Part shown: in pieces, positions 1 to 64,000 of the stretch | Layout of the letters: the number at the start of each line of letters is the position of its first letter | Position numbering within the stretch: position 1 is the stretch's first letter | Assembly: GCA_035691305.1 (NCBI GenBank) | Contig: DASSJF010000061.1 | Span: 65,329 to 129,328 of the forward strand | Source of the DNA: a bacterium | GTDB lineage: Bacteria > Sysuimicrobiota > Sysuimicrobiia > Sysuimicrobiales > Segetimicrobiaceae | Reading direction: 5' to 3' | DNA: 64,000 nt | Notes under the pieces: model-generated | What the model was told of the DNA's origin: nothing | Seen by the model: the letters and a program-made list of their open reading frames with translations, nothing else | The model's database searches: none | Program-made: the position numbers and the translations under genes

Positions 1-2
1 TG

Positions 3-1193
3 GGCGAGCTGCTCGCCGCGGCGATAAACCCGAGCTGCGCGGGCGGGGACCACGCCGCGATCTATCTCGAACGCTGCGCGGTCCGGTGGCTCGCCGCCCT
101 GCTCGGGTATCCGCTCGAGGGCGGGACGGGCCTGCTCGTGAGCGGCGGCTCGATGGCGTCGCTGACCTGCCTCGCCGCGGCCCGTCAGCGCGCGGTGGCG
201 GCGCTCGGGGGCGACGTGCGCCGGGAGGGGCTCGTTGGGCGGCCCCGCCTCGTGCTGTACATGTCCGAAGAGGGGCACAGCTGCCTGCGCAAGTCGGCCG
301 AGCTGCTCGGGCTCGGCGCGGAGGCGATCCGCACGGTTCCGGTCGACGCGGCGTGGCGGCTCGACGCCGGCGCGCTGCGGGAGGCGATCGCGGAGGACCG
401 CGAGGCGGGGCGCGTGCCGTTCTGCGTGTGCGCGAGCGCGGGCACGGTCAACACGGGCGCGATCGACCCGCTGGAGGCGATCGCCGATATCTGCCGCGCG
501 GAGCGGCTCTGGTACCACGTCGACGGCGCGTACGGCGCCCCGGGCGTGCTCGATCCGTCGGCCGCCGGCCGGTACGCGGGCATGGCGCGGGCGGATTCGC
601 TCGCGGTCGATCCGCACAAGTGGCTCTCGGTGCCGGTGGAGTGCGGCTGTGCCTTCGTCCGCGACGCGCGCCTGCTGCGCGAGACGTTCAGTCTGGTGCC
701 GCCGTACCTGCAGACCGAGGAAGGCAAAGGCTTCGGCGGTCTGCCCTGGTACTCCGAGTACGGTTTCCAGCAGACGCGCGGATTTCGCGCGCTGAAGCTG
801 TGGATGACGCTCGCGCACCTCGGTCGCCGCGGCGCGGCGATGCATGTCGCGCGCCACATCGCGCTTGCCCGGCGGCTCGGCGAGATGGTGAACGCCGCGC
901 CGGACCTGGAGTTGATGGCACCGGTCACGCTGTCGATCGTCTGCTTCCGGTACGCGCCGGACGGCCGCCGGGGCGGCGACGGCGGGCTCGACGACCTCAA
1001 CAAGGCGATCATGCAGGAGGTGCAGGCCGGCGGCGAGGCGTTCTTGACGAACGCCGTCCTGCGGGGCCGGTTTGCGCTCCGCGCCTGCATCCTCCACTAC
1101 GCGACGACGGAGGCGGACCTCGCCGCGCTGGTCGACGTGGTGCGCCGGACCGGCCGCCGCCTCGCGCGGCCACGAAGATCGAGCCGACGCTGA
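3..1193 (+). CDS. Pyridoxal-phosphate-dependent group II decarboxylase, 5' partial
   Basis: This is the C-terminal part (about 396 residues) of a PLP-dependent amino-acid decarboxylase of the aromatic/tyrosine/glutamate decarboxylase fold. The reading frame is open from base 3, so the true start lies before the window. Family hallmarks are visible: a SGGSMASL substrate/phosphate loop (near 138), the cofactor-stacking stretch YHVDGAYGAP (near 513), and the Schiff-base lysine in SLAVDPHKWLSVP (near 600). These enzymes decarboxylate L-amino acids to amines in the cytosol. The substrate cannot be assigned from sequence alone; the family includes aromatic-L-amino-acid decarboxylases. The C-terminus is Arg-rich and probably disordered. 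About 130 bases without a recognisable gene follow it. Confidence 0.9.
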   Translation, partial: GELLAAAINPSCAGGDHAAIYLERCAVRWLAALLGYPLEGGTGLLVSGGSMASLTCLAAARQRAVAALGGDVRREGLVGRPRLVLYMSEEGHSCLRKSAELLGLGAEAIRTVPVDAAWRLDAGALREAIAEDREAGRVPFCVCASAGTVNTGAIDPLEAIADICRAERLWYHVDGAYGAPGVLDPSAAGRYAGMARADSLAVDPHKWLSVPVECGCAFVRDARLLRETFSLVPPYLQTEEGKGFGGLPWYSEYGFQQTRGFRALKLWMTLAHLGRRGAAMHVARHIALARRLGEMVNAAPDLELMAPVTLSIVCFRYAPDGRRGGDGGLDDLNKAIMQEVQAGGEAFLTNAVLRGRFALRACILHYATTEADLAALVDVVRRTGRRLARPRRSSRR

Positions 1194-1321
1194 TGCACAG
1201 CCCAAGTTCGTCGTAGCGATGGCGGCATGACGTAGGCTGGAAAGGGGGCCGTGTCACGGTCCGGAGGACTCGGCGGGGTTCGCAGGACCGGCACGCCAGG
1301 CCCCTTGCCGCGAACGTCGGC

Positions 1322-1756
1322 CTGGCGCGTCCACCAGCCATCTATCTGATCGCGATCGCCCTGGGCTTAGCGCTGCATCTTGCCCGGCCGATCTCGTTCG
1401 TCTTCAGACCGGCAGTGCCGATCGGCGCCCTGATCGCGGCTCTTGCCGGCACGCTCTTCATCTGGTCGAGCCGAACATTACGCGCCGCGGGCACACCCGT
1501 CGCCGGGAATCGCCCCACCACCGCCATCGTCAAGGTCGGGCCGTACCGCTTCAGTCGAAACCCCATCTACCTCGCGTTCTCGCTGTTTCAGACCGGGATC
1601 GCGCTCGGGGTCGCCGACGCGTGGATCTTCATCACGCTCGTCCCGGCGATTTCCGTGATGTCCCTCGTCGTCATCCCCCGCGAGGAGCGATATCTCGAAG
1701 CCCGCTTTGGTACGGAGTACACGAGCTACAAGGCGGGTGTCCGGCGCTGGTTGTAG
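1322..1756 (+). CDS. Isoprenylcysteine carboxyl methyltransferase (ICMT/PEMT-like) family membrane protein
   Basis: A short integral-membrane methyltransferase-like protein. The signature GPYRFSRNPIYLAF is the family's S-adenosylmethionine-binding region, and the end EERYLEARFG followed by YKAGVRRWL is the usual C-terminus. Bacterial members methylate unknown lipids or isoprenoid thiols. The first normal start codon is GTG at 1415, but the same frame upstream encodes an apparent first membrane helix (AIYLIAIALGLALHL), typical for the family. No ATG, GTG or TTG exists in that frame back to the stop at 1214. I therefore place the start at CTG 1322 with low confidence; a 5' frameshift or a shortened protein from 1415 are alternatives. 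Confidence 0.72.
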   Translation: MARPPAIYLIAIALGLALHLARPISFVFRPAVPIGALIAALAGTLFIWSSRTLRAAGTPVAGNRPTTAIVKVGPYRFSRNPIYLAFSLFQTGIALGVADAWIFITLVPAISVMSLVVIPREERYLEARFGTEYTSYKAGVRRWL

Positions 1757-1820
1757 GATGTGGATGTCGCTCCATCCACCGGTACCCGGGGGCGCAACTG
1801 GCAGTTGGGGGTGAACGACG

Positions 1821-2729
1821 GTGAAGATCGGACTGATGGTCTTCCTGGCGAACGACCGCGAAAGCTACGGCAAGCGCCCCTACGATACGATCCGCGCTGT
1901 CGTGCAGCAGGCGGAGAAGGACGGGTTCGACAGCGTCTGGCTCGCCGACCACCTCTTATATCGGAATCCGGGTGAGCCGACCAGGGGTATTTGGGAATGC
2001 TGGACGATGCTGGCGGCGCTGGCGGAGGCGACCCGGCGCGTGGAAATCGGGACGCTCGTGTTATGCAATTCCTTCCGCAATCCGGCGATTCTGGCGAAAA
2101 TGGCGACCGCCGCGGACGAGGTGAGCCACGGGCGTTTGATCCTGGGTGTCGGCGCGGGATGGAACGAGCCGGAGTATCGGGCGTTCGGACTGCCCTTCGA
2201 TCATCGCGTCGATCGCTTCGAAGAAGCCTTGCAGATTCTCGTGCCGCTGCTGCGTGACGGGTATGCCGACTTCGCCGGACGGTATTATCAGGCCCGAAAC
2301 TGCGAGAACGTCCCGCGGGGTCCCCGGCCGGCAGGGCCGCCGTTACTGGTGGGAACCCAAGGGCCGCGTATGCTCAAGCTGACCGCACGGTATGCCGACC
2401 TATGGAACGCCGGTTATATGGGCCCACCGGAAACCATGGCGGAGCCGCTCGCCAGAATGGAAGCCGCGTGCCGGGAGGTCGGGCGCGATCCGGCCACGAT
2501 CGGCGTCTCGGCGTTCATCGGGCTCTGGTTCCCCGATCTGCAGGCAAAGAAGCCGAGCTTCTTCGGCCATCCCTTGACGGGGACGACGCAGGAGATCGCC
2601 GCGGCGATGCGCGGCTACGCGGAAATCGGCGTGCAACACATCATGTTCCAATGCGAGCCGTACACGCCCGAAGCGCTGCGCCGGTTGACCGAGGCGCTCC
2701 GACGATACCGTGCCATGGAGAAGTCATAA
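1821..2729 (+). CDS. LLM class (luciferase-like) F420/flavin-dependent oxidoreductase
   Basis: A 302-residue TIM-barrel oxidoreductase of the bacterial luciferase-like superfamily. It begins MKIGLMVFLAND, has the WLADHLLY strand/loop, LGVGAGWNEPEYRAFGLPF near residues 110-130, and the LLVGTQGPRMLKLTARYAD segment of F420-dependent members. Such enzymes use coenzyme F420 or FMN for hydride transfer; the substrate is unknown. The GTG start at 1821 gives the standard N-terminal beta strand directly. It is one of three LLM enzymes in the window (others at 24193 and 28940), which together with a Ddn-like protein at 29937 suggests an F420-using organism. It converges on dnaB with a 37-base gap. Confidence 0.88.
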   Translation: MKIGLMVFLANDRESYGKRPYDTIRAVVQQAEKDGFDSVWLADHLLYRNPGEPTRGIWECWTMLAALAEATRRVEIGTLVLCNSFRNPAILAKMATAADEVSHGRLILGVGAGWNEPEYRAFGLPFDHRVDRFEEALQILVPLLRDGYADFAGRYYQARNCENVPRGPRPAGPPLLVGTQGPRMLKLTARYADLWNAGYMGPPETMAEPLARMEAACREVGRDPATIGVSAFIGLWFPDLQAKKPSFFGHPLTGTTQEIAAAMRGYAEIGVQHIMFQCEPYTPEALRRLTEALRRYRAMEKS

Positions 2730-2766
2730 GAAAAAGTCTACCGCCGTCGTTACTACACCGCCCCCT

Positions 2767-4119
2767 TTACTGCCGGCGTTTTTCTAAGTTCGCGAATCTG
2801 CTGTGCTCTTTGTGAAAGTACAGCTCGACGGTCCCGATCGGCCCGTTCCGGTGCTTTGCGATGATCAATTCGCAGATGTTTTCCTTGTTCTCTTTCTGCG
2901 CCTTCTCTTGATCGTAGTAATCCTCGCGGTACAAGAACACGACGAGGTCTGACACTTGCTCAATCTCGCCCGATTCCCTCAAATGACTGAGCATCGGCCT
3001 CTTCTGGCCCAAGGCTTCGACCGCGCGGCTCAGCTGGGAGATCGCGATGATGGGAACGTCCAGTTCCTTCGCCAGCGACTTGATGCTGCGCGCGATTTCG
3101 CTGAGCTCCTGCGTGCGGTTCTCCGTGCGCTTGTACGACTGGATCATCTGAATGTAGTCGATGACGATGAGCCCGAGGCCGTGCTCGGCCTTCAGCTTGC
3201 GCGCCTTGGCCCGCATCTCGATGACCGACATCGTCGCCGAATCGTCGATGAAGATCGGTGCCTCGCTGAGGCTGCCCATCGCCCGCGCCAGCTTGCGCCA
3301 GTCCTCGTCGGCAAGGTAGCCGCGCCGAAGCCGTGTATTGTCGACCTGCGCCTCGGCACAGAGGATACGTTCGACGAGCTGCTCCTTGCTGGTCTCGAGG
3401 CTGAAAATCGCCACCGGTACCTTGTTTGCGACCGCGGCGTGCGATGCGATATTCAAGCACAGGGTGGTTTTGCCGACCGACGGCCTCGCGGCGACGATGA
3501 CCATGTCGGCCGGCTGCAGTCCCGAGGTCTGCATGTCGAAATCCGAAAACCCGGTTTCGATCCCGGTGACGTTGCCCTGTTCCTGGTAGCGTTTGTCGAT
3601 CTTCTCGAAGCTCTGTTTGAGGATTTCCTTGATCGCTTCGAAGTCCTGGACGCTGCGGCGCGAGGCGATGCCGAAGACGAGCTTCTCGGCGTGGTCGATC
3701 ATCGCCGCGACGTCGTCCGCGCCGTCGTAGCCCATCGCGGCGATGTGCGTGCCGGCGCTGATCAACGCGCGCAGCATCGACTTCTCGAGGACGATGTTGG
3801 CGTAGAAGTCGACGTTGGCCGCGGTGGGCACGGCGTTGGGGAGCGAGGCGACGTAGGTCGCCCCGCCAACGTCGTCCAGTTTGCCGTTCGCCGCGAGGCG
3901 GTTGGTGACGGTGATGAGGTCGACCGGTTCGCCGCGCTCGAACAACTCCACCATCGCCTGGAAGATGACGCGGTGCGCGTCGCGGTAGAAGTCGTCGGCG
4001 CGGAGGCCCTCGATGGCGCGGGCGATGGCGTCCCTGTCGAGCAACATCGAGCCGAGGACGCCCTGCTCGGCCTCGAGATTCTGCGGAGGAACCCGCTCCA
4101 GTTGCTGCGCGATGCTCAT
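2767..4119 (-). CDS. dnaB: Replicative DNA helicase DnaB
   Basis: A 450-residue DnaB, the ring helicase that unwinds DNA at the replication fork and recruits primase. The N-terminal domain (1-150, with RVPPQNLEAEQGVLGSML) is followed by a RecA-like ATPase domain with Walker A ARPSVGKTT at 211-219 and IVIDYIQMI as the B strand. No intein is present. It starts at ATG 4119 and is transcribed away from a promoter that carries a perfect GAACATATGTTC box (see 4155-4166), which is unusual for a replicative helicase. Its position near rplI, yybS-like, rpsR, ssb and rpsF matches the conserved Bacillota arrangement, but the STAS and secreted-protein genes (4348-5324) separate it from rplI. Confidence 0.97.
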   Translation of the reverse strand: MSIAQQLERVPPQNLEAEQGVLGSMLLDRDAIARAIEGLRADDFYRDAHRVIFQAMVELFERGEPVDLITVTNRLAANGKLDDVGGATYVASLPNAVPTAANVDFYANIVLEKSMLRALISAGTHIAAMGYDGADDVAAMIDHAEKLVFGIASRRSVQDFEAIKEILKQSFEKIDKRYQEQGNVTGIETGFSDFDMQTSGLQPADMVIVAARPSVGKTTLCLNIASHAAVANKVPVAIFSLETSKEQLVERILCAEAQVDNTRLRRGYLADEDWRKLARAMGSLSEAPIFIDDSATMSVIEMRAKARKLKAEHGLGLIVIDYIQMIQSYKRTENRTQELSEIARSIKSLAKELDVPIIAISQLSRAVEALGQKRPMLSHLRESGEIEQVSDLVVFLYREDYYDQEKAQKENKENICELIIAKHRNGPIGTVELYFHKEHSRFANLEKRRQ

Positions 4120-4147
4120 GCCACGACTCCGGCGACGGGCCTGGACC

Positions 4148-4177
4148 GATCATAGAACATATGTTCGCCTCTGTCTA
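4148..4177 (-). promoter_or_regulatory. Predicted sigma-70-type promoter of dnaB
   Basis: Reading the minus strand, TAGACA (4177-4172) and TATGAT (4153-4148) are separated by 18 bases and match a -35/-10 pair. The dnaB start lies 29 bases below the -10. The LexA-type palindrome at 4155-4166 sits in the spacer. Confidence 0.55.
4155..4166. promoter_or_regulatory. LexA (SOS) box upstream of dnaB
   Basis: GAACATATGTTC is a perfect 12-base palindrome of the Gram-positive LexA/DinR type (GAAC-N4-GTTC). It occupies the spacer of the predicted dnaB promoter, where bound repressor would block RNA polymerase. Two related sites lie in front of the lexA gene in this window. Confidence 0.65.
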
Positions 4178-4347
4178 TCCCGCGTGAGCAGTTGAACTAC
4201 GCCTTATGAACGAGCTAGTACATGCCATAGCGAGCAGGTTCTGTCCTTGTGCGGTAATTGGGGGAAGCGCAGGAAAATTCTGTGATTATCGCTTCATATT
4301 TCGTGCACAGGCTCCGGATAACCTGGGGACCCGCGGTGATGCGGCCG

Positions 4348-4734
4348 TCAGCGGCGGCCGGCGGCGGGGCGTGATTTAATCCGCAGCGCTTGGAGCGCCG
4401 CGTCGACGTCCGTGACGACCGTAACGATCCGGTTCAGGCCGACTTGTTCGACGAGGCGCAGGCTCGGCCCCGCGGCGACCAATACGGCGTCGACGCGGAC
4501 GACGCCGGCGCGTTGAAAGACACGAAGGATGACGTGCAGGCCGATGCTGTCGATGTAGTTGAGGCCGCCGATGTCTACGACGAGCGGTCGGTCGCGTCCG
4601 AGTTCGGCGAACAGCGCGTCCCCAAGCCCGCCGGCGTTCGCGATGTCGATGTCGTCGAAGACGCGGACGACCGTTGCGGGGCCGACGTTCTCGACGCGAT
4701 AGTTCGCTCGGCTGCCTGGATGTGCGCTGGACAT
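4348..4734 (-). CDS. STAS-domain protein, anti-sigma factor antagonist family
   Basis: A 128-residue single STAS domain. The segment RPLVVDIGGLNYIDSIGL (about 50-66) carries the phosphorylatable serine (S63 in YIDSIGL) used by SpoIIAA/RsbV-type antagonists. In partner-switching systems the unphosphorylated antagonist binds an anti-sigma kinase and frees the sigma factor. No kinase, phosphatase or sigma gene is adjacent, so the partner is unknown. It lies between dnaB and a small secreted protein, all on the minus strand, with a gap of about 230 bases to dnaB and 119 to the gene above. The C-terminus (IKSRPAAGRR) is basic and probably unstructured. Confidence 0.85.
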   Translation of the reverse strand: MSSAHPGSRANYRVENVGPATVVRVFDDIDIANAGGLGDALFAELGRDRPLVVDIGGLNYIDSIGLHVILRVFQRAGVVRVDAVLVAAGPSLRLVEQVGLNRIVTVVTDVDAALQALRIKSRPAAGRR

Positions 4735-4853
4735 GAATCACTCATCCGGCATCCCCCCGGATGTCCCGGCGAAGGTACACTATGCCCACGCGGCCGACCG
4801 TCTAGACTGTTCGGTCCGGACTCGTTGTGCGGGAGGCGCGCTCGGCGTCGCCC

Positions 4854-5324
4854 TCAGACCCCGGGCGCGATGATGATGCCGGTTACCCGGCCGGAGCCGT
4901 CGGTTACGAAGCCGATGCCCATTCTTCGGTACTGCACGATCGAAAAGCCGCCGAGGCGCATCACCGACGAAGGCCGGCCGAGTACACGCTCGACCTCCGC
5001 GAGCGGCGTGCCGTCCCCGAGTCCTTCGCGCGTGCGATATCGCGGATCGTGGGCGAGGCTGATCAAGACCACGCTATTTCGCAGCGTCTCAACAGCGATC
5101 GAACGGAACCGGTCCTCCGGATCCTTCCACTCATACCACTGGGTACGTCCGGAGGGGTCGACTTTGGACGGCCTGCCGAGCAGGCCTTCAACCGTCTCGA
5201 GCCGCATCCCGATCGCGACGGAACCCACGCTGCGGCCCGGCACGACGAGATAGGCGTGGTTCGGAGCCGCGGCCGCCGGGGCGGCGACCGCCAGAGCGAG
5301 CACGAGCAGGCAGAGACGCACCAT
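4854..5324 (-). CDS. Secreted SmpA/OmlA-like small protein of unknown function
   Basis: A 156-residue protein with a clear Sec signal peptide (MVRLCLLVLALAVAAPAAAA, cleavage around residue 20). The mature part contains two similar half-motifs, VGSVAIGMRLETVEGLLGRPSKV and GDGTPLAEVERVLGRPSSV. These resemble the 'xIxxGMtxxeVxxlLGxP' element of SmpA/OmlA/BamE-like folds and suggest an internal duplication. No enzymatic motif is visible. It starts 27 bases below rplI and may be cotranscribed with it. Function unknown; a cell-surface or envelope role is inferred only from the signal peptide and fold resemblance. Confidence 0.75.
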   Translation of the reverse strand: MVRLCLLVLALAVAAPAAAAPNHAYLVVPGRSVGSVAIGMRLETVEGLLGRPSKVDPSGRTQWYEWKDPEDRFRSIAVETLRNSVVLISLAHDPRYRTREGLGDGTPLAEVERVLGRPSSVMRLGGFSIVQYRRMGIGFVTDGSGRVTGIIIAPGV

Positions 5325-5351
5325 GGTGCCCCCGAGGCCTCGGTGGTCTAC

Positions 5352-5798
5352 TCAGCCGGCCGCGATCACGTTGACTTCGACTTTAGCGGTGGCCTTCGGG
5401 TGCAGGCGCACCGGCACTTTGTAGAAGCCGGTGTTCTTGATCGCTTCCCCGAGCTCGATTTGTTTTTTGGACACGTCGATGCCCTGCCGCTGAATCGCGT
5501 CCGCGACGTCCTGGGCCGTCACCGAGCCGAAGAGCTTCCCGTCCTCGCCCGCCCGGGCGCGCACCTCGACGACGAGCGCCTCGAGCTTGTCCTTGAGCGC
5601 GTGCAACTCTTCGCCGAGGCGCGCTTCGCGCCGTCCGGCCGCCGCTTTCGTCTGTTCGAGCGCGCGCAGGCTCGCGTCCGTGGCCGGTGCCGCGAGCCCC
5701 CGGGGCAGCAGATAGTTGCGCGCGTGGCCGTCCTTGACTTCGCGCACGTCGCCCGCGTGGCCGAGCGCGGCGACGTCCTTCAAGAGAATCACCTTCAT
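5352..5798 (-). CDS. rplI: 50S ribosomal protein L9
   Basis: A 148-residue L9, the usual length, beginning MKVILLKDVAALGHAGDVREV, with NYLLPRGLA near 28-36. A long connecting helix (about 45-80) is followed by the C-terminal domain ending VEVNVIAAG. L9 binds 23S rRNA at the base of the L1 stalk. The ATG at 5798 overlaps the stop codon of the upstream DUF2232 gene (TGA 5797-5795), so the two are probably translationally coupled. The order rpsF-ssb-rpsR-yybS-rplI matches Bacillota. Confidence 0.97.
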   Translation of the reverse strand: MKVILLKDVAALGHAGDVREVKDGHARNYLLPRGLAAPATDASLRALEQTKAAAGRREARLGEELHALKDKLEALVVEVRARAGEDGKLFGSVTAQDVADAIQRQGIDVSKKQIELGEAIKNTGFYKVPVRLHPKATAKVEVNVIAAG

Positions 5799-6856
5799 CG
5801 CTGATGCACCACCTTGGAGGCCGGCCGAGGTCGCGCGCCCTTGGCGTCGTCTTGCGCCGCCGGGGCCTGCGCCGGTGCGTCGGCGCCGCCCGCGGCGGCG
5901 CCGGGGCGCGGCAGCAGCCGCCGGAAGTCCCACCACGTATCCAGCATCCCGAGGATCGCGAGGCCGAGGAGCGGCAGAATGCCGGCGCCCAGCAGCATGA
6001 AGCCGAACAGAACCTGGATGAACGCCGGATAGCCGCGGCGGTTCGCCCAGGTGACCCCGACGAGCGTGCCTTGGAACCCGAAGACGAAGAGGTTGACCAG
6101 CATCGCGTCCAGCGCGATCCCGCCGAGCTGCGGGGCCCGGATCGCGGCCAGCGAGGCGAGCGCGCCGCCCCAGAGCATGACGGTGGAGAGCAACGTCGAG
6201 AGCCGCCAGGTCAGCATCGGCGGCACGGCCGGCAGCGGGTGGCCCACGCGCCGGAGCACCGACCGCGCGACCTTGTAGCAGAGGTAGGCCCACAGGATCG
6301 CGCCGAGGGCGAGGGCGACCGGCAGCGCGGTCCGCAGGAACTGCGGCATCATCTCGGTGAGCTTGCGCATCTCCTCGATCTGTGCCGCGGGCGCGCCGAG
6401 CCGGCGCTGCACGTCCATTGCCGTCTGCAGCGCCTTGACCTGGCCGGTGATGAACTCGCCCATCACGTCCTGATGCACCAGCCCCTGCGCCGCGGCCAGC
6501 ATCGCCAGCGTCGCGAGGAAGAACGAGACGGATCCGGCGAGGATCGTCCACTGCGCCGCGAGCCCGCGGCGCACGCCCCAGCCGAGGGTGAGGCCGAGCG
6601 GGGCGAACATCGCCACGGCGGAGATCGCGTTGAGCGGGCCGCCGAACTGGAACAGCGCCGCCGCGGCGATGACGGAGGCCAGCACCGCGATGCGCAGCCC
6701 CCACCGGATCACGAGCAGCATGATCGGCAGGGGCGCGAGCAGGACCGCCACGGGCGGCGCGATGAGGCCGACGGCCGCGATGATCGCGGTGAGCGCGGCG
6801 AGGATCGCGCCTTCGGTCAGGCCGCGGGTCGGCTGACGCGTAAAGCGGGAAGTCAG
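5795..6856 (-). CDS. DUF2232 (YybS-like) multi-pass membrane protein, probable CTG start
   Basis: A hydrophobic protein of about 353 residues with at least seven membrane helices (for example GAILAALTAIIAAVGLIAPP and MLLGAGILPLLGLAILGML) and a hydrophilic Ala/Pro-rich tail. It corresponds to B. subtilis YybS (DUF2232), of unknown function, always found beside rpsR/rplI. The frame has no ATG, GTG or TTG before the first helix. CTG at 6856-6854 lies nine bases after GGGAG (6870-6866) and five bases below the rpsR stop, so CTG initiation coupled to rpsR is the best explanation. Its stop overlaps the rplI start. Confidence 0.85.
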   Translation of the reverse strand: MTSRFTRQPTRGLTEGAILAALTAIIAAVGLIAPPVAVLLAPLPIMLLVIRWGLRIAVLASVIAAAALFQFGGPLNAISAVAMFAPLGLTLGWGVRRGLAAQWTILAGSVSFFLATLAMLAAAQGLVHQDVMGEFITGQVKALQTAMDVQRRLGAPAAQIEEMRKLTEMMPQFLRTALPVALALGAILWAYLCYKVARSVLRRVGHPLPAVPPMLTWRLSTLLSTVMLWGGALASLAAIRAPQLGGIALDAMLVNLFVFGFQGTLVGVTWANRRGYPAFIQVLFGFMLLGAGILPLLGLAILGMLDTWWDFRRLLPRPGAAAGGADAPAQAPAAQDDAKGARPRPASKVVHQR

Positions 6857-6860
6857 AGCG

Positions 6861-7121
6861 CTACTCTCCCGTGTACGGCAGCATCGCGAGCTCGCGCGCG
6901 CGCTTGATCGCGACGGCGAGCGCCCGCTGGTGCCGCGCGCAGTTGCCCGAGACCCGCCGCGGAAGAATCTTGCCGCGCTCGGTGACGAACCGGCGCAGGC
7001 GGTTGATCTCCTTGTAGTCGATGTACGTCGCTTTTTCGGCGCAGAACGAACAGACCTTGCGCTTGGGCCGCCGCCGGTAATCGCGGCGCGGCCGCGCTTC
7101 TCTGTCCTTAGGTTCAGGCAT
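6861..7121 (-). CDS. rpsR: 30S ribosomal protein S18, zinc-binding type
   Basis: An 86-residue S18 with the conserved core [20 protein letters not shown] and [16 protein letters not shown]. It retains C24/C27 (VCSFC) and C61/H64 (NCARH), a plausible zinc-binding set typical of C+ paralogues. S18 forms a heterodimer with S6 on the 30S platform; the S6 gene is two genes upstream in the same operon. An ordinary ATG start is used at 7121, with ssb 27 bases upstream. Confidence 0.96.
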
Positions 7122-7148
7122 TCCAATCCTCCCTGTGTCGCGCGCGGT

Positions 7149-7568
7149 TTAGAACGGGACGTCCTCGTCGGGGCCGCCCTGCGCGGTGTCGTCGCCCCCG
7201 CCGGCCGGGGTCGCAGCCGGCTCGGCGGCCCCGGGCCCCGCGCCCGGCTTCGCACGGTCGAGGAACCGCACGCCGTCGGCGACGACCTCGGCCACTTTGC
7301 GCTTCTGTCCGTCCTGCGTCTCGTAGGACCGGATCTGCAGCCGTCCCTCGACGGCGACCATTCGGCCTTTCGTCAGGTACTGGCTCACCTGCTCCGCGGT
7401 CTTCCGCCAGGCGACGACGTCGATGAAGTCCGTCTCCCGGTTGCCCTGCTGGTTCTGGAACGGCCGGTCGACCGCAAGCGTGAAGCTGGCGACGGGCGCA
7501 CCGCTCGGCACGTACCGGAGTTCCGGATCTCTCGTCAGCCGGCCGATCAGGATGATGCGGTTATACAT
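7149..7568 (-). CDS. ssb: Single-stranded DNA-binding protein
   Basis: A 139-residue SSB: N-terminal OB fold (1-105, MYNRIILIGRLTRDPELRYV, FIDVVAWRKTAEQVSQYLTKG), then a Gly/Pro/Ala-rich linker and the acidic tip PDEDVPF, a close match to the DDDIPF-type tip that recruits repair and replication partners. It acts as a homotetramer on ssDNA during replication, repair and recombination. The ATG at 7568 overlaps the end of rpsF by eight bases, so translation is probably coupled. It sits in the conserved rpsF-ssb-rpsR unit. Confidence 0.97.
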   Translation of the reverse strand: MYNRIILIGRLTRDPELRYVPSGAPVASFTLAVDRPFQNQQGNRETDFIDVVAWRKTAEQVSQYLTKGRMVAVEGRLQIRSYETQDGQKRKVAEVVADGVRFLDRAKPGAGPGAAEPAATPAGGGDDTAQGGPDEDVPF

Positions 7569-8016
7569 TGTTCTCTCCCCTGCCCGGCCCCGATGATTCG
7601 CTGCCGGTGGAAGCGGGAGCCGCGGGGACCGGGGCTGGTGCGGATGCCGAAGGGGCCGTCGCCGGCGCGGCCGCCGGAGGGGCCGCGGCCGTATGCCCCG
7701 CGGCGGCGGGGGCCGCCGGACGCGGCGGCGCCGGGTGGTGGTCCGCGACGACGAAGCGCAACAGGTCTTCGTTGAGGCCGAGCGTCTGGCGGAGGCGGGC
7801 GACCTGCGGCGATTCGAGCGAGAACACAGAAAAGAGGTAGTACCCGTCTCGGTACTTCTGGACCGCGTAGGCGAGCCGCCGCTTGCCCCAGCGGTCGGTG
7901 CTGGCAACGGTGCCGCCCTGCTCGGTGATGCGCTGATGGATGCGCCCGACCGCCGCCTCGATCGCGTCGTCCTCGAGGTCCGGGCGCAGCACGGCCACAA
8001 TCTCGTAATTAGCCAA
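7561..8016 (-). CDS. rpsF: 30S ribosomal protein S6 with long Ala/Pro-rich tail
   Basis: A 151-residue S6. Residues 1-95 are the ferredoxin-like S6 fold (MANYEIVAVLRPDLEDDAIE, WGKRRLAYAVQKYRDGYYLF). The last 55 or so residues are a low-complexity Ala/Pro/Ser tail absent from the usual 95-100 residue protein. The start codon is TTG at 8016-8014; no ATG precedes it usefully. S6 pairs with S18 in the 30S platform and in several bacteria regulates its own operon by binding the leader mRNA. The leader here is about 110 bases and contains competing pairings (see 8029-8120). Confidence 0.94.
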   Translation of the reverse strand: MANYEIVAVLRPDLEDDAIEAAVGRIHQRITEQGGTVASTDRWGKRRLAYAVQKYRDGYYLFSVFSLESPQVARLRQTLGLNEDLLRFVVADHHPAPPRPAAPAAAGHTAAAPPAAAPATAPSASAPAPVPAAPASTGSESSGPGRGENNV

Positions 8017-8028
8017 TCCGTCTCACAT

Positions 8029-8120
8029 CCTTCCTGATGGACTGCCGGCCCGCGATCCCCGGCGGCCCTGGCCGACACGCCGGGCGGCGCGGGACAGGGC
8101 AGGAAGGCACAGGGTGCCTT
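8029..8120 (-). promoter_or_regulatory. Candidate regulatory leader of the rpsF-ssb-rpsR operon
   Basis: On the transcribed (minus) strand, a perfect hairpin AAGGCAC-CCT-GTGCCTT occupies 8120-8104. The bases CCTTCCTG (8107-8100), which use part of its 3' arm, are exactly complementary to CAGGAAGG at 8036-8029, just upstream of the rpsF TTG. Pairing with CAGGAAGG would hide a Shine-Dalgarno-like AGGAAGG and break the first hairpin, so the two structures are mutually exclusive. This is a hypothesis from base complementarity; I did not recognise the described S6:S18 consensus motif. Confidence 0.35.
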
Positions 8121-8134
8121 GGGTAGACCAACCG

Positions 8135-8143
8135 ATTATATCA
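8135..8143 (-). promoter_or_regulatory. Extended -10 promoter of the rpsF operon
   Basis: The minus strand reads TGATATAAT, a perfect extended -10 (TGN-TATAAT). No good -35 lies upstream, which is usual for extended -10 promoters. Transcription would begin near 8128, giving a leader of about 110 bases before rpsF. Confidence 0.5.
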
Positions 8144-8152
8144 TAGGGCCTC

Positions 8153-9256
8153 TCAGGCCGCGAACCGGAACGTGATCACGTCGCCGTCCCGCACCTCGTA
8201 GGCGCGGCCTTCGAGGCGCACACGCCCGTGCTCGCGCGCGGCGGCGAGGGACCCGCTCGCGACGAGGTCGCCCGCGCTCACCACCTCCGCGCGGATGAAC
8301 CCGCGCTCCATGTCGGTGTGGATGCGGCCGGCGGCCTCCGCCGCGTGCGTGCCGGCCGGAACCGTCCACGCCCGCACCTCGCGGGACGCGATCGAGAAGA
8401 ACGTCCGCAGGCGCAGCAGTTCGAGGCAGGCCCGGGCCAGGCGCGGCAGGCCGCGCTCCGCGAGGCCGAGCTCCTTCGAGAACTCTCCCGCCTGCGCCGG
8501 ATCGAGGTCGGTGAGCTCCAGTTCGAGACGGGCGCAGAGGCCGAGCGCGGCGGCGCGTTCCTCCCGGGCGCGCGCGGCCACCGCCTCGAGGCACGCCCCG
8601 CCGGCGAGGTCGCCGCCCGACACATCGCTTTCGTCGAGGTTCGCGACGTAGAGCACGGGCCGCGACGACAGAAGATGCAGCCGTCCGAGCGCGGGCGCGG
8701 CGCCCTTGCCGCCCGTGAACGTCCGCGCCGGCCGGCCCGCGGCGAGGTGCGCCTCGAGCGGTCCGAGGACCGCGTCCTCGTCGCGCGCGGCGCGGTCGCC
8801 CGTCCGGGCGCGGGGCACGATCTCCGCGCGCGCCCGCTGTACCGTGTCGAGGTCCGCCATCATGAGTTCAGTCTCCACGATCTCGATGTCGCGGACAGGA
8901 TCCACGCCGCCTTCGACGTGCGCGACCGGCCCCCCGAAGCACCGCACGACGTGGACGATCGCGTCCACTTCGCGGATGCGGCCCAGGAACTGGTTGCCGA
9001 GGCCCTCGCCGCGGTGCGCGTTGCGCACCAGCCCCGCGATGTCCACGATCTCGATCGTCGCCGGCACGAGGCGGTCCGGCTTCACCACGCGCGCGATCTC
9101 CTCCAGCCGCGGGTCGGGAATCGGCACCACGCCGACACCCGGCGCGACCGTCGTGAACGGGTACGGCGCGATTTCGGCGGGAGCGGCGGTCAGTGCTCGA
9201 AAGAGCGTCGATTTGCCCGCGTTCGGCAGACCGACGAGGCCGCAGGCCAGGGCCAT
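8153..9256 (-). CDS. ychF: Redox-regulated ATPase/GTPase YchF (Obg family)
   Basis: A 367-residue YchF/OLA1 protein, full length. The P-loop GLPNAGKST is at residues 9-17, IVDIAGLV is the switch II strand, and the C-terminal TGS domain ends YEVRDGDVITFRFAA. YchF is universal, binds the ribosome and prefers ATP over GTP. It lies 17 bases below the diguanylate cyclase gene and above rpsF. The neighbouring DUF951-ychF-rpsF-ssb-rpsR order is the same as the Bacillota origin-proximal block, here interrupted by the cyclase gene. Confidence 0.96.
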   Translation of the reverse strand: MALACGLVGLPNAGKSTLFRALTAAPAEIAPYPFTTVAPGVGVVPIPDPRLEEIARVVKPDRLVPATIEIVDIAGLVRNAHRGEGLGNQFLGRIREVDAIVHVVRCFGGPVAHVEGGVDPVRDIEIVETELMMADLDTVQRARAEIVPRARTGDRAARDEDAVLGPLEAHLAAGRPARTFTGGKGAAPALGRLHLLSSRPVLYVANLDESDVSGGDLAGGACLEAVAARAREERAAALGLCARLELELTDLDPAQAGEFSKELGLAERGLPRLARACLELLRLRTFFSIASREVRAWTVPAGTHAAEAAGRIHTDMERGFIRAEVVSAGDLVASGSLAAAREHGRVRLEGRAYEVRDGDVITFRFAA

Positions 9257-9273
9257 CGACGGGGATGCGGTCC

Positions 9274-11190
9274 CTAGGGGGCGGAGGCCGTGACGGAGTT
9301 GCCGCCGCCCTGCTTGGCGGCGTACATGCGGTGGTCCGCGGCGTCGATCAGCGTGATTGTCGTGTCCCCGTCCTCCGGGAACGCCGCGACGCCCAGGCTG
9401 ACGGTGACCGAGGTGATCTCCCGGCCGACGATGAACGGCGCATCCGCGACGGCGTGCCGGATGCGCTCCGCCACGTAGGCGGCGTTCGCGCGCGACGTGT
9501 GCGGCAGCAGCACCATGAACTCGTCCCCTCCGTAGCGCGCCACGAAGTCGATGTGTCTCCGGTGCTCCTTCTCGAGAATGCGCGCCACCATTCGCAGCAC
9601 GTCGTCGCCGCGGAGATGCCCGTAGGTATCATTGTAGCGCTTGAACCGGTCGACCTCGATCATGATCACCGACAGCGGCATCGCGTAGCGCCGGGCGCGC
9701 TCGAGTTCCTGGTCGAGCGTCTGGATGAACGCGCGGTGGTTCGCGAGGCCGGTCAGGCCGTCCGTGGCGGCCAGCGCGAGCGTCTGCTCGTAGAGGCGCG
9801 CGTTTTCGATCGCGACCGTCGCGTAGCCCGCGAGGGTCGTCAGCGTGTGGCGCGCACGCGCGTCGAGGCGGCCGGGGTCCGCCGTGCCGACGCTGAACAC
9901 GCCGATGAGCCGTCCCTCGCGCAGCAGCGGCAGCGCGACCGTGGCCTCGACCCGCTCGCCGTCCGCGCCCGGCGCGGTGACCACGACCGTGCTCCGGTCG
10001 CGCCCGGCCTGTCCTTCGGCGCCCTCCCACGCCGGAATGCGGGCGCCGAGGGCGTGGCCGGCACCGCAGGCGGCGCGGACCTCCAGATCGCCCCGGTCGT
10101 CCGCGAGCAGAATCGCGCTGCGGTCGTAGCCGAACCGGCGGCAGGTCACCTTGACCAGCGCCTCGAGCACCGCCGGCATCTCCAGCGAGGCGCTGAGCGT
10201 CTGGGCGGCCTCGTGGAGGGCCTGCAGCTCGTCGCGGGCCGCCTGCACCTGCGAGAACAGCGCGGCGTTGCGCATCGCCGCCGCGACTTCGTTGGCGAGC
10301 GCGGTCAGCAGCTCGAGATCCGACCGCCCGAGGACCTCTTCCGTCGTCTCCACGTTGATGACGCCGGCGACCCGGTCGCCGACGACGATCGGTACGCAGG
10401 CCTCCTGCCTGACCCGCGAATCCACGGCCACATAGTCGTGATCCACGGTGACGTCCGGGACGAGCATCGCGACGCCGGTCCGTGCGACGCGGCCGGCGAC
10501 GCCCCGGTCGACCGGGAATTGAGACGGCAGGCCGGCCCCGTACCCGCGCCGGCTGACCACCCGCAGCGCGGCGCCGTCCTCCGTCAACAGAAACAGCGTC
10601 ACGAGCGGATAGCGCAACGTCGCCTGCAGCTCTTCGGCGAGGGTGTCGAACAGCTCCTCGGTCCGCAGGGCCGCGGCGATCCGCGCCATGACGCGGTTGA
10701 GGACGGCGAGGTCGTGGGCGCGGCGCTCGGCGTCGTCGAGGAGCCGGGCGTGTTCGACGGCGATCGCCGCCTGGTTCGCAAACGCGGCGCCGAGCGCGAC
10801 GTCGGCCGGCGTGTAGGCGCGGACGCGGTCGTGGTACAGGCGGAGCACGCCGATCACGCGGTCCCGGTACAACAGCGGGAAGAGCGCCACCGTCCGGAAG
10901 CCCGCTTTCGCCGCGGCGAGCCGGGCCGGCTCGGTGTGCGCGTCCCGCGGCGCGTCGGCGATGACGATCGGCTCGCGGCGGGACATCGCCGTCGACGCCG
11001 CGCCGGTGCCGGCGGCGACCATGGCCGCGGCGGCCGCGGCGTACTCCTCCGATAGGCCGCGCGAGAAGGCGTGGGTCGGGGCCCGGCCCGGTTCGCCGAG
11101 GAAGATCCCGCAGCGGTCCGCGCCGAGCACGTCGCGGGCGCTGTCCGCGATCAACGCGAAGACCGCGGTCACGTCGTGCGCGGAGCTCAC
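9274..11190 (-). CDS. Diguanylate cyclase with three GAF domains (GAF-GAF-GAF-GGDEF)
   Basis: About 638 residues. Three GAF sensor domains (approximately 8-150, 155-305, 325-470) are joined by helical linkers such as AIAVEHARLLDDAERRA. They precede a GGDEF domain (475-638) with intact RYGGDEF (554-558 core) and the upstream RHID, which fits the RxxD inhibitory c-di-GMP site. It should make c-di-GMP in response to cytosolic ligands; no membrane helix is present. The frame continues upstream to ATG 11310, but those 40 residues look like noncoding translation, and GTG 11190 has GGAG six bases before it. Cyclase insertion between DUF951 and ychF is not part of the ancestral order. Confidence 0.9.
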   Translation of the reverse strand: MSSAHDVTAVFALIADSARDVLGADRCGIFLGEPGRAPTHAFSRGLSEEYAAAAAAMVAAGTGAASTAMSRREPIVIADAPRDAHTEPARLAAAKAGFRTVALFPLLYRDRVIGVLRLYHDRVRAYTPADVALGAAFANQAAIAVEHARLLDDAERRAHDLAVLNRVMARIAAALRTEELFDTLAEELQATLRYPLVTLFLLTEDGAALRVVSRRGYGAGLPSQFPVDRGVAGRVARTGVAMLVPDVTVDHDYVAVDSRVRQEACVPIVVGDRVAGVINVETTEEVLGRSDLELLTALANEVAAAMRNAALFSQVQAARDELQALHEAAQTLSASLEMPAVLEALVKVTCRRFGYDRSAILLADDRGDLEVRAACGAGHALGARIPAWEGAEGQAGRDRSTVVVTAPGADGERVEATVALPLLREGRLIGVFSVGTADPGRLDARARHTLTTLAGYATVAIENARLYEQTLALAATDGLTGLANHRAFIQTLDQELERARRYAMPLSVIMIEVDRFKRYNDTYGHLRGDDVLRMVARILEKEHRRHIDFVARYGGDEFMVLLPHTSRANAAYVAERIRHAVADAPFIVGREITSVTVSLGVAAFPEDGDTTITLIDAADHRMYAAKQGGGNSVTASAP

Positions 11191-11362
11191 GCCCGACTCC
11201 GCGGTGCGGCGGCCGTCGTCGCCGGCATTGGGGGAAGTTGGGTGGGGGATTCCGGGAGCAACGGTGCCGCCAAACTCAGAGCGCCGCCGTGCATGATCGA
11301 TTTTATGCACGAGTACGGTGGTCCTCAGACACGCCCTCGAGTATTCTTACGCGGTTGCGATT

Positions 11363-11575
11363 TTATCCGGCGGGCGCGGCGTCCGGTCCGCGCCGTTCGA
11401 ACTCCCTGATTCGCCGCTCCAATTTGGAGCGCGGCATCAGGACCTTCCGGTCGCAGCGCAGGCACCGAAGCCCGATGTCCGCGCCCAAGCGGACGATCTC
11501 CCAACGGTCCCCGCCGCAGGGATGGGCCTTGCGCGTGCGGACGATGTCGCCGAGGGCCAGTTTGAGGACCGGCAT
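11363..11575 (-). CDS. DUF951 family protein (YyzM-like)
   Basis: A 70-residue DUF951 protein. The family pattern is visible: [29 protein letters not shown] near residues 6-34, then [20 protein letters not shown]. Conserved cysteines C20, C38 and C41 and a Gly-rich turn suggest a small beta-barrel, perhaps metal-binding or RNA-binding. The function is unknown. DUF951 sits beside ychF and rpsF in many Bacillota, so it belongs to the conserved block. It begins six bases after the spermidine-synthase-like gene and is probably cotranscribed. Confidence 0.85.
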
Positions 11576-11581
11576 CGGGAC

Positions 11582-13102
11582 CTAGCGGCTCGGCGCGGCC
11601 AGCACGTCGGTCGGCGCGAAGTCGTCGGTCAACAGCGGCACGTCGCCGGTCCCGATCGGCCGGTCGACGAGTGTCGCCGCGTCCTGCTCAAATCTCGCGA
11701 TCGTCACGCGGCCCGAGGCGGCGGCTTCTCGGGCACGTGCTTGCACGGCGGCGGGGCCGAGCCGCGGCCCGGCGGTCCCCACGATGATGATGTTCTGGAG
11801 CGACTCGCCGGCGTCGCCGTCGACCGGAAAGACGTAGACCGCCGGAAACACGGACGCGAAGGTCTTGTCGATCGCGCGAAATAGCCGGCTCTGCGGCCCG
11901 CGCAGCGCCCCGATCACGTTCGCGGCGACGGCGCCTCCCGGCGCGAGCCGCGCGGCCGCTTCGGTATAGAACTCGCGCGTCGCCAGGTGGAAGGGAATTG
12001 TGTCGATCAGGTACGCGTCCAACACGATCAGGTCGTAGCGGTCCGCCGTGCGCCGCAGCCACAGCCGTCCGTCCTGCACGTGGACCGTGAGGCGCGGCGA
12101 CCGCGGCAGGGCGAAGTATTGCCTGGCGGTCTCGGCGACGGCGGGGTCGATCTCGACGACGTCGATCGCGAGGTCCGGGTAGTCGTGGAAGAACCGCGAG
12201 GGCGCCGTGCCGCCGCCCATGCCGACGAACAGGACGCGCTTGGGGTGCGGAATGAGCGCGAGCGGCAGATGCAGGTAGTCGGTGTAGGAGAAGACCGTGC
12301 GCAGCGGCGCCGCGCGGTCGCGCGCGCTCTGCCAGTAGCGATCGAGGCGGAGGTAGCGGATCACACCCTCGTCGCTCACCGTGATGCGGTGGTAGACGGT
12401 GTCGCGCGCGTACACGACGTCCGGAGCGTCCGGCGGGACGGCCGAGGCGAGGAACAGGATCAGCGCCGTGACGCCGGCCGCCCCGACGGCCCGCATTACG
12501 TCGCGGCGGACCAAGAAGAAGCCGGCGACACCGAGGCCCATTTCGATCCCGCCGAGCAGCTGGATGATGGCATGGACGCCCAGCCACGAGATCAGGACGA
12601 ACGCGGCGAGGAGTGTACCCGCGATGCTGCCGAGAGTGCTGAGCGCGTAGAGCGCGCCGGCGACGTTGCCCACACCCTCGACGGTGCGCGCCTTGAGCCG
12701 GACCGCGTACGGGGACACGGTCGCCATCAGCACCGCCGGGACGAAAAAGAGCGCGGTGCTGCCGAGCAGCGGCCCCCACCGCGGGCCGAGGTCGCGCCCG
12801 GCGATGTCGGCGAGCACGGCTCCGGCGACGTGGGGGATCGGATACGTCGCCGCGCCGCCCGCCAGCACCAGTGCCAGGAACGGGCCCGGCTGCGGCCATC
12901 GCGTCGCGATGCGCCCGCCCAGGTAATAGCCGAGGCTCAGGGCCGCGAGGAACACCCCGATCAGACTGCCCCAGACGTAGACGGAGTTGCCGAAGTACGG
13001 AGCGACGACGCGGCTCGCGACAATTTCGAGCGCGAGCAGCACGCCGCCGCTGATGAAGACGATGACTTCGAGGATCTGGGGCCCTCCCCGTCCCGGCCGC
13101 AG
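11582..13102 (-). CDS. Membrane-anchored spermidine synthase-like protein (MFS/SpeE fusion family)
   Basis: About 500 residues. The first 200 form six or seven membrane helices (for example SLIGVFLAALSLGYYLGGRIA), and the second half is a spermidine-synthase-like Rossmann domain with VLFVGMGGGTAPSRFF and the acidic VVEIDPAV. In true spermidine synthase the Rossmann domain moves aminopropyl from decarboxylated SAM; in these fusions the reaction is unproven. The first ordinary start, GTG 13042, would cut the first helix (VIVFISGGVLLALEIVASR). CTG 13102, one codon after the in-frame clpB stop, would keep it. The start is uncertain. Confidence 0.82.
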   Translation of the reverse strand: MRPGRGGPQILEVIVFISGGVLLALEIVASRVVAPYFGNSVYVWGSLIGVFLAALSLGYYLGGRIATRWPQPGPFLALVLAGGAATYPIPHVAGAVLADIAGRDLGPRWGPLLGSTALFFVPAVLMATVSPYAVRLKARTVEGVGNVAGALYALSTLGSIAGTLLAAFVLISWLGVHAIIQLLGGIEMGLGVAGFFLVRRDVMRAVGAAGVTALILFLASAVPPDAPDVVYARDTVYHRITVSDEGVIRYLRLDRYWQSARDRAAPLRTVFSYTDYLHLPLALIPHPKRVLFVGMGGGTAPSRFFHDYPDLAIDVVEIDPAVAETARQYFALPRSPRLTVHVQDGRLWLRRTADRYDLIVLDAYLIDTIPFHLATREFYTEAAARLAPGGAVAANVIGALRGPQSRLFRAIDKTFASVFPAVYVFPVDGDAGESLQNIIIVGTAGPRLGPAAVQARAREAAASGRVTIARFEQDAATLVDRPIGTGDVPLLTDDFAPTDVLAAPSR

Positions 13103-13105
13103 GAC

Positions 13106-15745
<2,640 letters not shown>

Positions 15746-15757
15746 GGCGGTTCCTCG

Positions 15758-16765
15758 CTACGTGTTTGGCGTGGCGGTGCCGTGCAGCCGCCGCATCTCT
15801 TCGAACAGCTGCCGGTCGCGGTCGGTGAGCGGCTGCGGCAGCGTCAGGCGCACGCGCACCAGCTCGTCGCCGGCGCCGCCGCCGCGGACGTGCGGCATCC
15901 CGCGACCGCGGAGCCGGAGCGTCCGACCTTCGCGCGTCCCCGCCGGAATCGTCACCGTGACCGGCCCGCCGAGCGTCGGCGCTTGCGCCTCGCCGCCGAG
16001 CGCCGCGGTCCACACGGGCACGTCGGCCGCGCAGGTGATGTCGTCGCCGTCCCGCGCGAAGACGGGATGCGGCAGCACCTCGACGCGGAGATACAGGTCC
16101 CCGCCGTGGCCGGCGCCCGCCGCGCGGACGCGCTGCCCGCTGTGCACTCCCGCCGGGATCGTGATGTCCAGCGAGCGGGCGGGCCGTCCGTCCGCCGCCG
16201 GAAGGGTTACGGTGCGCTTGGTCCCGCGGAACGCTTCCTCGAGGGTGATCTCGACCGTGCCTTCGACGTCCGCCGGCGCATGATCCGCCTGCTGCCGCCG
16301 GAGCAGTTCCTCGATGTCGATCCCCGCGTCCCCGCGGGGGCGCGTCCGTGCGCGGCCGCGCCGCGCTGCGGTCCCGAAGGCGCTCTCGCCGAAGCCGCCT
16401 CCGCCGAGCCCGCCGAAGAGCTGCTCGAAAAACTCGCTGAACTGTCCGGGGTCGCCGGTCGTGTAGACGCGGAAGGTCGAGCCGTCGCGTCCGGCTCCGG
16501 CGCCCGCGCCGCGGAGGATGTCTTCCCATCCGCCGCCGTGCTCCCGCATCTCCAGGACCTGATCGTACTTCGCGCGCCGTTCCTTGTCGTTCAGGACCTG
16601 GTACGCTTCATTGATCTCCTTGAAGCGGGACTCGGCGTCCTTGTCCTTGTTGACGTCGGGATGGTACTGGCGGGCGAGCCGCCGGAACGCCTGGCGGATC
16701 GCCTTCTCGTCCGCGTTCCTCGGCACGTCCAGGATCTTGTAGTAGTCCTTGAACTCCATCGTCAT
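15758..16765 (-). CDS. DnaJ/CbpA-type Hsp40 cochaperone without zinc finger
   Basis: A 335-residue Hsp40. The J domain (5-70) has the catalytic HPD in RLARQYHPDVNKDKDAESRF. A Gly-rich, Phe-containing region follows (about 75-150, FSEFFEQLFGGLGGGGFG), then two C-terminal beta domains (IPAGVHSGQRVRAAGAGHGG). The Cys-rich zinc finger of classical DnaJ is missing, so this is a type II/CbpA-like protein. It stimulates the ATPase of DnaK, encoded two genes upstream. It lies 34 bases below grpE and 12 above clpB, within the heat-shock operon. Confidence 0.94.
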   Translation of the reverse strand: MTMEFKDYYKILDVPRNADEKAIRQAFRRLARQYHPDVNKDKDAESRFKEINEAYQVLNDKERRAKYDQVLEMREHGGGWEDILRGAGAGAGRDGSTFRVYTTGDPGQFSEFFEQLFGGLGGGGFGESAFGTAARRGRARTRPRGDAGIDIEELLRRQQADHAPADVEGTVEITLEEAFRGTKRTVTLPAADGRPARSLDITIPAGVHSGQRVRAAGAGHGGDLYLRVEVLPHPVFARDGDDITCAADVPVWTAALGGEAQAPTLGGPVTVTIPAGTREGRTLRLRGRGMPHVRGGGAGDELVRVRLTLPQPLTDRDRQLFEEMRRLHGTATPNT

Positions 16766-16799
16766 CTCCGCGGCGGCGCGACGTTCCCGCCGCCCGGAT

Positions 16800-17423
16800 C
16801 TAGCGCCCGGCCTCGTGGCTCGGGCCGGCGCGTCCGTTCGCGCTCGACGCGTCGCCGACCACCGCGACTTTCGCGGGGCGCAGCACCTCGTCGTTGAGGA
16901 GATAGCCCTTCAGCACTTCGCCGGCGACCGTGCCGGCCGCTTGGGCGGACTGCTCCGCCGGGACCACCGCGACCGCCTCGTGCAGGCGCGGGTCGAACGC
17001 CGCCCCCGCCGCTTCGATCGGCCGGACGCCGATCGCCCGCAGCTGGTCGAGGATCTGGCGGTGGGTCATCCGGAGCCCTTCGAGCAGCGACTTCGCCGGG
17101 CCGTCCGGCACGCCCGCGAACGCCATCGCCCGCTCGAGGTTGTCGAGCACCCCGAGCACGAGCGTCAGCATCTGCCGGCGCGTGCGCTCGATCGCGTCCT
17201 GCCGATCGCGGGCCGCCTGTTTCTTGTAGTTCTCGAGGTCGGCGGCGGAGTGGAGAAACTGCTGCCAGTTCCGCCGCGCCTCGTTGCCTGCCTCTCGGGC
17301 CCGCGCCCGCAGATCTTCCATAGAAAGACCCTCGAGCTCGTCCGGGCCGTTCTGGCGCGAGGACTCCGGCCGTGCCTCCGCGGCTTCGGGGGCCGGCTCC
17401 TCGCGCCGCGCCTCGTGTTCCAT
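16800..17423 (-). CDS. grpE: GrpE nucleotide exchange factor
   Basis: A 207-residue GrpE: acidic, disordered N-terminus (1-45), long dimerising helix (about 50-110, EARRNWQQFLHSAADLENYK), and a beta domain with EAAGAAFDPRLHEAVAVVPA. It releases ADP from DnaK. The C-terminus runs on with about 15 low-complexity residues. It lies between dnaK (93-base gap) and dnaJ, a common order, and is cotranscribed in the minus-strand chaperone run. Confidence 0.95.
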   Translation of the reverse strand: MEHEARREEPAPEAAEARPESSRQNGPDELEGLSMEDLRARAREAGNEARRNWQQFLHSAADLENYKKQAARDRQDAIERTRRQMLTLVLGVLDNLERAMAFAGVPDGPAKSLLEGLRMTHRQILDQLRAIGVRPIEAAGAAFDPRLHEAVAVVPAEQSAQAAGTVAGEVLKGYLLNDEVLRPAKVAVVGDASSANGRAGPSHEAGR

Positions 17424-17516
17424 CGGTATCTACCTCTGCGTTCGCGACCTTGCCCGCGCGGAGTCGCCTAGCGGCGCCCGCGAGGGGCGGCATGCGAACA
17501 TCATTGGATTTCGGGC

Positions 17517-19436
<1,920 letters not shown>

Positions 19437-19489
19437 GTGATTGCTCCTCCTGTGCCGGTCGGGACCGGGCCTACGGCTGTGATGACGTT

Positions 19490-19517
19490 GCTGCGCGCCG
19501 CTGTGTCGGCGCGCAGC
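19490..19517. promoter_or_regulatory. Strong inverted repeat between hsp20 and dnaK
   Basis: GCTGCGCGCC and GGCGCGCAGC form a perfect 10-bp stem around an 8-base loop. There is no T-run after it on either strand, so a mRNA processing or partial attenuation element is likelier than a simple terminator. Confidence 0.5.
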
Positions 19518-19557
19518 CCGTCGGCGCGGCCGCGGCTCGGCCCCTCCGCCATCGCGT

Positions 19558-20022
19558 TTACTGTGCGACCTGCACTTTCACCGTGGTCGGCTTGGCCCGC
19601 TCCGACTTCGGGATCTTCACTTCCAGGACCCCGTCCTTGTACGTGGCCTTCGCCTCGCCGCCCGTGACCTCGGCCGGCAGCGGCAGCGTGCGGACGTACG
19701 AACCGTACCGCAGCTCGCGCCGGTAGTACGCGCGGTCCTCCTTCTCCTCTGCCCGGCGGACCGTGCCCCGCAGCGTGATCGCCTCCTTGGTCACGGTGAC
19801 GTCCACGTTCGCCGGATCGACGTTGGGCATCTCCGCCCGCACGACGACCTCGTCGCCCGTCTCGTACATCTCGACCGGGGCTTCCCACGCCGCCGCCGGC
19901 AGGCCGTTGTCCGGCGTCCGCGGGGCACGTGTCCCCACCACGACGTCGTCGAGCAGCCGATCCATCGCCCGCCGCAGCGTGCCGATCTCTGCGAAGGGGT
20001 CCCAGCGAATGATACCGCTCAT
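19558..20022 (-). CDS. Small heat-shock protein Hsp20 (alpha-crystallin family)
   Basis: A 154-residue sHsp. After an N-terminal arm ([20 protein letters not shown]) comes the alpha-crystallin domain (about 46-140) with [28 protein letters not shown] and the diagnostic [14 protein letters not shown]. An IXI-like tail is not obvious; the end is VKVQVAQ. It holds unfolded proteins for DnaK/ClpB. It begins two bases below the hspR stop, so the two are cotranscribed and probably under the same HspR-repressed promoter. Confidence 0.95.
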
Positions 20023-20024
20023 GC

Positions 20025-20441
20025 CTAGCTCCCTCCCTTGCTGCGCGCCCTGTGGGCCGCAGATTGAGTCGTCCCGTGGTCCTGCGTCTCGTCCGGCGAC
20101 TCGTCGTCGTCGAAGACCCAGGTCATCTCCTCGTGGTAGTGCTGCTGAATCTCGAGAATGAGGCGCACCCCTGCGAGGTTCAAGCCGCGTTCCTCGATCA
20201 GGTATCGGATCATCCGGCCGCGCTGGATGTCGCGCTCGGAATACAGACGAATCCGGCGCCGCCTGGACGGCGACATGAGACCGTGCTCTTCGTAGATGCG
20301 AAGCGTGCGCGGATGGCAACCGAGAAGGTCTGCGGCGATGCTGATGACGTACACCGGCGTGTCGGGCCTGCGTTCCTTCACACCCGGTACGCTCCTCTGC
20401 TCGTGCGGCGTCTTGCGAGTCGACCGATCCTGCGTGTCCAT
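20025..20441 (-). CDS. hspR: HspR, MerR-family heat-shock repressor
   Basis: A 138-residue MerR-type regulator. The winged-helix region is VYVISIAADLLGCHPRTLRI followed by YEEHGLMSPSRR, RLYSERDIQR and the HspR-typical GLNLAGVRLILEIQQH. HspR uses DnaK as corepressor and binds HAIR elements; loss of free DnaK in heat releases the promoter. ATG 20441 was chosen because residues upstream in the frame look noncoding and the promoter at 20485-20513 lies in that stretch. It is the first gene of hspR-hsp20-dnaK-grpE-dnaJ-clpB, unlike Streptomyces, where hspR is last in the dnaK operon. Confidence 0.9.
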   Translation of the reverse strand: MDTQDRSTRKTPHEQRSVPGVKERRPDTPVYVISIAADLLGCHPRTLRIYEEHGLMSPSRRRRIRLYSERDIQRGRMIRYLIEERGLNLAGVRLILEIQQHYHEEMTWVFDDDESPDETQDHGTTQSAAHRARSKGGS

Positions 20442-20484
20442 CCGACCCGATCCTGGTCTTCGGAACTCTTTGAAGTCCTCGGTT

Positions 20485-20513
20485 AGCATAGCAGTTGCTG
20501 ATACTCCTGTCAA
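20485..20513 (-). promoter_or_regulatory. Promoter of the hspR chaperone operon
   Basis: The minus strand has a perfect -35 TTGACA (20513-20508), a 17-base spacer and TATGCT (20490-20485). The predicted start is about 37 bases before hspR. The -35 overlaps the inverted-repeat array at 20508-20538. Confidence 0.7.
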
Positions 20514-20538
20514 TAGAGTTGACAATGATATTGTCAAG
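20508..20538. promoter_or_regulatory. HAIR-like operator array for HspR
   Basis: GTTGACA-ATGATAT-TGTCAAG (20518-20538) has the spacing of the HAIR element (CTTGAGT-N7-ACTCAAG) and shares its TTGA/TCAA arms. A third half-site, TGTCAA (20508-20513), makes a second palindrome with TTGACA (20519-20524) and is the promoter -35 itself. HspR binding would therefore occlude the promoter. No CIRCE/HrcA element was seen. Confidence 0.6.
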
Positions 20539-20638
20539 CATTTGGGAGCCTCTGGAGGGCGTGAAAACCAAGGGCCCGAGGAAGGTCACGCCCGCCCGGA
20601 CCGGGGACGCGGCCGATCCGCGGGCGTCCCGAAAACGC

Positions 20639-20670
20639 GGCGGCCAGGCCTCTCGGGAGGCCCGGCCGCC
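20639..20670 (-). terminator. Rho-independent-like terminator of trxA
   Basis: GGCGGCC-A-GGCCTC-TCGG-GAGGCC-C-GGCCGCC forms a long, nearly perfect hairpin 20 bases beyond the trxA stop. On the minus strand it is followed by GCGTTTTCGG, a short T-run. It separates trxA from the hspR promoter. Confidence 0.65.
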
Positions 20671-20690
20671 GTACGCGAGTCGTCTGGGGT

Positions 20691-21029
20691 TTAGACCTTG
20701 GAGGTCAGCGCCGCGTCGATTCGGCGCTTCAGCTGCTCCTTCGGCATGTAGCCGACGATCCGCTCGATCAGCTCCCCACCGCGGAAGATTCCGAGCGTCG
20801 GGATGCTCATGACGCTGTACCGGGCGGCGATCGTGCCGTTCTCGTCCACGTCGAGCTTACGCACCGCGAGTTTGCCCTCGTACTCGCCCGCCAACTCCTC
20901 GACGATCGGGGCGATCATCTTGCACGGCCCGCACCAGGTCGCCCAGAAGTCGACGAGCACCGGAACCTGTGACTTCAGCACGTCCGCGTCGAAACTCTTC
21001 TCCGTTACTGCGACAGCCTTGCCCGCCAT
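20691..21029 (-). CDS. trxA: Thioredoxin
   Basis: A 112-residue thioredoxin with the active site WCGPC at residues 32-36 (VDFWATWCGPCKMIAPIVEEL) and the cis-proline loop MSIPTLGIF near 74-82. It reduces cytosolic disulfides together with a thioredoxin reductase not in this window. A good Shine-Dalgarno (AAAGGAGC) precedes ATG 21029. It forms its own unit, ending at the hairpin 20639-20670. Confidence 0.97.
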   Translation of the reverse strand: MAGKAVAVTEKSFDADVLKSQVPVLVDFWATWCGPCKMIAPIVEELAGEYEGKLAVRKLDVDENGTIAARYSVMSIPTLGIFRGGELIERIVGYMPKEQLKRRIDAALTSKV

Positions 21030-21109
21030 TTAGCGGCTCCTTTCGTTGCGAGAAGGGTCATCCGCCTGGGTAGAACCCCGCCCGGATTCGATTTATTCCC
21101 GACCGCCGC

Positions 21110-21655
21110 CTATCGACGTGCCAATGCGAACACCGCCAGCACGAGCATCAGCATCGCGCTTCCGGATCCGAGGCAGCCGGCCCGGCCGCCTCGCGGCGCC
21201 CGCGCGCCCGCCCCGGGCTCGCCGCGGGCCGGCGCACGCAGCGACAGCCGCGTCGCCGCCTTGAACTCCCGCACCGCGTCGCCGATCCGGCCCTGCTGCT
21301 TGAAAACGACGCCGAGGTTCTGGTGGGCGACCCAGTACTCGGGATCCATCGCGATCGCGCGGTGGTAGCACGCCACCGCCTCATCGAGCCGCCCCCGCTC
21401 CCGGTAGACGTTGCCGAGGTTGCTGTGGGCCGGTGCGTAGCGTGGATCCAGCTGCGCCGCTTTCGAGAACTCCGCGAACGCGTCGTCCCACCGCTCGAGG
21501 TCGACGTAGCACGTGCCGAGCTTGTTGTGCGCGTGCGCCGACGCCGGCGCCGCGCCGCACGCGCTCGAGAACGCGTCCAGCGCGCCCTGGAGATCGCCGG
21601 CCGCCCGGCGTTCTTCGCCCTGCGCGATGAAGGGAGACGGGTCTTTGGCGTTCAC
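21110..21655 (-). CDS. Tetratricopeptide-repeat protein with C-terminal hydrophobic tail
   Basis: A 181-residue protein with about four TPR units (residues 8-140, for example HNKLGTCYVDLERWDDAFAE and HSNLGNVYRERGRLDEAVAC). A Gly/Arg/Ala linker then leads to AGCLGSGSAMLMLVLAVFAL and ARR at the end. The tail, a Cys, a membrane-length helix and terminal arginines, resembles C-terminal anchor or sorting signals, but no N-terminal signal peptide is present. A tail-anchored protein with a cytosolic TPR scaffold is the simpler reading. The partner is unknown. Confidence 0.75.
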   Translation of the reverse strand: MNAKDPSPFIAQGEERRAAGDLQGALDAFSSACGAAPASAHAHNKLGTCYVDLERWDDAFAEFSKAAQLDPRYAPAHSNLGNVYRERGRLDEAVACYHRAIAMDPEYWVAHQNLGVVFKQQGRIGDAVREFKAATRLSLRAPARGEPGAGARAPRGGRAGCLGSGSAMLMLVLAVFALARR

Positions 21656-21671
21656 TCGATGGCGCTGATAC

Positions 21672-21767
21672 TCAGTGCCCGATTGACTGCGCGATCGGCA
21701 GCGGAATGGAAATGATCATCAACCCGAGCATTTGCACCATCGCGATCTCCAGGTTGCGAAGAGCCAT
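21672..21767 (-). CDS. Candidate 31-residue hydrophobic peptide
   Basis: ATG 21767 is preceded by GGTGGAGG at a suitable distance and opens a 31-codon frame: MALRNLEIAMVQMLGLMIIS, then IPLPIAQSIGH. The peptide could form a single membrane helix. It lies in the gap between the TPR and RNase H-like genes on the same strand. No homologue is recognised. The ribosome-binding site and hydrophobic pattern support it, but the short length makes chance plausible. Confidence 0.4.
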   Translation of the reverse strand: MALRNLEIAMVQMLGLMIISIPLPIAQSIGH

Positions 21768-21836
21768 GTCCGGTGCCTCCACCCCACGATCATAGCACAG
21801 GGTGTACGGAGCGGGCTTGCGCGAGGTTGGTGCGGG

Positions 21837-22349
21837 CTATTTAGTGGAAGAACCGGCCGCGGGCGCGTCGGACCAAAGCGGCAGATCGTCCTCGACGACG
21901 TCGTCGGTGTTGTGCTGGAGGGCGACGGTGGCGATGGCCGCAGCCTCGCGCCCCCAGGCGGAACTGTCGGCCAGCACGCGCGCCTCGCGATAGGCGTGCA
22001 GCAGCGCGCGCACCTCGAGGTACGGGCCGACCAAGTCGTTCACGATCTCGCGGTCGCCGTTGACCTGCGCCACCACGACCGGCGTGTCGCTGTGGACGAC
22101 GACATGGCGCACGCCGAAGCGGCGCGAGTTCCAGAGCGCGTAGAGGATTCCGCGAAACGCGGCAAGGCTGTGCGAGCGTACGCCGGGCAGCGAGCGCCCG
22201 ATGCGCTTGAGGACACGTCCCCGCGAGTCTACGAACACGACGCCCATGCCGCTCCGGCCGTCGACGGGCTCCGCGGCCGCGACGTAGGCATGAATTACCT
22301 TGAGCTTCGGCGACGTCCTCGGTTCGTTCAGCTGCAGCATCGCCATCAC
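21837..22349 (-). CDS. RNase H-like fold protein, probably without nuclease residues
   Basis: A 170-residue protein with the RNase HI-like strand order: VIHAYVAAAEP, GMGVVFVDSRGRVLKRIG, HSLAAFRGILYALW, HVVVHSDTPVVVAQVNGD, and a final helix near 130-145. The usual catalytic Asp of strand 1 (YxDG) is AA, and the usual Glu of helix A (AEYxAL) is Phe (AAFRGIL). Only the Asp in HSDT and a distant acid remain. It is probably a binding rather than hydrolytic RNase H-like protein, or a diverged reverse-transcriptase-like RNase H. It lies downstream of lexA on the same strand. Confidence 0.65.
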   Translation of the reverse strand: MMAMLQLNEPRTSPKLKVIHAYVAAAEPVDGRSGMGVVFVDSRGRVLKRIGRSLPGVRSHSLAAFRGILYALWNSRRFGVRHVVVHSDTPVVVAQVNGDREIVNDLVGPYLEVRALLHAYREARVLADSSAWGREAAAIATVALQHNTDDVVEDDLPLWSDAPAAGSSTK

Positions 22350-22361
22350 CGTCTCCTATGC

Positions 22362-22619
22362 TTACACTACCCGCTCCAGGACCGCGGTAAGCGCGAGCAG
22401 CGCCGCGAGCGTGAGGAGCTTCGCGCCCACCAGTTCCTGATCGTCCATCGCGCGGTGCCACCACGCGGCCCCGGCCGTCGTCCCCGATGACCGCACGGCG
22501 CGTAACGGCGGGGCTCCGCGATGGTAGGTCGCAGCGTGCCTGAGGCTTCCGCGCGCGCCGGTCTTCCGGCGGCCGGCGGCAGGCCACCCGGTGCGGCGCC
22601 GGGTCGTCAGAAGCATCAT
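22362..22619 (-). CDS. Hypothetical small protein overlapping the lexA stop
   Basis: An 85-codon frame whose ATG (22619) overlaps the lexA TGA. The first 55 residues are basic, low-information and not convincing. The end, ELVGAKLLTLAALLALTAVL, is a membrane-length helix, so a shorter product beginning at MDDQELVG (28 residues) is equally possible. No homologue is recognised. Its presence between lexA and the RNase H-like gene and the stop/start overlap are the only support. Confidence 0.3.
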   Translation of the reverse strand: MMLLTTRRRTGWPAAGRRKTGARGSLRHAATYHRGAPPLRAVRSSGTTAGAAWWHRAMDDQELVGAKLLTLAALLALTAVLERVV

Positions 22620-23245
22620 CCCCGTACCCCCTGATAGGCGCGCATCAACCCGATGACGCGACCGGCGATCTCGAACTCCCCTTGAATCGGCTGGTACGCC
22701 GGGTTTTCCGGCCTGAGGATCGGCGTGCCCTCGAGCGTCGCGAGCCGCTTCACGGTGGCGTCCTCGCCCATCACGGCGACCACGATGTCTCCGGCCGAGG
22801 CCGCCCGCTGGCGCCGCACGATCACGATGTCCCCCGGCATGATCCCGGCGCCGATCATGCTGTCGCCACGGACGCGTAGCAGAAAGCAGTCGCGCACGTC
22901 TCCGACGAGGCGGCGCGGTACTTCGATCCGGTCCTCAACCTGCTCGTCGGCCAGCACGGGCGTCCCGGCCGACACGCGGCCGACTAGCGGCAGCCGGACA
23001 GAATCGCCGTCGTGGATGAGTGTCTTGTCGACGACTTCGAGCGCCCGCATGCGGTCACCGTGACGGCGGACGAAGCCCTTCTCGGCAAGCGCGGTGAGGT
23101 GTTGATGTACGGTCGACGGCGAGCTCAGGCCGAGTGCATCGCCGATCTCACGGACCGACGGCGCATACCCCTTGTCCTGGATCGTCTTGACAAGATAATC
23201 CAGGATTTGTTGCTGCCGCGGCGTCAGACCGCCATTGCGCTTCAT
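22616..23245 (-). CDS. lexA: LexA SOS repressor
   Basis: A 209-residue LexA. The N-terminal winged helix-turn-helix (about 7-65) includes YAPSVREIGDALGLSSPSTV, and the S24 peptidase domain carries the self-cleavage site A93-G94 (GRVSAGTPV), nucleophile S129 (RGDSMIGAGI) and K166 (ATVKRL). RecA-ssDNA-stimulated cleavage inactivates it. I start at ATG 23245 (MKRNGGLTPRQQ); an in-frame codon at 23266 would add seven Arg-rich residues. The promoter and two LexA-type boxes lie just upstream, implying autoregulation. Confidence 0.95.
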   Translation of the reverse strand: MKRNGGLTPRQQQILDYLVKTIQDKGYAPSVREIGDALGLSSPSTVHQHLTALAEKGFVRRHGDRMRALEVVDKTLIHDGDSVRLPLVGRVSAGTPVLADEQVEDRIEVPRRLVGDVRDCFLLRVRGDSMIGAGIMPGDIVIVRRQRAASAGDIVVAVMGEDATVKRLATLEGTPILRPENPAYQPIQGEFEIAGRVIGLMRAYQGVRG

Positions 23246-23279
23246 CCGATACCTCCGGCGTGGCATAGTTCCAGAGTGG

Positions 23280-23308
23280 ATAATATCGAACTAATGTACG
23301 GTAAGCAA
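23280..23308 (-). promoter_or_regulatory. Predicted lexA promoter
   Basis: Minus strand TATTAT (23285-23280) forms a -10, with a weak -35 TTGCTT (23308-23303) at 17 bases. The box 23288-23299 fills the spacer, the same arrangement as at dnaB. Confidence 0.5.
23288..23299. promoter_or_regulatory. LexA box 1 upstream of lexA
   Basis: GAACTAATGTAC, flanked by CG on the left and G on the right, fits the GWAC-N4-GTWC pattern shared with the dnaB site. It lies between the -10 and -35 of the lexA promoter. Confidence 0.6.
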
Positions 23309-23322
23309 TCCACCTATGACCC

Positions 23323-23334
23323 GAACATTTGTAC
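23323..23334. promoter_or_regulatory. LexA box 2 upstream of lexA
   Basis: GAACATTTGTAC, flanked CC and GA, lies 35 bases from box 1. It may strengthen autoregulation or control a divergent transcript towards 23526. Confidence 0.55.
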
Positions 23335-23525
23335 GATATGAGCCTTATGCGCCGCCGGGCGTCTGCAGCCGTCGAGAATCGCCGATTTGCGCGGAATGGC
23401 TCGCCGGGCCGCGCGATGCGGGAGACCCGTCGCGCCGCATCGAAGGCCGGACCAAGCTACGCGTCGCCCGGGTCCGTTCACCCCGCAGGTTCCCCGTCTT
23501 CCGGAGCACGCGAAAGGAGGGCGCA

Positions 23526-24185
23526 ATGCAGATCACCTATCTTGGCCACGCGACCTTTCTCGTCACGAGCGGCGGCACAAAGATCTTAATCGACCCCTTC
23601 GATGAGAAGGTGGGGTACCCGATTCCGTCGGTGGATGCCGATGCCGTTCTTGTGAGCCACGAGCACGGCGACCACACGAACGTCGCGATGGCAAAGGGCA
23701 AACCCGACGTTGTTCGGGGCTTGTCGGATGGCGACTGGCGCAAGATTGTGAAGCAGCCCATCGGCAAGGTCAGCGTCTCGGCGGTGCCGACGTACCACGA
23801 CGACACCAAGGGCTCGCAGCGCGGCCGCAACACCGTCTTCATCATCGAAGGCGAGGGCCTGCGCATTGTCCACCTCGCCGACCTCGGCCATCTGCTCGAC
23901 GAATCGCAGGTCACGGCGATCGGGCATCCGGACGTCGTCATGATCCCGGTCGGCGGCCATTTCACGATCGACGCGGCCCAGGCCAAACAGGTCCTCGATC
24001 AGATCCAGCCGCGTGTTGTGATTCCGATGCACTATAAGACCGAGGTGAACGCCGGCTGGCCGATCGGCCCCTTGGAGAACTTCACCGGTGTGATAGGGCA
24101 GACCAAGAACGCCGGTCACACCGTCACCGTTGACCGGGACAAGCTGCCCAAGAGCCGCGAAGTGTGGGTGATGTCCTGGAAGTAG
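23526..24185 (+). CDS. UPF0173-type metal-dependent hydrolase (metallo-beta-lactamase fold)
   Basis: A 219-residue hydrolase of the metallo-beta-lactamase superfamily. Metal ligands are visible in MQITYLGHATFLV, VSHEHGDHTN (HxHxDH), VPTYHDDTKG, HLADLGH and IPMHYKTE. The UPF0173/YtkL-like family has no settled substrate. An in-frame codon exists at 23316, but ATG 23526 follows AAAGGAGGG and starts the first beta strand, so it is preferred. The upstream 280-base gap to lexA holds the two LexA boxes; whether this gene is SOS-controlled is open. It is seven bases from the next gene and probably cotranscribed. Confidence 0.88.
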   Translation: MQITYLGHATFLVTSGGTKILIDPFDEKVGYPIPSVDADAVLVSHEHGDHTNVAMAKGKPDVVRGLSDGDWRKIVKQPIGKVSVSAVPTYHDDTKGSQRGRNTVFIIEGEGLRIVHLADLGHLLDESQVTAIGHPDVVMIPVGGHFTIDAAQAKQVLDQIQPRVVIPMHYKTEVNAGWPIGPLENFTGVIGQTKNAGHTVTVDRDKLPKSREVWVMSWK

Positions 24186-24192
24186 CCCGCCG

Positions 24193-25209
24193 GTGAAGCT
24201 CGACTGCGCGCTCGCGATGGACGCCCTGACCGAAGTCCCGGCCGTCGCGCGCGCGGCCGAAGACGCGGGATTCGCGGCGCTGTGGGCCAACGATACGAAG
24301 CACAATCCGTTCGTGGCCCTGACGAGCGCCGCGCTCAACACGTCACGTCTCGAGCTCGGCACGGGCATCGCGGTGGCCTTCTCGCGCAGCCCGATGCTGA
24401 CCGCGCAGACGGCGTGGGACCTCGCGCGGCTCTCCGGCGGGCGGTTTCTGCTCGGCATCGGCACGCAGGTGCGGGCGCACATCGAGCGTCGTTTCGGGAT
24501 GGCTTGGGATCCGCCCGCGCCCAAGCTGCGCGAGTACATTCATGCGGTGCGCGCGATCTGGCGGACGTGGCAGGAGGGGGCGCCGCTCCGCGTCAAGGGC
24601 ACGTATTACAACCTGAACCTCATGGGCCCGTTCTTCAACCCCGGCCCCAATCCTCAGCCGGCCGTCCCGATTCTGATCGCCGGGGTCAACGAAGTCCTCT
24701 GCCGCTTGGCCGGCGAGGTCTCCGACGGCTTCATCCTGCACCCGATTCACTCCGTCACGTACGTCCGCGAGTTCGTGCTGCCCCACCTGGCCGAGGGCCT
24801 GGCGAAGGCGGGCCGGTCGCGGGAGGATCTTCAACTATATGCTCCCGTGATGATCGCTCCCGGCGACACCGCGGCGGAGCGGGCCGAAACGCTGGCGCGG
24901 GCGCGTGCCCGAATCGCCTTCTACGGCTCGACGCCGACGTACCGGCTGCTGCTGGAGATTCTCGGCTACGCCGACGTGGCCGACCGGCTTCGGCAGATGG
25001 TCGCGCAGGGGCGCATGAACGAGATCGCCGGACAGGTGCCGGACGGCCTGCTGAACGCCATCGCGATCCAGGGCACCTACGAAGAGGTCGGCCATCAGCT
25101 GCGCGAGCGGTATGCCGGGCTGGTGGATCGCGTCGCCTCGTACTGGCCGTTCACGCTCGAGGAGCCGGAAAAGTGGGCGCGCGTGGCACGCGGGTTCCAC
25201 GAGAGGTGA
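24193..25209 (+). CDS. LLM class F420-dependent oxidoreductase, TIGR03617-like
   Basis: A 338-residue luciferase-like oxidoreductase starting GTG 24193. Features are MKLDCALAMDALTEVPAVAR, LELGTGIAVAFSRSPM (typical of the MSMEG_2256-like subfamily), GGRFLLGIGTQVRAHIERRF, and PVPILIAG-like AVPILIAGVNEVLC. These enzymes are predicted to use F420 or FMN; the substrate is unknown. It lies between the UPF0173 hydrolase and a methyltransferase, each with gaps of about seven bases, so the three form an operon. Confidence 0.88.
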   Translation: MKLDCALAMDALTEVPAVARAAEDAGFAALWANDTKHNPFVALTSAALNTSRLELGTGIAVAFSRSPMLTAQTAWDLARLSGGRFLLGIGTQVRAHIERRFGMAWDPPAPKLREYIHAVRAIWRTWQEGAPLRVKGTYYNLNLMGPFFNPGPNPQPAVPILIAGVNEVLCRLAGEVSDGFILHPIHSVTYVREFVLPHLAEGLAKAGRSREDLQLYAPVMIAPGDTAAERAETLARARARIAFYGSTPTYRLLLEILGYADVADRLRQMVAQGRMNEIAGQVPDGLLNAIAIQGTYEEVGHQLRERYAGLVDRVASYWPFTLEEPEKWARVARGFHER

Positions 25210-25216
25210 GGCGGCG

Positions 25217-26017
25217 GTGATCGACTTCGACGCGGTCAAGAAACGGCTGCAGGAGACCTGGGCGACCGGCGATTTCTCTGTCGCCGCCACGGGCGTCGTC
25301 ATCATGGGCGAGCTGCTCTGCGAGTCGGCGGACGTGCACTACGGGCAGACGGTGCTGGACGTTGCGACCGGCAGCGGCAACACCGCGCTTGCCGCGGCGC
25401 GCCGCGGCGGACGCGTCACCGGCATCGATTTCGTGCCGGCGCTCCTCGAACGCGCCCGCGAGCGCGCGGCCGCGGAACGGCTGGAGATCGAATTCCGCGA
25501 GGGCGACGCCGAGGATCTCCCGTTCGACGCCGCGACCTTCGACGTGGTGCTGTCGACCGTCGGTGTGATCTTCGCCCCGAACCATGAGCGCGCGGCGGCG
25601 GAATTGCTCCGCGTCTGCCGGCCCGGCGGCACGGTCGCGCTGACCGCCTGGACGCCGAGCGGCTTCATGGGCCAGAGCTTCGCCATCAACGCGCGGTACG
25701 CGCCTCCGCCGCGGGGTCTCCGGCCGCCGGTCCTGTGGGGCACCGAGGACCACGTACGGACGCTGTTCGACCCAGGCGTGGCGTCCCTTCACGTGCAATC
25801 CCGGTACCAGCATTTGCGCGCGGCGTCGGAGGAGAAATGGATCGAGGGCCGCAAATTCTGCGGTCCGGCCCGCAAGACTTTTGAGTCGTTGGACGCCGCG
25901 CAGCGGGATGCGTTGGAGCGCGATCTGCTAGAGCTGCTCCGCCGGCACAATCGGGCGCGGGACGGGACGGTGATCATCCCGTCGGAGTACCTCGAGGTCG
26001 TCGCGGTCAGGCGATAA
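25217..26017 (+). CDS. Class I SAM-dependent methyltransferase
   Basis: A 266-residue Rossmann methyltransferase. Motif I is VLDVATGSGNTALAAARRGG (about residues 46-65), followed by GIDFVPALLERAR, the acidic FREGDAEDLPF, and LLRVCRPGGTVALTAW. The family includes UbiE-like and many small-molecule methyltransferases; the acceptor is unknown. GTG 25217 follows GAGGCGGC and is seven bases past the upstream stop. It converges with the patatin-like gene on the minus strand. Confidence 0.88.
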   Translation: MIDFDAVKKRLQETWATGDFSVAATGVVIMGELLCESADVHYGQTVLDVATGSGNTALAAARRGGRVTGIDFVPALLERARERAAAERLEIEFREGDAEDLPFDAATFDVVLSTVGVIFAPNHERAAAELLRVCRPGGTVALTAWTPSGFMGQSFAINARYAPPPRGLRPPVLWGTEDHVRTLFDPGVASLHVQSRYQHLRAASEEKWIEGRKFCGPARKTFESLDAAQRDALERDLLELLRRHNRARDGTVIIPSEYLEVVAVRR

Positions 26018-26047
26018 GGCGGCTCTCGACCGAGCCGGAAAACGCGG

Positions 26048-28936
26048 TCATCGCCCCGCCACCATGCGCCACAGCCATGGCCAGACGTCGAGCACGTCGC
26101 GCCAGTGGCGCACGACGATCGCGAGAACCACAACCAGCGGGATCGCCGCGAGCCACTTCAACGAACGCGCCCAAAACGGGAGGCGCGGACTCTCGAGGAC
26201 GCTGCCGGCGGCCCAGGACGCGAGCCACAGCACCACCACGAGCGCCAGCCCCGCGTTCCCAAGGGACTTCGCGTATCCGTCGCCGGCGAGCCATGCGTAT
26301 GCGCGGACGAGAGCGGCGGACAAGGCGAGTAACTCGAGCCAGTATCTTACGAAGACGCGGCCCAATGTTCCGGGCGTGAGCAAGGCGACAGCCTGGACAA
26401 CAAAGCTGCCGAAGCCCCGAAGCAACCCGGTGATCCGATTCTTGACCTGCAGGTCGTCCTCGATCATCCGGCCGAGGATGTCCGCGGCGCGCCCGAGCCG
26501 CCGCGCGGAATCGCCCGGCGGCGGATCGGGCGGCAGCGTATACCGGTTGGTCAAATAATCGGCCAGGCGTCCGTCCCGAATCGCTCGAAGCGCCGGCTCG
26601 AGATCGGCGGAACTGCGAAGATCGGCTTCTTGCCGGATGATGGCGCTCCGCAAGTCGCTCACGAACGCGTCGCGCAGCGCCTGATCGTCGGGATGCGTGA
26701 GCACGGCCGACACGAGACGCTCGCACGTATCGAGCCGGCCCCACAGGATGTCGTTCTGGCGCCATTCGCGCTTTAGGAAGGCGCCGAATGCGTCCACGCC
26801 ATATCCGGCGAGCTTGTTCCGGACGCCGCCCGGGCGTTGAATCCCGTCGGCGGGGCTGATGCGATAGATCTCGGTCTCGGTGTGCTCGCTGACATCCGAG
26901 CCTTCAAGAAACGGGAGCGACACCATGTCATGAAAGTCGAAGAAACGGTACTGGCGCTCCACGTCGGGATCATTGTCGAGGAACTCTTTGAGCTCGCGGC
27001 GATTGAGGCCGAACAATTCATTCCAGTTCCGTGACACGGCGTCCGCTGCGCGGCGAAACTCCTCGAGGGACTGAGACACGATCTCCGCCGCCCGGGCCAG
27101 GCGGTCGTCGTCGTTGATCGGCTCAAGGATGCGCGCGATCGCCTTACGGTTCACGATGCCGCCGAGCGCCGCGAGTTCGTTCCACGCCGGGTTGTCGGGG
27201 CCCGCAAGCGCCAGTTGGTCGCGCTTGCGGTTCAGGCGGGTCAGATGTATGACGAGCAAATCGCGTAAGGCCGCGTTCCGCGGCTGCGGGGCATCGTCCC
27301 AGAACTCCGCGCCCTGCGCCCATTCCAATAGATGTCTTGCGCGCCGCATGCGAAAATTGGAGTCGAACTCGTCGAAGAACTGGGTTTCCAGTTTCCTTCC
27401 CGCCACGGGGTTCGGCGCATACGTCGCGTCCCGCCAGGCCTGCACCACATACCGCACGGCGAGCTGGGCGTCTTCAGAGAGCCTCCCCTCCGGCAACCCA
27501 CCGAACGTGTGCGCGAGGTCGTCCGTGCAGTCAAGCAGCCGTACCGCGTGGTACGCCTGATACATCGGTCCATATATGGCGGCGAGATCCCTGACCGGCG
27601 CAATCGGCAACACGCGCGGATCCGGCGTCATCGTCCTGTCCTGGACCGCCTGCAGCCGTTCTTGCAGCCGGTTCGACGCCTTGATGCGGTTGATCTGATC
27701 CCGGATCGGGCGATCGTGCGGCAGCGTGATCGATCCCAGGATCGTGTTTTCTAGGAAGTTGAAGTGGGCCTGATCCGATGCCGCGGCGGCGTTCTTGGGA
27801 AACGGATCGATGAACAGCAGCTTGCGAGTGTGGCGCAACGGGGCCGCGCGAAACTTCATCGCGTTGATCGCGTGGTCGAACGGTTTGTCGTCCAGATAAC
27901 CTCCGTCGGCCAACTCGCGCTCCTCGGTTGTCAACGGGCGCTCGATGTCCACCAGCTTGTCGCGCGGGATCCAACCGAAGAATCCCTGGTACCGCTCGGC
28001 GTATTTTCGATAGTCTCCGTTGCCGATCGACCGGCGAATATCGCTCAGTTTCATGGGGGCAAACGCGATCGGAAACGACGACGTGCACCGGCAGGCGAAC
28101 GCCAGCATCGCGTCGAGGTCCGGAGCGAAGTCGTTGCGTTGAAGCGGAGGCTTCGTCAGCGGGCCCTCGACCTTGGCGGCGGCCGCGGTGCCGGACAGCG
28201 GGATGTTGTCGTAGCGGAAGTGGAAAAATCCCGCATGGGCCGGCTCGGGAACGCTCATGTCCGCGAGCTGGAGCGGTATCCAGACTCCGTTCAAGTCCGT
28301 CGTGGTGGCGAACAGATCGAGTTGCTCGACTGCTCTGTAGCCGCGCTCCGGATCATGATCGCCGGTGTTCATCTTGCGAAACGCGTCGTGCAGCTGCTGA
28401 TACATAAAGTCGCCGTTCAATAACGACAGCGTCGGGGCGAAGGCGCTGCCGCGGGTGAAGATCTTGTCGATGTCCGCCACGTCGAGCCACGTGCGGCGCA
28501 AGTCATCGAGCCCCTTCGAGCGGAGTGCCAGAGCCTTGGCGAGGAACACGGCATTGATGCCCCCCGCCGACGTGCCCGAGAGAATATCGATCACGAACCG
28601 GGTGCGGCGTCGCGGGATCTCCTGTCCCGGAGCCGCGCCCCTGGCCAACGGCCGTAGATCGCGAACCATGGTGCCGAGCTTCTGATAGATCTGCGCGACT
28701 TCGTCGGGCACTTTGTCTGTGTTCAGATTCGCGCCGGACGTGGCGCGCACGATGCGAAGCAGCTCCTGCGCGACGCCGTGCATGTAAATGGCCAGCGAAA
28801 TCCCGCCGTACATGACAACGGCGAACCGGATCTCTTGGTCGAAGCCGGCGGCGACGGCCGAACCGCTCTTCGATGCCTCGGGCACGTCCGGAGCCGGTGG
28901 CAACGGGGCGCGCGTGCTTCCCGGCTCCGTTCTCAT
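26048..28936 (-). CDS. Large patatin-like protein with C-terminal membrane helices
   Basis: A 962-residue patatin-like protein of the long TIGR03607-type. The catalytic core shows the oxyanion segment MYGGISLAIYMHGVA (about 42-56), nucleophile S123 in LSGTSAGGINAV, and the dyad Asp D344 in LADGGYLDDKPF. The middle 500 residues are helical with no recognised domain. At the end, three membrane helices (near 840-960, for example GLALVVVLWLASWAAGSVL) suggest anchoring. Patatins are phospholipases/acyl hydrolases. It starts three bases below the LLM oxidoreductase stop, implying cotranscription. Confidence 0.88.
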   Translation of the reverse strand: MRTEPGSTRAPLPPAPDVPEASKSGSAVAAGFDQEIRFAVVMYGGISLAIYMHGVAQELLRIVRATSGANLNTDKVPDEVAQIYQKLGTMVRDLRPLARGAAPGQEIPRRRTRFVIDILSGTSAGGINAVFLAKALALRSKGLDDLRRTWLDVADIDKIFTRGSAFAPTLSLLNGDFMYQQLHDAFRKMNTGDHDPERGYRAVEQLDLFATTTDLNGVWIPLQLADMSVPEPAHAGFFHFRYDNIPLSGTAAAAKVEGPLTKPPLQRNDFAPDLDAMLAFACRCTSSFPIAFAPMKLSDIRRSIGNGDYRKYAERYQGFFGWIPRDKLVDIERPLTTEERELADGGYLDDKPFDHAINAMKFRAAPLRHTRKLLFIDPFPKNAAAASDQAHFNFLENTILGSITLPHDRPIRDQINRIKASNRLQERLQAVQDRTMTPDPRVLPIAPVRDLAAIYGPMYQAYHAVRLLDCTDDLAHTFGGLPEGRLSEDAQLAVRYVVQAWRDATYAPNPVAGRKLETQFFDEFDSNFRMRRARHLLEWAQGAEFWDDAPQPRNAALRDLLVIHLTRLNRKRDQLALAGPDNPAWNELAALGGIVNRKAIARILEPINDDDRLARAAEIVSQSLEEFRRAADAVSRNWNELFGLNRRELKEFLDNDPDVERQYRFFDFHDMVSLPFLEGSDVSEHTETEIYRISPADGIQRPGGVRNKLAGYGVDAFGAFLKREWRQNDILWGRLDTCERLVSAVLTHPDDQALRDAFVSDLRSAIIRQEADLRSSADLEPALRAIRDGRLADYLTNRYTLPPDPPPGDSARRLGRAADILGRMIEDDLQVKNRITGLLRGFGSFVVQAVALLTPGTLGRVFVRYWLELLALSAALVRAYAWLAGDGYAKSLGNAGLALVVVLWLASWAAGSVLESPRLPFWARSLKWLAAIPLVVVLAIVVRHWRDVLDVWPWLWRMVAGR

Positions 28937-28939
28937 GAT

Positions 28940-29833
28940 CTAGCTCGTTGCCGCCTCCCGGTAGCGCCTGATCGCGTCGATGTGCGCCCGCGGGTTTGGG
29001 AGGCCGGCCTGCATCGTGTTGACCCCAAGGTGCGTCGCGCCGAGCTTCTTCCAGCCTTCGATCTGACGCCGCCAGTCGTCCGGCCCGCCGCCCGCCGTCG
29101 CGGCGCGACCTTCGATCCCAAACGACGCCGGGTCGCGCTTGAACGCCGCCAGATGCTCGCGGAGCCGCCGGACCTGATCGTCACGGGCCGGCTCCCCGGC
29201 CGGCTGCTTGCCCGCGGGGCGGATCGGCCGGCTCGAAGTCCATCCGTCGGCGATCCGCGCCGCGCGGCGCAGCGCGATCTCCGACTCGCCGCCGATCCAG
29301 ATGGGAATCGGCCGCTGCACCGGCAACGGGTTGATGCCGGCGTCGGTGATCTTGTGCCACTTCCCCTCGAACGTGACCGTCTCACGGGTCCAGAGCTCTC
29401 GCATCAGCTTGATCTGCTCGACGCTACGGGCGCCGCGGTCGTGGAAGTTCATGCCGAGCCCCTCGAACTCGACGGCGTTCCAGCCGACGCCGATGCCGAG
29501 CCGGAGCCGTCCGCCGGTCAGCACGTCGACCTCCGCGGCCTGTTTGGCGACGAGCACGGTCTGCCGCTGCGGGAGGATGATCACGCCGGTGACGAGCTCG
29601 ATCTTCTTGGTGCACGCGGCCATGTAGCCGAAGACCACGAACGGCTCGTGGAAGATGTTCTTGCTCGTGTACGGGCCCTTCCAGTTGGGCCGGCTCGCCG
29701 TGTTCGCGCCCACGACGTGATCGTAGATGAGGATGTAGTCGTAGCCGAGCGACTCCGCGGTCTGCGCGTAGTCGCGGATGAAGCCGGGGTCGGTGCCGCT
29801 TTCGATCTGGGGGAAGACGACGCCGATTTTCAT
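28940..29833 (-). CDS. LLM class F420-dependent oxidoreductase, TIGR03619-like
   Basis: A 297-residue luciferase-like enzyme: MKIGVVFPQIESGTDPGFIR, YDYILIYDHVVGAN, FVVFGYMAACTKKIELVTGV, GGRLRLGIGVGWNAVEFEGL and IPIWIGGESEIALRRAARIAD. This pattern is typical of the Mycobacterium-type F420-dependent LLM enzymes. ATG 29833 is the family start; the frame upstream is noncoding. It is followed within three bases by the patatin-like gene. The divergent gene at 29937 is a Ddn-like F420 protein, so this is a small F420-related locus. Confidence 0.88.
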   Translation of the reverse strand: MKIGVVFPQIESGTDPGFIRDYAQTAESLGYDYILIYDHVVGANTASRPNWKGPYTSKNIFHEPFVVFGYMAACTKKIELVTGVIILPQRQTVLVAKQAAEVDVLTGGRLRLGIGVGWNAVEFEGLGMNFHDRGARSVEQIKLMRELWTRETVTFEGKWHKITDAGINPLPVQRPIPIWIGGESEIALRRAARIADGWTSSRPIRPAGKQPAGEPARDDQVRRLREHLAAFKRDPASFGIEGRAATAGGGPDDWRRQIEGWKKLGATHLGVNTMQAGLPNPRAHIDAIRRYREAATS

Positions 29834-29936
29834 GGGATGGCTGTTCGCAAAGAGCGGCCGGGTTTTCCTCCACGCGCGCCGGGCATTTCTGAGGCTCTGT
29901 CTTGACGTTGTCCTCGATCGACGCGACACTTTGGCC

Positions 29937-30281
29937 ATGCCCTCACTCGACGCGGTACAGGGCGAACAATATCTGTACCTCACCACGATAGGCCGAAAGA
30001 CGGGCCGTCTCCACGAGATTGAGATCTGGTTCGTCGTCCACCGCCACAGCTTCTACATCTTCGCGGAAGGGTTTGACCGGGCCGATTGGGTCAGGAACGT
30101 CGCCCACACGCCTCATGTGAGGGTGCGGGTCGGCGGCCGCATCTTGGAAGCGACGGCGGCGGCGTTGGATCAAGAGCGCGACGCCGGTGAGTGGACGATA
30201 GTTCAAGACTTGGCCCGCGCCAAGTACGGTTGGGGCGACGGCCTGCCGGTTCGAATCACACCGTCGGAGCCCGGGGCGTGA
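29937..30281 (+). CDS. Nitroreductase/quinone reductase family (Ddn/DUF385-like) protein
   Basis: A 114-residue split-beta-barrel protein: LYLTTIGRKTGRLHEIEIWF, FYIFAEGFDRADWVRNVAHT, and HVRVRVGGRILEATAA. These motifs match the DUF385/Ddn family, which in actinobacteria binds deazaflavin F420 and reduces quinones or nitroimidazoles. This copy is shorter than Ddn (about 150) and lacks the N-terminal helix. ATG 29937 is preferred over upstream in-frame codons because the preceding residues look noncoding. It diverges from the F420-type LLM gene. Confidence 0.8.
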   Translation: MPSLDAVQGEQYLYLTTIGRKTGRLHEIEIWFVVHRHSFYIFAEGFDRADWVRNVAHTPHVRVRVGGRILEATAAALDQERDAGEWTIVQDLARAKYGWGDGLPVRITPSEPGA

Positions 30282-30528
30282 CCGGATTGTGGGCTGTTTC
30301 ACACGGCCGATGTAAACGCCGTCATTGCCGCCGCCGACCCGTTGTTCACAATGAGAGCGGCGGCGCGCTCGTACGCAGGGAAGCGGTGCCGTGGTGCCGG
30401 ATCGGAAGTCGCCACGTCCGGCGGCGACGAAGCCGTGTGACTCGCGCTACGAACGAGAGGATCGGTCGGCCATGCGTCGAACGCTCGATGACCGGTTCGG
30501 ACTTGGTTCCGGCGCCCGGAGGTCCAGC

Positions 30529-33162
30529 ATGTCGCGACAGCCGTCCGGGACGATCACGCTTCTCTTCACCGACATCGAAGGGTCAACCGATCTCGTCCGC
30601 CGCTTAGGCGATTCACGCTACGCCCGTGTGCTCATGGAACACCGCCGGCTGCTCAGGACAATCTGCCGCCGCGAAGGCGGTGAAGAGATCGGGCACCAGG
30701 GCGACGGCCTGTTCGTCACCTTCGCGCGCGTCGAGGACGCCGTACGCGCGGCCGTCGCGGCGCAACGGGCGATCCTCGAGCACGCGTGGCCCGACGGCAT
30801 CGTCCCGCGCGTGAGGATGGGCATCCATACCGGCGAGCCCGCCTCGGAGGCGGGTGAGCTTGTCGGCCTGGACCTGCATCGGGCCGCGCGTATTTGTGCG
30901 GCCGGCCACGGCGGTCAAATTCTCCTGTCGGCGGCCGCCGCGACGGTGATTCAGGAAGATCCGGCGGCGTCGATTGTGCTGCGGGGCCTCGGTTCCCACC
31001 GCCTTCGCGATCTGCCGCAGCCGGAGAGGATCTTCCAGACGCTGCACCCGGATCTCCCCGATAACTTTCCGCCGCTGCGGTCGGCGGACGCGGCTCCCAA
31101 CAATCTCCCGGCCCGGCAATCCAGTTTTGTGGGGCGGGATCGCGAGCTTGCAGAAATCGAGCACCTGTTGTCGACGACGAGCACCCTGACGCTCACGGGT
31201 ATCGGCGGTTCCGGCAAAACCCGCTTGGCGATCGAGACCGCGCGGGAGCTGGTCGAAGCGCTGCCCGACGGCGCATGGCTTGTGGAGCTCGGCGCGCTCG
31301 CCGACGGCGGCCTCGTACTGAATACGGTGGCATCGGCGCTCAATGTGCGTGCCGGTCCCGCTTCGACGCTCGAGGAAACGCTGCTCGAGTATCTGCGGCC
31401 GCGGACTCTTCTCCTTATTCTCGACAACTGCGAGCATCTCGCGGCTGCCTGTGCGACCTTCGTGAGCATTATCACGCGATCGTGCCCCGCCGTCCGTGTC
31501 TTGGCGACGAGTCGCGAGGCGCTCAACGTGCCCGGGGAGGTTGTTTGGCCCGTTCCGTCTCTGTCCCTACCCGCATCCGGCGACGGGGCCCCGCTCGACG
31601 AGTTGATGGAATACGAGGCGCCCAGGCTGTTCATCGAACGTGCCGCGGCGGTCCGGCCGGGGTTTGCGCCGACGAGCCACGACGCGCAGGCGATAGCGGC
31701 GATCTGCCGCCGCCTGGACGGCATTCCCCTGGCCATCGAACTGGCCGCGGCCCGCGTTCCGGTGCTGTCCGTTGGACAGATCGCGACGAGACTGGACGAA
31801 CGATTCCGCCTGCTGACCGGCGGCAGCCGGACCGCGGCACCGCGCCAGCGTACGCTTCGCGGAGCACTCGATTGGAGCTACGATCTGCTGTCTCCGAAGG
31901 AGCGGGCGTTGTTGAGGCGCGTCGCCGTCTTCGCCGGTGGCTCGACCCTGGAGGGCTGTGAGGCGATCTGCGCGGGCAAAGGCATCGACTCGTCCGACGT
32001 CCTGGATCTTCTAACACAACTGATCGCGAAGTCGCTCGTCGTGATGGAAACGCATGGAGAGCAGGTCCGCTACCGCATGCTCGAAACCGTTCGCGAATAC
32101 GGCGCCGAGCGCCTCGTGGAAGCCAACGAATCGGCGTCAATTCGGAGCCGCCACCGCGACTGGTACCTCATGTTGGCGGAGCAGGCGGAGGCCCAGCTCG
32201 GCGGCGCGGAGCAGGTGGCCTGGCTGCGCCGGCTTCAGAGCGAATACGACAATCTGCGCGCCGCGCTCGAATGGAGCAGGTCCGATGAGGGCACCGCCGG
32301 CGCCGGAATGCGTCTCGCTTTGGGGCTATGGCAGTTCTGGTACGTGCGCGGGGACTTCAGCGAAGGCCGAATGTGGCTCGAGACGATGCTTCGCCGGCAC
32401 CTCGTCCCCGATGCCCTTCGGGCGAAGGTGCTTGGGCAGGCCGGATTTCTCGCGTGGCGGCAGGGTGACTACGCCGGCGCCGCGGATCTCGGCACGGAAG
32501 GGCTGGCCATCTTTCGCGGCCTCGATGATGCGGCCGGAATGGGCGGAGCCTTATACTTGTTGGGCAACGTGGCATTCTACCAGGGCGATCTCGCGCGGGC
32601 AAAGACTCTACTCCTCGAAAGTTTGGCCCGGCGGCGCGCGGCCGGCGATAAGCGGCCCATCGCGATCTCGCTCAACTCGCTCGGGGAAGTCGCCCGCGCA
32701 GAGGGTGACTACCGAACCGCGCGCGCCGCGTACGAAGAAAGCCTGGCGCTCGCCCGGGAGGCCGGCGACCAGCGGGGCGCTGCGACCGCGACGGGAAACC
32801 TCGGCTATGTCGCACTCCAAGAAGGCGACGCCGAGCGCGCCGCGCGGCTCCTCAGAGAGGGCCTCGCGTCGGCAAAACAGCTCGTGCATAAGCTCGGGAT
32901 CGCGGGATATCTCGCCGGTCTCGCGGGAGCGGCGGGGCTGGCGCGCGAACACCCGCGCGCGGCCCGCCTCATTGGCGCGACGCGTACCTTACTCAGGGCC
33001 TTGGGCGCATCCTTGACGACTCCGGACCGCAGCCAATACGAATCCACACTTGAGGCCACGCGCGCCGCCCTCGGCGATGAGATGATTTCCCAGTTGATTG
33101 AAGAAGGCGCCGCCATGACTTTGGAGCAGGCGGTCGACTATGCGTTGGCTCGTAACGGCTGA
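30529..33162 (+). CDS. Class III cyclase-like / NTPase / TPR regulator
   Basis: An 877-residue multidomain regulator. Residues 8-175 are a class III nucleotide cyclase domain with metal Asp D15 (LLFTDIEGST) and D59 (HQGDGLF). The usual transition-state Asn is His (H117 in GLDLHRAARI). Residues 195-560 form an NB-ARC/STAND-like NTPase with VGRDRELAEI, Walker A GIGGSGKT (224-231) and LLLILDNCEH. The C-terminal 300 residues are TPR-like helices (DYAGAADLGTEGLAIF). This resembles actinobacterial AfsR/MalT-like signalling proteins without a DNA-binding end. ATG 30529 follows GGAGG. Cyclase activity is uncertain. Confidence 0.87.
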   Translation: MSRQPSGTITLLFTDIEGSTDLVRRLGDSRYARVLMEHRRLLRTICRREGGEEIGHQGDGLFVTFARVEDAVRAAVAAQRAILEHAWPDGIVPRVRMGIHTGEPASEAGELVGLDLHRAARICAAGHGGQILLSAAAATVIQEDPAASIVLRGLGSHRLRDLPQPERIFQTLHPDLPDNFPPLRSADAAPNNLPARQSSFVGRDRELAEIEHLLSTTSTLTLTGIGGSGKTRLAIETARELVEALPDGAWLVELGALADGGLVLNTVASALNVRAGPASTLEETLLEYLRPRTLLLILDNCEHLAAACATFVSIITRSCPAVRVLATSREALNVPGEVVWPVPSLSLPASGDGAPLDELMEYEAPRLFIERAAAVRPGFAPTSHDAQAIAAICRRLDGIPLAIELAAARVPVLSVGQIATRLDERFRLLTGGSRTAAPRQRTLRGALDWSYDLLSPKERALLRRVAVFAGGSTLEGCEAICAGKGIDSSDVLDLLTQLIAKSLVVMETHGEQVRYRMLETVREYGAERLVEANESASIRSRHRDWYLMLAEQAEAQLGGAEQVAWLRRLQSEYDNLRAALEWSRSDEGTAGAGMRLALGLWQFWYVRGDFSEGRMWLETMLRRHLVPDALRAKVLGQAGFLAWRQGDYAGAADLGTEGLAIFRGLDDAAGMGGALYLLGNVAFYQGDLARAKTLLLESLARRRAAGDKRPIAISLNSLGEVARAEGDYRTARAAYEESLALAREAGDQRGAATATGNLGYVALQEGDAERAARLLREGLASAKQLVHKLGIAGYLAGLAGAAGLAREHPRAARLIGATRTLLRALGASLTTPDRSQYESTLEATRAALGDEMISQLIEEGAAMTLEQAVDYALARNG

Positions 33163-33216
33163 GGACGATGGAACAGGCGATAAGGTCGTTCACCAGAGAG
33201 AAGGGGGGAGGGGAGT

Positions 33217-33450
33217 ATGGCGGCAAAGCGCAAGCGTCCCAAGTACGGACCGAACACGACCGCCATCTTGAGGCTCGCGCAGAAACTCCGGCCGTCGAAG
33301 CGCGGCGGCGTGATTCACCTCCAGGCGGGTAAGTCCGGCAGCATCTCCGTGGCGCGAAAACCCGGCGTCCTCACCGTCCGCGTGCACAAGGCCCGGGTCA
33401 AGAGCCGTTGGAAGCGGGTGATACTGCTGCACATCGATAACGGATGGTAG
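33217..33450 (+). CDS. Small basic protein of unknown function
   Basis: A 77-residue, Lys/Arg-rich protein (MAAKRKRPKYGPNTTAILRL then AQKLRPSKRGG) ending in short beta-like segments (SGSISVARKPGVLTVRVHKA, WKRVILLHIDNGW). No family is recognised. A very strong ribosome-binding site (AAGGGGGGAGGGGA) precedes ATG 33217. It is nine bases from the zincin-like gene, so the two form a pair; nucleic-acid or polyanion binding is a guess from charge only. Confidence 0.7.
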   Translation: MAAKRKRPKYGPNTTAILRLAQKLRPSKRGGVIHLQAGKSGSISVARKPGVLTVRVHKARVKSRWKRVILLHIDNGW

Positions 33451-33459
33451 CGCCGTATC

Positions 33460-34203
33460 ATGCCGGCCGCGCAGATTGCCATCATCGATAGAACCGGTAC
33501 GGTGGACGTTCATCTACTGAGCGGCCTCGCCGCAGCGATCAACACTCAGGTGACGCGTGATCTGCCGAAGTTCTGGGGCATCACGGCGAAGGTGGGCTAC
33601 TTGCCGGCGACCCGTCGGGTGCCGGCGCATACGTGGCCGGTCTACTTGGTCGACGTCCTGCCACCGGGCGAGGCCCCGGGCTTTCATTTTAAGAATCGCA
33701 GACCGTTCGCGAAGGTGATGGTCATGCCCCTGAACGATCGGTGGACGATCGGGGTGAGCCACGAAATCATCGAGATGCTGGTCGATCCGAGCGGCAATCT
33801 TACGTACCCGTCACGATCGATCGAGCTGGAGGGCGGCAGGATCGTCGACGGATCCGGGATCGCCAAATATATCGTCGAGGCGTGCGACCCCTGCGAGCAT
33901 CGCAACTATTCGATCCACGGCATCACGGTCAGCGATTTCGTGACTCCGGAGTTCTACGCACCGGCGCCGGCGCCGCGGACTCGCTACAGTTTTACCGGGA
34001 CGATGCCCGCGCCGCGCAGGGTCCTTCGCCGCGGGTACATCTCATGGCAGAACGTTGAGACCGATCGGTGGCACCAGTGCCACTACCACAAGGGCGCGTC
34101 CGGACCAAACATTACCAACCTGCCAAAACTTACCGGCGGCACTCTTCGTGAGTGCGCCGATGCGGCGGCATCCAAGATTCGCGGGGAGGCCGCAGATTCA
34201 TAG
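33460..34203 (+). CDS. Zincin-like hypothetical protein with SHEIIEMLVDP motif
   Basis: A 247-residue protein without signal peptide. The central feature is VSHEIIEMLVDPSGN (H101-E102-I-I-E105), followed by E140-A-C-D-P. The pattern SHExxEMLxDP with a later E-x-x-DP occurs in an uncharacterised group of predicted zinc metalloproteins. Compared with HExxH the second His is Glu, so metal binding and protease activity are unproven. A second region, RYSFTGTMPAPRRVLRRGYI, may be a separate C-terminal subdomain. It pairs with the small basic protein upstream and overlaps the end of the convergent GNAT gene by six bases. Confidence 0.65.
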   Translation: MPAAQIAIIDRTGTVDVHLLSGLAAAINTQVTRDLPKFWGITAKVGYLPATRRVPAHTWPVYLVDVLPPGEAPGFHFKNRRPFAKVMVMPLNDRWTIGVSHEIIEMLVDPSGNLTYPSRSIELEGGRIVDGSGIAKYIVEACDPCEHRNYSIHGITVSDFVTPEFYAPAPAPRTRYSFTGTMPAPRRVLRRGYISWQNVETDRWHQCHYHKGASGPNITNLPKLTGGTLRECADAAASKIRGEAADS

Positions 34204-35079
34204 ACGGAGCCGCCACTCGACGATGCGTGCGAGCGGCATGAACCCCAGCCGATCGAGGATCGGACGGCTGGTTTCGCGTGCGTCCACCCTGAGATAGCGG
34301 TAACCGCGCCGCCGGGCCTCTTCGGCGCGGACGCGAACGAGCGCGCGGTAGATGCCGCGGCCGCGATAGGTCGGGACGGTCCCGCCGCCCCAGAGCCCCG
34401 CAAACGACCGGCCGCGAGGAAAATCGACGCGCGCGCTCGCCACCGGCCGGCCGGCCGCGTGTACGACGTAGAAACTCACCGCCGGATCGGCCAGCTGCCG
34501 TTCGTACTGCTTCATGCGTTCCGCGCGCCACGCGGGATCACGGCCAAATGCGGCGCGGGCGGCTTCGGTGAGGTCGGCGAGCCCCGGCGCATCCGTGACA
34601 CGGCGGACGTCGATTCCGCGTGCGATCGTGCCGTCGTTTGGAACGTCCGGGAGGCCGCCCCGAAGATCGAACACCATCAGCGTCTCGGGCTCGTCCGATT
34701 CGAAGCCCGCCGCGGCGAGACGCGCGCCGAGATCGGCCGGTCGGTCGTGCCCGTAAACCTTCCACTCCACCTCCGGACTGTCGCCGAGGGGCGGCAGGTC
34801 CGCGGCACCGTTACCGTCCCTCCGTGCGTCCCGCGCCGAGGCGAGCCGGTGAAAAAAAGCCACCTGCTCGGAGATGACGGCATCCGCGGTCGCGGCCGCA
34901 AGCGGCCCGCACGGAATGATGGCGTTCCAGGCGCCGATGACCCGCAAAATGTCCCCCGCACGCTCGTACCGGACCCCCGGCTCTGGCGGCGGTTCGAGCC
35001 TCCGCTCGGCGTCGAAGCGGGCGAGGATTTCCGCGGGCGTCGCGCGGGATGTACCGGCCGGCCGGCGAGGCGTCGTCAG
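34198..35079 (-). CDS. GNAT family N-acetyltransferase, probable CTG start
   Basis: A GNAT acetyltransferase of about 293 residues; the acetyl-CoA-binding region GTVPTYRGRGIYRALVRVRA lies near the C-terminus, followed by VDARETSRPILDRLGF. The first ordinary start (TTG 34947) would omit in-frame, family-like sequence TPAEILARFDAERRLEPPPE and PGVRYERAGDILRVIGAWN. No ATG/GTG/TTG lies before that stretch. CTG 35079 overlaps the TGA of the upstream gene (CTGA), suggesting coupled initiation. The substrate is unknown. The extreme start is inferred; from 34947 the call is secure. Confidence 0.78.
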   Translation of the reverse strand: MTTPRRPAGTSRATPAEILARFDAERRLEPPPEPGVRYERAGDILRVIGAWNAIIPCGPLAAATADAVISEQVAFFHRLASARDARRDGNGAADLPPLGDSPEVEWKVYGHDRPADLGARLAAAGFESDEPETLMVFDLRGGLPDVPNDGTIARGIDVRRVTDAPGLADLTEAARAAFGRDPAWRAERMKQYERQLADPAVSFYVVHAAGRPVASARVDFPRGRSFAGLWGGGTVPTYRGRGIYRALVRVRAEEARRRGYRYLRVDARETSRPILDRLGFMPLARIVEWRLRL

Positions 35080-35270
35080 ACGCGACGCAACGATGCGGTC
35101 AGCACGATCGCGATTCCAACCGGAAGCAAGACCCAGGGCAGGAGTCCGGCGTGTGTGCGCACCAGCCAGGCCGTGACCGCGAGGGCGACGACGACGCCGG
35201 CGGCAACCGTCCAGTCGTCGCCGATCAGCAGATCTTTCCAGAACGCGAAGAACGAACCGAGGTACGTCAC
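35076..35270 (-). CDS. 64-residue membrane protein coupled to COG4280-like gene
   Basis: A 64-residue protein with two membrane helices (TVAAGVVVALAVTAWLV and LLPWVLLPVGIAIVLTA) joined by RTHAGL. The GTG start (35270) overlaps the TGA of the upstream membrane protein (GTGA), so the two are translationally coupled and may form a complex. No family is recognised. It is too regular and too tightly placed to be chance. Confidence 0.7.
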   Translation of the reverse strand: MTYLGSFFAFWKDLLIGDDWTVAAGVVVALAVTAWLVRTHAGLLPWVLLPVGIAIVLTASLRRV

Positions 35271-36034
35271 TGGGCCTCCGCTCCGCCCGTGCCGGCGACG
35301 ACGAGCCGCTTGGCGCGCTCGCGGCTCAGCCATCTCACCTGCAGGGTGCTGAAGAGCGTCATGAACGCCAGGATCGCGAGGATCGCCGCGTCCGAGCCGG
35401 GCCACTCGACGCCGACGCCCTCGCCGGCCCAGAAGATGCCGAATGTTGTCAGCATGAGGCCGACGGCGAACTTCATCAGGTTCTCCGGGACGCGCGTCAA
35501 CGGATGGTGAGCTGCGAAGCCCGCGCCTGAGACCAGGACGACCGCGGCGACGGCTCCTCCTATGGCCAGCGGCAGATGGCCGTGCCCGCCGCCGAAGGTG
35601 AGCACGATGAAGACGACCTCGACGCCCTCGAGAAAGACGCCCTTGAACGAGACGACGAACGAATACCAGTCCACGCCGGCCCCGGGTGTCTCGCCCGCGG
35701 CCAGCGCCTCGTGGACCTGCTGCCGGTACGCCCGATCCTCGTCGTGCAGCGCTTTGAAGCCGGACGCGCGAAGGATCGCCTTGCGCAACCACTGCAGGCC
35801 GAAGACCAGCAGGAACGACCCGACGACAAGCCGCAGGGCGTCGATCGGGATCAGACGGAGCGCGGGGCCCAGGATCGCGACGAGCGCCGCAAGGGCCGCG
35901 GCCGCCGTCAGGATGCCGAGCCGGACCGACGGCCAGCCGCGTGTCACGCCGAGCGCCAGCACGATGGTGAGCGCCTCCACGGCTTCGACGGAGGACGCGA
36001 GAAACGTGGCCAGGACCAGGAAGATCGAGGTCAT
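35267..36034 (-). CDS. COG4280-type multi-pass membrane protein
   Basis: A 255-residue protein with about seven helices. Two similar acidic elements occur in membrane segments, SSVEAVEALTIVLALGV (14-30) and FLEGVEVVFIVLTFGGGHG (about 134-152). Paired E-x-x-E motifs in an internally duplicated transporter recall FTR1/TerC/UPF0016-like metal-ion transporters. I judge it a COG4280 predicted membrane protein. The transported ion is unknown. It is followed by a coupled 64-residue membrane protein and lies 15 bases below the ABC permease gene, so cotranscription with the exporter is likely. Confidence 0.75.
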   Translation of the reverse strand: MTSIFLVLATFLASSVEAVEALTIVLALGVTRGWPSVRLGILTAAAALAALVAILGPALRLIPIDALRLVVGSFLLVFGLQWLRKAILRASGFKALHDEDRAYRQQVHEALAAGETPGAGVDWYSFVVSFKGVFLEGVEVVFIVLTFGGGHGHLPLAIGGAVAAVVLVSGAGFAAHHPLTRVPENLMKFAVGLMLTTFGIFWAGEGVGVEWPGSDAAILAILAFMTLFSTLQVRWLSRERAKRLVVAGTGGAEAQ

Positions 36035-36049
36035 GCGGCCCCTCAGCTT

Positions 36050-36844
36050 CTAACCATCGTTGCGGGCAAACTGCCCGCTCTCGCGCGACCGCATCCACAT
36101 CAGATAGAAGGCGAGGATTCCAGCCCCAAGGTACACAATGTTTTCGCCGAAGGCGATGCCGGCCCCCGTCCAGTCGACGGACGGATTTGCGAGGGCGCGC
36201 CGCGCCCCCTCAAACACCCACGTTGGTGGAATGCCGTATGCCACCGTCCGCACCGCCGGCGGCAGCACCTGCAGCGGGAAGAACGCCGCGGTCAACGGTT
36301 GGAACAGAAAGACGGCGCCCCATGCGAGCGCCTGGATTCGCGTCCCCATCAAGAAGACGACGCCGAGCAGCACGAATCCGAGCGCCCAAGCGAAAATCGT
36401 CAGGTTGACCAGGAACAGCGCGAGGTTGATCGCGCCGACCCGCCAAATCTGGAAATGAAACCACACGGCCGCCATCCCCGAGATCATCGCGAAGATCATC
36501 AGCATCTTCAGCAGTCCGGACAGCATCTGCGCCGCGACGTACTCAACGAGCGACAGCGGCGCCACAAACATGTTGCTGAGGTTGTGCGACCAGATGTTCC
36601 AGAGGCCGCCGACCGTGATCGAATACTGGGTCACGCGAATCACGTCCCACAACAGCATCCCGAGAATGAGATACGAGCCCGTGTTCGGGTTCATCACGCC
36701 GGTCAGAAACCCGGACACCAGTCCGAAGACCACGACCGTGATCAGGGACGTGTAAAATAAGTCGACGATCACCTCCAGCGAGCCCCGCGTGATGTAGAGC
36801 TCCTGCAAGAGTATCGCTTTGATCCGCTCAAACATCGGCGTCAC
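36050..36844 (-). CDS. ABC-2 type transporter permease
   Basis: A 264-residue ABC-2 permease with six helices, including VVVFGLVSGFLTGVMNPNTG, YLILGMLLWDVIRVTQYSIT and a C-terminal FGENIVYLGAGILAFYLMWM. Family members export drugs, lipids or polysaccharides. Its GTG start (36844; ATG 36835 alternative) overlaps the end of the ATPase gene by 17 bases, so the two are translated together and form one exporter. The C-terminus is short and hydrophilic. The substrate cannot be assigned. Confidence 0.9.
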   Translation of the reverse strand: MTPMFERIKAILLQELYITRGSLEVIVDLFYTSLITVVVFGLVSGFLTGVMNPNTGSYLILGMLLWDVIRVTQYSITVGGLWNIWSHNLSNMFVAPLSLVEYVAAQMLSGLLKMLMIFAMISGMAAVWFHFQIWRVGAINLALFLVNLTIFAWALGFVLLGVVFLMGTRIQALAWGAVFLFQPLTAAFFPLQVLPPAVRTVAYGIPPTWVFEGARRALANPSVDWTGAGIAFGENIVYLGAGILAFYLMWMRSRESGQFARNDG

Positions 36845-37763
36845 CCCGTGCGATCTTCAAGAAGACGTCCTCGAGCGTCGGCTTCTCGACCTCGATGTCG
36901 GTGATCCACACCCCGCGCTCGCTCAGCCCGAAGATGAGGTCCGGGATCTGCTGCTCCGTCGTGCTGATGACGACCGTGTGGTCCTGCGTGAAGTCGAACG
37001 GCTGCGCGCGCTCGCCGAGAAACGCGGCCACCGTGCCGCGGTCGCCCTCGATCGTGAGGCGCAGCGTGGCGGAACGAATCCGCTTGGTCAGCCCGAGCGG
37101 TGTGTCCTGAGCGAAGATCCGTCCGCGATCGAGGAAGATCACCTCGTCGCAGATCCGCGTGACCTCGTTCATGCGGTGGCTCGTGTAGAGGATCGAGACG
37201 CCGGCGTCGCGGCGGATCTCCTCGATCAGCGTCAGGGTTTTGTCGGCGATGTCCGGATCGAGCGCCGCGGTCGGCTCGTCCATCAGGATCAGCTCCGGAT
37301 CGTTGAGCAGCGCCTTGATCAAGTTCACGCGCGTGCGCTGACCGGTGGACAGATCCCAATAGCGCTTGTTGATCAGCGGCGTGACGGCGAAATACTCCGC
37401 CCACTTCCGGATCTTGTCGTCGGGCCGCCGGAGGCCGTAGAGATGGCCGAAGACCACCAGATTTTGCCAAACGGTGATCCGGCCTTGCAGCGTGTTGTAC
37501 GATGACGCGAAGTTGATACGCTGCAGAGCCGCCTGCCGGTTCGCCGCAAAGTCTTGGCCGAAGTAGACAATGCGGCCCGACGTCGGCGTGGTAATGCCGA
37601 GCAGCATGTGAATGGTCGTGGTCTTGCCGGCGCCGTTGGGTCCCAGGAGGCCGATGATGCGGCCCCGCGGGATCTCGAACGATACACGGTCGACCGCGCG
37701 AAAGCCGCCGTAGTCTTTGACGAGATTTTCCACCTGGAGCAACGGGGCGGACATGGATGTCAC
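36828..37763 (-). CDS. ABC transporter ATP-binding protein
   Basis: A 311-residue ATPase with Walker A GPNGAGKTT, signature LSTGQRTRVNLIKAL, Walker B LILMDEPTAALDPD, and the H-loop in LYTSHRMNE. A C-terminal 80-residue extension (LRLTIEGDRGTVAAFLGERA) is typical of drug or NatA-type exporters. It is the partner of the overlapping permease at 36050-36844. The upstream 130 bases carry no recognised operator. Confidence 0.93.
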   Translation of the reverse strand: MTSMSAPLLQVENLVKDYGGFRAVDRVSFEIPRGRIIGLLGPNGAGKTTTIHMLLGITTPTSGRIVYFGQDFAANRQAALQRINFASSYNTLQGRITVWQNLVVFGHLYGLRRPDDKIRKWAEYFAVTPLINKRYWDLSTGQRTRVNLIKALLNDPELILMDEPTAALDPDIADKTLTLIEEIRRDAGVSILYTSHRMNEVTRICDEVIFLDRGRIFAQDTPLGLTKRIRSATLRLTIEGDRGTVAAFLGERAQPFDFTQDHTVVISTTEQQIPDLIFGLSERGVWITDIEVEKPTLEDVFLKIARGDADV

Positions 37764-37892
37764 CCTTTCCCTTGGGCGAGCTGAACGGCGCCGTGCGCGC
37801 GCACGAAGGACACGTCCGCAACGCGAACGACAGTACGAGGCCGCCGCGGCGTCATCCGCGGCCGGACGCGTTATGGGTGGAAGACGCTGGAG

Positions 37893-38087
37893 TTAGTGCG
37901 GAGCGGCGTCCGGACGGACGACGGTGAGTTGTGGTCGGATGAGCACCATGCGCACCGCCTCCCCCCGGAACGTTGCCGAGCAAGCATCCAGGATTATGTC
38001 ATCACGGCCTGGGGATGTCAACGTTCCGATCTGCCTCACGAGCCGGATCGCCACGCCGGGCACGACCGCCGGGGTGTTCTTGACCAT
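37893..38087 (-). CDS. Small hypothetical protein
   Basis: A 64-residue protein (MVKNTPAVVPGVAIRLVRQI then GTLTSPGRDDIILDACSA) whose ATG 38087 follows GAGG at eight bases. Beta-strand-like alternation suggests a small barrel. No homologue is recognised. It lies below the GH25 gene on the same strand with a 70-base gap, and above the ABC ATPase with 129 bases, so it may be the last gene of the GT2-GH25 transcript. Codon use is ordinary for the window. Confidence 0.5.
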   Translation of the reverse strand: MVKNTPAVVPGVAIRLVRQIGTLTSPGRDDIILDACSATFRGEAVRMVLIRPQLTVVRPDAAPH

Positions 38088-38157
38088 CCGTCGCCTCAAT
38101 CATGTTGGCGCCGGCCTGCTTCCCTGGTGAGCCGGCGGGTCCTCGGCGGCGGTTGTC

Positions 38158-38760
38158 TCAGGCCCGCCAGTGCGTCAGATCGACCGCTCCCGAAATGCCG
38201 GGGACCGTTCCGCCGAACGTATATTGCCAGCCGGTCCACCCCCCTGCCCCCCATCCGCCGATGTCGGGAGGCGTGGCCGCACCGCCCGACGCCACCGGGT
38301 AGGCGATCCAGAGGTCGTGTTGCTTGTAATTCGTCGGGTTCCCCAGCGCCTGCCACGTCGCGACGTTCGTATAGATCCGACATGGTCTCCCGACGAAACT
38401 GCCCACGATGTCGAGCCATACGTTGATCGCCGCCAGTGCATCCGCTGCCGACTGGCCCGGCGCTAATACCTCGAGATCGAGGACCGGCGGCATCCACTCC
38501 GGGTTCCACCCGGCCTGCCGGCAGAACCAATGCGCCTGCGCGTCCGGAAGATCGTTGGGCCGCCAGAAATGGTACGCGCCCGGTTGGATCCCGGCGCCGC
38601 GCGCGCCGTTCATGTGCGCGAAGTACGTTTGGTCGACCCACCGTGCGCCCTCGGTCGCTTTGCAGTAGGCTTTGGTCACGCCGAACGCTTGTATCGCCGC
38701 CCAATCGTCGGCGGGCTGATATGCTGAGACGTCGATCCCGAGCGCCAGTCCATTCGTCAT
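38158..38760 (-). CDS. GH25 (lysozyme-like) glycoside hydrolase
   Basis: A 200-residue GH25/Chalaropsis-type lysozyme domain. LALGIDVSAYQPADDW holds the N-terminal Asp D10, KAYCKATEGARW follows, then GAYHFWRP, and VLDLEV with the D95-x-E97 catalytic pair, IYTNVATWQAL, and VDLTHWRA at the end. Family enzymes cleave peptidoglycan. No signal peptide or wall-binding domain is present, as in phage endolysins that need a holin. ATG 38760 follows GGGGGA. It is cotranscribed with the GT2-like gene and lies at one edge of the unusual locus, while a holin-like gene ends the other edge. Confidence 0.87.
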   Translation of the reverse strand: MTNGLALGIDVSAYQPADDWAAIQAFGVTKAYCKATEGARWVDQTYFAHMNGARGAGIQPGAYHFWRPNDLPDAQAHWFCRQAGWNPEWMPPVLDLEVLAPGQSAADALAAINVWLDIVGSFVGRPCRIYTNVATWQALGNPTNYKQHDLWIAYPVASGGAATPPDIGGWGAGGWTGWQYTFGGTVPGISGAVDLTHWRA

Positions 38761-38811
38761 CGGGGTCCCCCTTCGGTCGCACGGTGCCAACCCGGCCGTG
38801 GGACTCGCTCT

Positions 38812-39654
38812 TTAGCGCGCGGCGGCATCCTCCACGGTGACATCGACGGCCGCCGGATCGAATCGCATCAGGACCTCGCCGGTGGGGACGTCGCCCGGCG
38901 GCGGCTGGAAGTACGGGCACACCCGGCACTGCTGAACGGACACGGCTCCGAGGCGGTGCTCTTCGAACTGATGCGGGCCGGCACACGTGTTCGTGTAGGC
39001 GGGGGCGGACCACGGGACTTTCGCCGTCGGGTGCCACGCAAAGGGGGGCTCGTGCACGAAGACACGGCCGGCGTGCCCTGCTGCGTCGGCCAAGCGGCGT
39101 CCCAGATGCTGGTCTTCGCCCGCGTGCCGTCCGCAGTAGGCGAGGTCGAAGCCGCCCGCCGCCTGGAGCATCGATTTCTCCCCGCCGAACAGCCCGCCGT
39201 AGGCACTCTGCCATCCGTGCCAGGCGTTGGGCGGGAATTCACGGGGGCGCCCCGCGGAGGCAGGCAGTTGGAGAATCTCATCGACCGGGCGGACGGCGAA
39301 ATCGAGAAACCGGTAATGTCCCCAGAAGAATGCCTGCCGCTCAAACAACCGCGCCCCGGCCTCGACCATATCCGGCGAAGCCAACTGGTCGTCATCGAAC
39401 GTGATGATGTGCGAGCAGGGCGATGCCCAGATGCCGATGTTTCGCCGCAGGGCGACGTCCATGGTCCCGATCGGATACCGCGCGCTCCGAAAGCGCACCA
39501 AGCGAACGCGTAACCCGACCGGGACAAGCGAGGGGGCCACTTCATTGCTCACGATCGTGATCAGGTCCGGCACCGCCGTCCCCCTGCCGAGGCTGTAGAG
39601 GGCGCCCCCAACGGAGTCGCGCCGCAGACTGGGGATGACCACGTCGAGTGTCAA
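38812..39654 (-). CDS. GT2-like (GT-A fold) glycosyltransferase with Cys-rich end, TTG start
   Basis: About 280 residues. It starts TLDVVIPSLRRDSVGGALYS, has the nucleotide-sugar metal motif in HIITFDDDQLASPDM (DDD, about 90-92), and acceptor-side FDLAYCGRHAGEDQHLGRRL. The end contains C-x2-C and nearby Cys/His (CAGPHQFEEHRLG, QQCRVCPYF), perhaps zinc-binding. TTG 39654 is the only ordinary start that retains the first strand. TATACT lies eight bases before it, so the mRNA may be leaderless. It diverges from a GT4-like glycosyltransferase and probably modifies the same surface product. Confidence 0.78.
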   Translation of the reverse strand: MTLDVVIPSLRRDSVGGALYSLGRGTAVPDLITIVSNEVAPSLVPVGLRVRLVRFRSARYPIGTMDVALRRNIGIWASPCSHIITFDDDQLASPDMVEAGARLFERQAFFWGHYRFLDFAVRPVDEILQLPASAGRPREFPPNAWHGWQSAYGGLFGGEKSMLQAAGGFDLAYCGRHAGEDQHLGRRLADAAGHAGRVFVHEPPFAWHPTAKVPWSAPAYTNTCAGPHQFEEHRLGAVSVQQCRVCPYFQPPPGDVPTGEVLMRFDPAAVDVTVEDAAAR

Positions 39655-39847
39655 CGCAAACGAGTATAGCAGAAGGAACTGGATGGATGAGTGAACAATT
39701 AGCAGATGAACAAACAGCACTAGAGATTTCTTACATGAATGTTTAGAGAAGTAAAGTAACAGAGAACAACTGCGGGCCTCCTCTAAACGGCGGCGCCCCT
39801 GGCCTTCGCAGACCCCACCCAGAGCCGCCGGTCGGAGGAGCGCGGTA
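39655..39847. promoter_or_regulatory. A+T-rich divergent promoter region of the accessory locus
   Basis: This gap separates two divergent glycosyltransferase genes and is far richer in A+T than its neighbours. On the minus strand TATACT (39668-39663) sits just above the TTG start. On the plus strand a -10-like TAAAGT (39752-39757) has no clear -35, and GGAGGAG precedes the GTG at 39848. No operator or repeat is recognised. Confidence 0.5.
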
Positions 39848-41689
39848 GTGCACATTCTCTGGGTTTCGGACAATCCGGATACCCCGTCCGGGTTCGGCAA
39901 CGTAACCCGGTTCGTGTGTGGTGGATTGGCCCGGCGCGGCTACCGCGTGAGCATTCTCGGATGGCAGACCAAGGCGTCGTACGATTGGAACGGCTGCCGG
40001 GTGCACCCGCCCGGCAGCGATCCGCTCGGCGGCGATGCCCTGCACTATTTGCTTATCCGGGAGCGCCCCGACGCGGTCGTCGCGCTCGGCGACGTTTGGT
40101 GGCTGCCGCAGTTCGCGTCTCCGCACCTGCGGCGGCAGATGGAACTGACCGATACGCCCTGGGTCCTGTACTTTCCCATCGACGGCGACACGGAGGGCGA
40201 TGGCCTGCCGGCGAGCTGGGTACAGCTGCTGCGCGAGGTCGACGTACCCGTCGCGATGAGCCGGTATGGCCGGCGGGTGGTCGGCCGCTACGGGATTTCC
40301 TGCGAGTACATTCCCCACGGGGTGGACCTCGAGGTGTTCAGCCCGCCGCCGAACCGCGAAGCGGCCAAGGCGAAAGTCGGCGCGCGCGGCCGGTTCGTGG
40401 TGCTGTCCGACAGCCGCAATCAGCCCCGCAAACTGCTGCCGCGCCTGCTGGATGTGTTCGCCAGGTTTGCGGCCGATCGTCCCGACGCGCTGCTGCACCT
40501 CCACACGGATCCCGACGACGAGTTTACGCGCTCCGGCATCTACGCCTACGACGTGCGCGCCGACGTCCGTCACCTCCACCTCGAGTCCCAGGTGCGCTTT
40601 ACGCCCGGATTCAAGACGGTCGCCGGAGGCGGCCTGCCCCTGCGCGACCTGGCGGCCTACTACCAGGCCGCCGACGTGCATCTGCTCGCGTCGAGCGGCG
40701 AGGGGTTCGGCCTGCCCACGCTGCAGGCGGCCGCGGCCGGCGCCGTGCCGATGGCGTGCGGTTACAGTGCGAGTCGGGAGTTGGTGGAGGGCCACGGCGA
40801 GGCTATCGCCGTCGAGGACTGGACCGAGAACGAGTTCGGCATCCGCCGCGCCTTGATCGACGTCGAAGACGCCGCGCGACGGCTTGGGCGATATTATGAC
40901 GACCGCGCCCTGATGCGGGAACGTTCGGTGGCGTCGCGGCACTTTGCGGCGGCCTACGGATGGGAGGGTGTGGTCGACAAGTGGGACGCGCTCCTGCGCT
41001 CGATAGGCAGCCGGCGGTCGCGCGTCCGGCCCGCCGCGGCACGTGCGGCGCCGATCGAGACGCTCCTCCCGCAGTTCGGCCCGCAGCTGCCCGGCGCGAG
41101 GGTATCGGTGAAGGTCGTCGAGCGCCAGTTCGGCAGGCTCGAAGCGTCGATTCTCGCCGATCTCAGAGGACGCTCGTCGGAGGTGCAGATCCCGACGCTG
41201 CCGCCGCCGTGTGATGTGGCGCGCGTCCGAGTGCCACGCCGGCCGGGATACATTGGCACGGCCGGTCCCGATCGCGGGACCCTGGACGCGCTGGCGGCGA
41301 TCTTCCCGTCGATCGAGGGCTGGTCCCCGGGCTCCCCGCCGGAAGCGTGCCGCCTCGATCTCGCCCGTTCGGTGCTGCTCTTGAACGTCGGCGGAGCGTT
41401 CGACGCCGTCTCGCTCATCGACGCGGCGCTGTACGGCGTGCCCTGCATCGGCACAGACGCGTGCCTGCCCCAGCGCATCTTGTGGCCCGAGCTGACTACC
41501 CGCGACAGGGCCGAGGCCCTGCGGTGGGCCCGCATGCTGCTGACCGACGCGGCCCGCTTCCGCCGGGCCGCCGCGTCGGCGCGCGCCGTCTGCCGCGAGC
41601 GGTACGCGCCGAGCGAAGAGGAGGCGGCCGCCTGGCTGCGCCGGCTTCACGCCGACCGGCAACGCGAGCCTGCCGCGGCGCGAGGCTGA
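39848..41689 (+). CDS. Two-part GT4-like glycosyltransferase
   Basis: A 613-residue GT-B enzyme. Residues 1-395 are a complete GT4-like transferase: MHILWVSDNPDTPSGFGNVT, SCEYIPHGVDLEVFSPPPNR, FVVLSDSRNQPRKLLPRLLD, and the donor-site SSGEGFGLPTLQAAAAGAVP. Residues about 430-613 look like a second, partial GT-B half (GYIGTAGPDRGTLDALAAIF, YGVPCIGTDACLPQRILWPE), suggesting a fusion or duplicated C-terminal domain. GTG 39848 has GGAGGAG upstream. It heads the plus-strand run to 52155, and a second GT at 50513 implies glycan decoration of the locus's proteins or of the surface. Confidence 0.86.
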   Translation: MHILWVSDNPDTPSGFGNVTRFVCGGLARRGYRVSILGWQTKASYDWNGCRVHPPGSDPLGGDALHYLLIRERPDAVVALGDVWWLPQFASPHLRRQMELTDTPWVLYFPIDGDTEGDGLPASWVQLLREVDVPVAMSRYGRRVVGRYGISCEYIPHGVDLEVFSPPPNREAAKAKVGARGRFVVLSDSRNQPRKLLPRLLDVFARFAADRPDALLHLHTDPDDEFTRSGIYAYDVRADVRHLHLESQVRFTPGFKTVAGGGLPLRDLAAYYQAADVHLLASSGEGFGLPTLQAAAAGAVPMACGYSASRELVEGHGEAIAVEDWTENEFGIRRALIDVEDAARRLGRYYDDRALMRERSVASRHFAAAYGWEGVVDKWDALLRSIGSRRSRVRPAAARAAPIETLLPQFGPQLPGARVSVKVVERQFGRLEASILADLRGRSSEVQIPTLPPPCDVARVRVPRRPGYIGTAGPDRGTLDALAAIFPSIEGWSPGSPPEACRLDLARSVLLLNVGGAFDAVSLIDAALYGVPCIGTDACLPQRILWPELTTRDRAEALRWARMLLTDAARFRRAAASARAVCRERYAPSEEEAAAWLRRLHADRQREPAAARG

Positions 41690-41695
41690 TCCGGG

Positions 41696-41983
41696 ATGGA
41701 CGTGCAGATGTACATCGTTGCGTTCAAGGACGAGGCCACCGGCGAGGCGGCGCGGGCCATCGAGGAGCAGGTCCGGCAATGTGGCGGGTTCATTCTCATG
41801 GCGACGCGGAGCGGTCCGCTGGTATTGCTGCCGCCCGCTGCGGTCGCCGTGGTCGCCAAGCATCCTCGGGTGGGGTTCGTCGGCGGTGTGACGCTGGATC
41901 CGTCCGGGTTCGCCGCGCAACAGCTGCAGCGCGTGTTTCTTGAGAATCTCACAAGACAGTTGCAGACGCCGAAGACCGGGTAG
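41696..41983 (+). CDS. Inhibitor I9/propeptide-like small protein
   Basis: A 95-residue protein whose layout resembles the subtilisin propeptide/inhibitor I9 ferredoxin-like fold: MYIVAFKDEATGEAARAIEE, QVRQCGGFILMATRSGPLVL, LPPAAVAVVAKHPRVGFVGG. I9 domains fold or inhibit S8 proteases, but no subtilase is in the window. It may be a free-standing assembly chaperone or inhibitor. The ATG at 41696 is six bases beyond the glycosyltransferase stop, and the next gene starts 37 bases later, so it is in the same transcript. Confidence 0.65.
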   Translation: MDVQMYIVAFKDEATGEAARAIEEQVRQCGGFILMATRSGPLVLLPPAAVAVVAKHPRVGFVGGVTLDPSGFAAQQLQRVFLENLTRQLQTPKTG

Positions 41984-42019
41984 GGCGAGTCAACACCGTA
42001 CTCCAAGGGAGGGGTTGCC

Positions 42020-42613
42020 GTGCCGGATGTTGGCCAGGAACTACTCAATGTCCCATTCCCGAAGATGATCTTCGACATGGCGATGGCCATCGCCAAGGGA
42101 CAGATGGCGCTCGACAAGGCCTCGGTGCAGACGCTCATGGTCCTGGCCAAGACGTCGTTCAACTGGGTGCCGGAGATCACCGAGGTGCTCCAGCCGTTCC
42201 CGTTCACGCCAAAGGGCACGAGCATCGAGGTGACCGGTGTCCGGCCGACGACGACCGTCTCGGATCCGGTCTCGCTGACGCTGCTCCAGGCCGGCATCAC
42301 CCCGACCTTTTATCAGTTCACCGAGTCGATCATCGAGGTAAAGATGTCCATCTCGAGCAAGACGGAGGAGTCGAGCTCGCTCGACGTCGGCGTCGACGTG
42401 AGCGCCTCCGCGAACTTCCTGTTCGGCTCGGCCACGGTATCCTCGCACGTCAACTACTCCACGGCAAGCAAGTACTCGTACTCGGTCGACGGGTCGAGCC
42501 TGCTGCGCACGACCCTCAAGCCGGTGCCGCCGCCCAAGCGGATCATGCCGCGATTCATCCTGGTGAACGCGGTCGATCCGAGCAAGGTCACCGTCACCAC
42601 CAGCGACACGTAG
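42020..42613 (+). CDS. TFYQFTE-family protein 1 (unknown function)
   Basis: A 197-residue protein without signal peptide or membrane helix. It shares with the next gene the order: short helical N-terminus (FDMAMAIAKGQMALDKASVQ), proline-bearing strand (VTGVRPTTTVSDPVSL), TLLQAGITPTFYQFTESIIE, Ser-rich beta region (VSSHVNYSTASKYSYSVDGS) and an end with PVPPPKR. The sequence suggests a mostly beta protein with a helical hairpin. No family is recognised. GTG 42020 follows AAGGGAGGGG. It and the following two proteins appear to be related. Confidence 0.7.
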   Translation: MPDVGQELLNVPFPKMIFDMAMAIAKGQMALDKASVQTLMVLAKTSFNWVPEITEVLQPFPFTPKGTSIEVTGVRPTTTVSDPVSLTLLQAGITPTFYQFTESIIEVKMSISSKTEESSSLDVGVDVSASANFLFGSATVSSHVNYSTASKYSYSVDGSSLLRTTLKPVPPPKRIMPRFILVNAVDPSKVTVTTSDT

Positions 42614-42625
42614 ACGGAGGGCGTG

Positions 42626-43213
42626 ATGCCGTTCACGCGCGTCGGCAACGAACTGCAGGAGGCGGGTTTCGGGGAGATCGTGCGCAGCATCGCCCAAGGG
42701 ATCGCGGACGGGCAGCGCGCGCTCGACCTGGCGTCCATCAACACCCTCGTGGTCCTGTCGAACACGATGGTGGACGTGATCCCGGAGATCGCGGAGGTGT
42801 TGACGCCGGCCGGCGTCAACGTAAATGTGTCCGGAGCCGGCGGCCCGCGGTCGGTGCAGGTGACCGGCGTGCGGGTGTCTGGCGTCCCGTCTCCGACCGT
42901 CAAGCTGACCGCGCTGCAGGCCGGCATCGTGCCCACGTTCTATCAATTCACCGAGGCCACGATCGACCTCAAGCTGTCGATTCAGCTGCGCGAGGGCGAC
43001 CAGACCGATACCGACGGCAGCACCCAGTCGGGCATCTTCGCCTTCGCCTCACACGTCAACTTCCGGACGCAGAACACGTACTCGTACGCGGTGGACGCGT
43101 CCTCCAGCGTGCACGTGGTGATGCGGCCGGTGCCGCCGCCGAGGCCGACGGTGCCTACGACCGTCACGATCAACGCGCTGGGATCGACGCCGAAGGTCGT
43201 CGAGGGACCCTAG
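42626..43213 (+). CDS. TFYQFTE-family protein 2 (paralogue)
   Basis: A 195-residue paralogue of the preceding protein: ASINTLVVLSNTMVDVIPEI matches ASVQTLMVLAKTSFNWVPEI there, and ALQAGIVPTFYQFTEATIDL matches its central motif. FASHVNFRTQNTYSYAVDAS and RPVPPPRP are also shared. The two clearly arose by tandem duplication and have diverged. No signal peptide or membrane helix is present. The frame starts at GTG 42623 or ATG 42626, with GGAGGG upstream. A structural, oligomeric role is inferred from the repeats and tandem paralogy only. Confidence 0.7.
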   Translation: MPFTRVGNELQEAGFGEIVRSIAQGIADGQRALDLASINTLVVLSNTMVDVIPEIAEVLTPAGVNVNVSGAGGPRSVQVTGVRVSGVPSPTVKLTALQAGIVPTFYQFTEATIDLKLSIQLREGDQTDTDGSTQSGIFAFASHVNFRTQNTYSYAVDASSSVHVVMRPVPPPRPTVPTTVTINALGSTPKVVEGP

Positions 43214-43235
43214 GCCGCGGGGGTGAGGTGACGCC

Positions 43236-43898
43236 ATGGCAGACGACCCGCTGGCGAACGCGGTCGAGACATTCTCCGCGCCGATCGAATCGCTCATCAT
43301 CGCGCTCGGCCAGGGCATCGCCCAGGCGCAGCAGGCGATGGATCAGAACTCGATTCAGCAGCAGGAGGCGATCGACAGCAACCCCGTGCTGGCGCAGCGC
43401 GGGCTGCAGGCGACGTGGTATCAGATGCCGCGCGTCGACCTTCAGTTGAAGCTGTCATTGACGATCGCCCAGGATCAACCGTCGGGGGGAGGCGGGCCGG
43501 CACCGCCGCTTCGGATGCGGCTCGTGGCGCAGCCGATCAGCGCATCGTTTCAGACGCACTTCAGCTACGACGCGCAGGCCGCGAGTCAGGTCACCCTCTC
43601 GATCGTGCCGGTGCCGCAGCCCCAGGCCGGCGCACCGCCGAGAATGGCGGCCGCCGACGTGCAGGCGGCCGCCCTGGGCACCGCGGCGGCGAAGTTCCTG
43701 ACGGTTATGGTAGCGGGCCGGCTTGCGCCGGCCCCCACCGACGCCCAGAGCAACGTCCTGCGCTTCGACGTCAACTTCAACTCGGCGTCCCGCACCTGGT
43801 ACGCCCTGCAGTACGCGCCGGCCAACCCGGCGGTGAAGCCCACCGCGGTTGCGGTGGACGACGCGACCGGCGCCGTCCGCGTCATCAGCGGAGGCTGA
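43236..43898 (+). CDS. TFYQFTE-related protein 3
   Basis: A 220-residue protein that keeps part of the layout of its two upstream neighbours: N-terminal helix (IESLIIALGQGIAQAQQAMD), GLQATWYQMPRVDLQLKLSL in place of AGITPTFYQFTE, FQTHFSYDAQAASQVTLSIV with PVPQPQAG in place of the PVPPP end. It then adds 85 residues, including LRFDVNFNSASRTWYALQYA, absent from the others. It is probably a third, more diverged family member. No signal peptide is present. ATG 43236 begins 22 bases after the preceding stop. Confidence 0.65.
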   Translation: MADDPLANAVETFSAPIESLIIALGQGIAQAQQAMDQNSIQQQEAIDSNPVLAQRGLQATWYQMPRVDLQLKLSLTIAQDQPSGGGGPAPPLRMRLVAQPISASFQTHFSYDAQAASQVTLSIVPVPQPQAGAPPRMAAADVQAAALGTAAAKFLTVMVAGRLAPAPTDAQSNVLRFDVNFNSASRTWYALQYAPANPAVKPTAVAVDDATGAVRVISGG

Positions 43899-43903
43899 GG
43901 CCC

Positions 43904-44662
43904 ATGCCAGCGATGTTCAGCGCCGGAGGCTTTCGGGCGGTCGACATCCAGCGGGTCATGGGCGATCTGCAAAAGGCCAACGTCCCGGCCGGCACGCTCA
44001 ACGATCTGCAAACCCACATTACGCAGCAGGACACTCAGATCAACCAGCTTACCCAGCAGACCAACGACCTCAAGACCCAGGCTGCCAATCTGACCACCGC
44101 CAACACCGGCCTAACCCAGCAGGTCGCGACACAGGACGCCCAGATCACCCAGCTCAAGTCCCAGCTCGCGGCCGCGACCGCGGCGCAGCCGCAGCAGGTC
44201 GCACCGCTCGACCTGGCGATGTCCCTCAAGAGCGTGGTCGACAAGGTTCAGGCGGCGGCGCGGCAGGGGACCGGCGTGCAGGCGACTCTGTCGAAGATGG
44301 ACATCGAAGTCAAGACCCTGATCAACGTTACGCCGAGCAACGAAGCCGTGCTCGTCATCCCGGATCCGAAGGCCCTCCCCGATCCCGCCCACCTCTCGAC
44401 CATGACCCTCTCCTTCGGAGCGATTCCGAAGCTCACGAGCCCGCCTCCGCCGCCCGCTGTTCAGCCGGCGGGTGGCGGGACGCCGCCCGCCGGCCGGGGC
44501 GGCCCACAGCCCGCGGGGCCCACCGGCCCGGCGCAGCCCAGCGCGGGGCCCGGTGGACGCGGTCCAGCGCGCCCGGAGCCGAAGCGGCCGGCGTCGGGCC
44601 TGCAGCGGTTCCTCAATGCGCTCGAGGCCCTCGGCGAGCGCCGGCGCGGATCGGCGTCTTAG
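43904..44662 (+). CDS. Coiled-coil protein with Pro/Gly-rich tail
   Basis: A 252-residue protein. Residues 20-85 are a Gln/Asn/Thr-rich heptad coiled coil (THITQQDTQINQLTQQTNDL then KTQAANLTTANTGLTQQVAT), resembling phage fibre or trimeric-adhesin stalks. Residues 95-175 include VTPSNEAVLVIPDPKALPDP, a short beta-like domain. The last 75 residues are Pro/Gly/Arg-rich and disordered. No signal peptide is present. It begins five bases after the preceding gene, so it is in the same operon. A rod-like or assembly role is inferred. Confidence 0.65.
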   Translation: MPAMFSAGGFRAVDIQRVMGDLQKANVPAGTLNDLQTHITQQDTQINQLTQQTNDLKTQAANLTTANTGLTQQVATQDAQITQLKSQLAAATAAQPQQVAPLDLAMSLKSVVDKVQAAARQGTGVQATLSKMDIEVKTLINVTPSNEAVLVIPDPKALPDPAHLSTMTLSFGAIPKLTSPPPPPAVQPAGGGTPPAGRGGPQPAGPTGPAQPSAGPGGRGPARPEPKRPASGLQRFLNALEALGERRRGSAS

Positions 44663-44698
44663 GTCGTCGCCGGAACCGGTCTTAATCGAGATCCCCGG

Positions 44699-45583
44699 GT
44701 GATCGAGCCGATGCCCCTTATTACCAACAGCATCGACGAAGCACGGCTCGCCTACACGGCGCTGGAAGGTCGCGCCGTGTCCGCCGAACAGCGCGCGGAT
44801 GCTCTTCAGACGACCGTCGAGCGGCTCCAGGCCGCGCAGCCGATCCTGGCCGAGGTCGCCGACCGGCTTTCGCAGCGTACGGTGGACCAGGAAGCCGTGA
44901 ACGCGCAACTGAGAGCACAGCAGGCGGGGCAGGTGAGCCCGGATACGCCGCTCGACCATTTCATCGCGTCGTTCGGTTTGGCCGCGGCCCTCGGCGAGGC
45001 CACCATGGCGGACCGCGCGGTGGCATCGGTCGCGGCGACGGTGCAGGGTTATTTCGTCGCGCCGGCGGCCGCCTCGGCGGCACCGGCACTGCGGTTCTAT
45101 CAGCCCGAGTTCGGCGCGCCCGGCACCGCGGGATCGGCGTCGTTTCAGATCACGAAGACGCCGCCCGCGGCCGGTGTCGCAGCGCCGCGCACCCTGTACA
45201 CGGTGCTGCGGGACAAGCAGGCGATGTTCGACGATCCGTACTGGGTCCGCTTCGTAACGGCCGCCGTACCCCCGTCGCAGCCCGCGCGGTCGCTCGTCGT
45301 GGAGATCGCCAAGGTGCTGGCCGCCGCGGCCGCGTGGGATTTTGTGTTTCTGGTGCAGGGTGCAGCGGCGATCGCCGCGCTCGAAACGGCGCTCGCGGCG
45401 CTCGTGGCGGGTGCGGTTCCGTCGCCGCGGGCGGCGTCCTACGCGGCCGCGGCGGCGGCGCTCGCGGCGCTCGTGGCCGCCCTCGCACCGAACGTCAAGA
45501 CCGCGCCGGTCGCGGGCGACGTGTATGCACTCGCCGCCGCACTGGACGCCACGACCGGCATCGCCGGGACGCTTCGTTCGTGA
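44699..45583 (+). CDS. Ala-rich helical protein of unknown function
   Basis: A 294-residue protein. A helical N-terminus (EARLAYTALEGRAVSAEQRA; about 10-85, coiled-coil-like) precedes a region with RFYQPEFGAPGTAGSASFQI. The last 100 residues are extremely Ala-rich (AKVLAAAAAWDFVFLVQGAA) with possible membrane-compatible helices. No family is recognised. GTG 44699 or ATG 44711 could be the start. Its stop overlaps the next gene's GTG, implying coupling. The Ala-rich part may be a helical bundle rather than a membrane domain. Confidence 0.6.
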   Translation: MIEPMPLITNSIDEARLAYTALEGRAVSAEQRADALQTTVERLQAAQPILAEVADRLSQRTVDQEAVNAQLRAQQAGQVSPDTPLDHFIASFGLAAALGEATMADRAVASVAATVQGYFVAPAAASAAPALRFYQPEFGAPGTAGSASFQITKTPPAAGVAAPRTLYTVLRDKQAMFDDPYWVRFVTAAVPPSQPARSLVVEIAKVLAAAAAWDFVFLVQGAAAIAALETALAALVAGAVPSPRAASYAAAAAALAALVAALAPNVKTAPVAGDVYALAAALDATTGIAGTLRS

Positions 45584-47478
45584 AGACGGCGGAGCGCCGG
45601 CAGGCCGAGCGCCTGGCGGGGCGACATCGCGAGTTCTTGGACCGGCTCGCGGCCGAGCGGGCCCTTCGTGCGCAAGCCGAGGCGCGCGAGCGCGAGGCGC
45701 GTGAAGCGAGACTGGCCGAGTTGCGTGAGCAGAAGCGCCGGGAGCGGCAGGCGGAACTCCTCCGGAATGCGCAATTCGAACGCGAACGGGCGGAGCGTGT
45801 CGCGGAGGCGCGCGCCGCGCGCGTCAGGACAGAGCGGGCGGCCACCCGGCCTGTCGCCGAGAAATCGGTCCGCGAGCGCCCATTGCCGCGCGCGGCCGCG
45901 GCGATCGAGCAGCCGCGAGTCCGCGCCGCCGCGCGGGCGCGTCGGTCAAGGATCGCGCTCTCAACGGCCCGCCCACCGGTTCCGCGCGTCTACCGCTTGA
46001 CCCGCCCCTCTAAGGGCCTGCGCGCCGCCGGGGCCGTCCGACCGACGGCTCCCGGAGGACGCGTTGCGGGGCCGGCGCAGGCGCCGCAGAATCGAAAGCC
46101 GCGCGCTCTCGAACGCCCGGTCAAGCCGCGGGCAGCGGGCCGCCGCCCTGTCCGGGCCGGCGCGTCCCATGTACGCCCCCCGCGCCCCAAGGTGGCCTCG
46201 CCGCGCGGCGCGCGGCGCGCTTACCGGATCGCGAGGCTCGCCGTCGGCGGGCGTCTCGTGGTGCGCCGGCCGCCCCGGAAGGTCCGGGTTCCGGCTTCAG
46301 CGTCCGCGCCCGGGCCGCTCGTGTCGTTGACGAAGCAGACGGCGCAACAGCGCGCACGACGACAGGCTCAGCAACCGCCGGCTCAGCCCCGGAAGCCGCA
46401 GCGTCAGGCAGTGCCGGCCGCGAAGGCAGAGCGCCGTGTTGTCGTTGCGCCACCGGTGCGCCAACTCTACGCGCTTGCGAAACCATCGGCACCGCCGCCC
46501 GCGCCCCCCGCCGCGGCCAAAGCTTCGACCGCGCCGGCGGCTCCCGTGCCCGAGTCATCCGATGCGATCCGCTGGCTTCGCACGCACGACGGCTACGTGG
46601 TGGACGGTAACGGGCGGGGCGTGGTCTTTCGCGGCGTGACCGTCGGCGGTCTCGACGTGGTGGCGCCAACTGCCGATCAGACCGTCGCGGACGCGCTCGG
46701 CCTGAACGACGCCGGCCTCTCTACGATCGTCGATCTCTGGGAGTTGAACGTGATCCGGGTGCCGTTTCAGGCACAAACCGTGCTCGCCGGCAACGGCGCG
46801 CTGTCAAACACCGACGTCTTGACGGGACTGGACAACCTCATCGAAGCTGTGTCCGACGCCGGCGCGTACGTCATGCTCAGCCAGCGGGCGCCCCAAGGTG
46901 TCGCGCTGCCGGACGGGCCGGTCTTCGAAGCATGGGACACGGTGGCGACCCGCTATGCGGACGAGCCGGCCGTTCTCTTCGAACCGTTCGCGTCGGAGTC
47001 CCCGCTCGACGGCAACTGGCTCGACGCCGCCCTCCCGCTCGTCGGTCTCATTCGCTCGCAGCATCCGGGGTCGCTGCTCTTCGTCGGAAACGGCACCGGT
47101 CGCGCGGACCTCGACGGCCTTCCGCTCAGGTTCTCCACCGGCGATCCGGCGCCCAACGTCGTGTACACCATCGCCGTCGATCCGGCGCATCCACCCAACG
47201 GTGCGGATGCGCGGCTTGCCGAGTGGACGGACTCGTTCCCCCTGGTGGCCTGCCCGTGGTCGAACGGCGGCCCGCCCTTTGCCCGCGCGTCCGAACTCGC
47301 CGCGGATTTCTTCAGCCGGTACGGTCTGGGCTGGATCGCCAGCAGCTGGAACGTGGCGCCGCGGCTCGTCGTGGACGCCGCGGGCGGCGACTTGACTCCC
47401 ACGGCGTGGGGCCTTACGGTCCGGCGCGCGGTGGCGCTTCCGACGCGCCCCCAATACGGACGGATTCTTTCAGGTTAG
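45580..47478 (+). CDS. Arg-rich N-terminus plus degenerate GH5-like domain
   Basis: About 632 residues. Residues 1-90 form a very charged coiled coil (ERRQAERLAGRHREFLDRLA), residues 90-320 are Arg/Ala/Pro-rich and disordered, and residues about 325-632 resemble a GH5 cellulase-like TIM barrel: WLRTHDGYVVDGNGRGVVFR, LNVIRVPFQAQTVLAG, ALPLVGLIRSQHPGSLLFVG. The expected acid/base NEP is ASESP (E473), and the expected nucleophile strand reads LVACPWSNGGPP with no Glu, so catalysis is doubtful. No signal peptide is present. GTG 45580 overlaps the previous stop (GTGA). A cargo or surface-binding role is possible. Confidence 0.7.
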   Translation: MKTAERRQAERLAGRHREFLDRLAAERALRAQAEAREREAREARLAELREQKRRERQAELLRNAQFERERAERVAEARAARVRTERAATRPVAEKSVRERPLPRAAAAIEQPRVRAAARARRSRIALSTARPPVPRVYRLTRPSKGLRAAGAVRPTAPGGRVAGPAQAPQNRKPRALERPVKPRAAGRRPVRAGASHVRPPRPKVASPRGARRAYRIARLAVGGRLVVRRPPRKVRVPASASAPGPLVSLTKQTAQQRARRQAQQPPAQPRKPQRQAVPAAKAERRVVVAPPVRQLYALAKPSAPPPAPPAAAKASTAPAAPVPESSDAIRWLRTHDGYVVDGNGRGVVFRGVTVGGLDVVAPTADQTVADALGLNDAGLSTIVDLWELNVIRVPFQAQTVLAGNGALSNTDVLTGLDNLIEAVSDAGAYVMLSQRAPQGVALPDGPVFEAWDTVATRYADEPAVLFEPFASESPLDGNWLDAALPLVGLIRSQHPGSLLFVGNGTGRADLDGLPLRFSTGDPAPNVVYTIAVDPAHPPNGADARLAEWTDSFPLVACPWSNGGPPFARASELAADFFSRYGLGWIASSWNVAPRLVVDAAGGDLTPTAWGLTVRRAVALPTRPQYGRILSG

Positions 47479-47515
47479 CCGCAGTACACCGTCTTCGAAG
47501 AACGGAGGGATTCGG

Positions 47516-50482
47516 ATGGCGGACGACCGAGAGGCTCGGGCCCGCGCCACCGCCGCCGGTGGGCGGCAGGAGCAGCGTGACGACCCGCGGGGGCGCGAGA
47601 AGTGGTTTCGTCACAGCCGCCAGCGGAAGGACGGCCGGCTGGAGCCCGGCCTGATCGGCAGAGCGACCGCGCAGAAGCGCAGACGGGAACGCGAGCTGCG
47701 GCGCCGCCGGGGTTTGCCTCTTCCGCCGGCTCCCGGCGCACCCGGCGGACTGCCCCCGGCGCCTCCCGGCGGGCCGGGCACGGTCAACTGGTCGTCGCTT
47801 GGCCCCGACGGAGTCGCCCACGGGATGGCCGGGGCGGCGTTCCCGATCGTGAGCGGCCGCATTACCGCCATCGCGGTCGGCCCGGGCGGGCAGCGGGTGT
47901 ACGCCGGCGCCGCGAACGGCGGCGTCTGGTTCTCGGGGGACGGCGGGACCACGTGGACGTCGCTCGACGAGTGGGCGATGTCTCCGTCCGCCGTGCTCAA
48001 GATTCCGCCCGGCAGCGATGCCGATGCGCTGTCGGTCGGCGCGATCGCGGTTCGGTTCGGGGGCCCCGCGTCGTCCAGCAGCGCCGGCGATTCCAGCAGT
48101 TCGTCCGATTCCAGCTCCTCCGACTCCAGCAGCTCGTCGGATTCGAGCGGGGCGACGTCCGCGGATATCATCTATGTCGGCACGGGCGAGCCCAACCACA
48201 ACATCGACGGGTACTTCGGCGTCGGCATCAAGGTTTCGACGGACGGCGGCAGCACGTTCACCCTTGAAGGCACCAACCTCTCCGGTAGCGACGTGCATAC
48301 GATCGTCATTGATCCCGTCGATCCGACGATCGTCTTCGCCGCGACGACCAGCGGGATCTATCGGCGGCCCGCCGGTCCGGATTTCAGTAATTGGCCCCAG
48401 GTCACCGACCCGACGGGATCGTCCGGCGAAGTCACCGATTTGGCTGTCGGCGGATCAGGCGCGGGTAGGACGTATTACGCGGCCTCGGGATCGGGCGTCT
48501 ATCAAAGCACCGACATTTTCACAAAGGACCCGAGCAGCGTGACCTGGAGCGCGGTGCCGGGGGTGACGAACAATCGCCGCAAGGCGCTCGGTGTCGGCGA
48601 GAACGACAAATCGGTAGTGTACTGCCTCGCCGCCGACGCCACGCTGTATCGTCTCGATAGCGGGACGGGCGGAGCGTTTCAGACCGTGAGCGGCGTTCCG
48701 AAGGCGGTCTTCGCGGGTCGAGGCGGCGGACAGGGCTGGTACGATCTCGCAGTCGCCGCCGACCCCGCGGACGCCGACACGGTGTATTTGATGGGCGACC
48801 TGACCTCCGACAGCGGCTGGGCGCTTGCCTTCTTCAAGGGCAAGATCACCGTCCAATCGGGCGTGTACACGTTCCCGTTCAACAGCGCCAACGACATGAC
48901 GGTGACTGCCGACGGTAATACAAATTCATCGACCGTGCCGAACGATCCGACGTGGATCGGCCGGGGTATCCACCCCGACGGGCATTACCTGGCGTTTGCT
49001 ACCAACGCAGACGGCTCCCACGACGGCAGCATCGTGTGGGTGGGATGCGACGGCGGCGTGTTCCGATCCACCTCCAGCGGTACGCGGGGGACGTTCGACT
49101 CAAGGAATCAGGGCCTCGGCATCACGCAGTTCAACTATCTGTCCGTCCTGCCGGGCGCGCCCGACAAAGTCTACGGCGGCTGTCAGGACAACGGGACTCT
49201 GCGGTACAGTGCCGGGGCGACCCCGCCGTGGTACCAGTCGGGAGGAGGCGACGGCGGCGGTGTGGCGATCAATCCCCGGAACTCCTCGCAGATCGTCCGG
49301 CAGTACATCTACGCGTCGCTCGAAAGCACCTCGGACGACGGCGCCAACTGGGGCTCCGCGGGCCTGCCGGTCAACGCGACGGAGAGCGGGACGGCCGCCT
49401 TCTACGCTCCCGTCAAGGCATACGACACCGGCAGCAAGACGCTCGTGGCCTTCGGCACGAACCGTCTGTGGTTTCGGACGGACTGGAGCGATTCTTGGGT
49501 CACACTGCCGACGGGCACTAATCCGTACCAAGGGGGCGCAGCCAACCTCACGCAGGACGTGCTCGACGCAACCAATGGGGCACCTGTCAGGGCAATCGCG
49601 TTCGGCTCCGACACGATGATCCTGGCCGCCACCAGCGGATCGGGAGCGACGGGCGCGGTGTGCCGCTTCGATCAGGCGGGAGGAAAGTGGACCCAGACGG
49701 CGTTGCCCGCGATTCCCACGCCGCCGGCGCCCGGGTTCATTTTCGTGACGGGCCTGGCGGTGGAAGATCCGGCGAAGGGCAGCTTCTACGCGTCGCTCGG
49801 CAGTAGCGGCGGCGAGCACGTCCTGTACTACGATGGGACGAAGTGGCAGAGCGCCGGCCTTGCGGCGGCCACTCTCGACGCGCCGGCGCAGGCCATCGTG
49901 CTCGACTCCGGAGACACGAACACCGTCTTTCTCGGCACCGACGTCGGCGTGTGGAAGGGCGTGAAGAGCGGCGGCGCATGGACCTGGGATCCCTTCTCAC
50001 AAGGGCTTCCGGAATCGGCCGTCACGGACCTGGCCGTTCTGACATCGTCCCGCAAATTGCGGGCGGCGACGCACGGACGCGGCGTCTGGGAGATCGACCT
50101 CGGCCCGGCGGCGTCCAGCTCCTCGTCGGCCGACTCGAGCAGCTCATCCTCGGACTCGAGCAGTTCGTCCGGCGACGGGGGCTCGAGCTCATCGTCCGAT
50201 TCCAGCAGCTCTTCAGGCGACGGCGGCTCCAGTTCGTCGGCGGATTCCAGCTCGTCGAGCGACGATTCGAGTTCTTCGGCCGATTCGAGCAGTTCATCCT
50301 CGGACTCGAGCAGCTCGTCCGGCGACGACGGCTCGAGCTCATCGTCCGATTCCGGCAGCTCTTCGGGCGACGGCGATTCCAGTAGCTCTTCGGACTCCGG
50401 CCGTACCGGCCGCGCGGGGTCGGCGGGCACGCGCTCCACGGGGACGCGCGGCGGGTCGCGCAAGCCGCGGACCACGCGGTGA
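47516..50482 (+). CDS. BNR/sortilin-like beta-propeller with Ser/Asp-rich spacers
   Basis: A 988-residue protein. Residues 1-75 are highly basic (GRATAQKRRRERELRRRRGL). Residues 95-860 are a BNR/VPS10-like propeller (GGVWFSGDGGTTWTSL, KVSTDGGSTFTLEGTNLSGS). A Ser/Asp-rich spacer (SSSSDSSSSDSSSSSDSSGA, about 190-215) interrupts it, and residues about 870-965 are a long S/D/G repeat, followed by an Arg-rich end. No signal peptide or LPXTG is present. The propeller lacks clear sialidase residues, so binding is likelier than hydrolysis. ATG 47516 has GGAGGG upstream. Confidence 0.8.
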   Translation: MADDREARARATAAGGRQEQRDDPRGREKWFRHSRQRKDGRLEPGLIGRATAQKRRRERELRRRRGLPLPPAPGAPGGLPPAPPGGPGTVNWSSLGPDGVAHGMAGAAFPIVSGRITAIAVGPGGQRVYAGAANGGVWFSGDGGTTWTSLDEWAMSPSAVLKIPPGSDADALSVGAIAVRFGGPASSSSAGDSSSSSDSSSSDSSSSSDSSGATSADIIYVGTGEPNHNIDGYFGVGIKVSTDGGSTFTLEGTNLSGSDVHTIVIDPVDPTIVFAATTSGIYRRPAGPDFSNWPQVTDPTGSSGEVTDLAVGGSGAGRTYYAASGSGVYQSTDIFTKDPSSVTWSAVPGVTNNRRKALGVGENDKSVVYCLAADATLYRLDSGTGGAFQTVSGVPKAVFAGRGGGQGWYDLAVAADPADADTVYLMGDLTSDSGWALAFFKGKITVQSGVYTFPFNSANDMTVTADGNTNSSTVPNDPTWIGRGIHPDGHYLAFATNADGSHDGSIVWVGCDGGVFRSTSSGTRGTFDSRNQGLGITQFNYLSVLPGAPDKVYGGCQDNGTLRYSAGATPPWYQSGGGDGGGVAINPRNSSQIVRQYIYASLESTSDDGANWGSAGLPVNATESGTAAFYAPVKAYDTGSKTLVAFGTNRLWFRTDWSDSWVTLPTGTNPYQGGAANLTQDVLDATNGAPVRAIAFGSDTMILAATSGSGATGAVCRFDQAGGKWTQTALPAIPTPPAPGFIFVTGLAVEDPAKGSFYASLGSSGGEHVLYYDGTKWQSAGLAAATLDAPAQAIVLDSGDTNTVFLGTDVGVWKGVKSGGAWTWDPFSQGLPESAVTDLAVLTSSRKLRAATHGRGVWEIDLGPAASSSSSADSSSSSSDSSSSSGDGGSSSSSDSSSSSGDGGSSSSADSSSSSDDSSSSADSSSSSSDSSSSSGDDGSSSSSDSGSSSGDGDSSSSSDSGRTGRAGSAGTRSTGTRGGSRKPRTTR
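50110..50400 (+). repeat. Degenerate DNA repeat encoding the Ser/Asp/Gly tract
   Basis: About 290 bases of imperfect tandem units of the type TCGTCCGGCGACGG and TCGAGCAGCTCATCC encode repeated SSSSDS, SGDGGS and SSADSS. The tract is within the propeller gene and probably varies in length between strains. A shorter related tract lies at 48070-48160. Confidence 0.8.
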
Positions 50483-50512
50483 GCCGCCCGGGCGCGCACG
50501 GACGGTGAGACG

Positions 50513-51526
50513 ATGGCGCGGCAGGTTTGGGTGGCGGGGTTCCCATCGTTTTACGGCGGGGCCGATACGGAACTGGACCACTTGATCGACCTCTTTCGAG
50601 CGTGCGGCGTCGGGGTCAACCTCGTACCGATGTTTGGGTGCGACGAGCGGATGAGGAAGACCGTGCTCGAGCGCGGCTGCCGGGTCCTCGACTACCGGGA
50701 CGACGTCTTCGGCGACAAGATCGTCGTCAGCCTCTGCAACGGCCAGTTTCTCGCCAAACTGCCCGCCATCATGGCCGCCGCCCGCCCGGGCAAGGTGATT
50801 TGGTTCAACTGCATGACGTACCTGTTCGATAGAGAACGCGCGGCCCACGCCCGGGGATGGATCGACGTCTTCGGCTTCCAAAGCGCCTACCAGCGGAGCT
50901 GTCTGCTGCCTCAGCTCGAGACCATTCGGCCGGTGCAGACGTTCCCGTACCGCCCGTACTTCAACGCGGAGCGCATCGAATGGCGGTACCGGAAGTGGGA
51001 GGGAACTTACAGGGTCGGCCGCATTTCGCGGGACGACCAGGCTAAGTTCGCCCCGGACACGTGGCGGATCTTCGAGCGGGTCCTCGTGCCGCCGCGACTC
51101 AAGAAGAAGGTGTACATTCTCGGCTACGGTTCCAACGCCGCGAAGAAGATCGGACCCGCTCCGCCGACGCTCGACTGGATGACGTGGAACGGGAACGCCA
51201 TCCCCGCCACGCAATTCTATCGAACTATCGACACGATGATCCACAAGACCGGCGGGTCGCGCGAAAACTATCCCCGCGTGCTGCTGGAAGCCTACGCCCA
51301 CGGGGTGGTGCCCATCGTCGAGCGAGCATACGCCTTTCCCGAACTGGTCAAGCACGAAGAAACCGGATTTATGGCCGACAGTTCCGACGAGATGAGCTAC
51401 TACGCGAGTTTTCTTGCCATGAATCCCGCCGTCCACCGGCGCGCCGCGGAAGCCGGACGGCGTCATCTCGAAGACGTCCTGACGGACGTCCAGGCCAGTT
51501 GGCGCGCGTGGCGGCAAATCCTGTGA
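50513..51526 (+). CDS. GT4-like glycosyltransferase
   Basis: A 337-residue GT-B-like transferase. It begins RQVWVAGFPSFYGGADTELD, has VSLCNGQFLAKLPAIMAAAR, and the donor half shows the conserved ENYPRVLLEAYAHGVVPIVE and AYAFPELVKHEETGFMA. The donor and acceptor are unknown. It is the second GT-B enzyme in this plus-strand run (first at 39848), bracketing the unknown proteins. Glycosylation of the Ser/Thr-rich proteins or a surface polymer is a reasonable inference. The start ATG 50513 is 30 bases beyond the propeller stop. Confidence 0.83.
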   Translation: MARQVWVAGFPSFYGGADTELDHLIDLFRACGVGVNLVPMFGCDERMRKTVLERGCRVLDYRDDVFGDKIVVSLCNGQFLAKLPAIMAAARPGKVIWFNCMTYLFDRERAAHARGWIDVFGFQSAYQRSCLLPQLETIRPVQTFPYRPYFNAERIEWRYRKWEGTYRVGRISRDDQAKFAPDTWRIFERVLVPPRLKKKVYILGYGSNAAKKIGPAPPTLDWMTWNGNAIPATQFYRTIDTMIHKTGGSRENYPRVLLEAYAHGVVPIVERAYAFPELVKHEETGFMADSSDEMSYYASFLAMNPAVHRRAAEAGRRHLEDVLTDVQASWRAWRQIL

Positions 51527-51567
51527 TGCTCGCACTCAATTTGCCGGCGCGCGCAAGGGGGTGTCGC

Positions 51568-51774
51568 ATGGACTGGATCGAGCGGTTGTTTCGCCTAAGT
51601 CCGGACGGTGGTCGCGGTACACTCGAGGCCGGCATCGCCACCGGCGCGGCGGCGGCCGCGGTGATGATCGCGGTCTCCGCTTTGGGTGCGGCCCGGTTGG
51701 CGACGAAATGGCTTCGGGCGATGCGGGGCGCGCGTGTGGTTGCGCGGCCGCCGGTCGAACCCGTGAGCCGGTAG
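51568..51774 (+). CDS. Small single-pass membrane protein
   Basis: A 68-residue protein with one helix (EAGIATGAAAAAVMIAVSAL, about 20-42) flanked by a positively charged cytosolic end (LATKWLRAMRGARVVARPPV). No family is recognised. ATG 51568 follows AAGGGGG and starts 41 bases after the glycosyltransferase stop. With the next gene it makes a pair of small membrane proteins at the end of the locus, as spanin or holin partners often do, but no lipobox is present. Confidence 0.65.
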   Translation: MDWIERLFRLSPDGGRGTLEAGIATGAAAAAVMIAVSALGAARLATKWLRAMRGARVVARPPVEPVSR

Positions 51775-51837
51775 CGCCGCGGCCGCGGCGCAGGTCACGT
51801 CCACCCGCCGTCATCGAGGGGCCGAGGGGGGAATGGG

Positions 51838-52155
51838 ATGGATCTGGTCATCGCGGGATTGCTCGCCAAGTACCTCACCGACGCTGTCAAGTGGCTCGGC
51901 GACAAAGGAAATCTTGAGATCCCGACCATCGCGAAGAAGATCGTCGCCCTTATCTTGTCCGCGCTCACGACGTACGTCGCGAGATTGCATCTGCCGATCG
52001 ACCTGGGGCCGACGATCCAATCGCTCCAGCCAGCCTTGACGAGCGTGATCGTGACGGGGCTCTCGTTCGCGCTGCACGACCTCCTGGACTGGCTGGCGAT
52101 TGTAGCGGGCAACCTGCAGGCCAAGTCGACCGCGACGCCTCAAAAGACGGGCTAG
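51838..52155 (+). CDS. Holin-like small membrane protein
   Basis: A 105-residue protein with two predicted helices (IAKKIVALILSALTTYVARL, about 31-50, and LTSVIVTGLSFALHDLLDWL, about 67-86), an amphipathic N-terminal helix (LVIAGLLAKYLTDAVKWLGD) and a short charged tail. The size and layout resemble phage holins, though no holin family is confidently identified. ATG 51838 has GAGGGGGGAATGG upstream. It is the last gene of the plus-strand run, and the GH25 lysozyme at 38158 could be its enzyme partner. Confidence 0.6.
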   Translation: MDLVIAGLLAKYLTDAVKWLGDKGNLEIPTIAKKIVALILSALTTYVARLHLPIDLGPTIQSLQPALTSVIVTGLSFALHDLLDWLAIVAGNLQAKSTATPQKTG

Positions 52156-52305
52156 GTGCCCGGCGGAAGCGGGTGTGGATGCGGACCCGGCGGAGTATCC
52201 GCCCGCTCGAGGAATGCCGGGCCGAAAGGTCTCTGAAACCGGAGGAATGCTCCTGGCACAACGGGAGCTGTCCTGCGGTGGGGGGCGTGTCCTCGGCCTT
52301 TTCCG

Positions 52306-53178
52306 TCAGCCGACGATCAACGGGAGCGAGGCCAGCGCCGTGACGATTCCCCACAACTGCACGCCTGTGACTCGTTCCTTGAGTATCACCCGCGCCAAGA
52401 TCACCGTAGAGGCCGGGTAGAGGGAAGCCAGCACCGCGGCGACATCCAATCGCCCCGCATGTTCGGCCAGCAGAAAAAACGCGTTCCCGCCGGCATCCAG
52501 CAGCCCTGCGAGGAGCATCAACGGCACCGCGCGCACCGGCAGTCGTGCCGCCCCGGTTCGCCGTGCCGCTGCGACCGCGCCGGCAGCGGCGAGAACCGCG
52601 GCCAGCGTGAAGAACTGCGATGTCGCGAGGGGCCAGAACACCGCTTCTGCGCGCGCGAGGCTGATGAAAATATAGAAGCCGCCGAAGCCAACGCCGGCCA
52701 GTGCGGCCAGGCCCAGCCCGCTGCCCGGCGGGATTGGCGGTACACCTGCCGCCGCGGGTGCCGGCCGAGAGATGAACCAGACCGCGACAATCGCCAGCAC
52801 GAACCCGGCGAACTGCCAGCCGGTGGGGAAGCCCACAGACAGTGCGGCGAACACGACCGGTATCGATGCGGCGATCACCGCCGACACCGGCGCGACGGTG
52901 CCCATCATCCCGATCGCCAACGCCTGATACAGTGACATGAGGCCCACCGCGCCGGCCACGCCGGCGGCCCCAGCCCAGACAAGGATGTGCGGCGAGGGAA
53001 TCTGCTCGGCGCGCAGCCAGGCCAAGAGCAGCATCGCGCCGAGCGAGGCGACTTTCGAGACGGCGGCGACCGTGTAGACCGGCGCCCGCTTGGTGGCTAA
53101 GCCGCCGCTGAAGTCCCCGGCGCCCCACGACGTCGCCGAAGCCAGCCCATAGATGCCCGTGGCAAAGGGGGATGCCAC
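52306..53178 (-). CDS. EamA/DMT-family transporter
   Basis: A 290-residue transporter with ten membrane helices in two EamA repeats: ATSWGAGDFSGGLATKRAPV, GTVAPVSAVIAASIPVVFAA in the first, and ALASLPLIVG at the end of the second. The conserved Pro/Glu element at the end of repeat 2 is YPASTVILARVILKERVTGV. Family members export amino acids, purines or other metabolites. It converges on the holin-like gene and lies just below gcvPB on the same strand (15-base gap), so it could be cotranscribed with the glycine cleavage operon. Confidence 0.87.
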   Translation of the reverse strand: MASPFATGIYGLASATSWGAGDFSGGLATKRAPVYTVAAVSKVASLGAMLLLAWLRAEQIPSPHILVWAGAAGVAGAVGLMSLYQALAIGMMGTVAPVSAVIAASIPVVFAALSVGFPTGWQFAGFVLAIVAVWFISRPAPAAAGVPPIPPGSGLGLAALAGVGFGGFYIFISLARAEAVFWPLATSQFFTLAAVLAAAGAVAAARRTGAARLPVRAVPLMLLAGLLDAGGNAFFLLAEHAGRLDVAAVLASLYPASTVILARVILKERVTGVQLWGIVTALASLPLIVG

Positions 53179-53193
53179 TTCCGTCGCGTGCTG

Positions 53194-54750
53194 CTAACCG
53201 GCCGACGACCCGCCCGACCCGTTGCCGGAAGCGGCCGGCCGCCACCGCAGATTCGGATGCCGCGCCGCGGTCACCTCATCCAGCCGCGTCACCGGCGTTT
53301 CGTGCGGCGCCGTGCGGACCAGTTCCGGATCAGCCGCCGCTTCGGCCGCGATCGCCAGCATCGCGTCCACAAACGAATCCAGCGTCTGCAGGCTTTCCGT
53401 CTCCGTCGGTTCGATCATGATCGCTTCCTCGACGATCAGGGGAAAGTAGATCGTCGGCGCGTGGAAGCCGTAGTCGAGCAGGCGCTTGGCCATGTCCTTC
53501 GTCGAGACGTGGTACTTGTCGCGCTGCCGGCGGCCGGAGAGCACGAACTCGTGCTTGCAGATCCGGTCGTACGGCAGGTCGAACGCGCCGCGCAGCCGGC
53601 TGAGCAGGTAGTTGGCGTTGAGGACCGCCATCTCGGCGGCCTCGCGCAGACCCGCGGCGCCCATCGTCCGCATGTACGTGTACGCGCGCACGAGGTTGCC
53701 GAAGTTGCCGTAGAACGCCCGCATCTTGCCGATCGTCTTCGGCCGGTTGTAGTCGAGCACGAACCGCTGGCCGTCGCGCTCCACCGTCGGCACCGGCAGA
53801 TACGGTGCGAGGTGCGCCCGCACGCCGACCGCCCCCGCGCCCGGGCCGCCCCCGCCGTGCGGCGTCGTAAACGTCTTGTGCAAGTTCAGGTGCATCACGT
53901 CGAAGCCCTGATCGCCTGGCCGCGTGACGCCGAGGATCGCGTTGAAGTTCGCGCCGTCGAGGTACAGTTGCGCGCCGACGCTGTGCACCGCCCGGGCGAC
54001 TTCCTGAATCCCCTCTTCGAACAGCCCGAGCGTGTTTGGGTTGGTGAACATCAACGCCGCGACGTCCTTGGAAAGGACCGCCTTGAGCGCCTCGAGGTCG
54101 ATGTTGCCGCGGGCGTCACTTTTCACCTCGACGACCCGGTAGCCGCACTGCGCCGCGGACGCCGGGTTGGTGCCGTGGGCGGAGTCCGGCACGATGACCG
54201 TCGTGCGCCGCTCGCCCTTCTCCTCGAAGTATTTGCTGATCATGAGGAGCGACGTCAGCTCACCGTGCGCGCCGGCCGCCGGCTGGAAGGTCACCCGGTC
54301 CATGCCGGTGACCTCGGCGGTCATCTGCTCGAGTTCGAAGAGCAGCGCGAGGGCGCCCTGGGCCAGTTCTTCCGGCGCGTACGGATGCAGGCGTGCGAAG
54401 CCGGCCTGCCGCGCCGCGTCCTCGTTGATCTTCGGGTTGTACTTCATCGTGCACGATCCGAGCGGATAGAATCCTTCGTCGATCGAGAAGTTGCGGCGGC
54501 CGAGCGCCGTGTAGTGGCGCACGACGTCAAGTTCGCTGACTTCGGGAAGCGCCGCGTCGGCGATCCGGCGGACGGCGTCGGGTACGATCGCCTCCAGCGG
54601 CACGTCCGGCACGTCGCTCGCGGGGAGGCTGTAGCCGGTCCGGCCCTCGGCGCCCCGCTCGAAGATCACCGGCACGACCGGGCGCCGGAGGTCGCGCTTG
54701 GGGACCGCCGTCGCGGTCGACGCCTCGGGGCGTCCGGTGTCGGGGCTCAC
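53194..54750 (-). CDS. gcvPB: Glycine dehydrogenase (decarboxylating) subunit 2
   Basis: A 518-residue P-protein subunit 2. [20 protein letters not shown] is the N-terminal signature and [20 protein letters not shown] contains the PLP lysine (HKTF). With subunit 1 it decarboxylates glycine and passes the methylamine to the lipoyl H protein. GTG 54750 overlaps the gcvPA stop (GTGA), ensuring equal synthesis. The split P-protein (PA+PB) is characteristic of Bacillota and many thermophiles. The C-terminus has a Gly/Ser-rich end. Confidence 0.96.
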
Positions 54751-56090
54751 TGGACGGTCTCCAGGTGGCCAACGAGTTGGTCGAGCTCTTGCCGCGACCG
54801 CCGCTCGGTGACGCAGAGCAGCCAGCAGTCGGCGAGGTCGGGATAGAAGCGGCCGAGCGGCAGGCCGCCGAGGATGCCGTGCTCGAGGAGCCGTTTGTTG
54901 ATCTCCTCCGGCGCCACCGGGCACTTCACGACGAACTCGTTGAACACCGGCGCCGCGAACGGCAGGCTGTAGCCCGGTACCTGCGCGATCCGCTCGCGCA
55001 GGTAGTGCGCCTTGCGCGCGTTCAACTCCGCGACGTCGCGCACGCCCTGCTTGCCGAGCGTCGAGAGGTAGACCGCGGCGATGAGCGCGTTCAGCGCCTC
55101 GTTGGTGCAGATGTTGCTGGTCGCCTTGGCGCGCCGGATGTGCTGCTCGCGCGTCTGCAGCGTGAGCACGTAGCCGGGCCGCCCGCCGGTGTCGACCGTG
55201 CGGCCGACGAGCCGTCCGGGGATCCGCCGCACGAACTCCTGGCGCGTCGCCATGATGCCGAGGTAGGGGCCGCCGAAGTTGAGCGCGTTGCCGAGCGGCT
55301 GGCCCTCGCCGGTCACGATGTCCGCGCCGTACTCGCCCGGCGGCTTGATGAGGCCGAGGCTGAGGGGTTCGGCGATGGCGACCACGAGGAGCGCGCCGCG
55401 GTCGTGGACCGCCTTGGCGAGCGCCTGACCGTCCTCGATGCAGCCGAAGAAGTTCGGCGATTGCACGATCACCGCCGCGGTGTCGTCGGTGACGGCCTCG
55501 CGCACCGCGTCCGGCGAGGTCACGCCGTCCCGCGCGGGCAGGTCCTTCACGGTGATCGGCAGGTGCGTCGTATACGTGCGGAGGACCTGCCGGTACTCCG
55601 GGTGGAGCGCGCTCGAGATGAGCACCCGGCTGCGCTTCGTCAGGTCCGCGGCCATCGCGGCCGCTTCGCCCGTCGCGCTCGCGCCGTCGTACATCGAGGC
55701 GTTCGCGACGTCCATCGCGAGCAGCTCGCACATCATCGTCTGGTACTCGTAGATCGCCTGCAGCTCGCCCTGCATCAGCTCGGCCTGGTAGGGGGTGTAG
55801 GCCGTGAGAAACTCGGGCTTGAGGGCGAGATGCGGCACGGTACTAGGGACGAAGTGGTCGTAGGCGCCGGCGCCGAGAAAACAGGCGACCCGGTCGCAGT
55901 CCACGTTCCGGGCGGCGAGCGTGCGCATGTGCGCGAGCAGGTCCGGGTCCGGCATCGCCGGCGGCAGGTCGAGCGGGCGGGTGAGCCGCACCTCCGCCGG
56001 GATATCCGCGAACAGATCTTCCACCGTACGCGCGCCGGCGCTCCGGAGCATGCGCTCCCGCTCGGCGGGGGTGGCCGGGATGTACTTCAC
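54747..56090 (-). CDS. gcvPA: Glycine dehydrogenase (decarboxylating) subunit 1
   Basis: A 447-residue P-protein subunit 1: [20 protein letters not shown] at the start, [40 protein letters not shown], and [20 protein letters not shown]. It pairs with gcvPB and lacks the PLP lysine. GTG 56090 overlaps the gcvH stop, and its own stop overlaps gcvPB's start, so the operon is translationally chained. Confidence 0.96.
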
Positions 56091-56473
56091 GAAGTCGCTT
56101 CCCCCACGAGCGAGGCGTAGGCGGTTGCGTCCATCAACTGATCCAGCTCCTTCATGTCTTTGGGTTCGACGACGATCATCCACGCCTGGCCGTAGGGGTC
56201 GGTGTTGATCATCTCCGGCTTCTCGGCGAGACCCTGGTTGATCTCGACGACTGTACCCGAGACCGGCGCGTAGAGGTCGCTCACCGCCTTGACCGACTCG
56301 ACGACCCCGAACGTCTGCATGAACGAGACCGACGAGCCGACCTGGGGCAGCTCGACGTATACCACGTCGGAGAGCTTGTCCGCGGCGAACTTCGTGATGC
56401 CGATGCGGACGCGCTTGCCCTCGACCTTGGCCCATTCATGTTCTCTTGAATACCGCAGCTCCTTGGGATACAC
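56087..56473 (-). CDS. gcvH: Glycine cleavage system H protein
   Basis: A 128-residue lipoyl carrier. The lipoylated lysine is in TFGVVESVKAVSDLYAPVSG (K in SVKA, about residue 62), and the N-terminus is MYPKELRYSREHEWAKVEGK. It shuttles the aminomethyl group between P, T and L proteins. ATG 56473 lies 11 bases below the gcvT stop. The L protein (lipoamide dehydrogenase) is not in the window. Confidence 0.97.
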   Translation of the reverse strand: MYPKELRYSREHEWAKVEGKRVRIGITKFAADKLSDVVYVELPQVGSSVSFMQTFGVVESVKAVSDLYAPVSGTVVEINQGLAEKPEMINTDPYGQAWMIVVEPKDMKELDQLMDATAYASLVGEATS

Positions 56474-56484
56474 GCGCCCCCTCC

Positions 56485-57603
56485 TTATGTCGCGCCGGTC
56501 TTCGGGCGCGTGTAGAACGGCGTCTTCACGATCACGGCCGGCGCCGCGCGTCCGCGGATCTCGACGGCGATCCGGCTCTCCGGCGCCGCGTGCGACGGCG
56601 GCACGAACGCCAGGCCAATGTTTTTCTCCACCGTGGGTCCGAAGCTCCCGCTCGTCACCGCGCCGGCCTTCCGCCCGTCGATCACGACCGGGAAGCCGTG
56701 CCGCGCGATGGCGCGGTCCTCGAGGACGAAGCCGGCCAGGCGGCGCGCGGTGCCTTCGGCTTTCTGCCGGCGCAGCACGTCCGCGCCGATGAACTCGCCC
56801 TTCTGCACCTTGACCACCCAGGAGAGGCCGACTTCCATCGGTGTCGTCGTGGTGTCCATGTCGTTGCCGTGGAGCAGGAGCCCCGCCTCGAGCCGGAGCG
56901 TGTCCCGCGCCCCGAGCCCCGCCGGCATGATGCCGTCCGGCGTGCCGGCGTCGAGCACCGCGTTCCAGAGGTGGACCGCATCCTCGGCCGCGGCGTACAG
57001 TTCGAAACCGTCCTCGCCGGTGTAGCCGGTTCGCGAGACGATCGCCCGCCGCCCCGCGACCTCGACCCCTTCCCTAAACCAATAGTACTTGATCGCGTCC
57101 ACCGGCTCGCGCGTCAGGCGCGAGAGAAGCGCGACCGCCCGCGGGCCCTGCAGCGCCAAGAGCGCCGTCTCGGCGGAGACGTCGGTCAGCGCGACCCCGC
57201 TCCGCGGCAGGTGCGAGCGCATCCAGGCGAGGTCGCCGTCGGTGTTCGCGGCGTTGACCACGGCCATGTACCGGGCGTCGCCGAGATGGTAGACGAGCAG
57301 GTCGTCGATGATGCCGCCTTCCGGCGTGCACATCGCGGTGTACATCGCCTGGCCTACCGCGATCCGGCCGAGGTCGTTGGTGACGAGGCGCTGGATGAAG
57401 TCGAGCGCGCCCGGACCGGAGAGGTCGACCTCGCCCATGTGCGAGACGTCGAAGAGCCCCGCCCGCGTCCGCACGGCGCGGTGCTCCTCGATGATGCCGG
57501 CGTACTGCACCGGCATATCCCAGCCGCCGAACGGCACCATGCGGGCGCCGGCGGCGACGTGCACGGCGTGCAGCGGCGTGCGCTTCAATGTTTGCTCTGC
57601 CAT
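56485..57603 (-). CDS. gcvT: Glycine cleavage system T protein (aminomethyltransferase)
   Basis: A 372-residue T protein: [40 protein letters not shown] with the catalytic Asp region, [34 protein letters not shown] and the C-terminal barrel [20 protein letters not shown]. It transfers the methylene group to tetrahydrofolate, releasing ammonia. ATG 57603 overlaps the phosphoribosyltransferase stop by one base, so gcvT is likely translated by coupling. No glycine riboswitch was recognised above this operon. Confidence 0.96.
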
Positions 57604-58253
57604 CACGACACCTGCGTCCGGGCCCAGGCCCGCTGGAGTACGTCGATCACTTCCTCGTCGGTCGTCTGGCGGAAGTCCTCGTAAAATTCGCCCACGGCGC
57701 CGAACGACGGCGGCCGCAGCGAGCATACCACCCGGTCAACCTCTCGCTCGAGCCGGCGCACCGCGTCGGGCGCGCCTACCGGGATCGCCACGATCACCTG
57801 GCGGGCGAGCGCGTGGCGCAGCATCCGCGCGGTCACGATGACCGTGGCGCCGGTCGCCACCCCGTCGTCGACGACGATGGCGGTGCGGCCGCGGACGTCC
57901 GGATCCGGCCGCGCGCCCCGGTAGGCGACGCGGCGCCGCTCGATCTCGCCGATCTGGGTCGCGATCTCATCGCGGAGGTAGGCGTCCGTGATGCGCAGCG
58001 TCCGCGCGAGCGCCGCGTCGACGTAGACGGTCCCGTCGCCGGTTACCGCCCCGAACGCCAGCTCCGGGTTTTGCGGGGCGCGCAGCTTCCGCGGAATCGC
58101 CACGTCGAGCGGCCAATCCAGCGCGGCGACGAGGGCATCGGCCACGAGCACGCCGCCCCGCGGGATCGCGAGCGCGATCGCGGGGCCGAGGTTGAGGGCG
58201 GCGAGTTCCCGTCCGAGGTGGTCGCCGGCGTCCCGCCGGTCGCGAAACCGCAT
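57603..58253 (-). CDS. Phosphoribosyltransferase family protein
   Basis: A 216-residue PRTase: LAIPRGGVLVADALVAALDW at the N-terminal domain, and the PRPP motif TAIVVDDGVATGATVIVTAR (VVDDGVATGAT, about 115-125). This resembles the erythromycin-esterase-associated/ComF-like PRTases of unknown substrate. ATG 58253 (MRFRDRRDAGDHLGRELAAL) is preferred over an in-frame codon at 58343. It overlaps gcvT by one base; the reason for its association with glycine cleavage is not known. Confidence 0.88.
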   Translation of the reverse strand: MRFRDRRDAGDHLGRELAALNLGPAIALAIPRGGVLVADALVAALDWPLDVAIPRKLRAPQNPELAFGAVTGDGTVYVDAALARTLRITDAYLRDEIATQIGEIERRRVAYRGARPDPDVRGRTAIVVDDGVATGATVIVTARMLRHALARQVIVAIPVGAPDAVRRLEREVDRVVCSLRPPSFGAVGEFYEDFRQTTDEEVIDVLQRAWARTQVS

Positions 58254-58269
58254 CGCCGCACGCGTCCGC

Positions 58270-58731
58270 TCAAGCCTTGCGCCCGCGCGCAAGGCCGATT
58301 GCCTGCTGCTCCTCCTCCGAGAGCTTCTGTGGAGAGACCCCACCCTCGACCGGCTTCCCGTAGATGCGGGAGCCCTGGCGGTCGTTCAGCACGCTGATCA
58401 CGACGCCGTTCGCCTTCGCGTCGAGCAGTGCCATGCTGAAGGACATGTTGCCGCCCATCTCCGGGAACGGGTTGAACCGCACGATGCTCACGCTCCGGAC
58501 GGTTTGCGGCAGCGCCGCGTTGATCTCGGTGATGTTCTGCTCGAGGGCCTCGAGCCGGCGCGTCACCGCGGCGAACTGCCGCTGAATCGCCTCTTCCGGC
58601 GTGAGGATCTCCACGGGCTTCGCCGGCCGGCTGCGGGCCAGCGCGACGATGAAGACGATGGCGGCCACGCACGCGGCGGCGAGGAGCGCATAGGCGAGCG
58701 TATCCGGCGAGGCATCCCGGAGGATGTTCAG
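58270..58731 (-). CDS. DUF4446 family protein, CTG start
   Basis: A 153-residue DUF4446 protein: one N-terminal helix (LAYALLAAACVAAIVFIVAL, about 11-30), a coiled-coil (QRQFAAVTRRLEALEQNITE), and the conserved beta domain VSIVRFNPFPEMGGNMSFSM, NGVVISVLNDRQGSRIYGKP. The function is unknown. No ATG/GTG/TTG lies before the helix. CTG 58731 follows a perfect Shine-Dalgarno, GGAGGGAGG (58748-58740), at eight bases, which makes this the best-supported CTG start in the window. It lies upstream of the PRTase and gcvT, on the same strand. Confidence 0.87.
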   Translation of the reverse strand: MNILRDASPDTLAYALLAAACVAAIVFIVALARSRPAKPVEILTPEEAIQRQFAAVTRRLEALEQNITEINAALPQTVRSVSIVRFNPFPEMGGNMSFSMALLDAKANGVVISVLNDRQGSRIYGKPVEGGVSPQKLSEEEQQAIGLARGRKA

Positions 58732-58816
58732 TCCGTCGTCCTCCCTCCTGCGGACGTCGGACGATCTCGTTCGATCTCGCGGGAAGGCATCCCTTTGGTG
58801 CACGCACGTTCGCCCA

Positions 58817-58845
58817 TTGACAGAACGCCCCGAGACGCATATCTG
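58817..58845 (+). promoter_or_regulatory. Predicted promoter of the Tad secretin operon
   Basis: TTGACA (58817-58822) is a perfect -35; TATCTG (58840-58845) lies 17 bases downstream. The ATG at 58859 is only 13 bases past the -10, and there is no Shine-Dalgarno in the intervening ATAGATATATAT run, so the transcript would be leaderless or nearly so. Confidence 0.55.
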
Positions 58846-58858
58846 TATAGATATATAT

Positions 58859-60646
58859 ATGTCTAGCCACCTACGCTTGGATGACCGAGCGCGGCGCCCG
58901 CGCTGCGGCGGCGCCGTGCGGCCCGGGACGGCCGGGCTGCTCGCGGCGGTCCTTGCCATCTCGGGTAATCCGGCTCTCGCGACGGCCGCGGCGGGTGCCG
59001 GTGCGGTGACGGGGATCATCGTGGAGCGCAGCGAGGTCGATGCGCGCATCGTAATCGGGGTCGACCGGACGTTCCACTACGCGATCGATCGCCGCCCCGA
59101 CCGCGTCGTGATCTTGCTCGACCCTGCCGGCGCGGTGGCGGCCGACCATACCCTCAGCATCGGGCCGGTGCAACGACTCCGGGTCCGATCCATCGCCGGT
59201 GTGCCGCCCCGCGCCGAGATTACCGTGTTCACCTCCGCGCCGGTGCGCGCCGCGGACTCGTTTGTCGACCACGGCGCGCTGGTGGTCACGCTGCGCACCC
59301 GATCCGGCCCAGCCTCGGCGGAGAGCCGGACGGCTTCGGGCCCGGGCACCGCGTTCCGGGAGGACACGGTCCCGCCGCGTGAGCCGCGCCAAACACAGCG
59401 GATCGCCGGCCGCATTCTGATTGCCCGCACCCTGACACTGGATGAGGGAACCGGCCGGCTGCTGGACTTGGAGCACGTGACACGCGTCGCCGTGAGCGAT
59501 CCGCGGATCATCGGGGTCGTACCGCTCAGCGTTCGAGAAGTGCTTGTGAGCGGGCGGAGCGTGGGACGTGCCACCCTCTACGTTTGGGACGCTCGGGAGC
59601 GGCTGCTGTCGTACGCCGTCGAGGTGCGCGCCGCGAACGATCCGTTTCGTGATCTGCGGCGCGCGCTGGCAGCTTTACTGCCGACGGCAGCCATCACCGT
59701 CACGGAGGTGCGCGGCGGGCGCCCCGACGCCGCCGCGCCGGGGCCCGCGGGCGCGGCGCCCGGATACGCACCTCCGCCGCCTCCGCTTCCCCAGCCGGGC
59801 GAGCCTGTGCCGGCCGCCGCCCGATCCGGCGCTCAATCCGTGGTGTTGAGCGGAACTGTGGAGACGCAGGGTGACCGCGCCAAGGCCGAGGACGTAGCCC
59901 GCGCGTTCGTCTCGGGGGTCGTAAATCTCCTTACGGTGCGTCGGCCGGTCCAGGTAAATCTCCAGGTCCAGGTCGTCGAGCTCGATCGGACCGCCCAGAA
60001 GAGCCTCGGAATCGTGTGGGGCGGCGGTCAGCAGGTCCCCGGTGCGCCGCCGTCGCTCAACGGCGGCGTCTACAATCTCCAAATCCTTACCGCGCCCAGC
60101 CTCTCAGCCAGCGGACTCGATCTGTTGATCGCTCAGCTTGAAGCGCTCTCGCAGCGAGGAGAAGCGCGCCTCCTCGCCCGTCCCGCGCTTGTCGTGATGG
60201 CCGGCCGGACCGCCTCGCTGCTTCTGGGAGGCCAAGTGCCCGTCCCCGTGGCGGGCGCCAACGGCACCGTGACGGTGGAGTACAAGGATTTCGGCGTGAT
60301 TCTCGCCGTGCGGCCGGACTACCAAGACGACGGGCGGCTGTTTCTGCAAGTCACGCCGGAAGTCAGCACGCTCGACTTCGCCGACGCCGTCCGAGTGAGC
60401 GGATTTGAGATCCCTGCGCTGCGCGTGCGGCGCGCTCAGACGATGGTTGCCCTGCGGCCCGGCGAGACGCTCGTGCTCGGCGGTCTCCTGCAGCGCGAAG
60501 ACGCCGCCCAGGTCCAAAAGGTGCCCCTGCTGGCCGATCTTCCGGTCATCGGCGCGCTGTTCCGCTCCAGGTCGTTCCAGCGTCGAGAGAGCGACCTGCT
60601 GATCCTCGTCACCCCGCAGCTCGTCGATACACCGCAGACGCCATAA
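58859..60646 (+). CDS. Type II/IV pilus secretin, CpaC/RcpA-like
   Basis: A 595-residue secretin of the Tad system. An N-terminal hydrophobic segment (TAGLLAAVLAISGNPALA) may be a signal peptide. A pilus-assembly N domain (RTLTLDEGTGRLLDLEHVTR) and BON-like part precede a Pro-rich linker (about 300-330). The secretin homology domain has QVQVVELDRTAQKSLGIVWG, LLARPALVVMAGRTASLLLG, and the end PGETLVLGGLLQREDAAQVQ. It forms the outer-membrane ring for Tad pili in diderm bacteria, so the window suggests a diderm cell. The ATG 58859 start follows AT-rich promoter sequence without a ribosome-binding site. Confidence 0.9.
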   Translation: MSSHLRLDDRARRPRCGGAVRPGTAGLLAAVLAISGNPALATAAAGAGAVTGIIVERSEVDARIVIGVDRTFHYAIDRRPDRVVILLDPAGAVAADHTLSIGPVQRLRVRSIAGVPPRAEITVFTSAPVRAADSFVDHGALVVTLRTRSGPASAESRTASGPGTAFREDTVPPREPRQTQRIAGRILIARTLTLDEGTGRLLDLEHVTRVAVSDPRIIGVVPLSVREVLVSGRSVGRATLYVWDARERLLSYAVEVRAANDPFRDLRRALAALLPTAAITVTEVRGGRPDAAAPGPAGAAPGYAPPPPPLPQPGEPVPAAARSGAQSVVLSGTVETQGDRAKAEDVARAFVSGVVNLLTVRRPVQVNLQVQVVELDRTAQKSLGIVWGGGQQVPGAPPSLNGGVYNLQILTAPSLSASGLDLLIAQLEALSQRGEARLLARPALVVMAGRTASLLLGGQVPVPVAGANGTVTVEYKDFGVILAVRPDYQDDGRLFLQVTPEVSTLDFADAVRVSGFEIPALRVRRAQTMVALRPGETLVLGGLLQREDAAQVQKVPLLADLPVIGALFRSRSFQRRESDLLILVTPQLVDTPQTP

Positions 60647-60660
60647 TCGGAGGGTTCGCC

Positions 60661-60861
60661 ATGTGGATGCACTCGCTGTGCTTGCTGCTCTCCCGCCACT
60701 GCCCGCCGTACCTGCGCGGCCGCGAACACGGCCAGGGCATGTTGGAGTACGCGATCATCGGAGGCATCGTGATCGTCGGCGCCATCGCGACGCTCGCGGC
60801 GCTGTCAGGAGCGCTCAACCAGATCTTCTCGAGGATCGCCGCGACGCTGTCGCAGTACTGA
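60661..60861 (+). CDS. Flp-type pilin
   Basis: A 66-residue prepilin. The 24-residue leader ends at G24, and cleavage before Q25 leaves QGMLEYAIIGGIVIVGAIAT, the Flp motif G-XXXX-EY with E29-Y30 at +5/+6. The mature pilin is short and hydrophobic and ends SRIAATLSQY. It would be the main subunit of Tad pili for attachment. ATG 60661 follows GGAGGG. The leader is long and contains two Cys residues, unusual for Flp. It directly follows the secretin gene. Confidence 0.9.
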   Translation: MWMHSLCLLLSRHCPPYLRGREHGQGMLEYAIIGGIVIVGAIATLAALSGALNQIFSRIAATLSQY

Positions 60862-60866
60862 GCGCG

Positions 60867-61553
60867 ATGGATCGGCTACCGGGCACCGGAGTGTTCCACC
60901 ACACGGAGACGCAGCGCGGCTCGGCAGCGCTCGAATTCGCGCTGGTCCTGCCGTTTGTGCTGGCGTTGATCGGCGCGATCATCGACGGCGGTTGGGCCCT
61001 CCATCAGGCGGCGCTGGTCACGGCCGCCGCAGAAGCCGCCCAACGTACCGTGGCGCTGCAGGACACCGGCGCCGGACATTGCGCCGGAGGACCGCCGCTC
61101 ACCTATGGCGACGCATCGACTGCCGCGGCGGCGACCGGCGCCCCGACGCTCGATCCCTCCCGCATGGCGGTCACGGTGCGCTATCTGGAACCCGCCTGCA
61201 CCGGACGGATGCGGACGCTCGTGGTTGACGTGACCTACACTTTGCACGCGCTGACGCCGTGGTTTGCCGGTCTGCTGAACGGCCGCCGGCTGACGGCCGA
61301 GGCGGCGAGCGCCGTGGAGGAACTGCCGCCGCCCTGGTGGGGCTCGGCAGCGCAGGTCCAGGTGGATCAATCTCAAATCGCGGCGCAGCAGGCGCAGATC
61401 GACTCGCTGACGTCCGCGTATCAGGGTGTGCTTGCAGCGTACCACGCCGAGACGTCGTTCGCGTCGGCGCTCTCGCAAAGCGCGGCCTACTACTACGCGC
61501 GGTGGCTACAACTCGTCAACGGGGGAGGGTCCGATGGAACGCACGAGCGGTAG
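60867..61553 (+). CDS. TadE-like pilus assembly protein
   Basis: A 228-residue protein with the TadE-like segment QRGSAALEFALVLPFVLALI (about 16-35), including the conserved Glu before a membrane helix, as in pseudopilin-like TadE/TadF. The rest is periplasmic, with RMRTLVVDVTYTLHALTPWF and a C-terminal helical stretch (SALSQSAAYYYARWLQLVNG). It is processed and exported as a minor pilin. ATG 60867 begins five bases after the Flp stop; the gene is in the Tad operon. The C-terminal helical extension is longer than usual. Confidence 0.85.
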   Translation: MDRLPGTGVFHHTETQRGSAALEFALVLPFVLALIGAIIDGGWALHQAALVTAAAEAAQRTVALQDTGAGHCAGGPPLTYGDASTAAAATGAPTLDPSRMAVTVRYLEPACTGRMRTLVVDVTYTLHALTPWFAGLLNGRRLTAEAASAVEELPPPWWGSAAQVQVDQSQIAAQQAQIDSLTSAYQGVLAAYHAETSFASALSQSAAYYYARWLQLVNGGGSDGTHER

Positions 61554-62409
61554 CGGAGTGATGCGTCTGGGACCGCTGGCGCGGCGCTTGCTCGCGCGAC
61601 GCCGGCGGTGGCTCCGCTGGGCGGCCGTTGGCTTGGCGGCCTTGACTCTCCTGTCGGCGGTGGCGCAGCTTCGTCACCGGCCGGCGCCTCGACAGTCCGG
61701 CGCCATCCGAGTCCAGACCGCCGCGGCGCCGCGGGTCGTCGGCGTGGCCGATGTGGTCCCGCGGGACATGCGCGCCGTGAACGTGATCGTCCCGGCCGCC
61801 GCGACGTTCGACGGGCGACTCGCGCCCGGGTCGCGCGTGGACGTGCTGGCGGCGTTCGACCTCGGCCAGGATCGCGCGGTGCGGCGGGTCCTCGCGTCCG
61901 GCATCGTCCTGCACGTGACGCCACGCGCCGCTCCGGCTGCCGCGGTGCCGCCGTTGTCCGGCGATGGACGTTTCAGCGGGGCCGCAGTCGACGAAGTGGC
62001 GCTTGCCGTTCCGGCCGCGCGCGAGCAAGAGATCGTCATGGCGCAGGCCTTCGGCCGCGTCTTTCTCGCCGTCGAGCCCACCGACGCGTTGCGGTCGGCG
62101 TCGAACCCTTCGCGGCCGCGGCCCACACGCGGCGCAGCATCCGACGCGGCGCTGCTGCTGCGCCGGTACGTGGATCTTCCTCCGGCCGCCGCGTTTTCCG
62201 CGGTTCCCCCGAGATGGGCCGGCGCACCGCCGAGCCCGCCGCCGTTGTTCGGCTGGCCGGCTGCTTCGGGGACGGTCGCGCCCGGGCACGCGACGTGGCC
62301 CTCCGACCCGCCGCGACCGTCCGGCCAGCCGTCCGGCATTAGACGCGACGATGCCACGGTTGAGGTCATCGAGGGGACCACGCGGACGACTGTGGAGGTT
62401 TCGCCGTGA
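61534..62409 (+). CDS. CpaB/RcpC-like Tad pilus assembly protein
   Basis: A 291-residue protein with an N-terminal helix (WAAVGLAALTLLSAVAQLRH) and a RcpC/CpaB-like region RAVNVIVPAAATFDGRLAPG then SRVDVLAAFDLGQDRAVRRV. The usual SAF domain before this region is very short or missing, and a Pro-rich C-terminus is added. CpaB organises the pilus base with the secretin. Strong GGGGGAGGG precedes ATG 61534, which overlaps the TadE-like gene by 20 bases. Confidence 0.75.
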   Translation: MERTSGSGVMRLGPLARRLLARRRRWLRWAAVGLAALTLLSAVAQLRHRPAPRQSGAIRVQTAAAPRVVGVADVVPRDMRAVNVIVPAAATFDGRLAPGSRVDVLAAFDLGQDRAVRRVLASGIVLHVTPRAAPAAAVPPLSGDGRFSGAAVDEVALAVPAAREQEIVMAQAFGRVFLAVEPTDALRSASNPSRPRPTRGAASDAALLLRRYVDLPPAAAFSAVPPRWAGAPPSPPPLFGWPAASGTVAPGHATWPSDPPRPSGQPSGIRRDDATVEVIEGTTRTTVEVSP

Positions 62410-62960
62410 TCCTCGGCGCGATCGGCGTCACGCTCGTCATCCTCCTTGGCTTCACGGCGCTGGCCGTCGACATTGCGAATGGCTATGTCGCGCGCTCGAT
62501 CCTGCAGCACGCGGTCGATGACGGTGCGGTCACCGCGCAGCGGTGGAGCGCGCAGGTTGACGATCCCGGCGTCGATCCGGGCGCCGTGCGGGCCCAGGCG
62601 GTGGCCGCCGCGCTCGACACCGCGCGGCGCGACATCGCGGCTCAGGGCCTGGCTGGGGTCACAGCCGTGGAGGCCGCCGTCGCCGGCCCGCGTCTCCGGA
62701 TCGCAGCACGGGCGTCGATTCGTACCTGGTTCTTGCGCCCGTTCGGTATCACGACGCTGGCGCCCTCCGCTTCGTCGGACACTGGGCTGTGGACCGCAGT
62801 CTCCCCTGCGCCGGTGTTTCCGCCCGCCCTCGGTCCCGCTCCCACGGTCGCGTTGCCGGAGACGCCGGGCCGTTCTGGCGCCGCCGCACAGCCCGGTGAC
62901 GTCGCGGGTACGGGGGACCTTGCCGGGCAGTCGGGCGGTAGCATCGCCGAAGGGCCATGA
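62406..62960 (+). CDS. TadG-like pilus assembly protein
   Basis: A 184-residue protein with an N-terminal membrane segment (LGAIGVTLVILLGFTALAVD) followed by IANGYVARSILQHAVDDGAV. This is the layout of the N-terminal TadE/TadG-like (Flp-associated) element, with LTALAVD-NGYVARS similar to 'ALVVDLGRAYVARQ'. It lacks the vWA domain of full TadG, so it is the short type. GTG 62406 overlaps the preceding gene by four bases, and its TGA overlaps the next ATG (ATGA), so the run is translationally linked. The end is Gly/Ser-rich. Confidence 0.8.
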   Translation: MILGAIGVTLVILLGFTALAVDIANGYVARSILQHAVDDGAVTAQRWSAQVDDPGVDPGAVRAQAVAAALDTARRDIAAQGLAGVTAVEAAVAGPRLRIAARASIRTWFLRPFGITTLAPSASSDTGLWTAVSPAPVFPPALGPAPTVALPETPGRSGAAAQPGDVAGTGDLAGQSGGSIAEGP

Positions 62961-64000
62961 GCGAGCTGCCCTACCTCATCGTGTGCCACAGCGACGCCGA
63001 CGTTCGAGCGCGTATCGCGGCGCATCTGCGTGACACCGGCCGCGTCGACTGCGTGGAGAGCCTGGACGGAGTGCTCGATCTTCTGGCGCTCGTGGCCGCG
63101 GACTGCCTGGTCGTCGAACTGCCACCCGCGCCGGCGGAGCGTGGAGTGCTTGGTCGTATCACCGCCGCTTACCCCGACATGTCCGTGATCGCCGCCACTG
63201 CCGCGCCGGCGTTCGAAAACGTTCGGGAAGTGCTGCGGCTCGGCATTCACGACATCGTGGCGGCCCCCTTTGATCCCGCGGGTCTCGCCGCCGCCGTGCG
63301 CGAGGGGCTGGCGCGGCGCCGCGCGGCCGTCTCGCCGGGCATTCGAGGCACGGCCGTCGCCGTGGTCTCCGGCAAGGGCGGCGCGGGCTGCACGTCGATT
63401 GCTCTTCACCTCACCGCGGCGCTGGCCCGCCGCGGTACCGCCGTGGTGGTTGATGCCGATGCTCCTCCGTTCGGTACGCTGGCACCCGCAGCCGATCTCG
63501 ACACCGGTGCGACCGTCGCCGGGCTCGTACGCCAGCATCTGCCGATCGAGTCGAAGGTCCTAAATCGCGCGGGCGCGGCGCACGCGGCGGGCTTCAACGT
63601 CCTCGGACTCTGGGCCGCGTCCGGCGACGCCGACGAAGTGCCCGGCGTCATTCCCGCCACGCTGGAAACGTTGACCGCGGGTCTCGCGTTCGTCGTCCTT
63701 GACCTCGGCCGCCCGGCGCTGCCGGCGCAGCGGTTGCTGGCCCGTCGCGCCGGCCTGGCGGTTGCGGTCGCGACGCTCGACCTCCTCGCGCTGCGAAATT
63801 TTCGGACCCTGCTCGACATGCTGGCGTCGGACGGGGTCGCGCGCGTTCTGCCCGTGCTCAATCGCGAAGGCGGTCCGGCGTCCTATACGCGGGGTCAGGC
63901 CGAGGCTGCGCTCGGGACGCCATTCGCGGCCGCCCTGCCCGAGAGCCCGCGGCTCGGCCGGTGCGCAGACGACGGCGTCTTGCTGGGCGCCGCCGCGCCG
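62957..64000 (+). CDS. CpaE/TadZ-like ATPase, 3' partial
   Basis: The first 348 codons of a CpaE-like protein, open to the window edge. Residues 5-120 form a receiver-like domain (PYLIVCHSDADVRARIAAHL). Residues 130-348 are a MinD/ParA-like ATPase with deviant Walker A VVSGKGGAGCTSIALHL (K140) and AVVVDADAPPFGTLAP. CpaE/TadZ localises the Tad machinery to the cell pole. The receiver lacks the usual phosphoacceptor Asp at VVELPP, so it is a pseudo-receiver. ATG 62957 overlaps the previous stop. The motor genes (tadA, tadB, tadC) would be expected next. Confidence 0.88.
   Translation, partial: MSELPYLIVCHSDADVRARIAAHLRDTGRVDCVESLDGVLDLLALVAADCLVVELPPAPAERGVLGRITAAYPDMSVIAATAAPAFENVREVLRLGIHDIVAAPFDPAGLAAAVREGLARRRAAVSPGIRGTAVAVVSGKGGAGCTSIALHLTAALARRGTAVVVDADAPPFGTLAPAADLDTGATVAGLVRQHLPIESKVLNRAGAAHAAGFNVLGLWAASGDADEVPGVIPATLETLTAGLAFVVLDLGRPALPAQRLLARRAGLAVAVATLDLLALRNFRTLLDMLASDGVARVLPVLNREGGPASYTRGQAEAALGTPFAAALPESPRLGRCADDGVLLGAAAP

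Follow-up and report, generated by a model that had tools for sequence, protein, structure and literature searches.

A conserved, undescribed gene cassette at the center of a lineage-specific bacterial genomic island

The window considered in this work, a 64,000-nucleotide stretch of bacterial DNA, contains an accessory genomic island, and at the center of that island lies a small group of genes that stays together in both Bacteria and Archaea. At the level of sequence, the conservation of a real, undescribed cassette inside a lineage-specific island is strongly shown; the cassette is undescribed as judged by profile libraries and open-access papers. On these comparisons, the heart of the cassette is a small protein (S), three ancient paralogues (T1, T2 and T3) and a coiled-coil protein (CC), which take the following positions in the window:

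41696..41983, plus strand: g4 (S), core; small protein with a subtilisin-prodomain (I9) fold
42020..42613, plus strand: g5 (T1), core; helix and ~30-residue beta-hairpin with the aromatic tip NFLFGSA
42623..43213, plus strand: g6 (T2), core; paralogue with a shorter hairpin
43236..43898, plus strand: g7 (T3), core; third paralogue, with a C-terminal extension
43904..44662, plus strand: g8 (CC), core; coiled coil, conserved beta domain (ALP..LSTMTLSF) and Pro/Gly-rich tail

The spread of the cassette was followed by searching for T relatives in one genome per species, across 84,980 species; 139 relatives were found, from which 78 distinct loci were kept. These public genome loci cover 14 named phyla of Bacteria and Archaea, and the cassette is also present on a Sphaerotilus plasmid. 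Among the 45 loci that have enough flanking sequence, at least two T genes are present in all 45, a count that holds by construction because T genes were used to retrieve the loci; a CC-domain gene and S, whose counts are not set in this way, are found in 41 and 40 loci, and S, at least two T genes and CC occur together in 39. Every S match lies within 6 kb of a T gene, and a single locus holds all T matches in each of the 17 genomes tested. The gene order is conserved in the loci that were read closely, except that S comes last rather than first in the Methanosarcina-type loci. It should be pointed out that the greedy ORF calling took antisense ORFs in GC-rich loci, and some genes are missing from the gene maps. 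The search of gene neighborhoods proposed in the initial annotation thus finds the central genes staying together elsewhere as an undescribed unit, and no family in Pfam, NCBIfam, PHROG or PADLOC describes the core.

Two settings of the cassette stand out in these loci. The Sphaerotilus plasmid keeps the order of window positions 41696-44662 in five adjacent genes, encoding the small protein, T1, T2, a third gene product and the coiled coil. Simple blastp finds nothing between the coiled-coil proteins of the window and of Sphaerotilus, nor between the 43236 protein and the fourth Sphaerotilus gene; the homology of the CC proteins could be detected only with an iterated domain HMM. This plasmid cassette, from Sphaerotilus sulfidivorans (L004, 14640-17419), sits among unrelated metabolic genes, a location that fits mobility. 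In five Methanosarcina-type loci (L025, L027, L028, L030 and L045), the cassette keeps the same relative place, 2.5-4 kb upstream of the gene for ribosomal protein L3, so it is probably inherited vertically in these genomes. In one archaeal family, 19 of the 61 genomes sampled have T genes.

The island around the cassette was delimited by comparison with close relatives of the window genome:

37964..52305, no strand assigned: island, from the last conserved base on the ABC-transporter side to the EamA transporter gene

In a genome of the same genus (G002), both flanks are syntenic with the window, with the ABC transporter and FTR1-side genes on one side and EamA and glycine dehydrogenase on the other, most of the proteins being 60-90% identical; the ~14-kb block itself is replaced by ~1.7 kb that holds two unrelated genes, one of them for a C92-type papain-like protein. 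Because the flanks are collinear around only ~1.7 kb in this relative, 37964-52305 is to be read as one inserted or replaced segment, and by this comparison the block occupies a variable slot as an accessory genomic island, with a conserved protein system at its center. The open reading frames of the initial annotation were confirmed in place, and the boundaries it had chosen coincide with this one slot; its two minus-strand genes stand, while the plus-strand genes number twelve rather than eleven. T1 has no counterpart in 11 related genomes (two of the same genus and nine of the same family). At the island edges there are neither tRNA genes nor direct repeats, and no integrase was found. A second genome of the same genus (G001) carries a remnant in which a GH25 gene, 80% identical at the protein level, is followed directly by a GT-B fragment with 57% identity over 28 residues; the remnant lies near a transposase-like ORF, named by eye. 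An ancestor therefore carried GH25 next to GT-B, and the element is decaying. The signal-less enzymes encoded in the slot from the ABC ATPase gene to EamA (window 37964-52305; L092 5201-6910; L093 5276-6268) differ from relative to relative: G002 has C92-type papain-like and C39-like (by eye) genes there, and G001 a calcineurin-like phosphoesterase gene adjoining EamA.

The three T proteins form one family, as had been proposed from a shared TFYQFTE motif: T1 and T2 are 43% identical, and T3 joins them by HMM (E 7e-30). In the tree, the window-type T1, T2 and T3 fall into separate multi-phylum clades (SH-aLRT 93-100), and the archaeal and bacterial T3-type proteins form one group with a support of 100; the separate clades indicate that the paralogues split before they spread. 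The AlphaFold model of T1 (75 natural sequences; pLDDT 85, pTM 0.60) consists of a 32-residue helix and strands of ~30 residues that make a long hairpin; the hairpins of T2 and T3 are shorter. Apolar and polar residues alternate along the hairpins (mean z 2.8, with 78% over 2), and an uncharged aromatic tip is present in 66 of 79 unique sequences, as compared to 23 expected and a maximum of 32 in the shuffles. Alternation and tip are compatible with an amphipathic membrane hairpin, though not specific to it. A Foldseek search of the PDB gave no significant structural match for T1, the best having E 0.58; the weak matches at or above this value include the stems of the pore-forming proteins PA, CDTb and lysenin and the flagellar L-ring, and should be read with the caveat that long hairpins match one another by shape alone. 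One viral Foldseek match, the unnamed protein A0A516MP19, has E 0.0011 and TM 0.33. The resemblance of T1 to the beta-pore-forming proteins would lie in the predicted long amphipathic hairpin with its aromatic tip; T1 differs in having no significant fold match to them and no export signal. The nearest family by sequence is DUF2589 (Pfam PF11655), a family of unknown function, which weakly matches two of 75 T proteins (best E 2.7e-4) below its curated cut-off, and gives no match to the window T1-T3 or to most T members; like the T genes, DUF2589-related genes can stand in tandem, as in Archaeoglobus (PMC3949148). In the loci L072 and L074 (Croceibacterium and Olleya), an OmpA domain is inserted in T proteins and each locus has five T genes.

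S has no HMM match. Its AlphaFold model has the beta-alpha-beta-beta-alpha-beta order of the prodomain fold, and its top PDB match by Foldseek is the prosegment of subtilisin BPN' (E 0.003, probability 1.00, TM 0.72 on the target); the I9-like reading of the 41696 protein is thereby borne out. S shares this fold with the I9/subtilisin prodomains but differs from them in being a stand-alone protein or, in L005 and L006, fused to GT-B, and in having no partner subtilase in cis: a motif scan of all loci found only one subtilase-like ORF near T genes. For the 43904 protein, whose coiled coil was confirmed, the conserved part is the C-terminal domain, which 69 of 80 loci have close to T and which scores 1.8e-17 in the window protein. 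By hhalign (98%), this domain and the third gene of compact cassettes are homologous. The T proteins compared by hhalign with that third gene give a weak match, 18%, yet in register, and compared with the CC domain no significant one (2%). The archaeal CC proteins carry PASTA and helix-hairpin-helix domains. Matches of CC to phage scaffold or tape-measure models and to PADLOC models were set aside as generic coiled-coil similarity. By a crude hydropathy scan, most T, S and CC proteins are without an obvious signal or membrane segment, and nearly all are without obvious membrane spans, so the early statement that signal peptides are not apparent holds for most of the core.

In several phyla the cassette occurs in an extended form, with a GT-B enzyme and a charged-tailed GH5-like protein. 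The window genes that belong here are the following:

39848..41689, plus strand: g3, GT-B glycosyltransferase common to several extended cassettes (Pfam GT4; PHROG glycosyltransferase, 5e-34)
44699..45583, plus strand: g9, Ala-rich; positional counterpart of the second CC-domain-like proteins of L005, L006, L008 and L038 (similarity by eye)
45580..47478, plus strand: g10, charged Arg/Glu-rich N-terminal region and GH5-like domain, also in extended cassettes

The loci L005 and L006 (Syntrophobacterales and a MAG) and L008 (Anaerolinea) all have GT-B (E 3e-138 to 5e-153), S, T1-T3, the coiled coil and a GH5-like protein whose long N-terminal region is charged; most of the extended genes also occur in L010 and L038, but no glycosyltransferase is seen there within the available sequence. 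In L008, a glycosyltransferase-methyltransferase-like ORF (by eye; 10707-12029) lies between T1 and the GH5-like gene. The counterparts of g9 in L008 and L006 match the CC domain HMM; phmmer with g9 itself finds no counterparts. The GH5 domain of g10 is found by Pfam (E 1.2e-9), but the catalytic NEP of GH5 glycoside hydrolases is missing, the acid/base motif being replaced by FAS; the early GH5-like label is upheld for the domain. NEP is also missing from the GH5-like proteins of L008, L010 and L038, and is retained in a different GH5 of L005 and L006. The charged fraction over 60 residues reaches 0.53-0.72 for GH5-like proteins of the window type and 0.52 for g11, the BNR protein listed below, against a background with a median of 0.35 and a 95th percentile of 0.50; it is lower, 0.28-0.37, in three Burkholderiales/Acetobacteraceae counterparts, and not above background in the client-like neighbors of L014, L022 and L007. 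In Bacillota and Bacteroidota loci (L056, L064, L077, L079 and L074), highly charged low-complexity proteins follow the cassette, with TPR proteins in several, and these may correspond to the charged tails of g10 and g11.

The remaining genes of the island lie at its periphery:

38158..38760, minus strand: g1, GH25 lysozyme/endolysin-like (Pfam E 1e-31, whole domain above cut-off; no signal peptide seen)
38812..39600, minus strand: g2, putative GT-A/GT2-like protein (start uncertain; DDD motif by eye)
47516..50482, plus strand: g11, charged N-terminus, BNR-type propeller and Ser/Asp linkers
50513..51526, plus strand: g12, GT-B glycosyltransferase with Pfam support
51568..51774, plus strand: g13, small protein with one hydrophobic stretch
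51838..52155, plus strand: g14, small hydrophobic protein, holin-like by size and hydropathy only

The initial annotation fares unevenly here. Its GH25 and its two GT-B enzymes are upheld by the profile matches in the lists above, and the BNR propeller only in part, by a partial NCBIfam glycosylhydrolase match (1.5e-15). The GT2-like label of the 38812 protein has no HMM behind it (no Pfam match at E 0.1 and no PHROG family), nor does the holin label at 51838 (no Pfam, PHROG or NCBIfam match). No other cassette was found to have the GH25, the 38812 protein, the BNR protein, the second glycosyltransferase or the two small membrane proteins within 10 kb. GH25 occurs in none of the 12 tested genomes with a window-type cassette, only two of which give weak matches to the second glycosyltransferase, and the holin-like ORF has no counterpart among 46 related genomes; the proposed holin/lysozyme pair is thus not supported as part of the conserved unit. 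The two genes lie at opposite ends of the island and on opposite strands, unlike a lysis cassette. With a degraded GH25 beside GT-B in G001, GH25 is an old resident of the island, outside the conserved machinery.

What the cassette does can be proposed only tentatively, and this holds as well for the glycosylated surface structure or release unit suggested in the initial annotation. The reading that we favor is that T1-T3 and CC form a single co-assembling complex that acts on membranes; it draws on the predicted hairpin structure, the alternation and the aromatic tips, the shape and tip of the hairpin being what suggests a membrane-acting assembly. In this model, the four proteins would join into one hetero-oligomer through packed helices and hairpins, S would serve as an assembly chaperone or cap, by analogy with I9 prodomains on subtilases, and the assembly would work on a membrane or inside it, probably the cytoplasmic one, which all carriers have. 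A point against membrane action is that amphipathic hairpins occur in soluble filaments and tail tubes too. In extended loci, the clients would be the GH5-like and BNR proteins, possibly with their charged N-terminal tails as loading tags; the glycosyltransferases may modify these clients, and GH25 with the small membrane protein could release material in the window lineage only. These ideas on clients, glycosylation and release are more speculative than the core complex. Taken as a whole, a machine of Bacteria and Archaea in which three hairpin paralogues, a coiled-coil partner and an I9-fold chaperone build a membrane-active ring or tube in the cytoplasm, and in extended loci carry or display charged-tailed carbohydrate-binding clients, is a doubtful proposition. 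Since the genes are kept together in at least 14 phyla and both prokaryotic domains, and go unrecognized by the four profile libraries, a general role is likely. The carriers include cultivated strains of Methanosarcina, Halorubrum, Sphaerotilus and Xenophilus, which makes deletion and imaging feasible.

The same long helix and hairpin geometry, with a coiled-coil partner and no export signals, would also suit a soluble cytoplasmic rod, tube or shell that is loaded or decorated with the GH5-like and BNR proteins through their charged tails, and that in this lineage leaves the cell as a non-phage particle by lysis or a type-10-like route, with GH25 and the holin-like protein as the release genes. 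We consider this rather unlikely. Holin/endolysin release of large proteins is described (PMC9527704, PMC10847048), and the island resembles type 10 release in that large signal-less proteins lie between a signal-less GH25, which also lies beside GT-B in G001, and a small hydrophobic protein. The island genes differ, however, in that GH25 is not conserved with the window-type cassettes, the holin is putative and without HMM support, and the two are far from adjacent.

Also unlikely is a scaffold, in the cytoplasm or associated with a membrane, whose role would lie in housekeeping or stress (in the envelope, storage or metabolic organization) and have nothing to do with release. It would account for the fixed, probably vertically inherited place upstream of L3 and for the PASTA and helix-hairpin-helix domains of archaeal CC, and it agrees with the up-regulation on lactate of the tandem DUF2589-related genes AF0414-AF0417 of Archaeoglobus (PMC3949148); the patchiness, both in the archaeal family and among the 11 window relatives, and the variable slot fit an accessory function better. 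These last features, with the occurrence of the cassette once per genome, could instead point to a defense or conflict system with the hairpin proteins as its membrane-acting effector, and a weak likeness of the glycosyltransferase to PF20706 'GT4-conflict' goes in the same direction. This is quite improbable: PADLOC gives no defense model match, only generic coiled-coil hits and a weak match of 50 residues of T2 to Cas2a (E 0.002), the window cassette is without a recognized nuclease, NTPase switch, caspase or TIR gene, and just one subtilase-like gene lies near T genes. Very weak matches of four T members to Trypco2 (best E 0.028) would also favor it, but this link was dropped as too weak.

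A degraded prophage or phage tail relic, which the initial annotation already held to be unsupported, is very improbable and was rejected: GH25 and GT-B match phage PHROG families and models of phage scaffold and tape-measure proteins give the coiled coil weak scores, but no T relative turned up among 50,697 phage records or in a pattern scan of 2.9 million viral contigs (IMG/VR), PHROG and Pfam find no terminase, portal, capsid, sheath, tube or baseplate among the island genes, the core has no phage structural match beyond generic coiled coils, the cassette is conserved in archaea, and the edges are without tRNA or repeat. Pfam and PHROGs likewise gave no contractile-system or S-layer match. 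Outside the island, at 33460-34203 of the window, a 247-residue protein has a metal-binding-like HEIIEML motif and no convincing family match; it is found at the same position in G002.
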